Assembly (NCBI GenBank): GCA_943736015.1 | Contig: OX031070.1 | Location: 24,821,673-24,885,672, forward strand | Length of the DNA stretch: 64,000 bases | Source: Tridacna crocea | Taxonomy: Eukaryota; Mollusca; Bivalvia; Cardiida; Cardiidae | Direction: 5' to 3' | In this document: positions 1 to 64,000 of the stretch, piece after piece | Position numbering within the stretch: position 1 is the first letter of the stretch | Layout: each line of letters opens with the position of its first letter | Program-made: the position numbers and the translations under genes | The notes under the pieces: generated by a model | Seen by the model: only the letters and a program-made list of their open reading frames with translations | Told to the model about the DNA's origin: nothing | Database searches by the model: none

Positions 1-147
1 TTTCATTAGTCTGAAATAATTAATATTTGAGTTTGTCATTTCCTATGTAATACTTCAGTTAAAGTATCATATGCATGTATGTAAATAATATTGCAAAAAA
101 GAAAGATTTATTTCATAAACCTTTCTTTTTCTTTTCAAGGGGGGAAG

Positions 148-707
148 TGTTATGTACATACCCAGTTATTCCTAGCTTTGTTCATGTGTGTATCTATTTT
201 TTAATGGTTTTCCCCTGTTGCTATTTTTAGAACTGGATTCTCTCTTGTGGAATATTGTGCTGGAAGTTTCCAGGCCTTTATACAATCTGATTACTAAGAA
301 TTATACAACTGATTTTAACATGAATTTTCTGGAAGTTTCCCTGTTATTATAAAAGGAAAAGCTTTTTACATCTCAGTGTTCACTAGTTAATACATGATTG
401 CCAGACTACAGTGGGGATTATCTTGTGTTTGTGTCATAATTAGTGCCTGGATTACATTCAGTTTGGATTTGGATCAGACTAGACTAAAGTGAGGATTACT
501 TTGTGTGCTTGGATTACATTCAGTTTGGATCAGGATCAGATTGGAATTAAGACTGGAATAATTTGTCTTTTGAATTTAACGTCTAAGGTATTGTTTTGTA
601 CTATTGTAATACTGTCACTGTTTATTTGATATTTTTGTTAATAAATTCTGTTAATTGTTATCGTTTGTTGCTGGCTTCTTCTTTCTAGTTACGCCTGACT
701 CGTAACA
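148..707 (+). mobile_element. LTR of an LTR retrotransposon (probably a 3' LTR)
   Basis: The segment begins TGTTATG and ends CGTAACA, the short inverted ends expected of an LTR. A purine-rich stretch (AAGGGGGGAAG, 137-147) lies directly before it and looks like a polypurine tract, so this would be the 3' LTR and the body of the element would lie left of the window (positions 1-136 being its end). Inside are a TATA-like box near 349 and an AATAAA near 641. The family is unproven, perhaps Ty3/gypsy. Age cannot be judged from one LTR. Confidence 0.55.
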
Positions 708-1130
708 CTTGACAAAAGCCACATTAGCGTTATCAACACTTTGATTCTATATTGCGTCCTGAGTTTCGCCGCTTTGGACAGAAATGTTCGAATTGACGCA
801 AAGTCGGTGAGCAAGACGAATTAAGCACGAATGAAAACGTCATTGTAGTAACGTCTTAAGGTAGTTTCAAATGATTGACAGAATGGCAGCTAGTATCTAT
901 AGAGGAAATGGATTACGATAACGAAGTACTGGACAAATGTTGACATTTCTTTAGTTTTTGTTATATTCGGTCTTTTGTACATCCATTTCGTCTGATGTTA
1001 GAGTTCTGTTCGCTGCCTAGGGATTATTCATAAATTCGTAATGTGAAAGGGTCAGAGCAGTTCAGAAATTAGAGCCGTAAACCATGATAAGAAAGAATCA
1101 GTGGACAGTCCTTCAAACTGGGGCCAATGA
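708..1130. other. 5' flank of gene A
   Basis: Non-repetitive, AT-rich sequence between the LTR and the start codon of gene A. It must hold the 5' UTR and the promoter, or a 5' UTR intron, but no clear TATA box or start site is visible. The LTR ends only 423 bp before the ATG. Confidence 0.4.
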
Positions 1131-1237
1131 ATGATGGATTTACGGTTTGTTGTCAGCATCTTTGCTGTGTTAAAATGCAGTTGGTGTGTGGATGTGCATT
1201 ATTATGTTAGCCCCTCTGGGTCGGACAACAATAATGG
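1131..1237 (+). CDS. Gene A exon 1: signal peptide and N-terminal beta-helix cap motif
   Basis: Residues 1-36. A hydrophobic leader (LRFVVSIFAVLKCSWC) is followed by HYYVSPSGSDNNNG, the tandem-turn motif that opens many secreted right-handed beta-helix proteins. The donor is GTAAGA and the exon ends in phase 2. The 107-nt length equals exon 1 of the paralogue. Confidence 0.88.
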
Positions 1238-4200
1238 GTAAGATTGTATACACTTGAAATATGGCCAATTAAAAACATCTTTTGTGGCATCAACAATTAA
1301 ATTATGAAACGGGGATAAAACAAATGTTTAAGAAAAAAGTTAATTTCATGTTTTCATGTAGTATTTTTATTTTTAACCCCTTTTCCGAGTCTTAAGATAG
1401 GTAGATAATTTGGGAACCTTTAACCCTTTCCGCAACAATCCCTGGTTTTTATGGGTCTGGAATAGTAGCCTTTTGAAAACATTGTGGGAAAAGGAGAAAA
1501 TGCTGGTAACCAGCATTTTCTCCTTTTCCCACAATGTTTTATACCCTATCATAGACAGAAATCATCTTTTCAGCAAGAGTTAAATTGTCGTCTGCAAATG
1601 CTTTCAATTTGGTCTAGTCCAAAAGTTTGTCGTTTGGGAAAAAGTTAAACTATTTATGAAATTATTGCTATAACCTATTCATGTCTATTTGACTTTAGAA
1701 AGTTTTCTGTTCTGTTTCAGAACGAGTAGTAACTTGCCACTGAAAACTATAGCTAGAGCCATCACGTTTGCCTCTGCATCGAGCAACAGTGGAAAAAGTA
1801 AGTGGAGATATGGAGTAAGGTTACTGATATTTTAAGGGCAGCAAAAACTCCCCGTAAATTTTTTACCTTTATAGTCTAGAAAATTTTAGGTAGGTGCCAA
1901 CAACTTTCAGGTCATGGTATGAATAGAACATTAGAGTCCTTAACATGGACACTTTATTCGTGTTCAGTACCTTGGTGATACCAATTTATTTAGATTGATG
2001 ATGGACTGATATTGATTGAAACCGTTTAGGTACTAATGGTTAATACTTCCTTAATGCTGTTTCAAAGCTATTTGTTTTTTGTGGTATTTGTCGAAGACAA
2101 TACCACAATGAGTTCAAGATTGAATTTTGATAACCATGTATCTTACTTTGTACCGTGAATCTAATACCCCATCGCGTTTAGGTACACAGCAGTAGAAAGA
2201 GATTGAGTTCAAGTAATTCCCGCTTAAATTTTGCCGGAATATCCCGGATGTTTGTAGCTTGAAAATGCTCCAAACGCTTTGGAATATCATTACTACGTTC
2301 TCTGTCCTAACCACATACAAACAGACAAAGCAATGATTATATGCTCTTTTATCGCAAAAAAAGCCAGACGGGCTGAAAAACGTAATTTCAAGTGTAATAA
2401 CTCAGCCCTTTTCAAAAAAAGTCGGTCGTCAATGACACTGATAAATTAATCAACCTCCGAAAGGTCCCGGGCTTTAGCGCAAGAATATAAAACTTGGCAT
2501 AAAGTAGTCCAATTTAAATACATGAATATTGCCATTTTCTTCATAATTTGCAGCTAACTAGGACGACATTTCAATTAAAATCTTGATTTGCAGATCTTGT
2601 ATATGATACATATTTTTACATATGCCAGCGTATCCATTTTGTCATAGCGTATCCAAACTCTTTACAGTGTATACCGAGTTTATACCGAGACAGCGTACCC
2701 AAACTTTGTAGAGTTTTAGTTCAACCATTTTGTGCAAAACCGAAGGAAATAAACCCGGTTAAACTCATTTTTTCTCAGGCAAATGACTTTTACGGAGTCA
2801 CTCAAATATGTAATTTGAAATGGCATATCAAAATAAATTGTGCGAAGCTATCGATCGTTGAGATACTTAGTTTTGATTGAAACTAGCTTCTCGCGAAATG
2901 ATACAAATTTGCCAACTGACCTTGGGCTTTTTCGTTCCAAAACTAATTCGTTCCATGGCTTGTTGGTCCTATGATTGCACGCTACTCCATTTGATTGCCC
3001 ATGAATATTTATAGATCGAGGTAATAGACCATTTGCCAAATACCGTTACTGACGTGTCACTTCGAGTTACTTCCCTTTCCACTCGACAATTTTTCCCAAT
3101 CCTGTATATACCCGAATAGTGAAAGTGTCATATTTTTTAAATGGATTACACACTAAACGCGATAAAAATAAACAACTTAAAACGGCCGTGCCGTTAGTTT
3201 CATCAATTATCTTTTTCGAAGACACACACGAAAAAGAACTGTTGTTTTATCAATTTTTCGGTAGACTTCAGAGAGTAAAGCGGTATCATTTATAAGCGCT
3301 GCATGTCTCCTGCCGGGCGTGTTGATAGAGCTTTTTGTATGCAGACTGCATTAACCCTTTGGCTACCAAGTGCGGACCTTTTGCAGACAATATAGATTCA
3401 GATCACACCAGGAAGAACGTGCAGTCTGATCCTAGATCTACAGTACGATACGCAGATATTTTTCCTCGAGATATTCCTTTGAAATAACTTTCGAGGTTTT
3501 ACTATGGGCTTTAAAAGTGGCATTTAATATATTTAGTAAGATAAGGTTTAACTTAAACAAATACCCCCCTCCATTTCTAAAGAAATTAGTGCAAAATTAG
3601 CGTTTAAAGTGGGGCCTGTTAACCCAGGTTACATAATGCATTTGAAAAAAAAATGTTCAGGGAGAAAATTGCATCTTTTGGCACCAGTAATTAGAACAGA
3701 CTTACCCTCCGTCACAGCTTTTAACAATTCCAAACCTTTACAAGTGATCAAGGAAGACTAAACGGGATAAACACTTAATTATGACACGTGTGTGTTAACT
3801 AGTCGGTGCCTAAAAAGAACACAACAGTATTTCATATAGATCATCAACTTTGACGGTGAAACACCGAGATCAAACGTACACCCAGCTAACCCTTGACTAG
3901 CTTTTCAATGAAAATAAGTACAGCACGTATTCGCTTCCTGAAAATGAATTTGTAACATCTTTTCTTCTAAAGGGAATGGAAGGTTTGAAATTTGAATTAA
4001 AATTGGTTATTACGATAGTCAACTTATAAGGTAGTTCAAACAGGAACATGGCAAACATGCAACTATACAGATTTTTAAAAATGTTTTTTCAAAGTTAAGA
4101 TTTTTTGCAATAAATTCAAAATGTTTGATGTCCCAGTTTTTTGTTAGTAGACTGTCTCTGTCTTTTAGCAGATACTGGAACGGTTTTCTGGAAAAATTAT

Positions 4201-7200
4201 CACATTAATAGTTTAAATAAATCACACCACAGATTCCTGGACTTCGAGCCAGTACGTTACAAACTTAGCTACAGAATTACGCAAACATTGGTTGAATAAT
4301 CAGACATAAAATTAGGAAAGGTCTATTGCAGGTATATTGATGTTATCCCCCCACACTCCATTTTTTATAACACTAAATCTTTCACCAACTCTTTACGAAA
4401 CAAAAATTTGAGACTTGCCCAAATTGGAAGTCTTTGCAGATAACAATTTGAATGTGGCTTAAAAATGAAATTTTCTGTAGGAGGGATAGCAAGGGAAAAC
4501 GAGAAAAGGTTGGTTACTAGAATTTTAACCCTTTTCAACAACATTTTTATAAAACTATATTTCTAAGGCTCGTAAAAAATTGGGTTATGTGCATAGGGTT
4601 TTAAATACTTACTGCGAATGTTTTCACCCGACGACAACACTTTGGACTCGTCCAGATACTTAGCATATGGAGACGATTGAATAAACGTGGGTCAAATGGT
4701 TGTAATTGTCTTTTTAAAAAATGAAAAAAAAAAACTATTGTTTAAACAGGAGAAAATGCATGTTGCAAGCCCTTCCTTTTTTCCTCAAATATTTTCGCTC
4801 ACACTTTGAAAATTCTTTTTTTCACAAATGTTTATGAACTACATATTGATTACTTTCAGTTTTCGGTTTTTTGAAAATGTGTGTGTGTGTGGGGGGGGGG
4901 GGGTGGCATCCTCGGATACCCCGGGGTCTCCCTATTTGCTACGCTACATCGACCCCTGGGACAATTGACTAATAAAACTTTGAATCAGCCGCCGAAAATC
5001 GATACGAAACGTCATAGCGTACAGTCCACTCGCCCATCACAAAATGATGATGGAACCAATGAAAAGCCAGCATTCGGCCAGCGGTAAAGCGAGGGAAATT
5101 CAATTAATTGTCCCAGGGGTCGATGTAGCGTAGCAAATAGGAAGACCCCGGGGTATCCGAGGATGGGGTGGGTGGGAAATGTGTTAAGGTTGAGAAAGTG
5201 AGACAAATAACAGACAGTGGGGCAAATCAGTACGTCTGCCCCCTTTTTACACGGGTCGCTCGAAATACTTTGGTAAAAAGTTGATTAGCTGTTTAGTGTC
5301 TTCAGAAAGACAGGGACAGTCCATTTAATGATTTTAAAGTACTATTATCAAACATCTTGTTGCACTTTCAGGCATGTACCTATTGACGAATAACTTATGT
5401 TATCGATCATGAACAAAAGAGACGTGGCTTCAGATCAAAATTCAGACCTTCCATAACTTCTTTTAAGCTTCATTTTGAGTATAAAAAATATGTATCTAAT
5501 GAAGTCTTACCAAAAAAAAAATGGGTGAAGGGTTAAATCGGTGTTCCTTTGATCTCGGTATCGCACTGCAGAGTGGGTGACCTTTAAAAAAAAACAGCTG
5601 TAATGTACTTTCTTCTTACAGATTAGCACATACGTGTCACATTAAATTGACTCTTCTTATCTTTTGTTTTATATTAATTTACCCCTTTAATTTAATTTGA
5701 TTTTAATTTAAACATATTTTATTCAATATATTGACATTTACATTTACAATACAAGAAATGATGTGAAAAGGATTGGAACGAAAGCATGTTGCTTATATAG
5801 TTCCTCTCCCTAAACTGAAACACGTGATACTCCAATAATATCAAATGTCAAAAAAGAAAAGAATTTATTACAAAAGAACAGATAATAGGATTATAAACAA
5901 AAGGGCTCGTTATCTGAAAAATTAACAAGAAAAAATGAAAAGTGATTGGCGATTGAGCAGAGCGGCAGCAAAAGATACAAGTTATGCTTGTGTATAAAAG
6001 TTCGCGACAGTACATTGTCAGAAAAGAAGATCAGCAGATCTAACCTTTGATTGGAATAAATAATTTACCCCTTTGGTTATCATTAATGGTCAGGATTATG
6101 AATTTTATACAGGTTTCAGAGGCTAATTCCGTTCTTAGTCTCTACATGCTCTTTATTTAAATACGATTTTATAAAATGCATATTTTGTCTGTTTGTGATT
6201 TTCTTTTTCAAAGGCAATATCATGAAATATATTTGAATTGTGTTAGAATTGATTTCCGTAGATTTCTTGCTATGTCATTTTCTTTTCAGTTATGAATTTG
6301 TCCAAATTTAAAGGATTTGCGAACGGGACATACGGCATTTGTTACTGAAATAATGCTTTGATTGTCCGGTGTCACGTGATACTGCTGGTGCGCCACTTAC
6401 GATAAAATGGAAATCTCTCTTACCGTCTATTGATTGTAATGTTGGAAATTGAATGTAAAAGGCTAGAGATATTTCATAATTATAGTTTTCAGGAACAAAC
6501 TTAATATTATTCGATATATCAACAGGATTTTTCTCTCTATTCGTCATGCATCCTACTGTCAAGGGGCGTTACTCCTGCTTCTTCTTCATGATCAAAAGGA
6601 GACCACTTATACAAAAATAAACCAAACTTTGTCATGAATATACTCTCGCTTCAACCGAAAAGGTATTCATTTGCTTGGTGGGTTGACTTTTAAGCCAATA
6701 TCTAAACAATATGTCTCTGTTTCTTTCAAACTATTAATTCCACACATGGATTTCCTTGACAAATACCACTTAAGCGTTTTCAACGCTTTGATTTTCCTTG
6801 GGGAGGGTGATGATGCTGGCTGCCCCATTTTCCTAGGTCGAATTCTCGGAAATTGGAGTGATGTCGATGACAAGATTGCTCAGTAATTCTTGAAGGTGAA
6901 GCCTGGATCAGGAGTTTCGTTCTTTATCATTGCAGACCTTTTCATCGACTTGTTGCCCGGTTATCATGATTTGACGTCAACATTGCATGTTCAACATAGA
7001 GGTAACAACCTTACAATCGGATCATTTAGAAACCAACAAGTGCACGTGGTAAGACATGAAGTTATATTCTTTACTAGACTATAAAATTCTAAACATCTTG
7101 CTATCACAAGCAATTAGATCTTCATGCCAAAAGTTGAAAGTGCCTGCAGTGATGTAACCCGTCTTAGAAACTGTAAGACCATTTACGAGAATGATAAATT

Positions 7201-10200
7201 ACTGGTTGACATTTGCCGCTGCCGATCGAGCTTAGCCTTGGTCAAACTACTGGCATCATAGACCCAAATAACAACTGTAAATATTAAATACAGAAAATGG
7301 AATGAGTTTCACGAACGAATTAGATTTATCAGAGATTGTACAGATTCCAATGTCAAGTCTAAGGTCATGTTGTAGCAGACTTCCTGGTACACTAGTTTTG
7401 CACGTACCTTGGACAACAAATTTACATTTACTGTCATCCAATCTTCAGTCAAGGTAAAACCGCACCAATCCCCCCAGATTATCTGTTTAACAGAACGATA
7501 AAAACGTCATTGATTTTGGAAGGTACTGAATAACTTATGAATTGATATTAAAAACGCTTGTCCTAAGGTAGGTATTATTGAATGAGCTCAGTCGACCTTT
7601 ACTTTTATTTGTTCTATGGCCAGGGAAATGGGATTTAATGCATCCACAAAAAGGATCGACCATGTCAGCCTGTGCAGTAGGAACAGGCTGACATACATCG
7701 AAACTTTTGCTATCGGTAATGTTTTCTGTCAGAGGATCATTCTGCCTCATGATTCGGTCGGTTTTAAGACAAGATGGATACTACGTATTCGTAAATATTC
7801 AATGTATTGCTTTGTATTGACAGAGTTGCATTATACACCTTTTTGTCAGAGAACTGCTCATTTAATCTGTTTAACCCTTTACTCCATAGATACTCATTTC
7901 TACGCATTGCTTGTAGGAGCCTTTGGAAAACTTTGTGGCAAAAGGTGAAATTGCTCGTGACGAGCAATTTAACCTTTTGCCACAATGTTTTCTACACTAT
8001 CAATAGGTGTCATATACACATAAGAAACAGCTTTATCCTTGCTCTTGTATAGGATCAATTAGAGATACCATAGAAATGCCTTATGGGGTACAGGATTAAT
8101 AAGATCGACTGACAGAAAGTAGAAAAGAAAATGTTTTCAAGCATATAGTTGTATAATTTCTTTCTTTACAGACAGGCGGTCGTCGTATTCCTGTCAGTAG
8201 CTTAAGGACTGTAACTGATCAAAAGGTTTTTGATGCTCTGCCTTCATCTTCCCGTCGATTTGTAAGTGAAACCAAACAAATTCACAGTATTAATTTAGCA
8301 TTAATAAAAAGATTAGACCAACAGACTCGGATCACAGCTCAATGCTGCCAACATTTGAAACGCAGACGTCATAACGTGATTGCTGGGGTCCGTATTCACC
8401 AACCGTCCTTGAGAACGTTCTTGGTCAAATCTGACCTCTCGAAGGATGCTGGCTGGTCAGTTGGTCGTGCAAAAATAGGTGATTGAGGAGAGAAGAATAC
8501 CGTTACCCTTGTTTTAAATTTTCTTCAGAAATACCAGCTTCGTTACAACCAAATGTCGATTACTCTTTCTATTTGTTTACCTGATGTATTGGAAGAATAA
8601 GATTGTATTTGAAAAAAATATGAGACTTCACGTTTTTTTCGATGTTGTTTAAGAATCTTCTTCATTCAATTATCATTCTTAAGTACAGCACGAGCTGTCA
8701 GCTTGGCCTGAATGTAATGCCTCAGTCTGTCAGATACTTGTTTGAAGTTAATCTCCTAGGTCACTTCAGAATGGTAGCAGAATTTTTACGTTGGTATTTG
8801 GATTGCAAACGAGTATCTCTAAACATAGGCATGGCAGTATCAAAACATAGGCATTGGCTTAAGGATACATACACACAAATTGTGGGATCATGTTCTTACG
8901 AACGAAGTCCGTAACAAAGAAACAAATGAATAAATGCATGGCAGAAATAAGGATCGGAGCGGGATTCGAACTCCGAACTCCCGGACGCAAAGCCAATACC
9001 CTAACCACTGAGCCAAAGAGATATCTCCCTGACGCAGCAGCCAGGTATTGTATTTAAATCGGGAGTATGCCATGCAGGAAGGAGTGGTCTCCCGTAACAC
9101 ACCCCCTCTTAAAGTCATCATTTATTGATGACTCAAAGCCTTATTAGGCAGGAAGTCCGATTTTGGACAACAAATGGGATTAATGGCTCAATGGCCGATC
9201 CCGGACGAGCCCCCATCTTACGAACGAGGTCCGTAACAAAGAAACAAATGAATAAATGCATGGCAGAAATAAGGATCGGAGCGGGATTCGAACTCCGAAC
9301 TCGCGGACGCAAAGCCAATACCCTAACCACTGAGCCAAAGAGATATCTCCCTGACGCAGTAGCCAGGTATTGTATTTAAATCGGGAGTATGCCATGCAGG
9401 AAGGAGTGGTCTCCCGTAACAATGTACATATTTTTTCTAAGTACAAATCTCAAGAAAGATTGCAGACACTGGTCAAACAAATGCTGATACATCATATATT
9501 GTACTAGTTATTTACATTATATCAATGTCTGTCACTGTTTGTAGGTGAAATATGTGCATCTACCGGATCTGAACATAACAAAATATGGTTCTATGCACGA
9601 GTACGGTTCCGGGAGCCAGCGTCAGGCTATGTTGGAAGTCTTTTTCAACGGGAAACCGTTACGACTGGCAAGATGGCCGAATGAGGTTGTGTTTTAGTCC
9701 CTTTTCAACCATTTATTTATAAATAAGATTCCTTAAGTCTACTGCTTTTAAAAACAATGCATGGAGATATGCAGTCTTTTGTTGCTAAGAAAGACGTTCC
9801 TTTAATTTTTTTTCTCAGCTTCTCGTATTTGAAATAAAAGTTGTTTTTTCTCAAATAAATACTTTTACACTGTGTCACTTTCATAAGTAGCGCATTATAC
9901 TGAATTGACGTAGAAAGACTGAAGTTTATGCATGCCCTTTTCTTTTTGTGCTCTGTTTGTTTTACAGACTCTAATTTTGAATTGTTGTTTGATTTATACC
10001 AAGTGTGCCACATATGTGCCATTGAACGTATGAGAGGAACATGTTCGATTATGCACAATAATTTAATGATATTAAACAAAGAAGTATGACCAGGTAAACT
10101 GGCTGGAATCACCCTTTTAGTTATCAGCTTATTAATACATTTCTAGATTGCTCTATATTTTTGCATCATTTTCACTATGAATTCATTAAACGAATTTTTT

Positions 10201-13200
10201 CTATCAAATTTCATACAAATTTTCTGTGAGTGATACCGAGAAGTAATAGTTTGTTACAACCTGTTGCTGGGAAAAGCATTTTCAAGCACGAACTTTTTAT
10301 TTATTCTAAATTCAAAAAATACAAAATATTAAACGTGTTTCTTTCTGGAGAATGATTACAAGCAATGGTGCTTGGATCAGTTTTTAACGTTCGTTCTGTT
10401 AAGGTATTTCGTAAATACTAAGTGAATTATCAGCGCTGGAACCTACACTCTTTGGGTTATGTTTTAAAAGTTTTAATGAATTTGTGGCGAATAAAGTACA
10501 TTTCTATGACAGTTTTACATTATTTAGGGTTTTATTGATATAACTGGAGTACCTGACGGAAGATTCGGCCACAGGATCAAGTACAACTCGACAAAACCAA
10601 CATCATGGAAATTCCTGGATGATGTTTGGGTGTATGGGTTCTGGTAGGTTATATCCAGGTTGCTGTCTGTGTGTCTTTCCGTGTTATTATATTTCTGTAA
10701 CGTTTTACAGTTTCCTTTGATTACCAAAACTGTGGAATAGACCACTGATTAAAAGATGTTCTGAAAGAAAAAGTATGCCACACATTATCGGTATAGAGAT
10801 AACAACTTTGTTGGTTTTCGGTAAATATTTCACGTGAAACAACATTAACTCCCAATTAAGATTACCCGAAAAAAAAATGACAAACCAGTGTAGGTCTAGG
10901 ATTTCCGACAAAGGGGAAAATGATACGTGTGTAATAATTACTCTTCAGTGAAAAAGGTCGACTTCCACCGCACATACTCTCCTTGTTAAGGGAAAGCGAG
11001 TTTGTTTTATTTTCCCTAATGCTCAGTTTGATTTCAAACAAAGTTTTTGGGTTTACTTTGTCATTAACGATAAAAGGGAAAGTGTTGAAAATAACATATC
11101 GTACCCGCTCGAAAGTTTGTTTTCTGGGAAGAGTATAAACATTACCGGTACGGATAATACATGACACCAATGACTTGAGAAAGGTTAGGAGTTTCAAGAA
11201 ATCTAGAAAGGACTTACCAGCATTTTCATGCAGCTACTCGGTTTTAAACGGAAAAAAAAATAATACATCTTATCACACTATTCACAGAAAAAAGGGGATT
11301 TTCTTTTCAAAAGAAAATATTTTGACGAAATGTTGACTTTTACCTTTAACAAATTTATAGTGATTGTGGTTACATTTGAGATGTATCAACACACATGTAA
11401 GTTTATTCTCAGTGAAGTGTTATACTATGTTAAATCACCGTTAGGAAACGTTAGGTTTACGTCAATTTTCAATTTTCACATGAAATCAGTAGCTGGTAGG
11501 TACACATCAACTTGCACAGGATGCACCATAGCACGTCGCATGCCCTTTGACAAATGCTGCATTGAAATGCTGAGCCGATCTCATACAGCGTTTACAGAGT
11601 TGGATTATGTCAATGGCGGGCAAAAGAGATATGTATGCGTATGAGTTATTGTGCAGTACACGGTCAAAATAACATCCCATTTCCTCGCGTTGCTTCTTTT
11701 ACTTGAAAACACGAGCCTATGTTCGACTTCCAACATGACAATGCAACGACTCGCCGTACAGTGGGTTTTCGATAGTATACAGTGAATAAAAATTGGACGT
11801 TTTCCATTGTCAGCAACATGCCCAGAACTTTCTATTATCAAGCATCAATAGGATGTCATTAGAAATCGTGTAAGAAACAATTCACTTCCAAGGATGTTGG
11901 ATGTACAGCATTACAAAATCACACAGACCACAATAAGACCTCCAGCAGAACACATTTAGACCCCCAGCACGAGACCTACTGTATTTCATGCTGAGGCAAT
12001 CCTAGTGGTCCCGTCTTGTTCCGAAGCCACGTGACGTTGACGTATAGTAATCGATAATTAACGATTCGATTTGACAAACAAAATTTTACATGTACATTGG
12101 TAAAGACCATGATACATCCTCTTCTTGAGAATTGTAATTTTTAATTATAATAATGCAGGCATTGCATCACAGGATCACACTAGAAGAAGGCGGTTGTACC
12201 GCCGAAAGCTCGTGTACAGTATTATAATTAAGAATTATATTGGTAAAGGTTAATCTTCCCATTGTTTTCTCATTATAATGATATGTTGTAACGTCATTGT
12301 AATGTTATGTTGTAACTTCATTGTAATGATATGTTGTAACGTCATTGTTATGATATGTTGTAACGTCATTGTAATGTTATGTTGTACAGGTACTATGCTT
12401 GGTCAGAGAGAGCCTTTCATGTTAATACCCTGGATGCAAACAACATGACGATCACGTTCAACAAGAAGACTAACGTTAAGCAAGGATTTAGGACAGGTGT
12501 CTCTTTGTTATTCAATGTTCCAAATAACTTTTTTTGTGTTATTATGTTAAAAAAAACTTTCCATAGTAGCAATCAATCATAGCTTGTTGAGACTCTATTA
12601 GTGTTTGCAACGAATGTGTGAATATTTATAAAGTTTTACAGTACTTGTAGTGGGCTGCGATCTACATATTCTTTGGATCTGAAGCTTGCTCTGTCACAAA
12701 TCAAGTAAATTAGAGCCTGGTAAAAAAACAAAAATGTATAAAAATTAATTCAATGGCCAGAATAAAAAATAACGAAATGATAATTTAGCTTTACTTTTAA
12801 AAAAATCCTTCAGCGTGTGATATGTAGATTTTGATTATAAAACGTCTTGATGCTATGTATGGTTCTTCCTAGCTGTCAATACTATTTGGACTGTTGTTTA
12901 ACCCTTAACTCTCTAACAAATAATCCTGTGTTTCAATGACTTTGTCGAGGAAGAGGAAGGTATTGAAAAAAGTGTGGAAAAAGGAGAAAATACTGGTTAC
13001 CAGCGATTTCTCTTTTTGTTTGCTACAGAGTTATTGTAGTTTGATAAGAAATTTCCCGTCCGGGTAGCTCAGTGTCAAGCGTTCCTGACTCCTCACCTGG
13101 AGGTTGCAGGTTCGATACCCATTTGCGGCGAACCTCCTCTCTGGCGATTTTTCGCTTCTCACCTTTGATGCCTGTGAAAAAGTAGTCAGTGTCATGCCTG

Positions 13201-16200
13201 TTAGGCGTCAATTGATGAGAACACCATGTACAAATGTCACGGAGAGAGGTTAGATATATAAGCACTTGAAACCTATCTTGCTGTTGAGCTAGCTGTTACA
13301 CCGATGCGGTTTTGGTGTATTTATGTCTCTGATATTTAAGCAACGTGCATTATGTTAGTGCCTGGATGGGTGACCAGGTCGTTGCACGTTACACAAATAT
13401 GAAAGAAATTATTCGCTTAATCTCTTTTTTTTTTTTCAAAACATAATACAGGAGTTTGATTTTTTTTTTGCAAATACGACCAGGTCACCTCAATACCGAC
13501 AGGAAAAGGGAAGGTGGTTATTTCCGTTTTATAAACATCTTATCGGAGCTAGATGAACCGGTAAGTCACCCTCTTTAGTACTCATTTAGGATTTAAAATA
13601 AAAAAAATAAGTTTTTTAAAAAAAAAAAAAAGTTGTGTAATTTGACGCGGTGGGATCTTTTATTAAAGTATGATCGATTAACACTTTCCCAAACAAGCCC
13701 TTGTTTTTACATGTCTGCAGTACAAGTCTTTTGAAAACACTGTTGGAAAAGGAGAAATTGCTCATAACGAGCAATTTCTCCTTTTCCCCACAGTCTTTTC
13801 TACCCATTTGGAGAACTTTCTGCCATTTTCATCACATTTGAAATAGTCGTCTGCAAATCCTTTGAGTTTGGAAGAGTCGAAAATTTGTCGTTTGGGAAAG
13901 GATTAAAGTACATGTATCAGTATTATCCGAGTTGACATTTTGTAGTATTCACTGCAATGGTCTTTGGACTACATTATGATGCGGTCACAAATTGCTACCA
14001 CTTAAATTAGAATTTTATTTTTACAACATTTTGTCTTTGAGCAAAATTATTTTTTTTTTGCCAAGTAGATTCACAGGACTGCGCTGATAGAAAAAAGCCG
14101 ATTCGACATTATAGCCAGGCAGAAGCAATGGACCAGTTACCGAGGCACATGCTATTCAAAAAAGATACTTGGCAAACATCTGCAACAAAATTCTACAAAG
14201 ACTGTATGAACCAACTAATCTTAAAGATATTCATGATTTTATTGTTAAATATGTTTCAAAACTTGGAAGTAACTCATCTTCTGATCGGCTAAACCGAATG
14301 GATTAGCCAATGAGAAACTGTAATATGATTACAGTTTGGAATAGCTGATGCATGGGGGCTCAGCACTAGAGGACTGTTGATCTGATGTACAAGTTCAACG
14401 TTTTGCTGACAAAGAAGGTAGGATTGTGGACCACAATCCTACACTAGTTTAAATGAGAAAAAACAATGATTTACTGGCTTAACTTAACTCTTCACCACAC
14501 GAGAAAACTTTAGACTGGTCCAAATTGAAAGCATTTGCAGACGACAAAATAATGGTGACTGAAAAATTGAAATTTGTTCTGGGAAGGGTAGAAAACACTG
14601 TGGAAAAAGGAGAAAATGCTGGTTACCAGCATTTTCTCCTTTTCCCACAGTGTTTTCTGAAGGCTTCTTTCTCAGGGGCGTCAAAAGTAGGGATTGTGTA
14701 GTAATGGGTTAATAGGCCAGCAAGATTTCAAGCTAGTTTTTCTTTGATACTTCTTTTTCAGGGTGAATACTATGTGGACAAGAACACTGGCAATCTATAC
14801 ATGTATATCCCAACACATGACGGTGCTGTTAAGCCAAGTGATGTCATTTATGCTTCGATTCTAGACACCTGTATATCGTACGTACTATTGATACATTATT
14901 GTACGTTATGTGTTGCGAGTGCAGAAAAGCATTTTCTTTGACCAACGAAGAAGGGGAAAGAAGAAACTTGTGACAATTTGTTAGAAATCAAAGTTTCTTC
15001 CCTTACCTTGCAGAGCCATGGTCTTGTACTGGTAAAACTAAAGAAACACGTGAATGAGTGAGCCCTGGCAGCGATATGGTTGAAACAATGCTGAAAGCGG
15101 TGCTAAGTACTGCTAAAAATATTAAACCTGATATTTTCATTAGTAGCAAACATATCTAAACCTTTCCCAAACAAGCCCTGGTTTTTACGTGTCTGCAGTA
15201 AAAGTCTTTTGAAAACACCATGGGAAAAGGAGAAATTGCTCGTAACGAGCAATTTCTCCTTTTCCCACAGTGTTTTCTACCCTTTTTGAGAACTTTCTGC
15301 CATTTTCTCAAAATCTAAAATTGTCGTCTGCAAACTCTTTCAGTTTGGAAGAGACCGAAATTTGTCGTTTGGGAAAGGATTAATGAAACTTTGGGGTATA
15401 TTTTCTGGCACTTACTGTTTACCAAATGAGAAAAATGAATTCAGCTCCTGTCAAATTTAGAAAATCTTGGAGAATAAAGCTAAGAATGCTCTTAAAAGTG
15501 GTTGGTGAATACGGAGCTTGATCTACTTCTGTTTTTCTTATGACAAAGAATTAATAGTTTTACTTTATGCCGTTTTACAGAATTAACCCCCATGTACAGA
15601 ATGTGATCTTCTCTGGATTCATACTTGAGGCTTGTCGTCAAAAAGGAATATACACTCGAGACGTGAATAACATTCTAATACAGAATATGGAAGTCAGAAA
15701 TACAGGTATCTTGAAAATTCCTTATCCCTTTTAGCGCCATAGGCGATAACGGGGGCTTTTGCAAATGATGTAGATCTAGATCAGACATTCTGTCTGATTG
15801 TTTGGTAAAGCCTTTAAGCTATAAACTGTGTCTGATTTTTAGTGGTTTGTGGTTTTAGTTGTCGAAGGAGGTCACGTTCATATACTTGGCACTAAAGAGT
15901 TGAGGATTAATCGTTGATCATACTGTTATCATGGTTAAATGCTAAATGAATGAAGTGTATCACTGAACTCTTTACCAGACGACAAATTTATAGACTGGTC
16001 CAACTTGAAAGCATTTGCAGACGACAAAATAAACGTAACTGAAGAATCGAAATTTGATTTGGGAAGGGTAGAAAACATGGTGGGAAAAGGAGAAAATGCT
16101 GGTTACCACCATTTTCTCTTTTCCCACAATGTTTTCAAGAGGCTTCTATCTCTTTTTCCCACAATGTTTTCAAGAGGCTTCTAGCTCAGGGTCGTCAAAA

Positions 16201-19200
16201 GTCGTTATCATGTGGTAAAGGTTTAAAGAAAAAAGGTCGATAATTGGCTTTTGTGAAGAACTCCTGCTACAGAATGTTTTAGACAGTCCACCGAATTAAC
16301 CGTTTGCTGTTGAAAGAAGTTTCAGTAAATTCTTTCGCTGAAAGTTGAACTAACCCAGCTTCAGATGTCTTGCAATAGTTAGATGATGATACTCTAGAAC
16401 ATCGATTAGGGACTGTGTCAAACTTAAATCAGAATACGTTTTCTTTACCGTCTGATTGTCATGTTCGCTGTTCGCAGAGAGTACTTGAGCATAATTGGCA
16501 GTACAGTGGTGGAAGTCTCATCATCTCTATGGTAATGCTTTTCAGGTGACTTTGGCGTATACTTCAATTCACCCTCAACGGGCTGTACCGTTTCAAAAAG
16601 TGTGTTTCATGGTACTGATGGGGCTATATTTATGTCAGGTAGGTAAATGTTTCGAAATTTTCACTTTAAAGCAGAATCACTTCCTTTTTTTTTTCAGTAA
16701 TTGCTAAAACAAAATTTACATCTTTTATTTGATTGTATTGAATGACTAACACTTACAATATGTCAGATCCGCCAAGCTCTGTGAAAAAAGGTTTGATGGA
16801 TCAACAAAAAGTACATAGACCAAGGTCAGCTTATTTTGGCCTGCAACACGCCAAAAGAGGCATTCGGACGCTTGCGTAAATTGTCTTCTCGAATCAGCCT
16901 GGGCAGCCCGCGCAGGCTAATCCGAAACGAAACTTTCCATTCTAACGTGATGTTACGAGCTGGTACTATTTTGTCTGCTTTCCCCACTTCTTTGTAGGTC
17001 AGGGGAGGAAGGTTACAGGAGAAACGGGTCAGGGAATGGACTCCAGTGTAAAGTGTGATTAAAAGATAGGGAAAAAACTCAACAAAAAACAAATACTACA
17101 AATTTTCACTGTATGATAATGAGTAATTTAATTAACCCTGAAGTGCAAACTAAATCAGGGGACAATATAATTACATTTAAATACAAATTCCCTCAACAAT
17201 GACCAAATGATACAATACAGTGTCAGAAAAATCTAGATTCTAGTCCTAAATTGACAAAAAAGTCCTAAATTGACAAAATGTCCTAAATTTTCCCCCAGAA
17301 GATTTGCTAAGTAGAAAGTGACAGTGGTCCTTATCTCAACATGTTAAAAATCTCCACAATATCGAGAGAACAGTAAGATGTGTCATTATGAAAATTGTGA
17401 AGTTGTCAGGAATAGCCTTGAGCTTAAAAAAATATAAATAAACGAAGATAAATAAACCTAACTGAATTTAGAATTAAGTAAGGTCTAAAACGTCGCCATA
17501 AATGAAGCCTAACTTAAGTTTCAAAATGAAATTAAAAAAAAATAAAAATGATCAAGATTATCTGTAGCTGAACCTACGAGAATTCAAAACTGGAGTCCCA
17601 GAATCTGACGGAACAGCGCCTTTTATACTACGGGTTCCAACAACTTTCTTGGTTGGTTTTCCAACAGAAAGAATCTGTAGGAAAAAATTCCAACGAAAAA
17701 GGTTGTTGGAAAATTCATACGCCCGATACCACTTGCACCCGTAAATGCAAAGAATACTGGTAATATGCCGGGATTGATACAAGTTTAGACAATAATGCAC
17801 GTAGGGATAAATAATACATCTTATTTTGTACCTAAAAGGGTAAAATTAAACTTTGTTTGTCGTTTTTCGGTTGTTTAAAATCCGCGCTATATGACGAGCA
17901 GGATCAAGGTCGATGAGTTACCTGTGACGTCATCGATCTTATCCCATCATTCATCGGGAAAATGACAACAAAAATGGAGGATGCTAAAACGTAGCGTGGG
18001 TATTAGACACCGAAAACCGACAGTTACGTGAATACTAATTAAAATCGACGGACAAATACAACTCAAGGTTAGTCTTAAATTAATGTTTGTTTGATTCCTG
18101 TGCTGAAATAGGCTTGACACAAAGTTTAATGGTTTAAAACGCGATAGGAAATGGCTGAAATCGAGTCACATGTTCACTTTAGATAAACTGGTTTACGAGT
18201 TCCTACGTCCGTCACTCAAATATTTACACATCATACAAAACAAGCGTCAAAGAGAATCTACATGTTGAACGTTGAATATATGGAACTGAAAGATTAATAG
18301 GCCTATTTTCGCTAGTGTTCAAATAGTTACAACAGCCATTACTGGAACGTTACAGTGATTTTCTGTTTTGCTCAACTCTACTGTAGAACAAAATCTAATG
18401 TAGTCGGAAAGTGGCGTCTCGGATTAGCCTGCGCTGTCCGCGCAGGCTGATCCAAGACGACGCTTTACGCAAATGTCCGAATGTCCCTTTTCATGTGTTG
18501 CAGGGCAAATTTTACTCTGCGCAGGCTAATCGTAGTCGAAGCTTTTTGTTATTTGTGATTTTCTGCATGTCAAAATGGAATTCATGGATTCTTAACTATA
18601 TAATGACTTCCTTAGTGTAATGCATTTTGCCAGAAACATAGCACTTGTCCTTTGATTCCTTTGACATTTTTTCGTATATCGTTACCACAACTATCACAGA
18701 GTTTCGGGTTTCTGTCAATGTACATGTTCACATATGGGACTTTTTTATTTATGAATTATCAGAAGCAATTTCAATTCTTTATACTGAAACCAATAGCTTC
18801 TATGACATATTAAAATCGAATATTAACTAGAAGTCCAACTTTTAAAAGAAATGTCAAAAAAATTGATTATCTGCTTTTGCCTACAAGCATCATCTTTGTG
18901 CTAGGTGATCGACAGAAAAAAGAAGCATATCAAAGAGACAAAGGATGTCCCATCGTATGCAACAGTTCCTGGTCTTATGCTTGCTACGACCCCACTGTAC
19001 AGGTTAAGTCATTACCACACAATCCCGACTTTTAACGGCCCGGAGAAAGAAAGTCTTCTAAAAACATTGTGGAAAAAGGAGAAAATGCTTATAACCAGCA
19101 TTTTCTCCTTTTCCCACAACGTTTTCTACAGTGTCCAAATCAAATTTCAGTTTTTGATTCACTTTTATTTTGTCGTCTACAAATGCTTTCAATTTAGACT

Positions 19201-22200
19201 TGGTCAAAGATTTTGTCGTTTGGTAAAGAGTTAAAAGGTATGACCAAAGTTTTGCCTTCTCAGTTTAGAGTCACAGATTGTATATTTGCTTCCACAATCT
19301 GATAATTGTTGGATCGAGTTCCCGTCTGTTTTATACCATTTCCTTAAGAAAACTCGGTCATATCTGAGTAATACCTCATTGGACGGTGAATACAAGCCCT
19401 AATTCATTTTAACACATAGGCTACCATGTAAATTTTGTAAAGTTTGTCGCATTTTTAAATCAATGAAAGACTAATTATTCTGGGAGATAAAATACTGACT
19501 TATATTGTAGGAGGGAACCGTACAATATTAGAAGCTGGTGGAAATACAGTAGAAGACTGTAAGTTCTATCAATTCTCGAGGGAAGGGGCGTTTGGCAAAC
19601 CTGCGGTCATCCTATATGGCGTTGGGAATCTTGTACGCTATAATGAAATAGCTTATTCTCAGGCTACAGCTATACAATTCTACGTATGTTTTTCTTTTAA
19701 TTAATGATAGGTATGATTTTAGACTTATCTATTGTCCGAATTTCGCCAAGAATTGGTGACTAGATGGCTATATTTCAATGATGAAGTACAGTAATCCAAG
19801 TTAACGAACATTTATTCTGTTTATGTCTGTTCCGGATTTTTACAAACATTTTTTTATTCAAGACCTTGTTATACAACACTTTCTATGCAGTCTGCTAGGG
19901 ATGCTCTTCTGTCAGTTAACCCTTTACTCCATAGATACTCGTTGTTTCTATGCATTTCTTGTAGGAGCCTTTGGAAAACATTGTGACAAAAGGTGAAATT
20001 GCTCGTCACGAGCAATTTCACCTTTTGTCACAATGTTTTCTATGCCATCAAAAGGTGTCCTATACACATAAAAAAGGGCTTCATCCTTGCTGTTATTTAG
20101 GGTCAGTTAGAGATACCACAGAAATGCCCTATGGGGTAAAGGGTTAAAGCAACCCAGTGTTTGAAATAAAAATGCTTACATACGTGTATAAATTCTGAAA
20201 TATAGATGGATCTGTTTATGCTTTAATACATGCGGATGTTTTTTTCTCTAATCAGGGCAACGATCACATCATTGAGTACAACCATATACATCACATGTGC
20301 CAGAACGTTTCCAACTGTGCAGCCATACTATCTACCCAAGATTTGACCTTTGTAAGCCGTGTTCTGTATCCAGTTCCCATAACATTTATTGTTTTCAGTT
20401 GTAAGCGTCGTTTCAGTTAGAAACCCTTAGGAAAGTCGTGGTTTCTTCTGTAAGAGACTGGCGAAAACTCAAATTGATTAGGTAAAAAATCAAACTTTTT
20501 ATGCGAGATTAAATATGATTACCTATTGACCTATATCGGGGAGGCATATTGAAGATTCTAGATATTAGTAAGGTGTTATTTGATTTTAATTTCATTTTCT
20601 TTCTGTTTACATTTGTATTAACTCATTACCAAACGACAACGCTTTAGGCTTGTTCAAATCGAAAGCATTTGCAGACGACAAAACAAAAGTGACTGAAAAT
20701 TTTAAATTTGTTTTGTAAAGGGTAGAAAACATCGTGGGAAAAGGAGAAAATGCCAGCAATTTCTCCTTTTCCCACAATGTTTTCTAAAGGCTTCTCTCTT
20801 AGGGTCGTCAAAAGTAGGAATTGAGTGGTAATTGGTTAATCATTTCAATGAAATCGCTGTTTGACTCCAGTATGTTATGTTGGTAGATTCCCCCCTTTTT
20901 CAGAGAAGAAATTTTATTCATTTTTATTTTGGGTTCAATTAAACCCTTCATCTATGACAAAGCTGACATTAGTATATAAGTCATGCAGAGATGAATGCAT
21001 CTGCAAAATGTATCGACGTACACTGACGTGGTTTAACTCTTTACCAAATGACAAATTTACAGATTGGTCCAAATTGAAAGCATTTGCAGACAACAAAATA
21101 AATGTGACTGAAAAATTGATATTTTGTCTCGGAATGGTAGAAAACATTGTGGGAAAAGGAGAAAATGCTGGTTACCAGCAATTTCTTCTTTTCCCAGAAT
21201 GTTTTCAAAGGTCTTTTTTTCTAAGGGTCGTTAAAAGTCGGGATTGTGTGGTAAAGAGTTAAAACTTTTTAGCATTTGTAAATTTTGTGCGTTTCAAGGG
21301 AACGTATAACCTTGATTGTACTTCATGGTTTAGTCGGTTTTAGGACGAACACGATTTATATTATGCAACTGCTAGCTTAGTATAATGCACTAAGAATAAA
21401 CATTTAACCTGCTATACTTAAAATAGCAGAGTTCTAATTCTTGTGTTACAGCTTTGGTTTATTATTACAGAGAGGGAATAAAATCCGCTATAACATCATA
21501 CATGATACCCAAGAGTTCTACCCGGGATCAGACGTCAAGGCTATCACATTGGATAGCATGTTCTCATCTGCAGAAATAACGAATAACGTATTCTATAATG
21601 TAAGTGCATAATATCTACTGGTATTAACATAATAGTTATGGTGGCATGAAAATATTGTGGCTAGTGAAGATGTCAATTTGGAAGATCATTTCACCTACTT
21701 TAGTTCTTTGTTTTGGAAATATATTGTTCTGATAGATTAATTCTTTCACTTTCAAGGAAAGTCATCTCTTCTCAGAGGTCTAAATGTATTTTTCCATCGA
21801 ACACAAGTTCCACTGAACACAAATTTGGTCCACGTTGAGCAGACATTTGGCAGTGAAAAAGTTGAATAGGATGGGCTAGCTTGTCATTAAAAATGTTTTC
21901 CATTGATAAAGGTAGCCACTCGGTACTTCAGTCTTCACATTAAAAGCCATGGAATTAACCATTGAAAACATATTGGTCATCTGTGAAATGATGGTTTAAA
22001 GCACTTTCAAAAAGTATCGAACAATGTCAGCCTTCGCAATCTGCGCAGGCTTACATGAGTCGAAACATTCTGATGTGAGTACATTTTCTGAACTTCAAAC
22101 GGCCTTATGATTTAGACGCTTTTTAAAAAAATTAGATCCATACTATGCGGTCTTTTGGTTTCTTTATACCTTGGGATGACGAAATAAATCCTCTTTCCAA

Positions 22201-25200
22201 GAGTGATGGTGTATCTGCACAGTGCATTAGATACATACTTTTTCGTGATATAGTCTAACCCTTCCACAAATGACAAATTTTAGACTGTTCCGAACTCAAA
22301 GTGTTTGCAGATGACAATTTTAAATTTGATGAGAATGGCAGAAAGTTTTCAGATAGGCTAGAAAACACTGTGGAAAAAAGGAGTAATTGCTCGTTACGAG
22401 CAATTTCTCCTTTTCCCACAGTGTTTTCTAAAGACTTGTACTGCAGACACGTAAAAACCAGAGCTTGTTTGGGAAAGAGTTAAAGAAACTAAAAGGTGAA
22501 TAAGTAATGACTTTTTTTACTTAACCTTTTTGACTAGAAATATCGTGGTGACGCAAAAAGAACTTTTTTGGAGGGTAATTCTGACGAATTGCGGGCTGAA
22601 TAACGTTAAATGTGTACTTTCTTAAATACACTATCAGTCAGTTAACACTGGTATATAAAAAGAAAATTACATGTGATATTCGTGAAAAAAAAAACCTACG
22701 ATAGTTTCGGGAGAATGTTAAATGTCCTTTAGTTCTTTTTCAGAATCAAATACATGTACAAATTGGAGGGGGTCGGGACAATGTTGTCAGTAACAACGTC
22801 ATGTATAACGCTGCATTATACAGCATACAAGTGGACGGTAGAGGAGTCCACATAAACCGTAATTTAAATAAAACATTACAAGGCAAATTACACGTAAGCA
22901 CCTCTTTTTTTTTTTGTTTTTACCAGGCTTTGATATTCTTGTGTATGAATGCATATGGACGTTTGAGATACAAAAATAAGTAGCCTACCTATGCCAACAA
23001 GATTTCTAATAACTCAACTGATCTGAGACGAACTTTTACGTACGTTGTTTTTATGAAAAATAGATTTTTTTCATAATATATCTTAGAGAATGCAAATATA
23101 TTTATTACGTTTAGGCATGAAACCAATAAATTATTAGTGTCTTTTGAGACTGACGCTAAAGGAATTAAACGGATTCACTATGAAGAAATAGGCACTTGTA
23201 TTAATGAAATGATATTGACTGTTAAGAGGTGGGTGAACTTTAATTTCCCGTCGGTTGATGTTTGACCTACCTGATTTCCAAAACAGCTCTTTTTTTTTTT
23301 AACCAAACAATACTATGCTATTTTTCCCATAAAGAAGATTGACTTAGAAAACAAGCTGGAGAAGAGAAAAAAGCTGGTAAACATATTGTGAATTCTATCC
23401 ATGGAAAGACAAAGAACCGTCATTGAGCCACGTATTGATTTTTGTATGCAGATACAACAGTCTCTTAGTATGGTAAGGAGCTGACTTACAAAAAGTATTT
23501 GAGCGACGCTTTGGCAAAGTACAGTAACAAAACAAAAGGTTTCGACTCGTGTCAGCCTGCCCAGACTCTACAGGCTGACCCTAGTTGATACTTTTCGAAG
23601 ATTCATTAAATTCCCTGTCGATAGTTTATGGTTTGTTTAAGGGTATTTTCTCCAAACTTTAATTTCAGCGGGTACCTTACACCGGCAGTCTTTGGTCTGC
23701 GCGATACCCAGAGTTGGCGAGAATTCTCTCCGAGAATGAAACTTTCCCAAGAGGTACAAGTCGGTGATAATTGATACTATGATATCGTGCTTATTTTTCA
23801 TTCGACCGTTAAAAAGAATTCTTGGAATAGTTCCTTTGTATGATAGCCTCTATTCAAAAAAGAAGTATATGTTACACAGCATTGAATTTGTATATTAAAT
23901 TTTCATTTACTTGAGTTTCAGAATTACAGATTTATCAAATCAGCCTGAAGAAATGAACCGAAAACAAGGATATGTTATGCACCGTTATGTTAGGGCCCTG
24001 TCTTCAGAAGCTTGGAAATATGGTGTTAGGTTGAAGACATAATTATGCTTCATGTTATTTCTAAAAAACAAAATCATAAACTTTTACGTTTGACGCAAAC
24101 TTCACCATACATATCATGACGATACAAGGATAAAGCTAAAAACAACAGAGAATCTATCAATGACTGATATTTTGCTCAACACCTTCCAATTATTTTACAT
24201 AATAGACTGTATTCCAAATCACATTTTTTCTTAGTTTCAGGGTTGATTTATTTTGTTAATTTTTTTCATCAGTTAAAATCAATGAATCCCTGTAAGGATG
24301 ATGTCTGTAAGGACATGTGGAGAAAAATACAATATAGTTCAAAAATACATCAGACGTTAACAAGGTCATCCTCTCATGTATATCTACAAATTATGAATGC
24401 CCACGAGTAGGTCACTTGTTTCAGAATAAGGATTGTAAGTGTGCTTAATTTTGAAGGACTAATGAGAAAAGACGTTCATATACGGTTCTGTGCAAAGTCT
24501 AAAATCAAGATAATCTGTTTTGGGTCTATCGTCAATCAAGCTATGATGGTTCTTTAAACTCAAGGATTATATTTTTAAAAACTTTATGTTGTGTTTGATT
24601 GTAAGTGTGGTTTTAGGTCTTCATTGAGACAAAAAGAAGTACTATTTCGTTTTTCTTATAGGAAATCAGATTCACAAAAACATCGTCTATAAAGTAGGAC
24701 AGAAAGAGGATATCCATGGCCTTGCTTCCTACATCAAGGACCCGATTTATTATAACATCACTGATACTGGATATGTGAGTTATTTTTTGTCAGTCCTGAT
24801 TTACTTTGAGATTTTTCGGGATTTAGGTCCACAGGAAGCAATTTTCATTTTTTGTGTGTGTGTGTAAAATTTCACCAAAAGGTCGTATTAATGAGTTATA
24901 TTGGAGGTATATTTAGATGAGTTGTCTTTATTACTTTTGTAAACGTCAATGTCTATCATAGGTTGTTTTTAGAAAGTCAAATATCGTGATGTTCATCATA
25001 TCATCGAACTTTTTCAATATCTAGATTATTCCGTTGCAAAGCTTGAAATGGTTTCGTTATTTATGTTTTTACCATATCATTCTTGCATGTTTTGTTATTG
25101 TAAATGCCTTTTTTACAAGTATATAGACTGTATCTAATGCGGTTTCAGTTTACATGGCTATAGAAATTAGTGAAAAGACCTATACTGGTTAAACAAATTT

Positions 25201-28200
25201 GTTGCATGTGTAATAAAATTTAGTAAAATTTAGTCTCTGTAATACCGTCTTTATAGTCCTATGGAATTGGTGACCATTTTGACGTCAAAGCTGGGGATTT
25301 AAGATTACGGTGTCACGCTGCTACATGGGCCAATCATGTCAATTTTCAACAAGTGGTATCACCCAATGAAGTTGGTCCTAGGTATGACATTGGACCACCA
25401 TTTCAAAAGACAGGTGCACATTTTTTTTTCATACGAATTAACTTGTTAAAGTTTAAATACCTGCTACGTTGTTTGACGTAGCTTCTATTTCTTCCAAAAC
25501 AAACGTAAAGAATCTTTCAGGTGAAATTCTGCTTACTTAATCGTTACATGCATAGTATTCAGAAATAGCGCATGTCGCCAAAGGGCATAATTCAGTAGCC
25601 GCACACTATACGAAAGTCTTGTTTTCTCAAACATTGTCGCTCTTTAAAAGGTATAAGATTGAAATGTATTGCATTTTCAACTCTATGAATCATTATTTGT
25701 CACAGAAGATGAATTTTGTGTCGTTGTATGTAAAAATATCTTTATGTTACTAATTGCCACGTTTGTAGATAACGATTTGGTTGCACAGAAAACGGAATTT
25801 GGACTGTAATATTTTATCAAACACCGCCTGAAACGGCTTCTAAAGTAAAGTGTCTAATTTTCAGAAGCAATTGACAACTAACCAAATAGACTGTATATTT
25901 CTCGTTTTAGTACGTCTGTTTTCTAAGAAATGTCGAAGTATTGTCATAGCCCTAAGTTTTTTTTTCTTTTTTGTCGTCTTCGTCATCCTACAAAAACTTA
26001 TTACTTCAAACTCTGGCAAGTTGTTAACTATCAAAGGGAAAACCAATACGACAAGGTCAGAGAAGCAGAAGTATTTTTGAAATAGGTATGCTTCTTTCGT
26101 GATTAAGAATTTTTACTGAAAAATGAAGCCACTGCAGACGAGTATCAGCGCTCACAGGCACTGCTGTTGTTTTAGCCAAGTTGCTTTTGTTACTCTATAG
26201 TTCGTCACACAGTTCATCTGACTGGTTCCGCCAGTATCTGTCCCACAGTGGACCCAGCTAAAGCTTCGCCAATGCCTGCATATCTCCCTGACGGGTCCGG
26301 CCAAACACCATTATCAAAAGTATACGACGAAGGTATGGTATGTTTTACCCGAATATTGCGATACAATTTCTTTATCTTCGGGATTTTTTGTACATTTTTT
26401 AGCTCACCTGAGCACAAAGTGCTCATGGTGACATTTTGTGATCGCCCAATGTCCGTCGTCCGTCGTCCGTCGTCCACAATTTCTTTCAACATCCTTTTCT
26501 CCTAAACCACTGGGCCAATCTTGATGAAACTTGGCAGGGATGTTCCTTGGGTGAAGCTCTACCAAAGTTGTTCAAGAGATTGAATTCCAGGCATAACTGT
26601 GGTTGCCATAAAAGGAAAAAAAAAGCAAAATCTTTGAAAATCTTCTTCTCTGAAACTAGAAGGTGCAGAGCTTTGATATTTGGTATGTAGCATCTCCTAG
26701 TGGACTTCTACCAAGATTGTTCATATGATGCCCCTGGGTCAAAACTGGCCCCACGCCGGGGGTCACAAGTTTGAAACATAGGAACAAAGAAGGAAAACTT
26801 TAAAAAACTTCTACTCTGAAAGTAGAAGGTGCAGAGCTTTGATATTTGGTATGTAGCATCTCCTAGTGGACCTCTACCAAGATTGTTCAAATGATGCCCC
26901 TGCGGTCAAAACTGACCCCGCCCCGGGGGTCACCAGTTTGAAACATAGGAACAAAGAAGGAAAACTTTAAAATTCTTCTTCTCTGAAGCTAGAAGATGAA
27001 GAGCTTTGATATTTGGTATGTAGCATCTCTTAGTGGACCTCTACCAAGATTGTTCATATGATGCCCCTGGGGTTATAACTGGCCCCGCCCCGGGGGTCAC
27101 ATGTTTTAAACATAGGAACAAAGAAGGAAAACTTTTAAAATTCTTCTTCTCTGAAGCTAGGAGGTGCAGAGCTTTGATATTTAGTATGTAGCATCTCCTA
27201 GTGGACCTCTACCAAGATTGTTCATATGATGCCCCTGGGGTCATAACTGGTCCCGCCGAGGGGGTGACAAGTTTGAAACATAGGAACAAAGAATGAAAAC
27301 TTTAAAAATCTTCTTCTCTGAAACTAGAAGGTGCAGAGCTTTGAAATTTGGTATGTAGCATCTCCTAGTGGACCTCTACCAAGACTGCTCATATAATGCC
27401 CCTGGGTCCAAACTGGCTCTGCCCCAAGGGTCACAAGTTTGAAACATAGGAACAAAGAAGGAAAACTTTAAAAATCTTCTACTCTGAAACTATATGGTGC
27501 AGAGCGTTGATATTTGGTATGTAGCATCTCCTAGTGGACCTCTACAAAGATTGTTCATATGATGCCCCTGGGGTCAAAACTGACCCCGCCCCGGGGGTCA
27601 CCAGTTTGAAACAGGAACAAAGAAGGAAAACTTCAAAATTCTTCTTCTCTGAAGCTAGAAGGTGAAGAGCTTTGATATTTGATATGTAGCATCTCTTAGT
27701 GGACCTCTACCAAGATTGTTCATATGATGCCCCTGGGGTTATAACTGGCGCCGCCCTGGGGGTCACAAGTTTGAAACATAGGAGCAAAGAAGGAAAACTT
27801 TAAAATTCTTCTTCTCTGAAGCTAGGAGGTGCAGAGCTTTGATATTTGGTATGTAGCATCTCTTAGTGGACTTCTACCAAGATTGTTCATATGATGCCCC
27901 TGGGGTCATAATTGGCCCCGCCCCGGGGGTCACAAGTTCGAAACATAGAACAAAGAAGGAAAACTTTAAAATTCTTCTTCTCTGAAGCTAGGAGGTGCAG
28001 AGCTTTGATATTTAGTATGTAGCATCTCCTAGTGGACCTCTACCAAGATTGTTCATATGATGCCCCTGGGGTCATAACTGGTCCCGCCCAGGGGGTGACA
28101 AGTTTGAAACATAGGAACAAAGAATGAAAACTTTAAAAATCTTCTTCTCTGAAGCTAGGAGGTGCAGAGCTTTGATATTTGGTATGTAGCATCTCTTAGT

Positions 28201-31200
28201 GGACCTCTACCAAGACTGCTCATATAATGCCCCTGGCTTCAAACTGGCTCTGCCCCAAGGGTCACAAGTTTGAAACATAGGAACAAAGAAGGAAAACTTT
28301 AAAAATCTTCTACTCTGAAACTATATGGTGCAGAGCGTTGATATTTGGTATGTAGCATCTCCTAGTGGACTTCTACCAAGATTGTTCATATGATGTCCCT
28401 GGGGTCAAAAATGGCCCCTCCCTGGGGGTCACAAGTTTGAAACATAGGAACAAAGAAGGAAAACAGAATTATTTGGCCTTGAACTTTGATATTTGGTATT
28501 TATCTTCATCGTAGACCTTTTCTGCTTAGTACTCAGGTGAGCGATATAGGACCATCATTGCCCTCTTGTTTTTGTGTGTGCCTTTGTTAAAGATAGGACC
28601 AGAGTTGTAAGTATCAGTAACCTTTATGTATTATGCAGGGGTAAAAGTTTTCCGTATTGTGACGGAATCATACTGTATGACAAATATATGATTTTGTCTT
28701 CTATTCAGTGACAGGTGAACATTCTGTCCTAAACGAATGCGAGCCTTTTAGACATCCTGCTGCATAGACGGATGTCGTAGCCTTCGGTCGAGAGAGCCTG
28801 CTATTGCTTTTTCGGAGAGAGTACATCACAATAAGGCGGCTACTCAGACTATACCTTTTTCGACCTTGCATTATTGAGCACGTTGGGTATTACCATAAGT
28901 CACACCAACATGGTTAACATGTCGCAGGAAACAAATCACTGTACCTGTTGTGTACTCTTTCAGAACGAACATTCAGTGCTTTAGTTTTGTTCTTTCATCA
29001 CAGGTTGCTGGCTTAACGTCACAAAATGCACCAACGATCCAGATGCGGTCGGTACCTATAGAGATATGTATGGGGAAAGGTTACATAACGCCGATGAGAA
29101 TGAGGTAGCTTGTCTACACGGCGCTGTCACTCAGTGGCATTTCTGTGGTTCGAAACCTGACGAGCCTGTCACAGCTATCTATGGACCTACAGGTACAGTA
29201 TGCCGATGAGAGGGCGTGGATTATAAACTCCACAGCCCTACCCTAGAACTACTAAAATTCATGAAAAAAAAAATGAGTTTGTCCGTCGTCATATTATCAA
29301 AATAGTGTTATAAGCGACAAAAACACGCTCCAAACAAATAATTAAGTGATTTGCAGTCGTCTGCGGTCAGGAACAGCATGCAAGGCTTGAATTTACCCCG
29401 TCTGCCTATGTTTGTTTACATTCTGTGTCATAAAGGGTCGAAGAATCAATTGAAAATGCTTGTACGAGGGGTGTTCGAAAAGTTTCGGGACAAGTGCCGC
29501 CATTCTTCTATATTTTGACATTTTTTAATGAGTTTTTCGATAACGATAGCTACAACCATATTCTATAAGTTCGTTGAAACAAATAAACGAAGATACACGA
29601 AACGCGTGATGTATTGTCACCATAGCAACGTCAAGTCGATGTGAGCGGGGCACCTTGATGCACCGAATAAAAGGTTTGTCTTTACAAGTGTCTGAAATAG
29701 TCATGGTTATTCAAAATACTTCAGGGTATGCTCCATGCACCTCTGATGCTTATGTAAGCACGAATTAAAAATGATTTTGAAGTCTGTTGATGGAATGTTC
29801 CTTATACATTCCCTGACTACGACGGGAAGATCATCGATGTCGTCAAAACAGTGACTGCGTCAGTAACGCTTGATAGCGCTGAATAACCAAAATTTACACG
29901 GTGCGAGTCCGAGGAGTATGGTGGGTGCTCAATAGTGTTACTCTATCAGCAGGTACTTTCTCGGTAGTTGATGAAGTATAAGGTGTGGCGTTGTTGTGAT
30001 GAAAGTAAAATGCGCCGGATTTTTCTGGTCGTTTCTCCTATACAGCCCTGATCAACTCATGTCAGTGCACCTGAAACGAGCTTACGGATCAACCTATGAA
30101 TCTATATACACTCAAAACATATGTTTATAAATTACTGCTTTCACCAACCAATCCTGTCATCATATAAAATAAGAATATACTTTTATGTATAATGTAGTTA
30201 AAAAAAAAATATACGTTCGAGTAATACTGTGCTGTGACTGTCTTCCCCATCGGTAGTGTGTGGCAGACAATAACTCCGTTCATTTCAATAAAATAAAACG
30301 TTTCGCCATTGCTTTTGTAGGCAAGGGTGAATTAGGGTTTTTTCCACACAGAGCAGTCTTGCTTGGTCTCTGGATCATACAAACCAATCCAAGTTATATC
30401 GGCCGTAATAATGAATGCCGAGAACCTGTCACCGCGTTCTCTGTGCTGTTTCAGGAAAGCCTTACTCACTGAAGCTTTTTGATGGCAAGTAGTAGACGGG
30501 GTACCCTGCAGGCGAATACTTTTGTCATGCACAATTCAAAAACATATAGGAGTGCTTATTGTGATCAATACTTGCAATTAGAAAGAAGATATTTTGTGAA
30601 GTGACGTCAAGGTGCCCCGCTCACGTCGACTTGACGTTGCTATAGTGACCATTCATGACGTGTAGCATATATATTTGTTTATTTGTTTCGATTTACATAT
30701 AAAATACGGTTGTAGCTATTACTACCGAAAAAATCATTGAAAAATATTAATAAATACAAGAGTGACGCCAAACGTCCCGAAACTTTTCGAACACCCCTCG
30801 TATATGAGATAAATATGCTCGAGCACGTGTTTCGATCGATCCATCCATAATACCATCCAGCCATCCAACGGCACAAAACTCGCTTATCATAACATTAAAG
30901 GGGCTACAACATTCGGTGGTGATGGTTGTTTAATCGCAACATACGGCTGTCCGAAACATGGTGGACCTGCTGATGGACACGTGGTACCAGGCAAATTCTA
31001 CAAGGAAACTCATGCGAACGCGGCACTTGATCAGGAACATTGTTTGGCTCGTGCACTTCCCATCTGGCACTATTGTGGCTCTTTTGCGAACCATCCTGTT
31101 ACAGCAATATACAGACCGACGGGTAAGTAATAGGTTGGCGTAGCTGGTATGCAGATATATTACTATATATAGAAAAACAGTCTTTGTGTATAACTCATTA

Positions 31201-34200
31201 TACAATATCCTTCATTCTTTTTTGCTAGAGTTTAGGTACAGCATGGAATTTTTGGCAGATAGATATGCATGGTTTCAGATAGAAATTAACAATTTTCCAG
31301 CTTGTACAAAAAGAACAAAATGAAATGTGGGCTGTGAATAGGAAAATCATGACGTACCATACAGATGATTGTAAGGTTGATAGCAGATCTGTGCTCATAT
31401 TCGTTTCTTCATGCTTAATTGCAGTCTGTGATTAGCAGACGGTATTGTAGAGTATGATAAGACGATCGTGCACAACATCTGAAAAAAAGATAAGGGTTTT
31501 TTTACTGCAATATTTTTCGTTTTATATAAATCAACATTAATAAGAGAAAGGACTAACTCAAATTATGGTACTATATGTAGATACAGAAAAAAGATTACAG
31601 TAAGAAGTAAAAACCCCTAAAACTACAATGAAAATGGTCTTATCTTCAGAAAAAAAAAACTCCTCTGAAACCGCTGGTCAGATTTTGAAATAATTTCACA
31701 GAGTTGATCCTTGGGTGACCCTTTTCAAAAATTGTTCGGGAAATTTTGATCCGTCAAAAAATATGGCTCTGGTGAATGGGGGCTACTTGCACTATAGGGA
31801 AATGAGGAAATTCTTAAAAAATTTTCTTCTCTGAAACCGATGGTCAGATTTTGAAATAATTTCTCAGGGATATTCCTTAGGTGACCCTTTTCAAAAATTG
31901 TTCGCGAAATTTTGATTGGTCAAGAAACATGGCTCTAGTGAATGGGGGCTACTTGCACTATAGGGAAATGAAGAAATTCTTAAAAATTCTTCTTCTCTGA
32001 AACGGCTGGACAGATTTTGAAATGATTTCACAGAGATGATCCTTGGGTGACCCTTTTCAAAAATTGTTCACAAAATTTTGATCCCTCAAGAAACATGGCT
32101 CTGGTGAATGGGGGCTACTTGCACTATATGGAAATGAAGAAATTCTTGAAAATTCTTCTTCTCTGAAACCCCTAGTCAGATTTTGAAATAATTTGACAGG
32201 GATGTTCCTTGAGTGATCCTTGCTCTTGTGAATGGGAGCTACTTGCACTATATGGACATGATGAAATTCTTGAAAATTCTTTTTCTCTGAAACCACCGGT
32301 CAGATTTAAAAAAAAGATTCCGAAATATTCCTTGGGTGACCCTTTTGAAAACTTGTTCGTAAATTTTGATCCATCAAGAAACATGGCTCTCGTGGATGGG
32401 GGATACTTGTTCTTATACAGAAATGAAGAATTCTTAAAAATTCTTCTTTTTGAAACTGATGGTCAGATTTCGAAATGAATTTTACAGGTGACCCAGGCCT
32501 CCTAGTGAAACCTTTAAAACCTTTAAAAACCTTTAATTTCAGAGCAAACCTTTAAAACCTTTACATTTCCCCAGAAAACCTTTAAAACGCCAAAATAGCC
32601 TGTAATTCTGACTCAAAACCTTTATATTTGCTCTGACTGGTTGCCATGCTAGCTTAAAGCAAGTAATGGATTTTGTTCTGCATTTTCCCTTCTTTTATGT
32701 GTAGTTAAACAATGCTGCTTTTGTTTCTTTCATCTTGAGTTTTTCAGAATGCTGTTGTGTTCACCAGACTACCATGCAGTAGCTGTTTGCAGTAGTGCAC
32801 TCACCAAAACCATGGATGGTGTCATGTTATCAGCATTATGTACCATGGACCTGGATGCTTGAAATGGTAATTTCAGGTCTGGTGAGATGTTTGCACTACT
32901 GTAATGATGGACAAGGTTTGGTGAAGCTACAGCATTCTGAATAAAGGTGATGTAGATCCTACACTGTAAAATAGGAGCTATGTATGATATAAATATGCAG
33001 AGAAAATAGGTATACACATTAAATAAGGTATGTATTATATTGCATAATTCAAACAGTATATAACATCAAAAAATGACTTTGGTATGACTGTGGGTTTAAT
33101 AAAGAAATGAGAACTTCGACGAAAATAGCCTTTATTTACTCTTTATTTTTTCGTATTTTACACTAATAGGCCTTTATTTTCATACATTGGGGCCTTTATA
33201 AAAACCTTTATTTTTGTTTTAGCCTGCTAGGAGGCCTGGGTGACCTTTTGAAAATTGCTTAGCAAAATTATAAGTTTGGTTCCAATGTTTCAAAACCTCA
33301 AAAAAAAAGGCTATGGTGATCTCAAAAATTCAGGTGAGCGATCCAGGGCCATCTTGGCCCTCTTTTTTAGATTTAGCAGCATGGTCTATATTTTCACTTC
33401 ACTGGAATTCTGGTTCTAAACTTTCTTGACTATCAACTTTTTTTTAGATAATCTGGTAAAAAGCTAACTTGAATTCTACATTTGAGAGCTTCTGGTTTAA
33501 AGTTGTCTTGATTTTTAACCTTTTGAGATATTTGGCAAAAATCCGGTAAACCGATGAACTGGTAAACACCAAATTGTTTTTTTCTTTTTTCAAAATTTAG
33601 AGATACCTGGCAAAAAACTATCAATTTTCATTATAAATAGGTATTTTGACCAAAACGCATCAGGTTTTTCAGCATTTGGAGATATCCTTGTCAATAAATC
33701 GTCTTGATTTTTCGTTTTCTAGGTATTGGGACCCAAGCAGTCATGATTCCGAATATTTTGAACTATTCTGCCCGAAACCATTCCGGATTTTCGTTGTAAT
33801 GAAATGATATTCTGCCGAATACCATATAGAAATTCAGTATTATGGGATATTTTGGCAGATTTCTGTCCTGACATACGAAATTATTTTTTCTTTACTGAAA
33901 GCCGTTTTGCCTTTCAACGTCTTACAACATGGGCCAGAACCTAATTTAAACTTAAATTACGAGATGTTTTGGCGTAGACTTGATCCAAAATTATATTCAG
34001 AGATATTGTGCCAAGATGCTCTTTTGAACTTAAATATCCTATTTAATTCTGATCCAGATAGACCCCTTGGTTTTAAATGTTATGGAATATTCTTTACTTT
34101 CAACAGTTTGATGTATTCTTTCCGAAACCCATCTTTGGTTTAGTTCTTTGAGAGATTCTGCCAAAAACCAACTAGATTTCCAACATTTCATCACATTTAA

Positions 34201-36074
34201 AAAAATCTTGATTTTCAATGTTTTGAGAACTTTTTGCCAAAAGCCATCTTGAGTTGAGATATTCTAGCCATAGGCCTGTTTAGAATTCAATAACATTAAG
34301 TTTTCTGACCAAAACCTGCCCAAACATAAACAATTTTGCCAATTGCCATAGTGAATGCAATAGAATGAGATATTATGACAAAAAAAAATGAACTACGTCT
34401 TGGCTTTTCAATGTTATAAGTTATTTCCACAATGACTTCCAACACTTGGAGATATTCCTGTTTAAAATCATTCTTACTTTTAGCCAAATTAAATATTTTG
34501 GCAACATTCAGTCTATGTTCAGTTTGAATTGAAATATTTAGAACAAAAAATTATATTAACCGGCATCAGTTTGAAATACTTTTCAGATGTCATTGGCACT
34601 GAAGTCCTGAATGTCAATATTTACGGACATTCAAACCAAAAAAGTTCTTTGCAGTCAAGCCTAAAGTAAGCTTAGAAGCCAAATAGTTGATAGATTTTTT
34701 TACTCATTATCCTATTGTCCAGGTGCTGTCAGAACGGCTGGTGCAGGATGCTGGATAAAAATGGAAAAATGTCCAAAACAACCCAGTTATAAACCGCTGT
34801 TTTATGATGCTGAAGGAGCTACTAACGCCCAAACTGGTAAATCTGTTTGTCTAGGTCGGATTCATTATCTCTGTCTTTCTTCCCTCTATCCTTTTGTCCT
34901 TTTTCCACTCTTGGTGCGGCAAATGTTGGAAAGAAGCAGGAAGCTTTGATAAATGTTTTATATGGTACTGATCAAAGAAACATGAAAATAACATGATTAG
35001 GTGTACTGGCATTAGCGAGTTCATAGGCGGATCCAGAGGAGGGGACCGGGGGTCCGGACCCCCCCCCCCCCCTGGAATTTTGGCAAAAATGTGGTTATTG
35101 GATTCGTGAGTGGGACTGGTTTGATATTGCACAGCATTTATGTAAAATACAGTCATAAATTTAAAAAGGGGTTCTAAATATGGAGACATCCTGTTGGTTA
35201 GAACTGGAAACGTTGACTTTTCTTGTAAACGGCTTATATCCACTGAAATCCGGAAATCAAAGTATCATATATTAAGACGAGTGCGTTTTCGTTGGGACCC
35301 CCCCCCCCCCCCCCGAGAAAAATGTCTGGATCCGCGCATGGAGTTAATAAAACTGATGTTGAAAAGGGTTTTTGATATCTTATGAAATAACCAATTGCTT
35401 TAATATGAATTTTCGCATTCAATGTACCTGTTTTAAAATTAAATCAAATGGCCTGCAACACGTGAAAAGGGACATTCGGACATCTGCGTAAAGTGTCGTC
35501 TCGGATCAGCCTGCGCAGTCCGCGCAGGCTAATCCGAGACGGCACTTTCCGTTTTAATGCAATTTCTGTTTTGCGCATGTCTACTGTAGCACAAAATCTA
35601 ATGTAGTCGTAAAGTGCCGTCTCGGATTAGCCTGCGCGGACTGCGCAGGCTGATCCGAGACGACACTTTACGCAGATGTCCGAATGTCCCTTTTCGCGTG
35701 TTGCACACCAAATATGACACAATGCACTTATATTCTGTGCATTATCCATCATACCATTATAGCTGCACAAAATATACTAGCATGTCTAACAATTGACTGC
35801 CTCTAGAGGTAGAATGGTCCTCTCGGAAATGCAGAATAATTACAAATAGTTTGGACCCAGTTCAGTTTGTTCACATTTTTTTTTTTTTGCAAAAAAACAT
35901 GGAATCGAATCCCTTTTCAGGAGGCATGAATCACTTATTTTACTTGTTACAGACGTTCTAAAAGAGGTTTGTTTGACCCGTGCCGAGTACTACTGGATAA
36001 AGTGCGGATCAGACCGCCAGTATCCGGTGACTGCATACTACCGACCCACTACAGAATCAAAGACTTACCCGTAG
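1131..36074 (+). CDS. Gene A: secreted right-handed beta-helix protein with three C-terminal Cys-rich modules (23 exons, complete)
   Basis: Complete gene; exons join(1131-1237,1721-1797,6936-7048,8172-8261,9545-9685,10528-10643,12390-12496,13484-13560,14762-14877,15581-15705,16546-16638,19511-19683,20256-20351,21471-21599,22744-22893,23669-23753,24662-24774,25257-25413,26201-26332,29004-29192,30901-31122,34723-34836,35953-36074). They sum to 2844 nt, keep one open frame and use GT-AG introns throughout. The 947-residue product has a signal peptide (about 1-20), a beta-helix body with many short N-rich turns such as GNDHIIEYNHIHH (residues about 30-690), a S/T/P-rich linker (about 689-733) and three modules with the pattern C-x6-C-x27-30-C-x10-C (about 733-947). 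The likely role is an extracellular carbohydrate-binding or carbohydrate-cleaving protein. That is inferred from fold-type motifs; no catalytic residue was identified. The start at 1131 gives the same exon 1 length as the paralogue at 37816. An ATG at 1127 is out of frame. Confidence 0.9.
1420..1649. repeat. Foldback MITE, family 1 (intron 1 of gene A)
   Basis: Starts TTAACCCTTTCC and ends GGGAAAAAGTTAA, with a central hairpin whose arms run AAAACATTGTGGGAAAAGG and back. The apex is GCTGGTAACCAGC. Good full-length example of the commonest repeat in the window. Confidence 0.85.
1721..1797 (+). CDS. Gene A exon 2: beta-helix N-terminus
   Basis: Residues 36-62, with the motif NLPLKTIARAITFAS that normally follows the YVSP.G.D.N.G motif in beta-helix proteins. 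The acceptor is TCTGTTTCAG and the donor GTAAGT. 77 nt, same length as the paralogous exon at 38259. Confidence 0.9.
3351..3450. repeat. Short interspersed repeat with GAACGTGCAGTCTGATC core
   Basis: TTAACCCTTTGG... GAACGTGCAGTCTGATCC... Similar pieces occur near 15723-15910, 37974-38062 and 61125-61207, each with the TGCAGTCTGATC or CAGACATTCTGTCTGA core and CTAGATC-like boxes. Low-copy, unclassified. Confidence 0.5.
4384..4600. repeat. Degenerate foldback MITE, family 1
   Basis: Retains CTCTTTACGAAAC, the GACTTGCCCAAATTGGAAG box and a worn hairpin centre (GGTTGGTTACTAG). Much more diverged than the other copies, so an older insertion. Confidence 0.55.
4908..5165. repeat. Foldback element with about 60-bp inverted ends
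   Basis: Left arm CATCCTCGGATACCCCGGGG... and right arm CCCCGGGGTATCCGAGGATG are near-perfect inverted repeats of about 60 bp, reaching in to GACCCCTGGGACAATT. The interior is about 140 bp and non-coding. A GT run and a G run precede the left end. Single copy in this window. Confidence 0.8.
6936..7048 (+). CDS. Gene A exon 3: beta-helix
   Basis: Residues 62-99, including LFIDLLPGYHDL, which is nearly identical in the paralogue (LFIELLPGYHDL). 113 nt; the gene B exon is one codon longer. The preceding intron is 5.1 kb, the longest in gene A. Confidence 0.9.
7871..8099. repeat. Foldback MITE, family 1, GTGGCAAAAGG variant
   Basis: Begins TTAACCCTTTACTCCATAGA and ends GGGGTACAGGATTAA. The hairpin arms are GTGGCAAAAGGTGAAATTGC and its complement. 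The flanks differ from the main type, and the closest relative is the copy at 19916-20147. Confidence 0.85.
8172..8261 (+). CDS. Gene A exon 4: beta-helix
   Basis: Residues 100-129, beginning TGGRRIPVSSLR. The exon is 90 nt with phase 0 at both ends. The paralogue reads TGGRRIPASNFK at the same place. The acceptor follows TTTCTTTACAG and the donor is GTAAGT. Confidence 0.9.
8894..9102 (-). mobile_element. tRNA-derived SINE, copy 1
   Basis: On the minus strand it reads TGGCTCAGTGGTTAGG (A-box-like) and GGAGTTCGAATCCCG (B-box-like), spaced as in a tRNA, followed by a non-tRNA body with ATTTATTCATTTGTTTC. Nearly identical to 9216-9422. Confidence 0.75.
9216..9422 (-). mobile_element. tRNA-derived SINE, copy 2
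   Basis: Almost identical to 8894-9102, same orientation, differing at only a few positions by eye. A 113-bp spacer with unrelated sequence separates the copies. It ends about 120 bp before exon 5 of gene A. Confidence 0.75.
9545..9685 (+). CDS. Gene A exon 5: conserved FFNGKPLRLARWPNE motif
   Basis: Residues 130-176. Contains LNITKYGS and VFFNGKPLRLARWPNE, a motif I recall from bacterial right-handed parallel beta-helix proteins of GH141-like type. The exon is 141 nt, phase 0-0. The donor reads GTTGTG, weaker than the other donors in this gene; the reading frame and the paralogue (donor GTCGGT) support it. Confidence 0.88.
10528..10643 (+). CDS. Gene A exon 6: beta-helix
   Basis: Residues 177-215: GFIDITGVPDG at the start and FLDDVWVYGFW at the end. 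116 nt, ending in phase 2. The paralogue has GFININGIPDG and HLDDLWVYGYW. Confidence 0.92.
12126..12245. repeat. Small palindromic element with hammerhead-like centre
   Basis: Imperfect inverted ends (AATTGTAATTTTTAATTATA and TATTATAATTAAGAATTAT) flank ACTAGAAGAAGGCGGTTGTA/CCGCCGAAAGC. The centre has a GGCGGT/ACCGCC stem bounded by GAAGA and GAAA, the layout of a hammerhead core; the core bases are not a full consensus match. Confidence 0.45.
12270..12389. repeat. 24-bp minisatellite, five units
   Basis: Five direct repeats of about TCATTGTAATGATATGTTGT plus AACG, starting at 12270, 12294, 12318, 12342 and 12366. The last unit ends ACAG instead of AACG, and this AG is the splice acceptor of exon 7. 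Confidence 0.85.
12390..12496 (+). CDS. Gene A exon 7: beta-helix
   Basis: Residues 215-251, starting YYAWSERAFHVNTLD. 107 nt, phase 2 to phase 1. The donor is taken as GTGTCT after GGACAG because it gives the same length and phase as the paralogous exon (44417-44523). The acceptor AG closes the last unit of a 24-bp minisatellite. Confidence 0.85.
12899..13019. repeat. Partial foldback MITE, family 1 (left half)
   Basis: TTAACCCTTAACTC... GTGGAAAAAGGAGAAAATAC... to the hairpin apex (GGTTACCAGC) and part of the right arm. The rest of the right half is missing. Confidence 0.65.
13053..13310 (+). mobile_element. tRNA-derived SINE
   Basis: GGGTAGCTCAGTGTCAAGCG (A box) and GCAGGTTCGATACCC (B box), then a body with GGCGATTTTTCGCTTCTCAC shared with the SINE at 41981. 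Not a working tRNA gene: the acceptor arm is not conserved. Confidence 0.75.
13331..13395 (+). repeat. 5S rRNA-like segment next to a SINE
   Basis: TTTAAGCAACGT... GTTAGTGCCTGGATGGGTGA CC matches the internal control region and 3' half of animal 5S rRNA (TTAAGCAACGT, TTAGTACTTGGATGGGTGACC). Only part of 5S is present, so this is a SINE head or pseudogene fragment rather than a gene. Confidence 0.6.
13484..13560 (+). CDS. Gene A exon 8: beta-helix
   Basis: Residues 251-276, ending GGYFRFINILSELDEP. 77 nt against 89 nt in the paralogue: the first part differs in sequence and is four codons shorter, while the second half is nearly identical. The donor is GTAAGT. Confidence 0.85.
13678..13906. 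repeat. Foldback MITE, family 1, GCTCATAACGAGC apex
   Basis: TTAACACTTTCCCAAACAAG ... GTCGTTTGGGAAAGGATTAA. The hairpin apex is of the GCTCRTAACGAGC type. Same subtype as 15157 and 39456. Confidence 0.85.
14250..14345. repeat. Partial foldback of the GGCTAAACC/GGTTTAGCC family
   Basis: Contains CTGATCGGCTAAACCGAATG followed by GATTAGCCAATGAGAAACTG, the palindromic centre seen in the elements at 37478 and 55562. Ends are missing. Confidence 0.5.
14484..14712. repeat. Foldback MITE, family 1
   Basis: TTAACTCTTCACCACACGAG ... GTAGTAATGGGTTAA, with TAGACTGGTCCAAATTGAAA in the left arm and a GCTGGTTACCAGC apex. It ends 49 bp before exon 9 of gene A. Confidence 0.88.
14762..14877 (+). CDS. Gene A exon 9: EYYVDKNTGNLYMYIP motif
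   Basis: Residues 277-315. GEYYVDKNTGNLYMYIP matches the ..GEWY.D...G.LY.YPP signature I know from GH141-like beta-helix proteins. 116 nt, phase 0 to phase 2, donor GTACGT. Confidence 0.9.
15157..15383. repeat. Foldback MITE, family 1, GCTCGTAACGAGC apex
   Basis: TAAACCTTTCCCAAACAAGC ... GTCGTTTGGGAAAGGATTAA. Apex GCTCGTAACGAGC is a perfect inverted repeat. Confidence 0.88.
15581..15705 (+). CDS. Gene A exon 10: first clear parallel beta-helix coils
   Basis: Residues 315-357, with NVIFSGFILEACRQKGIY followed by NNILIQNMEVRNTG, a typical succession of PbH1-type coils. 125 nt, phase 2 to 1. Confidence 0.92.
15965..16226. repeat. Foldback MITE, family 1, with a short internal duplication
   Basis: AACTCTTTACCAGACGACAA ... 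GTGGTAAAGGTTTAA. The right side repeats TTCCCACAATGTTTTCAAGA plus GGCTTC twice, which makes the copy longer than usual. Confidence 0.85.
16546..16638 (+). CDS. Gene A exon 11: beta-helix coil
   Basis: Residues 357-388: DFGVYFNSPSTGCTVSKSVF. 93 nt, phase 1-1. It aligns with NFGIYFSGDSRNCYISRTVV in the paralogue. Confidence 0.9.
16837..16955. repeat. CAGCCTGCGCAG-core palindrome family, partial copy
   Basis: GGCCTGCAACACGCCAAAAG ... TCAGCCTGGGCAGCCCGCGC AGGCTAATCCG. Same 5' end as the full copy at 35447. Confidence 0.75.
17100..18378. other. Intron 11 of gene A, non-repeat stretch
   Basis: AT-rich without coding signal or a known repeat. Around 17925-17960 there is a CRE-like TGACGTCA in a CG-containing patch followed by AAAATGGAGGATG. 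Otherwise I see nothing. Confidence 0.4.
18379..18509. repeat. CAGCCTGCGCAG-core palindrome family, right half
   Basis: TACTGTAGAACAAAATCTAA ... GATTAGCCTGCGCTGTCCGC ... GTGTTGCAGGGCAAA. Matches the right half of the element at 35447-35706. Confidence 0.75.
19004..19234. repeat. Foldback MITE, family 1
   Basis: TTAAGTCATTACCACACAAT ... GTCGTTTGGTAAAGAGTTAA; apex GCTTATAACCAGC, so one side of the apex has drifted. The left end resembles the partial copy at the right edge of the window. Confidence 0.87.
19511..19683 (+). CDS. Gene A exon 12: beta-helix coils
   Basis: Residues 388-445, with LEAGGNTVEDCKFYQFSREG and GVGNLVRYNEIAYSQATAIQ. These N-rich, roughly 23-residue coils are typical of right-handed beta-helices. 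173 nt, phase 1 to 0. Confidence 0.93.
19916..20147. repeat. Foldback MITE, family 1, GTGACAAAAGG variant
   Basis: TTAACCCTTTACTCCATAGA ... ATGGGGTAAAGGGTTAA, arms GTGACAAAAGGTGAAATTGC and complement, apex GCTCGTCACGAGC. Sister of 7871-8099. Confidence 0.87.
20256..20351 (+). CDS. Gene A exon 13: beta-helix coils
   Basis: Residues 446-477: GNDHIIEYNHIHHMCQNVSN, then CAAIL. GNDH.IE.NH.... is the most recognisable PbH1-like turn in both paralogues. 96 nt, phase 0-0. Confidence 0.93.
20628..20839. repeat. Foldback MITE, family 1
   Basis: TTAACTCATTACCAAACGAC ... GTGGTAATTGGTTAA. The hairpin lost about 15 bp at the apex (AAATGCCAGCAATTT). Confidence 0.85.
21033..21262. repeat. Foldback MITE, family 1
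   Basis: TTAACTCTTTACCAAATGAC ... GTGTGGTAAAGAGTTAA, apex GCTGGTTACCAGC. One of the best-preserved copies, with matching ends. Confidence 0.9.
21471..21599 (+). CDS. Gene A exon 14: beta-helix coils
   Basis: Residues 478-520: RGNKIRYNIIHDTQEFYPG, ending ITNNVFYN. 129 nt, phase 0-0. Confidence 0.93.
22022..22080. repeat. CAGCCT palindrome family, remnant
   Basis: GTCAGCCTTCGCAATCTGCG CAGGCTTACATGAGTCGAAAC: only the palindromic core and a few flanking bases remain. Confidence 0.55.
22255..22483. repeat. Foldback MITE, family 1
   Basis: CTAACCCTTCCACAAATGAC ... GCTTGTTTGGGAAAGAGTTAA, apex GCTCGTTACGAGC. Same flank type as 40102. Confidence 0.87.
22744..22893 (+). CDS. Gene A exon 15: beta-helix coils
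   Basis: Residues 521-570: VQIGGGRDNVVSNNVMYNAA and IQVDGRGV. 150 nt; the paralogue is one codon shorter. GGGRDN...NN.MYNA is conserved in both. Confidence 0.93.
23500..23600. repeat. CAGCCTGCCCAG palindrome family, remnant
   Basis: TCGACTCGTGTCAGCCTGCC CAGACTCTACAGGCTGACCC, with TACTTTTCG downstream. Core only. Confidence 0.5.
23669..23753 (+). CDS. Gene A exon 16: W..RYPELA motif
   Basis: Residues 571-599: YTGSLWSARYPELARI, then FPRG running into GN. I recall a W..RYP.L......P.GN motif from bacterial beta-helix proteins at this position. 85 nt, phase 0 to 1. Confidence 0.9.
24662..24774 (+). CDS. Gene A exon 17: late beta-helix
   Basis: Residues 599-636: GNQIHKNIVYKVGQ, ending YYNITDTGY. 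113 nt, phase 1 to 0, donor GTGAGT. Aligns with GNQITKNIIYNEP in the paralogue. Confidence 0.92.
25257..25413 (+). CDS. Gene A exon 18: end of beta-helix
   Basis: Residues 637-689, with DHFDVKAGDLRLRCHAATWA and VNFQQVVSPNEVGPRYDIGP. 157 nt, phase 0 to 1. From here on, all exon boundaries are phase 1. Confidence 0.92.
26201..26332 (+). CDS. Gene A exon 19: Ser/Thr/Pro-rich linker
   Basis: Residues 689-733, including SASICPTVDPAKASPMPAYL and PDGSGQTPL. Low complexity, rich in S, T, P and A: a likely flexible and possibly O-glycosylated spacer between the beta-helix and the Cys-rich modules. 132 nt, symmetric phase 1-1, identical length in the paralogue. Confidence 0.88.
26401..28570. mobile_element. 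Satellite-bearing non-autonomous element
   Basis: Starts AGCTCACCTGAGCACAAAGT and ends with CTCAGGTGAGC ... GCCCTCTTGTT. The inverted GCTCACCTGAG/CTCAGGTGAGC pair brackets about 11 tandem units of about 166 bp (GCAGAGCTTTGATATTTGGT recurring near 26664, 26831, 26998, 27166, 27333, 27499, 27664, 27827, 27993, 28161 and 28328). A CCGTCGTCCGTCGTC run lies near the left end. No protein is encoded. The architecture recalls bivalve non-autonomous Helitron-type elements with internal satellites. Confidence 0.8.
26650..28470. repeat. Tandem array of about 166-bp units
   Basis: About 11 units. Each contains GATATTTGGTATGTAGCATC, then GTGGACCTCTACCAAGATTG, ATGCCCCTGGGGTC and GTTTGAAACATAGGAAC. Neighbouring and alternate units share variants, for example CCCAAGGGTCACAAG and AGCGTTGATATTTGG in units two steps or more apart, suggesting multi-unit duplications. 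Confidence 0.85.
28574..29003. other. Intron 19 of gene A, right part
   Basis: Non-repetitive sequence between the satellite element and exon 20; nothing recognisable. Confidence 0.4.
29004..29192 (+). CDS. Gene A exon 20: Cys-rich module 1
   Basis: Residues 733-796. GCWLNVTKC opens the module, then AVGTYRDMYGE, then C-x10-C (CLHGAVTQWHFC) and GSKPDEPVTAIYGPT. Four cysteines spaced C-x6-C-x27-C-x10-C. A self-contained 189-nt phase 1-1 exon, so it can be duplicated without breaking the frame. Confidence 0.93.
29465..30800 (-). mobile_element. Dead mariner transposon
   Basis: Inverted ends CGAGGGGTGTTCGAAAAGTT/TCGGGA and the complement, flanked by TA on both sides (29463-29464, 30801-30802), the Tc1/mariner target duplication. 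On the minus strand, 30532-30332 encodes a piece of transposase (ITADITWIGLYDPETKQ, cf. the TGDETW..YDPETK motif). A later piece near 30030-29900 reads FHHNNATPYTS, where the usual HHDNAPAH has lost its catalytic Asp. A stop follows. Clearly inactive. Sits in intron 20 of gene A. Confidence 0.85.
30901..31122 (+). CDS. Gene A exon 21: Cys-rich module 2
   Basis: Residues 796-870. GDGCLIATYGCPKHGGPADG, then C-x10-C (CLARALPIWHYC) and GSFANHPVTAIYRPT. Spacing C-x6-C-x30-C-x10-C. 222 nt, phase 1-1; the paralogue is four codons longer. The acceptor (AACATTAAAG) lacks a long pyrimidine tract, and a mariner remnant ends 100 bp upstream. Confidence 0.9.
31655..33366. mobile_element. Second satellite-bearing element, left end missing
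   Basis: At least six units of about 165 bp (CTCTGAAACC.CTGGTCAGAT near 31662, 31831, 31995, 32161, 32286, 32450; one unit shortened) followed by CAGGTGAGCGATCCAGGGCC ATCTTGGCCCTCTT. It shares the period and terminal sequence with 26401-28570 but not the unit sequence. It is split by an insertion at 32494-33238. Confidence 0.75.
32494..33238. mobile_element. Non-autonomous hAT-like insertion
   Basis: Ends CAGGCCTCCTAG and CTAGGAGGCCTG. The 7-bp GGTGACC is repeated directly on both flanks (32487-32493 and 33239-33245), which restores the surrounding satellite unit. AAACCTTTAAAACC repeats lie at the left end and CCTTTATTTTTG repeats at the right. 745 bp and non-coding. hAT-type 8-bp duplications are the nearest match. 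Confidence 0.75.
33430..34600. repeat. Degenerate 50-60-bp minisatellite
   Basis: A worn tandem pattern of GAGATATTnTGCCAAAAACC followed by ATCTTGATTTTCAATGTTTT recurs many times (for example near 33520, 33600, 33680, 33800, 34005, 34180, 34230). AT-rich, in intron 21 of gene A, directly after the satellite-bearing element. Confidence 0.6.
34723..34836 (+). CDS. Gene A exon 22: Cys-rich module 3, first half
   Basis: Residues 870-908. AGAGCWIKMEKCPKQP carries the C-x6-C pair, then LFYDAEGATNAQT. 114 nt, phase 1-1. Unlike modules 1 and 2, this module is split by an intron between its two cysteine pairs. Confidence 0.92.
35029..35337. repeat. Short inverted-repeat element with GGCGGATCCAGA ends
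   Basis: Left TAGGCGGATCCAGAGGAGGG, right TCTGGATCCGCGC; C runs lie inside both ends (35059-35072 and 35299-35314). About 310 bp and non-coding. A common animal MITE type by its ends. Confidence 0.65.
35447..35706. repeat. CAGCCTGCGCAG-core foldback, full copy
   Basis: Left end GGCCTGCAACACGTGAAAAG and right end CTTTTCGCGTGTTGCA are inverted. Each half has its own palindrome (GATCAGCCTGCGCAGTCCGC, and GATTAGCCTGCGCGGACTGC), so it is a foldback of foldbacks. Confidence 0.85.
35953..36074 (+). CDS. Gene A exon 23: Cys-rich module 3, second half, and stop
   Basis: Residues 908-947. CLTRAEYYWIKC gives the C-x10-C pair, followed by GSDRQYPVTAYYRPT and a short tail ESKTYP before TAG at 36072-36074. 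A poly(A) signal follows 42 nt downstream. Confidence 0.92.
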
Positions 36075-36116
36075 CACTGTTGAAAATTTGTTGCATGGTA
36101 TTCCAGCTTTCTTTTG

Positions 36117-36122
36117 AATAAA
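36117..36122 (+). promoter_or_regulatory. Polyadenylation signal of gene A
   Basis: AATAAA 42 nt after the stop codon of gene A. It would give a very short 3' UTR; other signals further downstream cannot be excluded. Confidence 0.6.
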
Positions 36123-37207
36123 AATCATTCTCGCTTCAGTCAGTTAAGTTGTTTTTGAAACTATACACACTGCCTATCTTTCAGAGTTTGATGATCCTTA
36201 GTCCAAGTATGATACAATATTTTTATCCTACCCAGCGATTAATTTAACTTCATCCTCGGATTTTTTATGGAGGATGTCTTAAGGTGTGAGCGAATGTTAC
36301 TACAGTAGAATAGTCTAGCTTAGAGCTACATTCTCCAAATTGTATCCAGGGGCTTTCCGCGTACTAAAAGTGAATACAAGTGACATTACACATTAGGTTA
36401 GAGTTTAGGATTGCGTTGCAATAAACTATGTAAATTTATACAAATTATTATGGATTGTACATATTAAAATATATATTCCACAACTTTACCCATAGGTATG
36501 TGGTGGCATAAAATTATGCAGACATTTACTGAAATAGTAAAGTTATACAGCTAATTGAAGCTTGTTTTCAGACTTGATGCTTGCTTCCTAAATTTCATGC
36601 ATAGCTAGTTAAGTAACAAGTAGCCCTGAATTTTGATTGAACATGAAACATAAATCACATTTCGCAGTCATTTGAAGATTGGTGAACTTAACCCTAATTC
36701 CGCTAAATAACTAAAATGACATTTTTTGATTCGATAGTGATTTGCTGCATGGTCATACAGTCACGGACATATAAAATCATGTATTTTTGTAGTGCATTTT
36801 GACATCCTTTCGATCGTAAAATCTATTTTGTTGTTGTTCCAAAATAATTTCACGATGATTACGTTCCGCGCATTACATTTAACATACTGCTTGTGCAATC
36901 ATTGTTATGCGATTTCCTTGCCTTTTTTTGGTTCCCTTAAGTAATTAGTACTTCAGTTTTTATCGTGTATGTATGACTTGTATACGATGCAAGACTTATT
37001 TTGAATTCTCCATTTACATTGCTATATTCTGTTCCATTTAGTATGAAGTATATATCTATCTTTTAAAACTTTGAGCCCTTTGGTTTTCCGTAAGAGTCTG
37101 TGAACTTGATCTTATCAGTTTGGATAACCTTGTGCAAGTCAAGATTTGGAACTACAATAAGAAATACGTTTTTTTTTTCCAGAAATGAAAACATGAATTT
37201 ATAGCGC

Positions 37208-37436
37208 TTAACCCTTTACCAGACGACAAAATTTAAGCCTAGTCCAAATTGAAAGCATTTGCAGATGACAATTTCAATGTGGTTCGAACAGTGTATTAAT
37301 TTTTTGATGGAGTAGAAAACATTTGGGGAAAAGGAGAAAATGCTGGTTACCAGCATTTTCTCCTTTTCCCAAAATGTTTTCAAAAGGCTTCTTTCCCAGG
37401 GTCGTTAAAAGTAGTCATTGTGTGGAAAAGGGTTTA
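37208..37436. repeat. Foldback MITE, family 1, upstream of gene B
   Basis: TTAACCCTTTACCAGACGAC ... GTGTGGAAAAGGGTTTAA, apex GCTGGTTACCAGC. About 380 bp before the gene B start codon. Confidence 0.88.
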
Positions 37437-37477
37437 ATTCCATATATTCATAGTTTTTTAATTATCAATCCACGATC

Positions 37478-37664
37478 AGGGCCCATATTCACTAACCGTT
37501 TTAATTGCATTCTTTGTCATATTCTTGATTTAGAAAGAGCTGCAACTTTCGATTGGCTAAACCAAATGGTTTAGCCAATCAGAAATCGTGTTACCTTTTT
37601 ATCTAGACAATGATTGAGCAGTAGATAATGTGGTATTTAGAATGATTGGTGAATACGGGCCCTG
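37478..37664. repeat. GGGCCCATATTCAC foldback
   Basis: CAGGGCCCATATTCACTAAC at the left and GGTGAATACGGGCCCTG at the right, with the perfect palindrome GGCTAAACCAAATGGTTTAG CC at the centre. About 150 bp before the gene B start codon. Confidence 0.85.
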
Positions 37665-37815
37665 GTGATATTAGATTTTGCATACAACAGAATTTCAGGT
37701 GACTACTGTAACTTTTTGAATGACACAAGAAAGGTTAACTTCAAAGTTCAATATTACGGTGTAGACAGATAAAAGAAACCATTTCATTCAGAAGAAGTGT
37801 ATTGCCTTGGGAAGG

Positions 37816-37922
37816 ATGTCGGCTATGAACGTTATCTGGTGTTTGTATGTACTGTTACCACACTGTATTGCCAAGGACATTCATTTCTTTGTCGATCCAA
37901 ATGGAGCCGATACTAACAATGG
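37816..37922 (+). CDS. Gene B exon 1: signal peptide and cap motif
   Basis: Residues 1-36. Hydrophobic leader MNVIWCLYVLLPHCIA, then HFFVDPNGADTNNG. 107 nt, phase 2, donor GTATCT. Confidence 0.88.
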
Positions 37923-40900
37923 GTATCTATTTTGTCTTATCAAGATAGTATTATTTAACACAAAAACAGTTTTAGTCCTTTGAGCACAAATATATCTTCG
38001 CACGCAGTGTACGTAAATATTGAACTTCAAAGAACGTGCAGTCTGATCTTGGATCTACACTCTCCGAGACGGTGAAATTCTCTTGACGTAAAAATCTTTG
38101 ACATTGCGATAGTTATTATGTTTAAATTATGCTATATTATGTTAAATTGTTTTACAGTTGACTGGTGATTATTATTTAATTGAAGTCGGACCAAACGTTT
38201 GTCTAATTTATCGGTGTATTGCAAATACTACTCAACACTTTGATTTCTACTTTTATAGCCTGGACATTAACCATCCGGTTAAGACACTTGCCAAAGCCGT
38301 TGCTCTTGCTTCAAGTTCAGCATACTCCGGCAATAGTAAGTCTTTACGTACCATAGGGCTAATTAATTTGATCTGATCTAGCTTCTTTACGAAGCTTAAA
38401 CACTCATGTACGTTTGGTTAAGAATATTATGTGAGTGACTTATACATGGCTTTTCAGGCTGACGTGGATCGAAACTATTTTTTTTCTTGTGAATTTCCAG
38501 CTTGTCCAAACATGATTATGTGATAACTCGCTTTGTATCATTCAAATAACCCCCCACCCCCTACTTTGCCAGAATATGGTTCATTAACGTACATATACAA
38601 AATACAATTGCCAATAGATTTTGTAAAAGATACTTTTCAAAAACGGAAAAAATGTAAAAATAAAAGATTTGGAACAAAAGGACAGCTCTTATCATTTTGC
38701 TAGTAATCCAATCAAAAAGACACAAATAAGAAAACAAAATTGGCAAAATTTAACAAAAATACTCTTAATTTTTCAGATTTATTCATAGAGCTGTTGCCAG
38801 GATATCATGATTTAGAGAGTAAACTTCATATAGGTCAACACCATGGCAAACTGCTTACAATACGGTCTTACAATGGACAGGAGGCACACGTCGTAAGTAC
38901 GATCATTTTTTTCAGTCTTAAAGTGCACGTAATTCTAATCAGAGGGTTGCTTAATTTTAACCTATTACCACACAGTCGCTACTTTTTGACGCCTCAGAAA
39001 AAGAAGCCTTAATAAAAAACATTGTGGAAAAAGGAGAAGATGCTGGTAACCAGCAATTTCTCCTTTTCCCACAATGTTTTCTTCTCATAACAAAACAAAT
39101 TTCAAATTTTCAGTCACTTTTTATGATGTCGTCTGCAGATGCTTTCGATTTGAAAGAATGTCGTTAGGTAATGAGTGAACAAAATAAAACAGGCAATTTC
39201 TGGATGAAAAAGTACGGAACTCATTCAGTAATACTGTGTGAAAAGGGGGCTAAATGCCTCAGACGGATCTAGGTCAAATCTTTGTTGAGTTTGGCCAAAT
39301 TTCCGCATGTCAAAGGACCAGTGTACATCATGAATCCCTCGGTTGCCAGCGATACAAAATGGATTTTGTAGATCAGTAATTATATGATGACTTGCTTGGT
39401 ATAAGCACAGGCCTTTGAAGCTCTATTGGTCTATCACAGAACAGTAAAATTGTCCTTAACCCTTTCCCAAACAAGCCGTGGGTTTCTTTTACGTATCCGC
39501 AGTAAAAGTCTTTTAAAAACACTGTGGGAAAAGGAGAAATTGCTCGTAACGAGCAATTTCTCCTTTTCCCACAGTGTTTTCTCTCCTTTTTGACAACTTT
39601 CTGCCATTTAAAATTGTCGTTTGGGAAAGGGTTATTAAGACAATATACAATAGAGAGGGAATCCCAAGTGTTATTTATAGTAACGGTGTCCGATCATGAA
39701 AAATTTCTTTATCCCTTTATAGACCAATGGAGTTTCAGAGGCCTATGGTATAAGCACCATGGAGATGTATTGAACTCCCTTTTGCCAGAGTATTGCTGAA
39801 TTGTAATTGAAAAGCTCGTAAATAACATCATTATCTCACAAAATATCGAACTATATGTATATAGACTTGAGCCGTGCTCTGTGAAAAAGGGGGCTTAATG
39901 CATGTGCATGTATCGACCCAGGTCAGCCTGCGCAGTCCGCGCAGATTGACCTTGACCGAAACTTTTCGATATTGGTTATTTTTTCAGTAAGTCAAAGGAT
40001 CAGTCTACCTCATGATCAGGTCAAGTTGTTCAAAAAGTAGCTATGAATGGATCCATAATTATGTGATGACTTGAGCTGGTATGAGGTATCACAGTAATGC
40101 ATTAACCCTTTCCCAAATGACAAACTAGACTGTCCCTGCACTCAAAGTGCTTGCAGATGACAATTTTGAATTTGATGAGAATGGCAGAAAGTTTTCCAAT
40201 AGGCTTGAAAACACTGTGGGAAAAGGAGAAAAGGAGCAATTTCTCCTTTTCCCACAGTGTTTTCTAAAGTCTTGTACTGCAGACACGTAAAATCTAGGGC
40301 TTGTTTGGAAAAGAGTCATTCTGAGTAGAGAATTTGAGATGGATTCAGTTCTTGTTTTATCTCTGAATATCGCTGGTGAAACTGCATTAAAAGAAATCAA
40401 AGCACAACTGATTTTTAAAAAAAAATAAAACAGATTCGAAAATTGAAATAAAGGTATTATAATTATTATTTAGCCATTAATACTAATACCGAATTCGCCT
40501 ATAAAACAAAAGCTGTTTTGTCTAATAACTGACTGATTCAAGAGGTAGAATGGTCTTGGATGTAATATTCCTGCATTTGTTTGAATTTGATTGAATACTT
40601 GCCATTATGCCTTGTTAAAATGCCTTACAGATCTGCGAATGTGAATGTATATTGTATATTTTCATATGACAGGGTCACCATTTATATACATGTATACATG
40701 TATGTGTGTGCATCCAGATAGGATTGTTCCCATCTATCTCATTACCAAATAGGCAATGTGGGGAGAGGGAAATACGCTGTTATCTGGCTTTTTCCTCTCC
40801 CCACACTGTTCTTCTATGTTATTAATGAGCTATTTTTAGAATTGAGGGTACGATTCAGGTATTTCAGACTATATTTAATATTTTCATTATAATAGCTCAA

Positions 40901-43900
40901 GTGCCATTTGTTAATGTGTTGGACTTTATTATTCAAAGGGCTGTGTGGGAGGTGGAATTTGTAATATAAATTTTAGAATTTCTTCCCCGCACATGGCTCT
41001 TTGACCTGTATGTATTTTTACTTCTTGCAGTTTCAAAATGTTGTCTGTTTATTAATAGTGTCTTTCATGTCTTTTTGTTAAAGGTATATGTTGTACGCTG
41101 GGCCAGAGGCCTAAATACTCAATAAACTAATTTCAAGATGTGCAGGAAATCTACAAATAGCGAAATGTATCGGTCAAGCGTGCATGGACTGCCGACAGGC
41201 TTGTTTTGCCGATGCTTTCAACCCCTTTTTTCATAGTGTGGCTCAAAATGTATCTATTTAAAGGCTTTATTAATTTCAGACTGGAGGACGGCGAATACCA
41301 GCAAGTAACTTTAAAGGTGTCACCGACTCAAACATTTTGAATGCTTTGCCAAAGGCTTCACATCAGTTTGTAAGTAACAGGAGTGCTTTTTTGGAGATAT
41401 TATTTCAACAAAATAGACTGTTTGTGTGAACAACAGCTAGTAGATGCTTGCAGAAGTAGACCTTTCTACTCAAAAAACAAACCCGCTATATATATATACA
41501 TTAATCAAAGAAATAAATAAAAGAACGGTACACTTTCATATCTGTGATAGTTTATCTTCCAGTCTTTGATCGTAATACTATGATAATTATTGAGTTTGTT
41601 GTCAACAAATCTGTAAATTGAAAATCTAATATTTTAAGTAAAAGTACCATTAAGTATGAGACAAGGCTCGGTGTCGGTCTTTCATCTTTAAGGCTCCGGA
41701 TTAGAATCCAGTAATGGCTATAGTCAACCTTTGAAACTACCCACATGATGCAGGTACTGATTTAGGTTCTCAAGAAGCAATTTTTTTTAACATATGTCAA
41801 AAATTTAGACTGGTCCGAATTGAAAGTACTTGCAGACGAAAAATTCAAAAAATGAAATATGTTTCCAGTACAGTAGAAAACATTTTCTCCTTTTCCCACA
41901 ATGTGTTCAAAAAGCTTATATTTCGGGGTCGTAAAAGCCAGGAACTGTTTGGTAAAGGGCAAAAATGGTTGATATAAAAAGCCAGCCCGGGTGGCTCAGT
42001 GGTGAGCGTTTCGGACTCATGACCTGGTGGTTGTGAGTTTGGTATCTGGTTAAGGCGAACTTTCCTTCCGGCGTATTTTCGCCTCTCACCTCTGCTGAAG
42101 CATATGAGAAAAGTAGTCGCTGCTTTGGAAAGAAAGTTGTGTTAGCACTGGTTGAGAAAGCCAGGAAACACATGTGCGTCACCGACCACCATGATATGAC
42201 CTTAGCTGTTTAATTTGCATATGGAGTTTATTAAAATCCCCGTTTTATACAAGCTACCTTAACTAAGTTTCGAACTTGATTTGTAAATATGGTTTGTATT
42301 TACGCAGGTGAGGGCCGTAAACCTTCGTAGTCTGAACATAACCAATTATGGCTCCATCGGTAAATATGGGTTCTACAGCAAAAGATCTGCTCCACTAGAA
42401 GTGTTCCACAATGGAAATCCGCTTCGGCTTGCAAGATGGCCAAACCAGGTCGGTTTTGATGTATAAAAATATTTGGCAAGGCTTTTCATCTTTCTAAAGT
42501 TCTTGATATTGGTCGCTAAGTTTCCCGTGAGAGTGTGTGCAGAGAGAACAGAATTGTGCAATGAGATGCAGCTCTTTTCTAAAGTGAACCCTTTTAGACT
42601 TTGTAAGCATTCCTGTACACTTTTTAGTTAGAATGAAATAGAATTGAACATTTCAGCCAAGTAGACATCTAGTTTTGAATTAGTAAGGAACAACATTAAT
42701 AACAACAAATACTTTAAATTTACTCATACTCTAGCCAGTTTGTTTCGGAGGTCTTCATTATCATAAAACAGCCCCTTACCTTTCCCTCACAATTCCGCAG
42801 GGTTTTATCAACATTAACGGTATACCTGACGGAAAGGATGGTCTGAGGTTTGCATATAATTCAACACGGCCATCAACATGGCGGCACCTGGATGACCTGT
42901 GGGTGTACGGTTATTGGTAAGTGAAAGTCTTCTGATAATTCGAGCTTTTTCGGCGAAGCAGAATGTTCTGGATTTTGACTTACTCTTTGGTGCTATTTAT
43001 AAAGGAATAGATAGAGATTTGTTGAAAATGTAGACTTGTTATTTTACGAGCCCCTGCCTAATTGCTGGCAAATTTACGGTGTTTTATCTTTTTTTGCGAT
43101 GGTTATGTGAACTTGGTAATTTATTTTCCACTTATTATTGTATAAAATTTGCCTTTTTGGGCCGTTATAGGCATGTATTAACGGGTAAAAACGGGGCGTT
43201 AACGGAAATTTTTTTATACACATATATATATTAATCAGCAAATCCACGCGCCGTTAACGCCTTGCTTTGTACTCTCAATATCCTCGATTTGGGCCTACCT
43301 TGTAAACAACGTTTGTTCTTGTCAGATTTTCTCTAGGCTCCGATCATCAAATTGTAGGAACTTGTACCATATTAAATCGTTCTCATGGCATGTCTTTGAC
43401 GATATTAGTACACCACGAACAAATTTTTGCACAGGATCTCAGTTTAATCGAAATCTGAACAAAAATTTACCCGTGAAATGTACTCTAAACCAGCATCATC
43501 CCACACACTTTTTAATGTGATCGGTAATTCTCTCGCTTGATATAGAGCGATCCTTCTGACGTCTTTGAGTTACAGAAATTCATATCCATTCATTCAACCT
43601 AGTTGTAATCGTCCAAACGTGTGCAAGTTTATACTATCCAAGTCCATTTTGTATTGAAAATCAATAGAAGTGTATTTACACCTACAGAACCAAAAGTGGC
43701 ATACAGCAGGACTAGCGGCCCTTCGCCGCTCGTAGCCAAAACTTTTTCGTCGACTTCCAGTTTTGACCCATTCACGTACAGTACATTTGAAGTTCGCTTA
43801 TTTGCATTTTTTTGGAATTGTTTTTGCTATCTTTGCAAATCATTGTTAAAATGACTTTACTTTATGCAATAATAGCATTAATTCACGTTTTTGTTTTCGG

Positions 43901-46900
43901 TCGTTAACATTCGCAGAGGCCCTCAAAATACTCTAACACCCACGTGCTTTGCACTCGGGCGTTAAAGCATTTTTCGGACCTCTGCGAATGTTAACGACAT
44001 CAAAAACGTGAATTAACCCTATGATATTAAAACTTTTACCAACCTAAAATGTGTTTGACTGGCTCAAATTGAAGACTTTCGCAGATTTATTGTGACTCAA
44101 ATGATGGGATTTGTATGCAAAGAAAAGAAAAGATTTATTGGAAAAGGAAAAATGCGGGTTACCAGCATTTTCTACCTTTCCCCCAGTTTTCAAAAGGCCT
44201 TTTCCGTTAGGGTTTGAAAACTCGCAATTGCTTTGAAAAGGTTTAAGAAAGGCGATCTTACCGAGATACACGCTAAGATTAAACAAAATTATCATAGCGT
44301 TATGGATGTAAGCGGTAGGAAATTTATGGCAATGAACTTGTTTTCATTGGTTTTACATTTTACAAAGGATTTATCTAATATTAAGATTACCTAATTTAGA
44401 CTATATTTTTCGACAGGTATTGGAGCTGGGCCGATCGCACGGCAAACGTGGCTAATCTAGACTCGGCACACATGATGGTAACTTTGAATAGCAGCACACC
44501 TCCCCTTTATGGTCTAAGACTTGGTATGTATACTGCCAAATATACTACTCAAACTTTGATAGGGATCACTTCCATATTTCTGTATGGGTTTAAAAGTTAC
44601 AACAGTTTAACATAAACTCTTTACCATGCTGTAAAACTCTAGATTTGTCCAAGTTGAAAGCATTTACTGACCAAAAACAAAATTCAATGTGCACTATGCT
44701 GTATGTAATAGTGTAGAAAACATTGCTGAAAAAGGAGAAAATGCTGGTATCCAGCATTTTCTCTTTTTCCAACAATGTTTTCCAAAGACTTCTTTCTCAT
44801 TGTCTTTAACAGTTGGCATTGTGAGGTAAAGGCTTAAAGATCCATTTCCACTGGTCATTTTATTGCTCAGTGTGGCAATGTAACTTATTGTAAAATTATA
44901 CATGATACATGCCACATTTATATGTAGAGTGAATCTTTTAGGGTGATCAGTAGCAAATTTTGAGTAGTATATTATGTATGTTGTCTCAACAAAAAAATGT
45001 TAGTAATCATAATTCAGTGTTTGATTTTAACTGTACAGATGATTGCGTTTTAACCCTATGCTAAACGATCTCGGTTTTACAGGAATAGCTTAGGTAAATG
45101 GAGACCGAAAATAATAAAATGATACTCTCTTAAAGATCAAAATTATCATTTTAACCATGTAACCTTGGCGTCACTTCCCACATAAGTATCAACGTCATTT
45201 TCTATGTTCTACAGGTAACTGGGGACGTCCTCAACTTCCGGGTTATTTAACGCAAGGCGGCTACTTCCGGTTTATTAACGTATTATCGGAGCTAGACGAA
45301 TCGGTTTGTAAAAGATTCAGTGTATCGTTTTGTTGTATTTTTTCATTCTTCAATGTTTGAGAAGCATTCGCTGTAACTAGTGTACCAAGGCCTTCGTGCA
45401 TTCTATTCTCTTCAAGACGGTGAAAGCCAGTTTGTTAACCGCTCATCAGATGACTAATTTTAGACTTGTCCAAATTGAAAGCATTTGCAGACGACACATT
45501 TAACACGTCTCTCTTGGTTCTGTAAACGATTGCAAACATTGTGGAACAGGAGAAAATGCCGTTTTTCTTATCATTTTCTCCTTTCCCACAATGTTTTTTT
45601 ATAATTTCTTTTTCGCAAGGTTGTTGAAACATGTGTGGTAAAGCAATAAAAGCCTTTAACGAACTTCCTATTCGATGTTTTACGCTGATTATACTGTGTG
45701 CCATTCATTTTACTAATGTTGAGCAGATTTTTTTTGTGTATTACTTCATCAAGTTTCATCATTTCTCGATACGAAATTTCCACAAACAAACAGTTGACGT
45801 CAGGTAAAAAGGTCAGGGAAAAGAAAAGTTTGTCGTAAGGGCATGACTTTTCTGTCACTCCATATTCTTTTATAAATTATATTTACTGCATTAATTTAGT
45901 ACAGTGATTCGTCTTTTAGGCTATTTGTTCTCTAATCATCTTAGTTTTACATTTTATATTATACACTGTTTGCAGGGTGAATATTACATGGATAAATCTA
46001 CAGGCGTTCTCTACACATGGATGCCGACACCAGATGGCTCTGTCCATTCCAGTGATGTTATCTACGTCTCCATGATTAAAACCTGTATAGAGTAAGTGAA
46101 TAAAAGGAATTTTATTATTATTATTATAAGAAAGTTACAAGTACTAGAAATAAAGTGCTATGTGAACAAGATGTCCAGTTGAATGTGCTAACAGTCAATT
46201 ACAGTATTCACAAGTGATGCTGTACTCAGGTTCCACTTTGTTGTAAATTAATTGACAGTCTTTCAGAGGTTTAGCAGTAGGTAACTTGCCAATTTGTTCG
46301 ATTCACCGTAATCAAATCTAAAAGTCTAGAAACCGGCGGCATTTTGTTTAAAATTGAAATATTAAGTTATAGAATTACCTACACACAAAAAACGCCCAAA
46401 AACGAAGCTATATATCTCTTTATTTCAAGTTCTACCGCTAAGGACAAAACAGTTGTTATAGAGAACATTAACATTTTGGATCCACAGTCTGATTTGTTAT
46501 GTACATTTCCAATGTTTTATTAGATACTATGACAAGAGAAAGAGAAAGACGTACTTTTTCCCTACTTTTGACGACCCTAAGAAATAAACCTTTAGAAAAC
46601 ATTGTGGAAAAAGGAGAAAATGCTGGTAACCAGCATTTTCCCCTTTTCCAACAATGTTTTCTACTCTTCACAAAACAAATTTCAAATTTTGAGTCACTTT
46701 TATCTTGTTGACTGCAAATGCTTTCGATTTAGACAAGTCTAAAATATTGTCGTTTGGTAATGAGTTAATAGAATTTTTTTTTCTTCTTTGACAAACACTC
46801 AGCGTTAATCCCTGTTTCATACCTTAAAATAAGTTTTTTTAAAAAAATTCATTGATGATTCATGCTGCATGAAAAGGGGGCTTATTGCATATGTAAAAAA

Positions 46901-49900
46901 TATCTACCCATGTTAGCTGAATTGGATCGAAAGTTTACTTTTTTGTAAATTTGCTTAATGTTCAATTTTATCTCATGTTTTAATCTGTTGTTAAATGAAA
47001 CATTATTTAGGAGTCTATGATCATGAAATGTCTTGCTTGGAGCGTCAAACCCTCTTTTCTCAGAGCATGGCTTATTTTTATTGATAAAGTGGAAGTTTAA
47101 TGTTCATTTGTATATGGGTGTAAGTGATCCATGCCTAAAACCAATGAAATCCAGGAAACACATCAGTTATTAGCTATCAGTTAGCTGTCGCCATAATTAA
47201 TCTAAAATATAGGGCTGTAACATCTCTCACATTCTTATTTTGCAGACTTCAATACGGACTAAAGAATGTAGTTTTTTCTAACTTTGTGTTAGAGGCATGC
47301 AGAAAGAGGGGGATTTTAGGCTACCACTTACGAAATATCCAAGTAAAACGAATGGAAATTAGAAATACAGGTCTCTCAGTGTTTACTTATTATCTGGAAT
47401 TCATGTCTTTTTTTTTTAGCTCAAATTAACACGCAATGTTTAAAAATAAGCTGTTGTGAACATGCTGTGTCCAGCTTCATTCGTCAACTTTTTCTTTGTT
47501 TACGCTCAAGAGGCTGGAGGCCAAATTGTTAGTCATGTTGTATAGGATAATAAAGAAAATCGACTATGTTTGGGAGCTCCGCAATTTTTATTGGGAGGGC
47601 CACCGACGCCACCACCATGGAGAGAGAAGAGAAGAAGAAGAAGAAGAAGAATACGTAGGGAAGAAGAGGATAAAGAGTTGAAGAAGGAGGAAGAGGAAAA
47701 TGAAAGGAGAGGGTGGTGGTGGCGGCGGTGGCGTCGGTGGCGATGGCGGTGGCGGTGGCGGCGGCACTCTCAATAAAAATTGCGGAGCTCCCTAACGTTC
47801 TCGATTTTCATTTTTGTCCAATAAAATACGTTATTTTCAGATTTCTTATAAATGATTACATGCTAATCCCTTTTCTCAAGCTCCCTTTCAACTGAAAATT
47901 TTTTTTCACCTGATATGTGCTGATTATATCCAAACCCATTTTTCTTTTTCCATTGTTTTTACCAAAATATTTTTCTTTTTTGAAAATTCGTTCATTTTCC
48001 CCCTTACAACATGCCGACTCATATAGACTAAAAGAAGGAAAACTAGAGGTCAAGGTCATCTATACGAACCCCATAGACTTCTACTCCTACAACCATGAAA
48101 CTGAGAGTATTCTCAGACGAGATCTGAAGTGGCTCAAATTGGCAAAAAAGGTAGTTTTCTTGTACGACTATGAAAATGGGTCATGTCAGGTAAAAAAGTA
48201 GGTCACTTAGAACCCTAAAAATCTTTGTCACATTTTATGTGCTGTACTCACAGAAATTGATCAGAATGTTTGTCTTAGTGACATCTCGCACAAGTATGAA
48301 AGTGAGTCTCAACAGGTGACGAAGTACAATAGGGAATCTCTTCTAAGAACCTTGTGTACACTTTTCAGGCAAAAACTCATGAAAGGTGGTCAGAATCTAT
48401 GACGAATTTGACAATCGACCATGTTAACTAGTATATTTGTCACTAAGACATATCTTGGCTGTTGCCTGTGGATAATTTAGACGCCACACTTAAAGTCCAA
48501 TAATCTTATAAAATTTGTTAGAATTTATGGTTTGATACATCGGAGATTGAAAATGGGTCAAAAAAGGCTTAGGAGAGCGACTCTACTCCCTCATAGTCCT
48601 CTTGTTTATTACACAAGTAGACCAAGTTGAAGTCGAGCGAAGATGGCCTACAACATTTATAACCTCATCGGATGCTATGTGTTCATCCATAATTATCGAC
48701 TCGTTTGCATATATGAACAGACGAATTTTACTGTTTACTTCAGTAAATCAGGCGCCAGTGTCAGCGCCGGTTTGTGGGTAATAGTTGACTTGTATAGCTA
48801 ATCTTCTATGACTACATATATATATAGGTTTGCCCTGTGCAATGATAACACACTTGTTCCTTTTTATAGTGCCATACGAAAGGAAAAATAGTGGATTTGC
48901 GAACTTTTAAACCAAATTCCAGTCAACGTCGTGTAACCATTCATGCAGGATATTAAAAACTTTCGATGAATTTTAGAAGACCACGTAAAAAATATTTCCA
49001 CGATTAGAGCCCAGGGAAAAAACTTTCCTAAATTAAATTTTCTCATTTTTCTGAGAGTAAGAGATCTATCTTGCAATTTTTGCGTCATTGATTTTACAAG
49101 TGTTTTGCATGTATACTCTGAAAAGTCAAGGTATCAAATTACCTCCCCAAAAGAAGTTGAAGCAGAGAAAGTGTAAAACAGTAGAAAAGGCAGAATTTGT
49201 TTTAATAATGTTTTATGTATGAATTCATTGGAAGACATGGCCACAATTTTCTCGCATGTGTTTTGCTCCAAGATACAGAAAGTAGCTTGCAGAGAGCACC
49301 AAGTTAACAAGGGGTAGTTTATTTCTTTTAGTTGTGCGGACATGTATTTTCGACAATAAGGACAAACATTAATGTTGATACTGGCATTTTTTGCAGGAAA
49401 TTTCGGAATCTACTTCAGTGGAGACAGTAGAAATTGTTACATATCGAGGACTGTTGTACATGACGGTGATGGAGGAATTACTGTAGATGGTGAGCATCAT
49501 TATGTGGTCGTCAACAGTATGGTTATACAATAACCTGCCGAAGGGGAGTTTAATGCATTTGCAAACAGTATCGACCCGCATCAGCCTGCGCGGACTGCTC
49601 AGGCTGATATGGGTCGAAACTCCTTGCTCTTTGGAAATTTTCTGCAAGGCAAAGGACAATTTTCGTCCCAGATCCAGTCGGTAAATAGACAAAATAGATT
49701 TTTGTGGACCAGGGATTTTATGGTGACTTGCGTTGTACAAAGCATCACCGAAAGACAGAGAACACTCATTCCACAGACTAAAGCTTCAGTAGATTTGTCT
49801 ATTTCTAGTATTTTCAAATCAAATTTACGAAGTGTGTCTCAGCATATTAGATGACTTGGATTGAATCCTTGGAAATAATATTAAGAACAATCTTTAGAGC

Positions 49901-52900
49901 TACTGTAGACCTACATTCGGTGGGTGCTACCCTCATATCCTCCTGTAGGAGGTTAGCTGTACAGGGCTAATGTTTTACACCCACCCTTTCGAATAAGATT
50001 GCTCACCTTTTTGGAGATATTTTGTACAGACATACAGTAAAATATTGTGGTAAAATCTAACGTATAAAAAGATAGAGCGTATGGTTCTGAAAACTACATG
50101 TATATGTCTCATTCAAGCACATGTAAACATGATGTAGCTGACAAGACATGTTTTTACTTTATCGTCACCTTTCTAAATTGTGACATGATGTTGATACAAA
50201 TCATACAATCATTCATATAACGTCGGTTTACTTCGAAAACCTCTTAACAATAGCTTCAAATACGCTGTAGTTACGAGATTTTGTAATTAAACCGACGATA
50301 TTTAGCATATTATCATCATAGGTGGGAACCGGAAACTCTTGGAAAGTGGAGGTAACGTTGTTGAAGATTGTGAAATATACCGGTACTCACGTGAGGGTGC
50401 CGTAGGGATGAATGCTGTAACTCTGTCGGGTGTTGGAAATTTAGTTCGCTACAACAACATGTATATCGGACAGTATACAGCTGTTAGATATAGTGTAAGA
50501 GGATACTTTTTTATTTGATTTTATGCTTTCTATTTACTCTTTTCTTACCGAAACAGTGGATAGCAGAAGTTTTTGAAAACATTTTTGTTCGCAAAAGCTG
50601 ATAAAATTGACAATTGAGCAGGTCATTTTTAATTGTTTAATGAATGTTTCTGCCTGGTAGTAACAACAACAACAACCACCACCACCACCGGAGTGAACAC
50701 TTTAAGTAGCAGCCTTTATTTTTTTAATTGTTTCAGAACAAGTTGTCACTCATATCGGTGTGCTTGAAGGCATTTGCTTTTATAATGAGAAGATTCTTAC
50801 GCAACAACCTTGCTGCAACCTAATTCTAGATTAACAATTTAACCCAATTTCTGAATTACTCAACCAGATGTATAGCCGATCGCAAATAGCAGTACTGTAG
50901 AATTTAGACAATTTTCGTGAATTAGGTCATCAAGATTGGTTTTCTGAATATGAGCCGTTGTTTTAGTTTCTGTCTATTTGCTAGATAAATGAAATGAACT
51001 TTTCTAGCTTTTTTAAAGCTTAATCATATCAAGTTTTTATGCTTTTATGAGACACAGTCCTCTCATGTTTAAAGTACATGAACTGTACAAATCGGTGATC
51101 AGACTACGTTGTTTCTTATTGAGCAGCACTATACGAGAAACAACTTGCACGCTAAGTTTTGTCTTTCAGGGCAACGATCACGTGATTGAACACAACCACG
51201 TTTACAACACGTGCATGAATTCCAGCGACTGTGGTGCAATACATACCGGTCGTGACTGGACTTATGTAAGTCGAAAACATATAAGCTGTGCTCTGGCAAA
51301 AGGAGATTTGATGCATTATATCAAGCACATCATCTCGTCGTTATGTATTAATTTTGTGCAATCATTAAGTAATGTTCTCATTTGACATGCATAAAATTGA
51401 CCGATAGCAAGAATTGTTGACCCATGTCAGCCTGTGCAAAGTGCGCCGGCTAACATTAGTCGATAATCTTTGCTGATGCATGAAGCCCTCTTTTCACAAT
51501 GCATTGTTTATATACTCATAAACTATATGATACGTAGCTCTATATACTTATAGTCTTTCTGTCGCAAGCAGGGTTTTAAAAGAACGTGACTGAATGAATG
51601 AATGAATGAATGAATGAATGAATGAATGAATGTTGTTTTATGGCGCATCGACAGCTTAGGTCATTTAGCACGCATATCTGTGTTAAAAGGGAAAGTGACT
51701 CTCTTTGTCTTCAATTCTTTCATCATTTACTAAACAACTAAAATTATAGACTTTAAAACTTAAAATCAAAGACCTTAGATTTATCGATATAGTAGCCGGT
51801 TGAGTTTTTTAATGTCTTATAGTTGGATTTTGTAGGATATATATATATATATTTTTCAGAGAGGAAACAAAATTCGTTACAATATAGTACACCACACTTT
51901 ACGATTGGTACCAGGCGCCGATAATAGAGGAATAATGTTAGATGACCAGGCTTCCTCGGTAACCATCTCAAACAACGTTTTCTATGACGTAAGCATTTAA
52001 AATATTATTTTCTACAACATTAGGTTTAAGTATTTCAGATAAGATTTTCTATAACAAAGGTACTCTTAGATAAGAAACAAGTACAGCATCTCTCTCAATT
52101 GACTATAAACCAACAATACCTGCAGACTCTTTTTAAATCCCTTCACTATCTATAAGCTTACAACTTCATTGTTCTTCGAGATTTTTGGCTATTTTACCTC
52201 ACATTTTACCTTTTTACTAGAGTGCCTTTCAATAATACATCATATGCTACATGATTTTGAATTTTAGTGTGAGCTGTTGAAAAAAAGATGTGTAGATATC
52301 TAACATACTCGTATATATACCTAACCTGTGACATTGATGATAATGATCACGATCTTTCAAACTGTTTGAAAAGTCAGACCGGGTTTTCCAAGTTAATTAT
52401 ACTTTAATGTGAATTTTTCTTGCGACGTTGATCCTTCAAAAACAAAGTGAGAGAGATTTGTCAAATTCTTATTTTGGTCAAATGATCAACTATGTTTCAT
52501 ATGTAAGTTAGAGTATGTAAAAAACTGATGTGATCGTATATACCATTTTAGTAGCTATCCTATAAATGTAAATAAAATGATAAACGAAGGTATTCATGTG
52601 TATTTATTTCTAGAATGAAGTTCACGTAAATATTGGAGGAGGTAGAGACAATATAATAACGAACAACATCATGTATAATGCTACAAAATCGAGCATGCAG
52701 GTAGACGGACGAGGCGTCGTTGGACACAGCAATGACAACATCTTAATCAAAGGGTTACATGTAAGATTTATTTGAGGTATGCTCTTTGAAAAAAAAAAGA
52801 GTTTGATGCATCAGCAGAAAGTACACATTCAGGTCAGTGCAGGCTGACCAGGATCGAAACTTTTTGCTATTGGTCAATGTTCTGCACAGCAATGGACCAG

Positions 52901-55900
52901 TTTTCCTCATAATTGTCTCTAGACAAAACGGATTTTGTTTATCCATAATTTGTTATGACTTATTGGTATAATACATCAGAGACCTGCATCAAACCCCTTT
53001 TTGTTTTTTTGCTAGAGCATTGTCATTTTTTTAATATTATATTTTTGATACAACGAAGCACAAAGAAAACTGTGACGCGTTGTTTGCTATTATCAGTTTT
53101 CTAGTATTGATTAAAATTTATTTTCTTGTATTTATATGTTTAATCAGACTCACATACAAGACTTTGTATTTTTGCCTTTTGTATTTTAATCAGGCTTAAA
53201 GAGAGGTATATTTCCTGTTTGGTATGCCATCAAATGAACTGTTTAAAGTAACATATGTAAAAATAGAAGAATAGAACAACTGTTACCTCACAGTTCAGTT
53301 GGTGGCAAGATCAACGAGCTAAAATACTTGTAGGAAGCCCAATTATGTCTTACCTGAAATTGGCTTTAAATCTCTGATTTTTCTGCGATCAACAGAATCT
53401 TGCATAGATAATTTATAAGACACACTTTCACTTTTGAATCGTAAGTTTGCGTAACGATGATTCTTTTCATTTTTCTAAATAAAAGAGGCCAGATGAATTT
53501 TTCCTAGAACTTTGGGAGGTCATGAAACACCGATAAAAGGACTATAAACCAAAAGCCAATTTGCCTGACATAGAACACGAACAAATGATTTACATAATTA
53601 TGAACCATTCTCTTTGACATATGTGTATTAATGGATCTGCAAAAAAGTTTTGACCCATGCCGGACTGCGCAGGCTGACCTGGGTCAAAATTTTTGCTTTG
53701 GGTTAAACTTCTGTCAATAATGATTCGTCCTCATGATTCATTCGGTTGTTATACAAAATTGATATTATGAATCGATGAATATATAGAGTTTATTTCATCA
53801 GCTTGTGGTTAATATGCGGAAATATTTGCCGAAAAAGGGAAAGGTATTCGAAAATAACGAGTGCAGTAAGGCACGAGTTATTTTCCCGGACCTTTCCCTT
53901 TTTGAGGCAAATATTTCCCCATATTAACCTCAAGCTGATGAAATAAATTATGTATTATATTTCTTCTAATCATTTTGCCTATGAATGCCACTTTTTAAAC
54001 TTTAAAATTACGGATTCTGTATATTCTATAAAATCTGAATTAATTAAATGGTTGAATAGGTTACTTTTCTAGTGATAGCATTGTTAAGCCAGTAGGAAAT
54101 TCTGTGACAATTATTTCAAAAAGAAATTTATTGCAGAATTAGACCAAGAAGTTTAGAACAGTTAATGAATACTGACCCTGTGTTCTTTTCTATTGTAGAA
54201 TATGCCTTATACAGGAACGCTATGGAGTCAACGGTATCCGAAACTAGCTGAAATTGATTCTCACAACAAAAGCTTGCCAGAGGGTAAGAGCATCTCTAAA
54301 AAAAAATCCATTGAAAATCGTAAAATGATTAAAAAAAACACAGGTTTCTTAGGCTTTCGCAATCATATTAACTCATGTCTAACTTCAGGCCTTGTTAACG
54401 TACTTTTCTGAGTTAGTGTCACTGTTCTAGATTTTACGGACAACCCTAGGCTGGATCTCGTGAAATATTCGGGGCACCATTGCTTTGTAAATGAAAAAGA
54501 AAAAAAAGCGCTGTCTTCCGTCCTTAGTTGTCTCATAATTTAGTCATGATGACCAAATCAGAGTCTTTGCTCTGCAGGCAACCATTAACAGATAAATGGA
54601 TGTGCCGTCCTTCTCCACCTGGCTTCTCTTTAAACGACCAACCTTATCAATATATTGTTCATAATATCAGGGTGGAGCATAGCTGCTGGAACAATTCTGT
54701 TCTTTTGGTTCGAAGGGTGATTATCAACTGCTACCAAATTTACCATGATCAGTACCAGTGCTCTTGATGAGAGGGAGTGATAGTATTCTAAATCCATTGT
54801 TTCTCGTTGAAACCCTATGCTGTGGGTACTCATTAGAATCGTCTCAACATAGGGTTTAGCGGAGAGTAATAAATATTTTCAATTTTGAAATCAAAATCGC
54901 TCCCTCTATCTGGAGCTCTGATCAGTGTATGCGTAGTGGAATCGCCGCCCAGTGGAAAGGGGTATCAAAGTTTCGAATGCTTTGTGAAAGTTGTATCATT
55001 TACTCTTCTTGATCTTATCTCAATTTTGTAATGTGAACTAGAGTAACCAGCAACCGATGAAAATTACTTAGTAACATACATGTACAAATTTGCAAATTAA
55101 TTATAGGAAACCAAATTACCAAAAATATCATCTATAATGAACCGAATAAAAAGTTCATCAACGGCTATTCGGGTTGGCTTAGTAACTCACGGCTGTTCAA
55201 CGTGACTGAAAATGGTTTCGTAAGTCGAGTTTATGTATTTGACATTAAATGTTTACCTTTCCAGGAAAAAGCCAGGTAGCATAGCAGGCATAGAAGGCAA
55301 CGTTCAGGACCCGAAATCAGGACAAGTTGCCAGTTTTTTTCCCCTCAGCTTGAGAAATTTTCATCCCAGCAAGATCCATTCCTCCCTCTCAGTTTTAGAA
55401 GAATATCCAGGATAGAATGGATAGGTGCACTGCTGAAAACTTCAGATTTACGATAGGGAGTAAGGAAGAAAGTTTCGACTTTCATGATCAGATCAGAATA
55501 ACATATATTAAACCTTAGTTTTATTTCACTCATTCAGCAGGTTAAGAATGAAAATGGATTCCGGGTCCGTATTCACCAACCATTCTGAAGACTTTTCTTT
55601 GTCTTTTGTTCAAAATTTTCTGACCGTGAAAGTAACAGAACTTCTGATTGGCTAAACCATTTGGTTTAGCCAATCACAAGTTCTGTTACTTTCACATTGA
55701 CAAAATTCAGAAGAATAAGACTAAGAATGTTCTTAAGAATGGTTGGTGAATAGGGACCCTGAGATTTTGTTTTCAAAATGACTTCTGCATCATCAGTAGT
55801 AATGTCAAGACGATTTCAAAGAGTTTCTGCGTGGATGCGATGCCTACAATGCCCCAAAACAATGGAATCATTTCTGTGTGACTGCCTACGAAAAATGAGA

Positions 55901-58900
55901 TAGTACTGCGAGAACAGTGGGGTATTATTTTTCTGGGAACAATGGGACGGGTATCGTATGTCTGCCTAGAAGCAGTGACTGCATTTCCTTACACATACCA
56001 GAGAACAATAGGCAGATTGCCTGCGATACCTGCGATGCGATACAACAATGGGATAATAAACTTAGAAAATGTGGTGAGTATCGTATTTCTGCCTGCGAGG
56101 TCACGCTGGGATGAGTGACATCATCCTGCGACTCATACCATGGAACAATAGGATAAGTATTGTTTACCTACACACTTAAATGATGTCATATCACGGAACA
56201 ATGGGGATCGCATGTCTGCTCAATCGGGAAAGGTCCGCGAAAATAACTCGTGCCTTACGGCACTCGTTCTTTTCGCATACCTTTCCCTTTTTCGGCAAAT
56301 ATTTCCCCAAATTAACCATAAGCTGATGAAATAAACTCTATTTATTTTACAACTGGACACTTTTCAGTCTTACGGCCCGGTAGACCATTTTGATGTTGAT
56401 AATCACGACTTCCGAGTCAAATGTCACGCTAAAGATTGGGCTGACCATGTTAACTTTCAACAAGTACTGACAATAAATGATGTTGGTCCAAGGTTTGATG
56501 TTGGGCCCGATTTCCATAAAAGAGGTAAAGATATTGTACAGAGGTAAAGTTGCTGACTTAAAAACGATTATGATCAATGTATTTATTTTCATTAGAGCCT
56601 TGCTCATGCCCATCATGAAATGAAATTGATTTTTTTTTTTGTCTTCCATTTTATATTCTTTTTTATTTCTATCGACCCCCTTTTCTTTCTTTGTTTAGTT
56701 TCTGTATTTCCCGAAGGTTTATTGCTCTGTTTTGTACTTTTATCCGTCTGTTTTTATTCTTATCCTTTTCCCTTTTCTTGTTAAGCATCCTTCGTATAAA
56801 ATTGTGAATATACAATTACTGAATCTGGTATTGGCTGGATTCAATTCATTGAAAAACAAAATAGTTGCCTTGGCAGAGAAATCTGAACATTCAATAGCAC
56901 AACGGTTCTATATGTAGTCTGTGTGTGGGCGGCAATTACCTCTTTACAGCCCATTTTCGCGGTGAACATGTAAAAAAGGCTAGGTAAAGTTTGTTAATGG
57001 TGGTTCCATGCAAAAGTCCCTGATGATCTATCTATCTGTTGCTTTAAAAGAAACTGTATGGTCTGTTCACAACTTGCCGTCATAGATCTGAAATAAGCAA
57101 CCTTCAGTTGAATGTTTCATTTCGTGAAGAGCTAACTCTTGTAATTTCAGTACATAAAACAACTCGGCTATCTGGCTCGTCACACATATGTTCCACGCTT
57201 GCCCCTGCTACTACTTCACCTATGCCCTCCTTTGTTCCGGATGGCGCCGGACAAAAGCCGCTGTTTAACGTTACAAATGAAGGTATGAAATATTAATTCT
57301 ATTCCTTATGCTGTCATATAAAGTTAGAAAATTATGTTGTTATTGTGGTGATACGATACATAGTGCAACTATAAGTTTGAAGAAATACGACTGTAAATGG
57401 GTTTTCCGTCTCTTGTGCATGATGCCATAGATTGATGTATGCATCATATTCCATCAAATTCATGTCCCGATGTATGATACCATAAGGAGTCGTAAAGATT
57501 TGTACGCTATGAGTAGTGATGTCAAGGCACCAACTGCCTTTCTTGAGGTTGAGGTTGAGGTGGAATGACCTTGACCCCCGCCAACTTGGATGACCTTGAC
57601 CGCCGCCATTTTGGATGTCCTTCACGTGACGTCATGACTAATAATAGGGCTAAATCAGGTCAAAGCGTGTTTTTGTCGTGTCATTACTGAAATGTGCTAA
57701 TGTTATCGAACAACCCGTTGTTTTACCGTTCCGTAGTTTGATCATCTTTTATCGTGTCACCAGCATTTTCTTTCGGTAGAAAGGTGGCACGGTAAGGTAC
57801 ACAGGATATGGGCTAATACATAAGCTACAAAATGAACGCTAAATTTGAAATGAAAAGACCATTTAATAATGACACGTCTCAACCCAATCACGTATGACCC
57901 CATTCTATCACCATGCGGTAATAGGTCATTTTTTTCAAGAATCAATCGAAAACATGCATCACCCTGTTTCTACCCAAAACACGCTTTGTCCTGATTTCAG
58001 CTCTATTATTAGTCATGACATCACGTGAAGGATATCAAAAATGGCTGCGGTCAAGGTCATCCAAGATGACGAGGGTCAAGGTTATTTCAGCTCATCCTCA
58101 ACCTCAAGAAGGGTAGCTGGTGCTCTTACATCACTACTTGTATGAAACCATTTGTCTTGAAATCTTTGAATTCGATAATCATCGCTTGAAAATTCAAAAT
58201 TTTATTTCACGGCCTGGAAAGACAACTTGTAGGATTGATGATATATTTCTGACGACAGGATTACTCCTCTATCACGCCTGAACTTTTTCCGATCGAAGCT
58301 GTCCTTGTAAATAAGAAGTGGCAGCCTATGAAGTTGAAAAAAAAAAAATGTGTGAAATGTCGGTGACAGGTACATCTGGGCCCATATTCACCAACCATTC
58401 TCATAAACATCCAATCAGATATTACATTGCTTTGGATTTAATGAAAATGGGTTAAGCTAGTTAGAAATTGTATTGCCGATACTTAGAAAATTGCTAGCCA
58501 GATAGAAAATGCGTTTTTTTTTTCTTTGTATATCTAAAATTGAAATAAGAACGGAATTTCAAATGGTTGGTAATGTAAGCCCAAACTTAATTGTATAGGT
58601 CGGCGTGATGTAGCCTAAATACCGAGTAACATTATGCAAACAATGGATGAAGAATTTTGACAACAAAACAGAAAGCAAACAAATAAATAAATTAATGATA
58701 ACCTACATTGTTTTAGGTTGTTGGCTCCACGTTGCTGCTTGTTCTAACCATCCAGAGGCCGTAGGCACCTATAGGGATATATATGGGGAACAACACGAGA
58801 ACTCTTTGGACAACGAAACCATGTGTTTTCGTAGAGCCGTAGCAGAGTGGAAGTGGTGTGGTTCGAAACCCAATGAAGAAGTAGCCGCTATATACGGACC

Positions 58901-61900
58901 TACAGGTTGGTTCGATTACGTTTTAGTTGTATTATTTTACTCATAATCTGTATAGAGGGATTTCACTGCGTCTGCAAAGATAATCCACTGACGTAAGTCG
59001 TTTACGGTCAGCAGTTTCCGACATGGGTCGATACTTGTTGCTATTTTCAAATTTTCTGCATATTAATCCTTTTCCAAACAATCACTGGTTTTTACTTTTA
59101 CGACTCTGAGATAGAAGCCTTTTGAAAACATTGTGGGAAACTGAGGAGAAAATGCTGGTAACCACCAGCATTTTCTCCTTTTCCCACAATGCTTTCTACC
59201 CTTCTGTAAGCAAATTTCAATTTTTGAGTTGTGTTTATTTAATCGTCTGCAAGTGCTGTCAATTTGGACCAGTCTAAAATATTGTCGTTTGGTAAAGAGT
59301 TAAGGGACAATCACACCTCATGATTAATTCGGCTTTTTGATAAAACGGATTCTAACGAGCCATAATTATGCAGCGACTTACTTTGTATAATGTATTACGC
59401 AGATTGCCTTCTTTGTTAGAATATGACATATTTCGTTCACTTCATACCAGTAAGTATTTAATGTTGATTACATACACCATTTGATTCGTGTGGTTAGAAG
59501 CCCAAATCAGAAGTGATTAAGTTTACATATCTTTTATTCAGATTTTATACAAAAGTGGGATGACAACATTCAAGTGAAAAGGATTAAGAACGAAAGAGTT
59601 GAAATTTAAATTAGGTTTTTTGCCATATACAGGGCCCTGTTGTAGTATAAGATGTTAAAATTTCATGCTGAAGAAAAGGGATGCTAAAAAACTGAGCTCA
59701 ATAATATGAAATCACCTACCAATTTTACTGGTATTCTTGAATTTATTCTCAAGAGTGGAATAAATCCGAAAGCAGGGATATTTCGAATTGGTTAGGTCAT
59801 ACAGTTCAGCCAATCAGAAACCACCTTACTTTCTAAATCTCGAGTAAGACTAAGAAGACAGTAGGAACGGTTGGTGAATCGGTGGTGGCTGTTGTTTACG
59901 GCAACGTCTTGTGTTGTTCCCTATTGTTGTGGCATCCTATGACATTAATTATACCCAAAACTTTGTTTTATAACTAAGTCATTATTAATAGATATCTGTA
60001 ACAATAGCATGAATTTTCCAGTGGATAGAGTGTCTTACTTTCTGACATTCACAAGAAATTATATCAGACATGTCAAAAAAATATATATAAGTTCTTTAAA
60101 ACTTAAAGTCTAAGACGTACCTGGCCTAGGCGAACCGAATTAGATTTCTTTTTCACCTAGGTTTTCAGTTTGCAGTATTTCAATATCTATAGGCAATATT
60201 AGAAGAAGCTAGCCAATGATGTTGGATTTTCGTTTCATTATGTACAAAATGTACGGTACATTTTCAGAAAAGATTCTGCCAATGATCTAACAGTTATTGA
60301 AACATCCTTACCAGCCTACCAAATTAACACAACAAGACATAGATATAAAAAGATATAAAGTTTATTTCATCAGCTTGCAGTTAATATGGGGAAATATTTG
60401 CCGAAAAAGGGAAAGGTATGCGAAAATAACGAGTGCCGTAAGGCACGAGTTATTTTCACGGACCTTTCCCTTATGAGGCAAATATTTCTCCATATTAACC
60501 ACAGGCTGATGAAATAAATTATATATTATATTTCCTATGATTATTTTGTCAACGAATACCACTTTTAAAACTAGTGATCTCAAGTCAATTAATCGGATTT
60601 TCGACAGGAGGAAAATATTCACTGTGACGGGGAAATAATTCCCCCAAGCTTAAACGACGTCATTTCTTTACCAATAACTTTTCTAAAATTAGACACATGA
60701 ACTATAATATAATAATTATCTTCTCACTCATGCATTATCGCTGCAATTTAGGTGCAACAACGTTTGCTGGAGACGGCTGTTTTATGGCCATGTTTGGTTG
60801 TCCAAAACATAGCGGCCCTGCAGATGGTCACGTGGTCAGCGGGTTTATCTACAGAGACACGTGGGCTGAACAACATATCAATGCTGCGCATGACGAAGCA
60901 AAATGTCTTGCGAGAGCAATTGCACAATGGCGTTACTGTGGATCACATCCGAATCATCCTGTAACGTCCATTTATCGACCTACAGGTTAGCTAAGATTAA
61001 TCCTTAGCCTGCTAAAAAAACGAAAATGTCTGGCCAATAGTTAAACTCCCAAAAATTGCAAATTTTTTTGACGGGGGGGGGGGGGGGGTGAATTCTTCTA
61101 TCGGACAAAAGAGATCCAAGATTAGAATGTGCATTCTGTGCAGTCTGATCTTGATTTAGGTTCGATGCACAAACGCCTTGCGTAACGCTTAGCAGTCTAG
61201 GGGTTAAATGTTTGCATTTTACATCGAGTCTGAAACAACTTCATACGACTTGGTATAGATAATTTTTGATAACCTGTTGCGGAAACCTTAACCTTTTACC
61301 ATAGAATCCCAAATTTTAATGATCCTGAAGAAGAAAGCTGTTGAAAGCATTGTTTGAAATGGAGAAAATGCTGACAAACAAAGCTTTTCTCCTTTTCCCA
61401 CCATTTTTTTTACCTATCAAAGACATGTACACTTGTTCTTTTAATGGTGTTTACACCGCATTCCTCATAATTTCATTCGTGTCACGGCGACAGTGCCAAT
61501 ATTCATGCATGTCCTGGGTTTCACCAGCACCAGGCTAGGACATTGAGGTGTCTTGCCAAAAGACACTCCCATGAAAAGGCTAGAGCTTCCAGTAAGACCC
61601 GAAACCGGCTGCCCCAGTTTAAGAGTCCTTTACTACACCACTCATCTATGCAGGACCCCGGATGTATATATTCATTTGAGACTAATTGACTTTGCAGTCG
61701 GGACATAGTTTCAGTTTTGACAACTCTAGAATTTTGAAATTGTTGTCCGAGAGAGAGTCAATCAGTGCTCAAGCCTTGATGTAGAGACGCTCCTGCGCCG
61801 GGGATTTTAGTTCTGGTATCGGTCTATGACTTGAGGCATGTCTTGGGGAACGACGGTTATCTCTATGTTTGTCTGCATAAAGTGTCCCAGCTGGGCTACT

Positions 61901-62692
61901 TTGCCCTTTTTTTTGGGGGGGTGGGGGGTGGGGGGAGTGTCTCATTTGCTTTTAATGCGACTTTGCCAGTCGTAACAATTTGGTTAGGGTTAGCTTACTT
62001 TTATGTATAACGAAGAACTGTTTTATACTGCATGCCAAAAAGAAGCTTTGTGTCATTAATGGGGGGCATTTTGATGTTGATACAGTATAACGCCGAGAAG
62101 ACAGTACTTTAAAGAAATGTTGACGTATGTGGGCAAGTGTTTTTAGTAAGGAGAATTACCTCAAATCTTTACTGCATGACAAATTTTAAGACTTGTCCAA
62201 AATGAAACAATTTTTAGACAACAAATTCAGTAAGGCTAAAATATTGGTATTTGTCAGGAAAGGATTAGAAAACGTTGTTGAAAAAACAGACGTAACCAGT
62301 ACATTTTCCTGTAGTAGGTTCTCCAGCTAGTGTTTGTTTTCTCAATATTTGTCTCACTTCTTTCATTTGCCTTTTGCTGTGACCATGCTACTGTAACAAT
62401 ATATGTTCACATTATTAAGTTGTGCGCTAACATTAACTAGTTGAAAATTGTAGGAAGTAATGGTCAGCCGCACACAGTTCTCTTTATGGACTTTTTCCGG
62501 TTTTATGAGGTTATTAACCACCACTAAAAACTCATTAAGGGGCATATAATTATGAGAATTTATCTGGTTCATCCTTAGGTGCGAAGGCCAGTGCAGGAGC
62601 AGGATGCTGGCTTCACGTCCAGAAATGTCCCAGGGACCCAATTGTACATACAGTGTTTTATGATGCATTTGGAGCAACCAACGTTCACTCGG
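37816..62692 (+). CDS. Gene B: tandem paralogue of gene A (22 exons visible, 3' end outside window)
   Basis: Exons join(37816-37922,38259-38335,38777-38892,41280-41369,42308-42448,42801-42916,44417-44523,45215-45303,45976-46091,47246-47370,49397-49489,50322-50494,51170-51265,51860-51988,52614-52760,54199-54283,55107-55219,56368-56524,57151-57282,58717-58905,60752-60985,62579-62692), 2746 nt in one open frame. The phase series and domain order are identical to gene A: signal peptide, beta-helix, S/T/P linker, Cys-rich modules 1, 2 and the first half of 3. The last exon, equivalent to 35953-36074, was not found before 64000 and should lie just beyond. The product is predicted to be secreted. 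Gene B starts 1742 bp after the stop of gene A, so this is a tandem array and could continue to the right. Confidence 0.9.
38259..38335 (+). CDS. Gene B exon 2
   Basis: Residues 36-62, LDINHPVKTLAKAVALASSS. 77 nt, donor GTAAGT. The acceptor is TTTATAG; the open frame continues upstream of it only by chance. Confidence 0.9.
38777..38892 (+). CDS. Gene B exon 3
   Basis: Residues 62-100, LFIELLPGYHDLESKLHIG. 116 nt, one codon longer than in gene A. Donor GTAAGT. Confidence 0.9.
38957..39178. repeat. Foldback MITE, family 1
   Basis: TTAACCTATTACCACACAGT ... GTCGTTAGGTAATGAG, hairpin GTGGAAAAAGGAGAAGATGC. It begins 65 bp after exon 3 of gene B. Confidence 0.85.
39456..39634. repeat. Foldback MITE, family 1, GCTCGTAACGAGC apex, short
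   Basis: TTAACCCTTTCCCAAACAAG ... TTGTCGTTTGGGAAAGGGTTA. Part of the right flank (the CTGCAAATGCTTTC box) is deleted. Confidence 0.85.
39879..40092. repeat. CAGCCTGCGCAG palindrome family, long-tail type
   Basis: GTGAAAAAGGGGGCTTAATG ... GGTCAGCCTGCGCAGTCCGC, then a tail with TCAAAGGATCAGTCTACCTC and ATAATTATGTGATGACTTG. Same type as 49533, 51287 and 52775. Confidence 0.7.
40102..40318. repeat. Foldback MITE, family 1
   Basis: TTAACCCTTTCCCAAATGAC ... GGGCTTGTTTGGAAAAGAGT; apex shortened (GAAAAGGAGCAATTT). Confidence 0.85.
40737..40830. repeat. Small hairpin GTGGGGAGAGGGAAA type
   Basis: ATTACCAAATAGGC, arms CAATGTGGGGAGAGGGAAAT and TTTTTCCTCTCCCCACACTG. Same layout as family 1 (near-palindromic hairpin with CAATGTGGG arms) but different arm sequence; perhaps a distant relative. 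Confidence 0.5.
41280..41369 (+). CDS. Gene B exon 4
   Basis: Residues 101-130, TGGRRIPASNFKGVTD. 90 nt, phase 0-0, donor GTAAGT. Confidence 0.9.
41780..41963. repeat. Degenerate foldback MITE, family 1
   Basis: TTAGACTGGTCCGAATTGAA, TTTTCTCCTTTTCCCACAAT and TTTGGTAAAGGG are kept, but one hairpin arm is missing. Confidence 0.65.
41981..42205 (+). mobile_element. tRNA-derived SINE
   Basis: GCCCGGGTGGCTCAGTGGTG (A box), GGTTGTGAGTTTGGTATC (worn B box), then AAGGCGAACTTTCCTTCCGG and TTCGCCTCTCACCTCTGCTG, shared with 13053. It starts directly after the MITE remnant and ends about 100 bp before exon 5 of gene B. Confidence 0.7.
42308..42448 (+). CDS. Gene B exon 5: VFHNGNPLRLARWPNQ motif
   Basis: Residues 131-177. 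Carries SLNITNYGSIGKYG and VFHNGNPLRLARWPNQ. The latter matches the gene A motif except for a few residues (FN to HN, K to N, E to Q). 141 nt, phase 0-0. Confidence 0.92.
42801..42916 (+). CDS. Gene B exon 6
   Basis: Residues 178-216, GFININGIPDGKDGLRFAYN, ending HLDDLWVYGYW. 116 nt, ends in phase 2, donor GTAAGT. Confidence 0.92.
42917..43870. other. Intron 6 of gene B, left part
   Basis: Non-coding. A region near 43150-43270 has CGTTAACGG / CCGTTAACGC and TATTAACGGG boxes that look like part of an inverted-repeat element related to the foldback at 43878. Nothing else recognisable. Confidence 0.4.
43878..44016. repeat. Foldback with TTAATTCACGTTTTTG ends
   Basis: Left arm TTAATTCACGTTTTTGTTTT... 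GTTAACATTCGCAGAGG, and the right arm is its complement; GGGCGTTAAAGC and CGTGCTTTGC lie near the centre. About 140 bp. Confidence 0.75.
44028..44246. repeat. Degenerate foldback MITE, family 1
   Basis: Starts about 12 bp after the previous foldback; GACTGGCTCAAATTGAAGAC, GCGGGTTACCAGC apex, ends near GAAAAGGTTTAAG. Confidence 0.7.
44417..44523 (+). CDS. Gene B exon 7
   Basis: Residues 216-252, YWSWADRTANVANLDSAHMM. 107 nt, phase 2 to 1, donor GTATGT. Confirms the boundaries chosen for exon 7 of gene A. Confidence 0.92.
44607..44836. repeat. Foldback MITE, family 1
   Basis: TTAACATAAACTCTTTACCA ... GTGAGGTAAAGGCTTAA, apex GCTGGTATCCAGC. Confidence 0.85.
45215..45303 (+). CDS. Gene B exon 8
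   Basis: Residues 252-281, NWGRPQLPGYLTQGGYFRFI, then NVLSELDES. 89 nt, four codons longer than gene A in the first half. Donor GTTTGT. Confidence 0.9.
45435..45650. repeat. Foldback MITE, family 1, worn
   Basis: TTAACCGCTCATCAGATGAC, GACTTGTCCAAATTGAAAGC, hairpin with damaged apex, GTGTGGTAAAGCAATAA. Confidence 0.75.
45976..46091 (+). CDS. Gene B exon 9: EYYMDKSTGVLYTWMP motif
   Basis: Residues 282-320, GEYYMDKSTGVLYTWMPTPD, then SSDVIYVSMIKTCIE. 116 nt, phase 0 to 2, donor GTAAGT. Confidence 0.92.
46542..46768. repeat. Foldback MITE, family 1, left end atypical
   Basis: TACTTTTGACGACCCTAAGA, hairpin AACATTGTGGAAAAAGGAG, apex GCTGGTAACCAGC, TTGTCGTTTGGTAATGAGTT. Confidence 0.82.
46868..47075. 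repeat. CAGCCT palindrome family, degenerate long-tail copy
   Basis: GAAAAGGGGGCTTATTGCAT, ATCTACCCATGTTAGCTGA, then the tail with ATGAAATGTCTTGCTTGGAG and CTCTTTTCTCAGAGC. The palindrome is lost. Confidence 0.5.
47246..47370 (+). CDS. Gene B exon 10: first clear beta-helix coils
   Basis: Residues 320-362, NVVFSNFVLEACRKRGILGY and VKRMEIRNTG. 125 nt, phase 2 to 1. Confidence 0.92.
47572..47792. repeat. Foldback MITE with simple-sequence interior
   Basis: Perfect 22-bp inverted ends beginning GGGAGCTCCGCAATTTTTAT (plus TG). The interior is a purine-rich (GAA/GAG)n block followed by GGTGGC/GGCGGT repeats. Open frames inside are low-complexity and not genes. Confidence 0.85.
48020..48607. repeat. 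Probable fragment of a GCCCTCTTGTT-terminated element
   Basis: GAGAGCGACTCTACTCCCTC ATAGTCCTCTTGTTT at the right end resembles the termini at 28570 and 33366. The body contains GAGGTCAAGGTCATC and two AAATGGGTCA pieces. No tandem array; left limit uncertain. Confidence 0.35.
48608..49396. other. Intron 10 of gene B, right part
   Basis: AT-rich non-coding sequence; nothing recognisable beyond a short TA run near 48820. Confidence 0.4.
49397..49489 (+). CDS. Gene B exon 11
   Basis: Residues 362-393, GNFGIYFSGDSRNCYISRTV. 93 nt, phase 1-1, donor GTGAGC. Confidence 0.92.
49533..49748. repeat. CAGCCTGCGC palindrome family, long-tail type
   Basis: GCATCAGCCTGCGCGGACTG CTCAGGCTGATATGGGTCG, then TTTTCTGCAAGGCAAAGGAC and GGATTTTATGGTGACTTG. 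Confidence 0.7.
50322..50494 (+). CDS. Gene B exon 12: beta-helix coils
   Basis: Residues 393-450, LESGGNVVEDCEIYRYSREG and GVGNLVRYNNMYIGQYTAVR. 173 nt, phase 1 to 0. Confidence 0.93.
51170..51265 (+). CDS. Gene B exon 13: beta-helix coils
   Basis: Residues 451-482, GNDHVIEHNHVYNTCMNSSD. 96 nt, phase 0-0, donor GTAAGT. Confidence 0.94.
51287..51512. repeat. CAGCCTGTGC palindrome family, rearranged copy
   Basis: AAGCTGTGCTCTGGCAAAAG ... CCATGTCAGCCTGTGCAAAG ... GCCCTCTTTTCACAATGCA; CTCTG/CACA ends bracket it. It starts 21 bp after exon 13 of gene B. Confidence 0.6.
51588..51632. repeat. (GAAT)n microsatellite
   Basis: About ten tandem GAAT/TGAA units, ending in GTTGTTTTATGGCGCATCGA. Confidence 0.9.
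51860..51988 (+). CDS. Gene B exon 14: beta-helix coils
   Basis: Residues 483-525, RGNKIRYNIVHHTLRLVPG, ending VTISNNVFYD. 129 nt, phase 0-0. Confidence 0.94.
52614..52760 (+). CDS. Gene B exon 15: beta-helix coils
   Basis: Residues 526-574, VNIGGGRDNIITNNIMYNAT and MQVDGRGV. 147 nt, one codon shorter than gene A. Confidence 0.93.
52775..53015. repeat. CAGGCTGACC palindrome family, long-tail type
   Basis: CTCTTTGAAAAAAAAAAGAG, TTCAGGTCAGTGCAGGCTGA, then ATTGGTCAATGTTCTGCACA and ACAAAACGGATTTTG, ending CCCCTTTTTG. The first half of the palindrome is deleted. Confidence 0.65.
53627..53782. repeat. CAGGCTGACC palindrome family, partial
   Basis: TGGATCTGCAAAAAAGTTTT, CCGGACTGCGCAGGCTGACC, then TCATGATTCATTCGGTTG. 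Truncated where the next foldback begins. Confidence 0.6.
53783..53950. repeat. Foldback with TTTATTTCATCAGCTT ends
   Basis: Left arm GTTTATTTCATCAGCTTGTG ... GGGAAAGGTATTCGAAAATA, right arm the complement, apex ACGAGTGCAGTAAGGCACGA. Sister copies at 56226 and 60355. Confidence 0.88.
54199..54283 (+). CDS. Gene B exon 16: W..RYPKLA motif
   Basis: Residues 575-603, MPYTGTLWSQRYPKLAEID. 85 nt, phase 0 to 1, donor GTAAGA. Confidence 0.92.
55107..55219 (+). CDS. Gene B exon 17
   Basis: Residues 603-640, GNQITKNIIYNEPNKKFING. 113 nt, phase 1 to 0, donor GTAAGT. Confidence 0.92.
55562..55761. repeat. GGGTCCGTATTCACC foldback
   Basis: Ends GGGTCCGTATTCACCAACCA and GGTTGGTGAATAGGGACCC; centre TGATTGGCTAAACCATTTGG and its complement. 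Same family as 37478. Confidence 0.87.
56226..56344. repeat. Foldback with TTTATTTCATCAGCTT end, left part missing
   Basis: GGGAAAGGTCCGCGAAAATA, apex CTCGTGCCTTACGGCACTCG, right arm to GCTGATGAAATAAACT. It ends about 23 bp before exon 18 of gene B. Confidence 0.85.
56368..56524 (+). CDS. Gene B exon 18: end of beta-helix
   Basis: Residues 641-693, DHFDVDNHDFRVKCHAKDWA and FQQVLTINDVGPRFDVGP. 157 nt, phase 0 to 1. The acceptor follows a foldback repeat that ends about 23 bp upstream. Confidence 0.93.
57151..57282 (+). CDS. Gene B exon 19: Ser/Thr/Pro-rich linker
   Basis: Residues 693-737, with SGSSHICSTLAPATTSPMPS. 132 nt, phase 1-1. Richer in Thr than gene A but the same length. Confidence 0.9.
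57510..58138. repeat. Large foldback with arms of about 165 bp
   Basis: Left arm AGTAGTGATGTCAAGGCACC ... TTTTGGATGTCCTTCACGTG ... TCAAAGCGTGTTTTTG. The right arm is the complement, ending GGTGCTCTTACATCACTACT. A 300-bp loop has CAGCATTTTCTTTCGGTAG and GGTGGCACGGTAAGG. Both arms carry a CACGTGA-GTCATGAC site cluster. Confidence 0.8.
58376..58583. repeat. GGGCCCATATTCACC foldback, worn
   Basis: CTGGGCCCATATTCACCAAC at the left, AATGGTTGGTAATGTAAGCC at the right. The central palindrome is damaged (GGTTAAGCTAGTTAGAAATTG). Ends about 130 bp before exon 20 of gene B. Confidence 0.7.
58717..58905 (+). CDS. Gene B exon 20: Cys-rich module 1
   Basis: Residues 737-800. GCWLHVAACSNHPEAVGTYR, C-x10-C as CFRRAVAEWKWC, ending GSKPNEEVAAIYGPT. 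Spacing C-x6-C-x27-C-x10-C, the same as gene A. 189 nt, phase 1-1. Confidence 0.94.
58960..59045. repeat. Remnant of the CAGCCT palindrome family
   Basis: GTCAGCAGTTTCCGACATGG GTCGATACTTGTTGCTATTTTC: only the TGGGTCGA.ACTTTTTGCTATT part is recognisable, directly before the MITE at 59062. Confidence 0.4.
59062..59303. repeat. Foldback MITE, family 1
   Basis: TTAATCCTTTTCCAAACAAT ... GTCGTTTGGTAAAGAGTTAA; apex extended (GCTGGTAACCACCAGC). Confidence 0.87.
59631..59886. repeat. GGGCCC...GGTTGGTGAAT foldback family, diverged
   Basis: CAGGGCCCTGTTG at the left, GGAACGGTTGGTGAATCGGT at the right, GGTTAGGTCATACAGTTCAG CCAATC at the centre. Left limit unsure. Confidence 0.5.
60355..60520. repeat. 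Foldback with TTTATTTCATCAGCTT ends
   Basis: AAAGTTTATTTCATCAGCTT ... CGAAAATAACGAGTGCCGTA, complement ending CAGGCTGATGAAATAAA. Near-perfect hairpin. Confidence 0.88.
60752..60985 (+). CDS. Gene B exon 21: Cys-rich module 2
   Basis: Residues 800-878. GDGCFMAMFGCPKHSGPADG, then CLARAIAQWRYC and GSHPNHPVTSIYRPT. Spacing C-x6-C-x34-C-x10-C. 234 nt, phase 1-1; four codons longer than gene A between the cysteine pairs. Confidence 0.94.
61290..61430. repeat. Partial foldback MITE, family 1
   Basis: TTAACCTTTTACCATAGAAT ... hairpin with apex lost (GCTGACAAACAAAGC), ending near CTATCAAAGACATG. The right flank is replaced by unrelated sequence. Confidence 0.65.
61431..62160. other. Intron 21 of gene B, middle part
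   Basis: Non-coding. 61500-61690 is GC-richer than its surroundings (CCAGCACCAGGCTAGGACAT ... CCGAAACCGGCTGCCCCAG) and looks like a repeat fragment I cannot name. G runs occur at 61074-61088 and 61913-61936. Confidence 0.35.
62162..62330. repeat. Degenerate foldback MITE, family 1
   Basis: TTTACTGCATGACAAATTTT, GACTTGTCCAAAATGAAACA, then a broken hairpin (GAAAACGTTGTTGAAAAAAC). Confidence 0.55.
62579..62692 (+). CDS. Gene B exon 22: Cys-rich module 3, first half
   Basis: Residues 878-916. AGAGCWLHVQKCPRDP, then VFYDAFGATNVHSG. 114 nt, phase 1-1, donor GTAACT. The matching second half is not seen up to position 64000. Confidence 0.92.
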
Positions 62693-62843
62693 GTAACTAG
62701 TGTTTTCCTTTTCTTTCTGCGTTCGTTGCGTTTTCACGGCAACGTCAGTAAACCTGAAGAAAAGTTATAGTGTGATTTTGATAGTTATAATTGTATAAAA
62801 GACATACTGCACATCAAAGAATAAATTGAAACCTTTTTTTTAT

Positions 62844-63536
62844 ACCCCCCAAAACTCTGTTTTGGGGGTATATAGGAGTCAGCTTGTCGGTCTATCCGTC
62901 GGTCCGTCGGTCGGTCTGTAGCTTTTTGTCCGCTCTATTTCTCATAAACTATTGGACGAATTTTATCCAAACTTCAAGCAGAGATGTGCAAATGAAATGT
63001 TGGTTATGGTTCATTGATTTTTCACTGAGTTATGGCCCTTTCATGAAATTTCTTGTCCGCTCTTTTTCTCATCAACTATTGGACAAATTTGGTTCAAACT
63101 ACACAAATAGACTCAGTATCAAGCAGAGATGTGCATATCCTAATTTGGTTATGGTTTATATAGGTTTCATGGAGTTATGGCCCTTTGATGATTCTGGACA
63201 AATTTCTTTCAAACTTCATGGATAGACTTTGCACTCAGCAAAGATGTGCATACCATAACTTGTTCTTAGTTAATTAAATGAAATTTCCAAGAGCTTAACC
63301 CTTTTTTGTGGTTCTCTTTATGACGGTGCCCTTGCTGAATTGATGAAAATTAATTATACTTTTGATAGAATACTTTTAACACAGCTTCAAGAAGCCATTG
63401 CAGGATATTCATCACCTTCAGTGATAGCTCTGGTATAATTGACTCTCCAGTCACTTATTTTGCATTCCTGTGACATTAATCTGTTTTGTGACAAGGAGCT
63501 GTTGGGGGGTATGATCACGTTTAGTGATAGCTCTAG
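62844..63536. mobile_element. Helitron-like non-autonomous element with tandem interior
   Basis: Starts with the palindrome ACCCCCCAAAACTCTG/TTTTGGGGGT and has a GGTCCGTCGGTCGGTC run. Diverged tandem units follow (TATTGGACGAATTTTATCCA, TATTGGACAAATTTGGTTCA, CTGGACAAATTTCTTTCAAA near 62950, 63074 and 63193). It ends with the small hairpin ATCAC-GTTTA-GTGAT and CTAG at 63533-63536, the form expected of a Helitron 3' end, followed by T. Non-coding. Confidence 0.65.
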
Positions 63537-63965
63537 TTTTTTTTTTTAATTTGTTATAATGTATTATGTTGCCAGTTTTTTATTTACGACTTAGATTGCC
63601 TTAACATAGTGGATCCGTAATAGAAAACAGACATTTCCACTACAATATTATCCAACAAAATTTGCTAAGATTAAAAATGAGTATTGTTGTAATAATTTCA
63701 CCAAGCCACATTTTCCTTTTTGTCCTTCCTAGAATTATCATTTTTGAATCTAAAACCACTATATTCTCATTACAAAGGAATATAATAATTACTTCCTTTT
63801 TCTGGAAACTAACAAAAGTATCAACAATTGATTTCAGGATAGACATCAAAGGAATTTCTGGTCGGTTAAAAATGTCCAAAAGTATTATATCCGTATAAAT
63901 CTGTCTTCGTCAACTGTCCAGAAATTTTATGCCATGCTGCACTAGAAGTATTAAGGGTCCACTAC
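63537..63965. other. Right edge of window, gene B intron 22
   Basis: AT-rich, no coding match to exon 23 of gene A and no recognised repeat. Confidence 0.4.
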
Positions 63966-64000
63966 CTTAAGTCTTTGCCACACAATCCCGACTTTTAACA
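63966..64000. repeat. Start of another family 1 MITE cut by the window edge
   Basis: CTTAAGTCTTTGCCACACAA TCCCGACTTTTAACA matches the left end of the copy at 19004. Confidence 0.75.

What the first reader, a model, noticed from the sequence alone, without database searches (positions are those of the whole stretch)
29004..36074. Unrecognised four-cysteine module, three copies at the C-terminus
In gene A, exons 20, 21 and 22+23 each encode one copy of C-x6-C-x(27-34)-C-x10-C. Each begins GC(W/L), has an aromatic-rich C....A....W..C segment and closes with GS....PVTA.Y.PT. Gene B repeats this at 58717, 60752 and 62579. The 6- and 10-residue spacings hold in all copies that can be read, while the middle loop varies. 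I cannot match this to a named domain. Two cysteine pairs and secretion suggest a small disulfide-stabilised fold, perhaps a carbohydrate-binding module.
Basis: partly seen in the sequence, partly recalled or inferred. Interest (0 to 1): 0.75.

Follow-up and report, generated by a model that had tools for sequence, protein, structure and literature searches.

The report
Unnamed four-cysteine module on beta-helix proteins
Two neighbouring animal-type genes each encode a probably secreted, sugar-enzyme-like protein whose tail carries three copies of a small cysteine-rich unit that matched no catalogued domain in the libraries searched and may serve as a sugar- or matrix-gripping tail.

Summary
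Gene A (23 exons, 1131-36074) ends in three tandem modules; gene B (22 exons visible, 37816-62692) has the same three, the last cut by the window end. All five complete copies keep C-x6-C-x(27/30/34)-C-x10-C and are true homologues (z 14 to 52 against shuffles), with phase-1 borders. Copies pair by position, so triplication predates gene duplication. Pfam gave no match for five single copies; NCBIfam, PHROGs and PDB gave only matches I judge chance. Fold models were too weak to use (pLDDT 62 and 49). Spread in other animals could not be tested. Gene B keeps two aspartates present in 18 of 18 bacterial relatives; gene A has Asn at the first, yet its modules stay constrained. I favour an extracellular binding module, probably for a carbohydrate; binding is inferred.

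The parts
29004..29192 (+). Gene A exon 20: module A1, Cys 6-27-10, phase 1-1
30901..31122 (+). Gene A exon 21: module A2, Cys 6-30-10, phase 1-1 (acceptor with a weak pyrimidine tract)
34723..34836 (+). Gene A exon 22: first half of module A3 (first C-x6-C), phase 1-1
35953..36074 (+). Gene A exon 23: second half of module A3 (C-x10-C, PVTAYYRPT) and stop codon
58717..58905 (+). Gene B exon 20: module B1, Cys 6-27-10, phase 1-1
60752..60985 (+). Gene B exon 21: module B2, Cys 6-34-10, phase 1-1
62579..62692 (+). Gene B exon 22: first half of module B3; second half not found before the window end
1131..26332 (+). Gene A exons 1-19: hydrophobic N-terminus, GH141-like right-handed beta-helix core with an inserted domain, and linker (residues 1 to about 732)
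37816..57282 (+). Gene B exons 1-19: same architecture, same intron phases, 53% identical to gene A over 732 aligned positions
20256..20351 (+). Gene A exon 13: strip with Asn465 where gene B (Asp470) and 18 of 18 aligned bacterial relatives have Asp
51170..51265 (+). Gene B exon 13: strip with Asp470 retained (SDCGAIHTGRDWTY)

Best explanation
The module is an extracellular domain of 64-71 residues (GC to PTG/PTT), probably held by two disulfides, that was added as phase-1 exons to the end of a GH141-like right-handed beta-helix protein, triplicated, and then copied with the whole gene. Its most likely job is binding: the three copies tether the beta-helix to a glycan or matrix target, as tandem carbohydrate-binding modules do on secreted glycosidases. 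Gene B keeps both candidate catalytic aspartates and may be an active enzyme. Gene A has Asn at the first and may be a non-catalytic binder that kept its modules. Shown here: gene models, homology of the copies, phases, constraint, relation of the core to GH141-type proteins, the Asp/Asn difference. Inferred: secretion, disulfides, ligand binding, enzyme activity.
For: Five complete copies with fixed 6- and 10-residue spacings and strong pairwise similarity; 13 invariant columns, four of them Cys. Every internal module exon border is phase 1. The core is a beta-helix: PF13229 E 1.1e-13 (A) and 1.2e-09 (B); core homologues in 26 of 64 genomes of one bacterial phylum, best 33% identity and E 2.1e-74; several of those places also carry GH141_M over its cut-off (L018 at 27.2 bits with neighbours counted, L019 at 51.4, L016 at 37.9); profile hits to PDB 9rx2 (5e-44), GH141 BT_1002 5mqp (4.9e-20) and a xylosidase 3vst (2.2e-5; its GH120 label is recalled). 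Modules are at least as conserved between genes as the core: 62% of 174 against 53% of 732 positions, pN/pS bootstrap median 0.31 (0.24-0.40) against 0.36 (0.33-0.41). Module positions pair between genes, 61, 67 and 50%. Gene A has Asn465 where 18 of 18 bacterial relatives and B have Asp, but kept the modules.
Against: No ligand evidence. Both fold models are low confidence (pLDDT 61.6 and 49.3), and Foldseek gave only 2 matches, E 6.8 and 7.8. GH141_M scores below its cut-off in gene A (E 0.035) and is not listed at E<=1 in gene B. Gene B also departs from 32 of 99 residues invariant in 12 bacterial homologues, so it may not be an active enzyme. Synonymous sites are saturated. Conserved aromatics may be buried core residues rather than a sugar platform.
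Confidence: 0.5

Rival explanations
1. The module is a protein-protein or extracellular-matrix assembly domain (multimerisation, shell, mucus or cuticle scaffold), and the beta-helix is a structural or binding scaffold rather than an enzyme.
For: Small Cys-rich tandem modules in phase-1 exons are typical of extracellular matrix proteins (established knowledge). Gene A lacks a candidate catalytic Asp, and both genes depart from many residues invariant in 12 bacterial homologues, 39 (A) and 32 (B) of 99.
Against: Gene B retains the Asp pair 40 residues apart and the GRDWT and LDD motifs. Two of the core's three solved relatives are named as glycosidases (5mqp, 3vst); the best one, 9rx2, is named only as a parallel beta-helix repeat protein.
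Confidence: 0.3
2. The module is a divergent member of a named domain (a C-type lectin, WSC, PAN, chitin-binding or similar Cys-rich family) that sequence profiles fail to reach.
For: Only 5 complete copies were available, all from this window; the fold is unresolved.
Against: No Pfam family listed for five complete copies at E<=10, and for the joined three-module tail only LEA_3a at E 0.24. No Foldseek match with E<=0.001, though the model is too weak for that to count for much.
Confidence: 0.15
3. The modules have no ligand and are a maturation, stability or solubility tail of the beta-helix.
For: Always C-terminal here; in gene A the last copy runs almost to the stop codon.
Against: The fetched bacterial loci show no module (best E 0.25), so the fold does not need it; three copies kept in both genes suggest avidity.
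Confidence: 0.05

Closest known systems
GH141 glycoside hydrolases (BT_1002, PDB 5mqp; Xyn141E; Wf141 endo-fucanases)
   Same: Right-handed parallel beta-helix with a domain inserted ahead of the main helix; core profile reaches 5mqp at E 4.9e-20; gene B has two Asp 40 residues apart in the strip where the six aligned GH141_M-positive loci L014-L019 also have an Asp pair, 36 or 40 apart; D523 and D564 of BT1002 are 41 apart.
   Different: GH141_M is below its cut-off in A and not listed in B; gene A lacks the first Asp; three C-terminal modules, not found in the bacterial loci examined, are added; no activity known.
PDB 9rx2 'Parallel beta-helix repeat protein'
   Same: Best solved relative of the core profile, E 5e-44.
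   Different: The match covers the core only; source and function are not told by the tool, and no paper of the library holds '9rx2'.
Carbohydrate-binding modules of multimodular glycosidases
   Same: Small domains in tandem at the end of a glycosidase-like core, as a matter of architecture.
   Different: No sequence match to any Pfam family, whatever CBM families it holds; binding not shown.

Membership tests
Any Pfam or NCBIfam domain (for the module) | Profile score at the curated cut-off | tested here: not met
   Pfam: 0 families listed at E<=10 for 5 complete copies of 6 (the half copy B3 was not scanned). NCBIfam: 2 sub-cut-off matches to one copy, E 0.11 and 0.15. Joined three-module tail in Pfam: LEA_3a E 0.24, below cut-off
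Any domain with a solved structure (for the module) | Sequence-profile or fold match in the PDB | tested here: inconclusive
   Profile: a covalently connected cytochrome c555 trimer at E 4.2e-4 with no single stretch passing, and 7f2y at E 0.096, both judged chance. Fold: 2 matches, E 6.8 and 7.8, on a model of pLDDT 61.6
Carbohydrate-binding module | Binds a carbohydrate | not testable with these tools
   No binding data
Carbohydrate-binding module | Belongs to a carbohydrate-active enzyme | tested here: inconclusive
   Core related to GH141 BT_1002 and a xylosidase; activity unknown
GH141 | Right-handed parallel beta-helix | tested here: met
   PF13229 E 1.1e-13 (A) and 1.2e-09 (B); 5mqp in the profile search
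GH141 | GH141_M insertion domain over its cut-off (27 bits) | tested here: not met
   A 14.4 bits, E 0.035; B not listed at E<=1. The four bacterial homologues scanned score 14.7 to 20.2 bits, also below it; one core homologue, L018, just passes with neighbours counted, 27.2 bits
GH141 | Catalytic Asp pair (D523 and D564 of BT1002) | tested here: inconclusive
   Gene B Asp470 and Asp510, gene A Asn465 and Asp505. The 5mqp alignment did not extend to this strip, so the mapping rests on the 6 GH141_M-positive loci L014-L019 and the similar spacing

The most novel reading that the evidence does not exclude
The module founds an unrecorded family of animal glycan-binding domains. The gene pair is an animal GH141-type fucan-degrading enzyme (B) with a catalytically dead, lectin-like sister (A), and would give a gene to the molluscan fucoidanases that a 2025 review still lists as unclassified.
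Probability: 0.1. Interest if true: 0.7.

Novelty: new variant of a known kind. Interest (0 to 1): 0.48.

Why it matters
If the module is a glycan-binding domain it adds an unnamed animal family to the catalogue. It also ties an animal-type gene to a glycosidase fold whose family GH141 a review counts as 98% bacterial (PMC10154630, passages). GH141 now includes endo-fucanases (PMC12786026, passages), and fucoidanases extracted from the molluscs Lambis and Patinopecten are listed as not classified (PMC11943901, passages). If the animal is a mollusc, which I did not establish, the pair A/B would be a concrete, testable candidate. The contrast between an Asp and an Asn sister also gives a natural test of what the modules do without catalysis.

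Tried and rejected
A prokaryotic origin of the module: the only genome contigs locus was an 11-residue match in what reads as an ABC-transporter ATPase (VTAIYGPSGAGKTT; family name recalled) and was rejected. 0 of 64 genomes of that phylum match the module profile (the tool warns that without a positive control an empty answer shows nothing). The module HMM on 1552 ORFs of the 21 fetched loci gave 17 matches at E<=10, best 0.25 (that same chance locus L001), against 7 hits in the window at E<=0.01 as control. No match in plasmids or phages; 6 pattern matches in viral contigs, none a relative. Not tried: PADLOC, and a second viral pattern.

The PDB match of the module profile to a covalently connected cytochrome c555 trimer (E 4.2e-4) was rejected as chance: no single stretch passes, and I infer that the score adds up repeats of one weak match. 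The core's single-sequence PDB match 2hyd (E 0.097) was set aside, and the two-sequence core profile found nothing; only the profile with 10 bacterial homologues added reached GH141.

Fold search was run on the A1 model only; the B2 model (pLDDT 49.3) was not searched. Five peptide strings of the module occur in 0 papers of the library. 'GH141' with 'mollus' gave one paper, where GH141 belongs to gut bacteria (PMC11387067, passages). A six-term search for a molluscan glycosidase with such a module found none. The listings gave nothing on the module and no paper of theirs was opened; of the listings I opened PMC10154630, PMC12786026 and PMC11943901, passages only.

The strip used for the clustering test (A residues 460-510) was chosen after seeing the alignment, so its P of 0.003 is only indicative. 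My first two scripts for the GH141_M-positive loci missed some of them (L014, L015 and L019; L014, L017 and L019); one search aligned all six.

Full report
What is there. Two genes lie head to tail on the plus strand. Protein comparison of the window with itself gave paired exons in the same order, and splice sites chosen for consistent phases gave gene A, 23 exons and 947 residues (1131-36074), and gene B, 22 exons visible (37816-62692), with the same intron phases in all 22 shared exons. The first ATG choices and the exon 8 acceptors are the least certain points.

The module. The copies are exon 20, exon 21 and exons 22+23. Spacings are 6-27-10, 6-30-10 and 6-27-10 in gene A, and 6-27-10 and 6-34-10 in gene B, whose third copy is cut. 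All 10 pairs of the five complete copies are related far beyond chance, also when cysteines are held in place (z at least 13.1). The pattern occurs in 5 of 1642 stop-to-stop ORFs, one of them apparently unrelated, against a mean of 0.115 in shuffles. Every internal module exon border is phase 1, the class expected of shuffled extracellular domains (established knowledge). Copies pair by position between genes: 61%, 67% and, on the half copy, 50%, against 15 to 44% for pairs at different positions. So the triplication came before the gene duplication.

No name. Pfam listed nothing at E 10 for five of the six copies (its filters drop most matches above about 0.1); the joined tail gave LEA_3a at 0.24. 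NCBIfam and PHROGs gave only weak scattered matches. In the PDB a profile gave a covalently connected cytochrome c555 trimer (4.2e-4, no single stretch passing) and 7f2y at 0.096, which I judge chance. AlphaFold on four sequences suggests strand, strand, helix (residues 30-49, spanning the C-x10-C pair) and a short last strand for A1, at pLDDT 61.6, and strand, helix, strand for B2 at 49.3. Foldseek found 2 matches, E 6.8 and 7.8, for the A1 model. If the helix is right, its two cysteines are too far apart to pair with each other, so they would bridge to the two on the first strand; that is inference from a weak model.

The host protein. The remaining 730 residues or so hold a right-handed beta-helix (PF13229). 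It has clear bacterial relatives: 26 of 64 genomes of one phylum, best 33% identity, E 2.1e-74. That phylum is Latescibacterota by the title of the record that led there. Of the matches listed there, 12 proteins were aligned to the core in scripts and 10 of those 12 in alignment A5. These proteins end near the core's end or carry other tails; the module profile matches none of the 64 genomes, and the module HMM finds nothing better than E 0.25 in the 21 fetched loci. A profile with these relatives reaches PDB 9rx2 (5e-44), GH141 BT_1002 (4.9e-20) and a xylosidase (2.2e-5). The GH141_M domain scores below its cut-off in gene A and in the four bacterial homologues scanned, and is not listed for gene B. 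In the same 64 genomes GH141_M passes its cut-off in 9, and some of those places are also core matches, with core E from 3.0e-52 (L018) to 3.9e-4. I therefore call the core GH141-like, not GH141.

The active-site strip. BT1002 needs D523 and D564 (PMC12786026 and PMC10154630, passages). The 5mqp alignment did not reach this region. In an alignment with the six GH141_M-positive loci L014-L019 and the 12 homologues, two columns are Asp in 18 of 18, spaced 36 to 40 residues; BT1002's pair is 41 apart. Gene B has Asp at both (470 and 510); gene A has Asn465 and Asp505. Of 99 columns invariant in the 12 homologues, A departs at 39 and B at 32; A alone departs at 10, five of them in this strip (Asp465Asn, Gly467Ala, Gly472Thr, Arg473Gln, Asp506Ser); B alone departs at 3, none there. 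Asp506 is the second Asp of LDD, not the candidate catalytic one. The clustering P is 0.003 for a strip chosen after the fact. Against an active enzyme in B: it too lost 32 conserved residues, several of them histidines, and in this strip alone it departs at 4 of 13.

Constraint. Between A and B the modules are 62% identical over 174 positions and the core 53% over 732. pN/pS (bootstrap median and 95% range) is 0.31 (0.24-0.40) for modules and 0.36 (0.33-0.41) for the core; the ranges overlap, and synonymous sites are saturated, so true ratios are lower and not measurable. The modules are thus kept about as strictly as the core, in a pair where one core seems to have lost a catalytic residue.

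How it probably works. A secreted beta-helix protein is anchored to its target by three disulfide-bound modules. The N-terminus is hydrophobic (Kyte-Doolittle maximum 2.44 in A and 2.09 in B over 11 residues); no signal-peptide predictor was available. Tandem copies fit avidity binding. A carbohydrate target is the likeliest, given the core; a matrix protein target is the main rival. The substrate is open: GH141 members act on RG-II fucosyl linkages, xylan and fucan.

Limits. No animal genome or proteome was searchable, so the family's spread, and whether someone has already named it outside Pfam, NCBIfam and PHROGs, are unknown. 'Not in print' rests only in an open-licence library.

Verdict.

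Noticed in passing
20256-20351 (gene A exon 13) against 51170-51265 (gene B exon 13): Gene A has Asn465 where gene B and 18 of 18 aligned bacterial relatives have Asp; five of ten A-only departures from conserved residues fall in this strip and its neighbour exon, so A may be a non-catalytic sister.
   Followed up: yes
26613-28464, gene A intron 19: Tandem array of about 11 copies of a 167-bp unit, 90% matches.
   Followed up: no
31663-32221, gene A intron 21: Tandem array of 3.4 copies of a 166-bp unit; the period is close to that of the array in intron 19.
   Followed up: no
about 35440-35780, gene A intron 22; related translated stretches near 16.8 kb and 18.4 kb: A palindromic repeat element recurring on both strands in the introns.
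   Followed up: no
about 29440-29700 and 30570-30890, gene A intron 20: The two ends of a stretch of about 1.3 kb match each other on opposite strands, as terminal inverted repeats of a transposon would.
   Followed up: no
1-64000: No Rfam family reaches its gathering score in the window.
   Followed up: no
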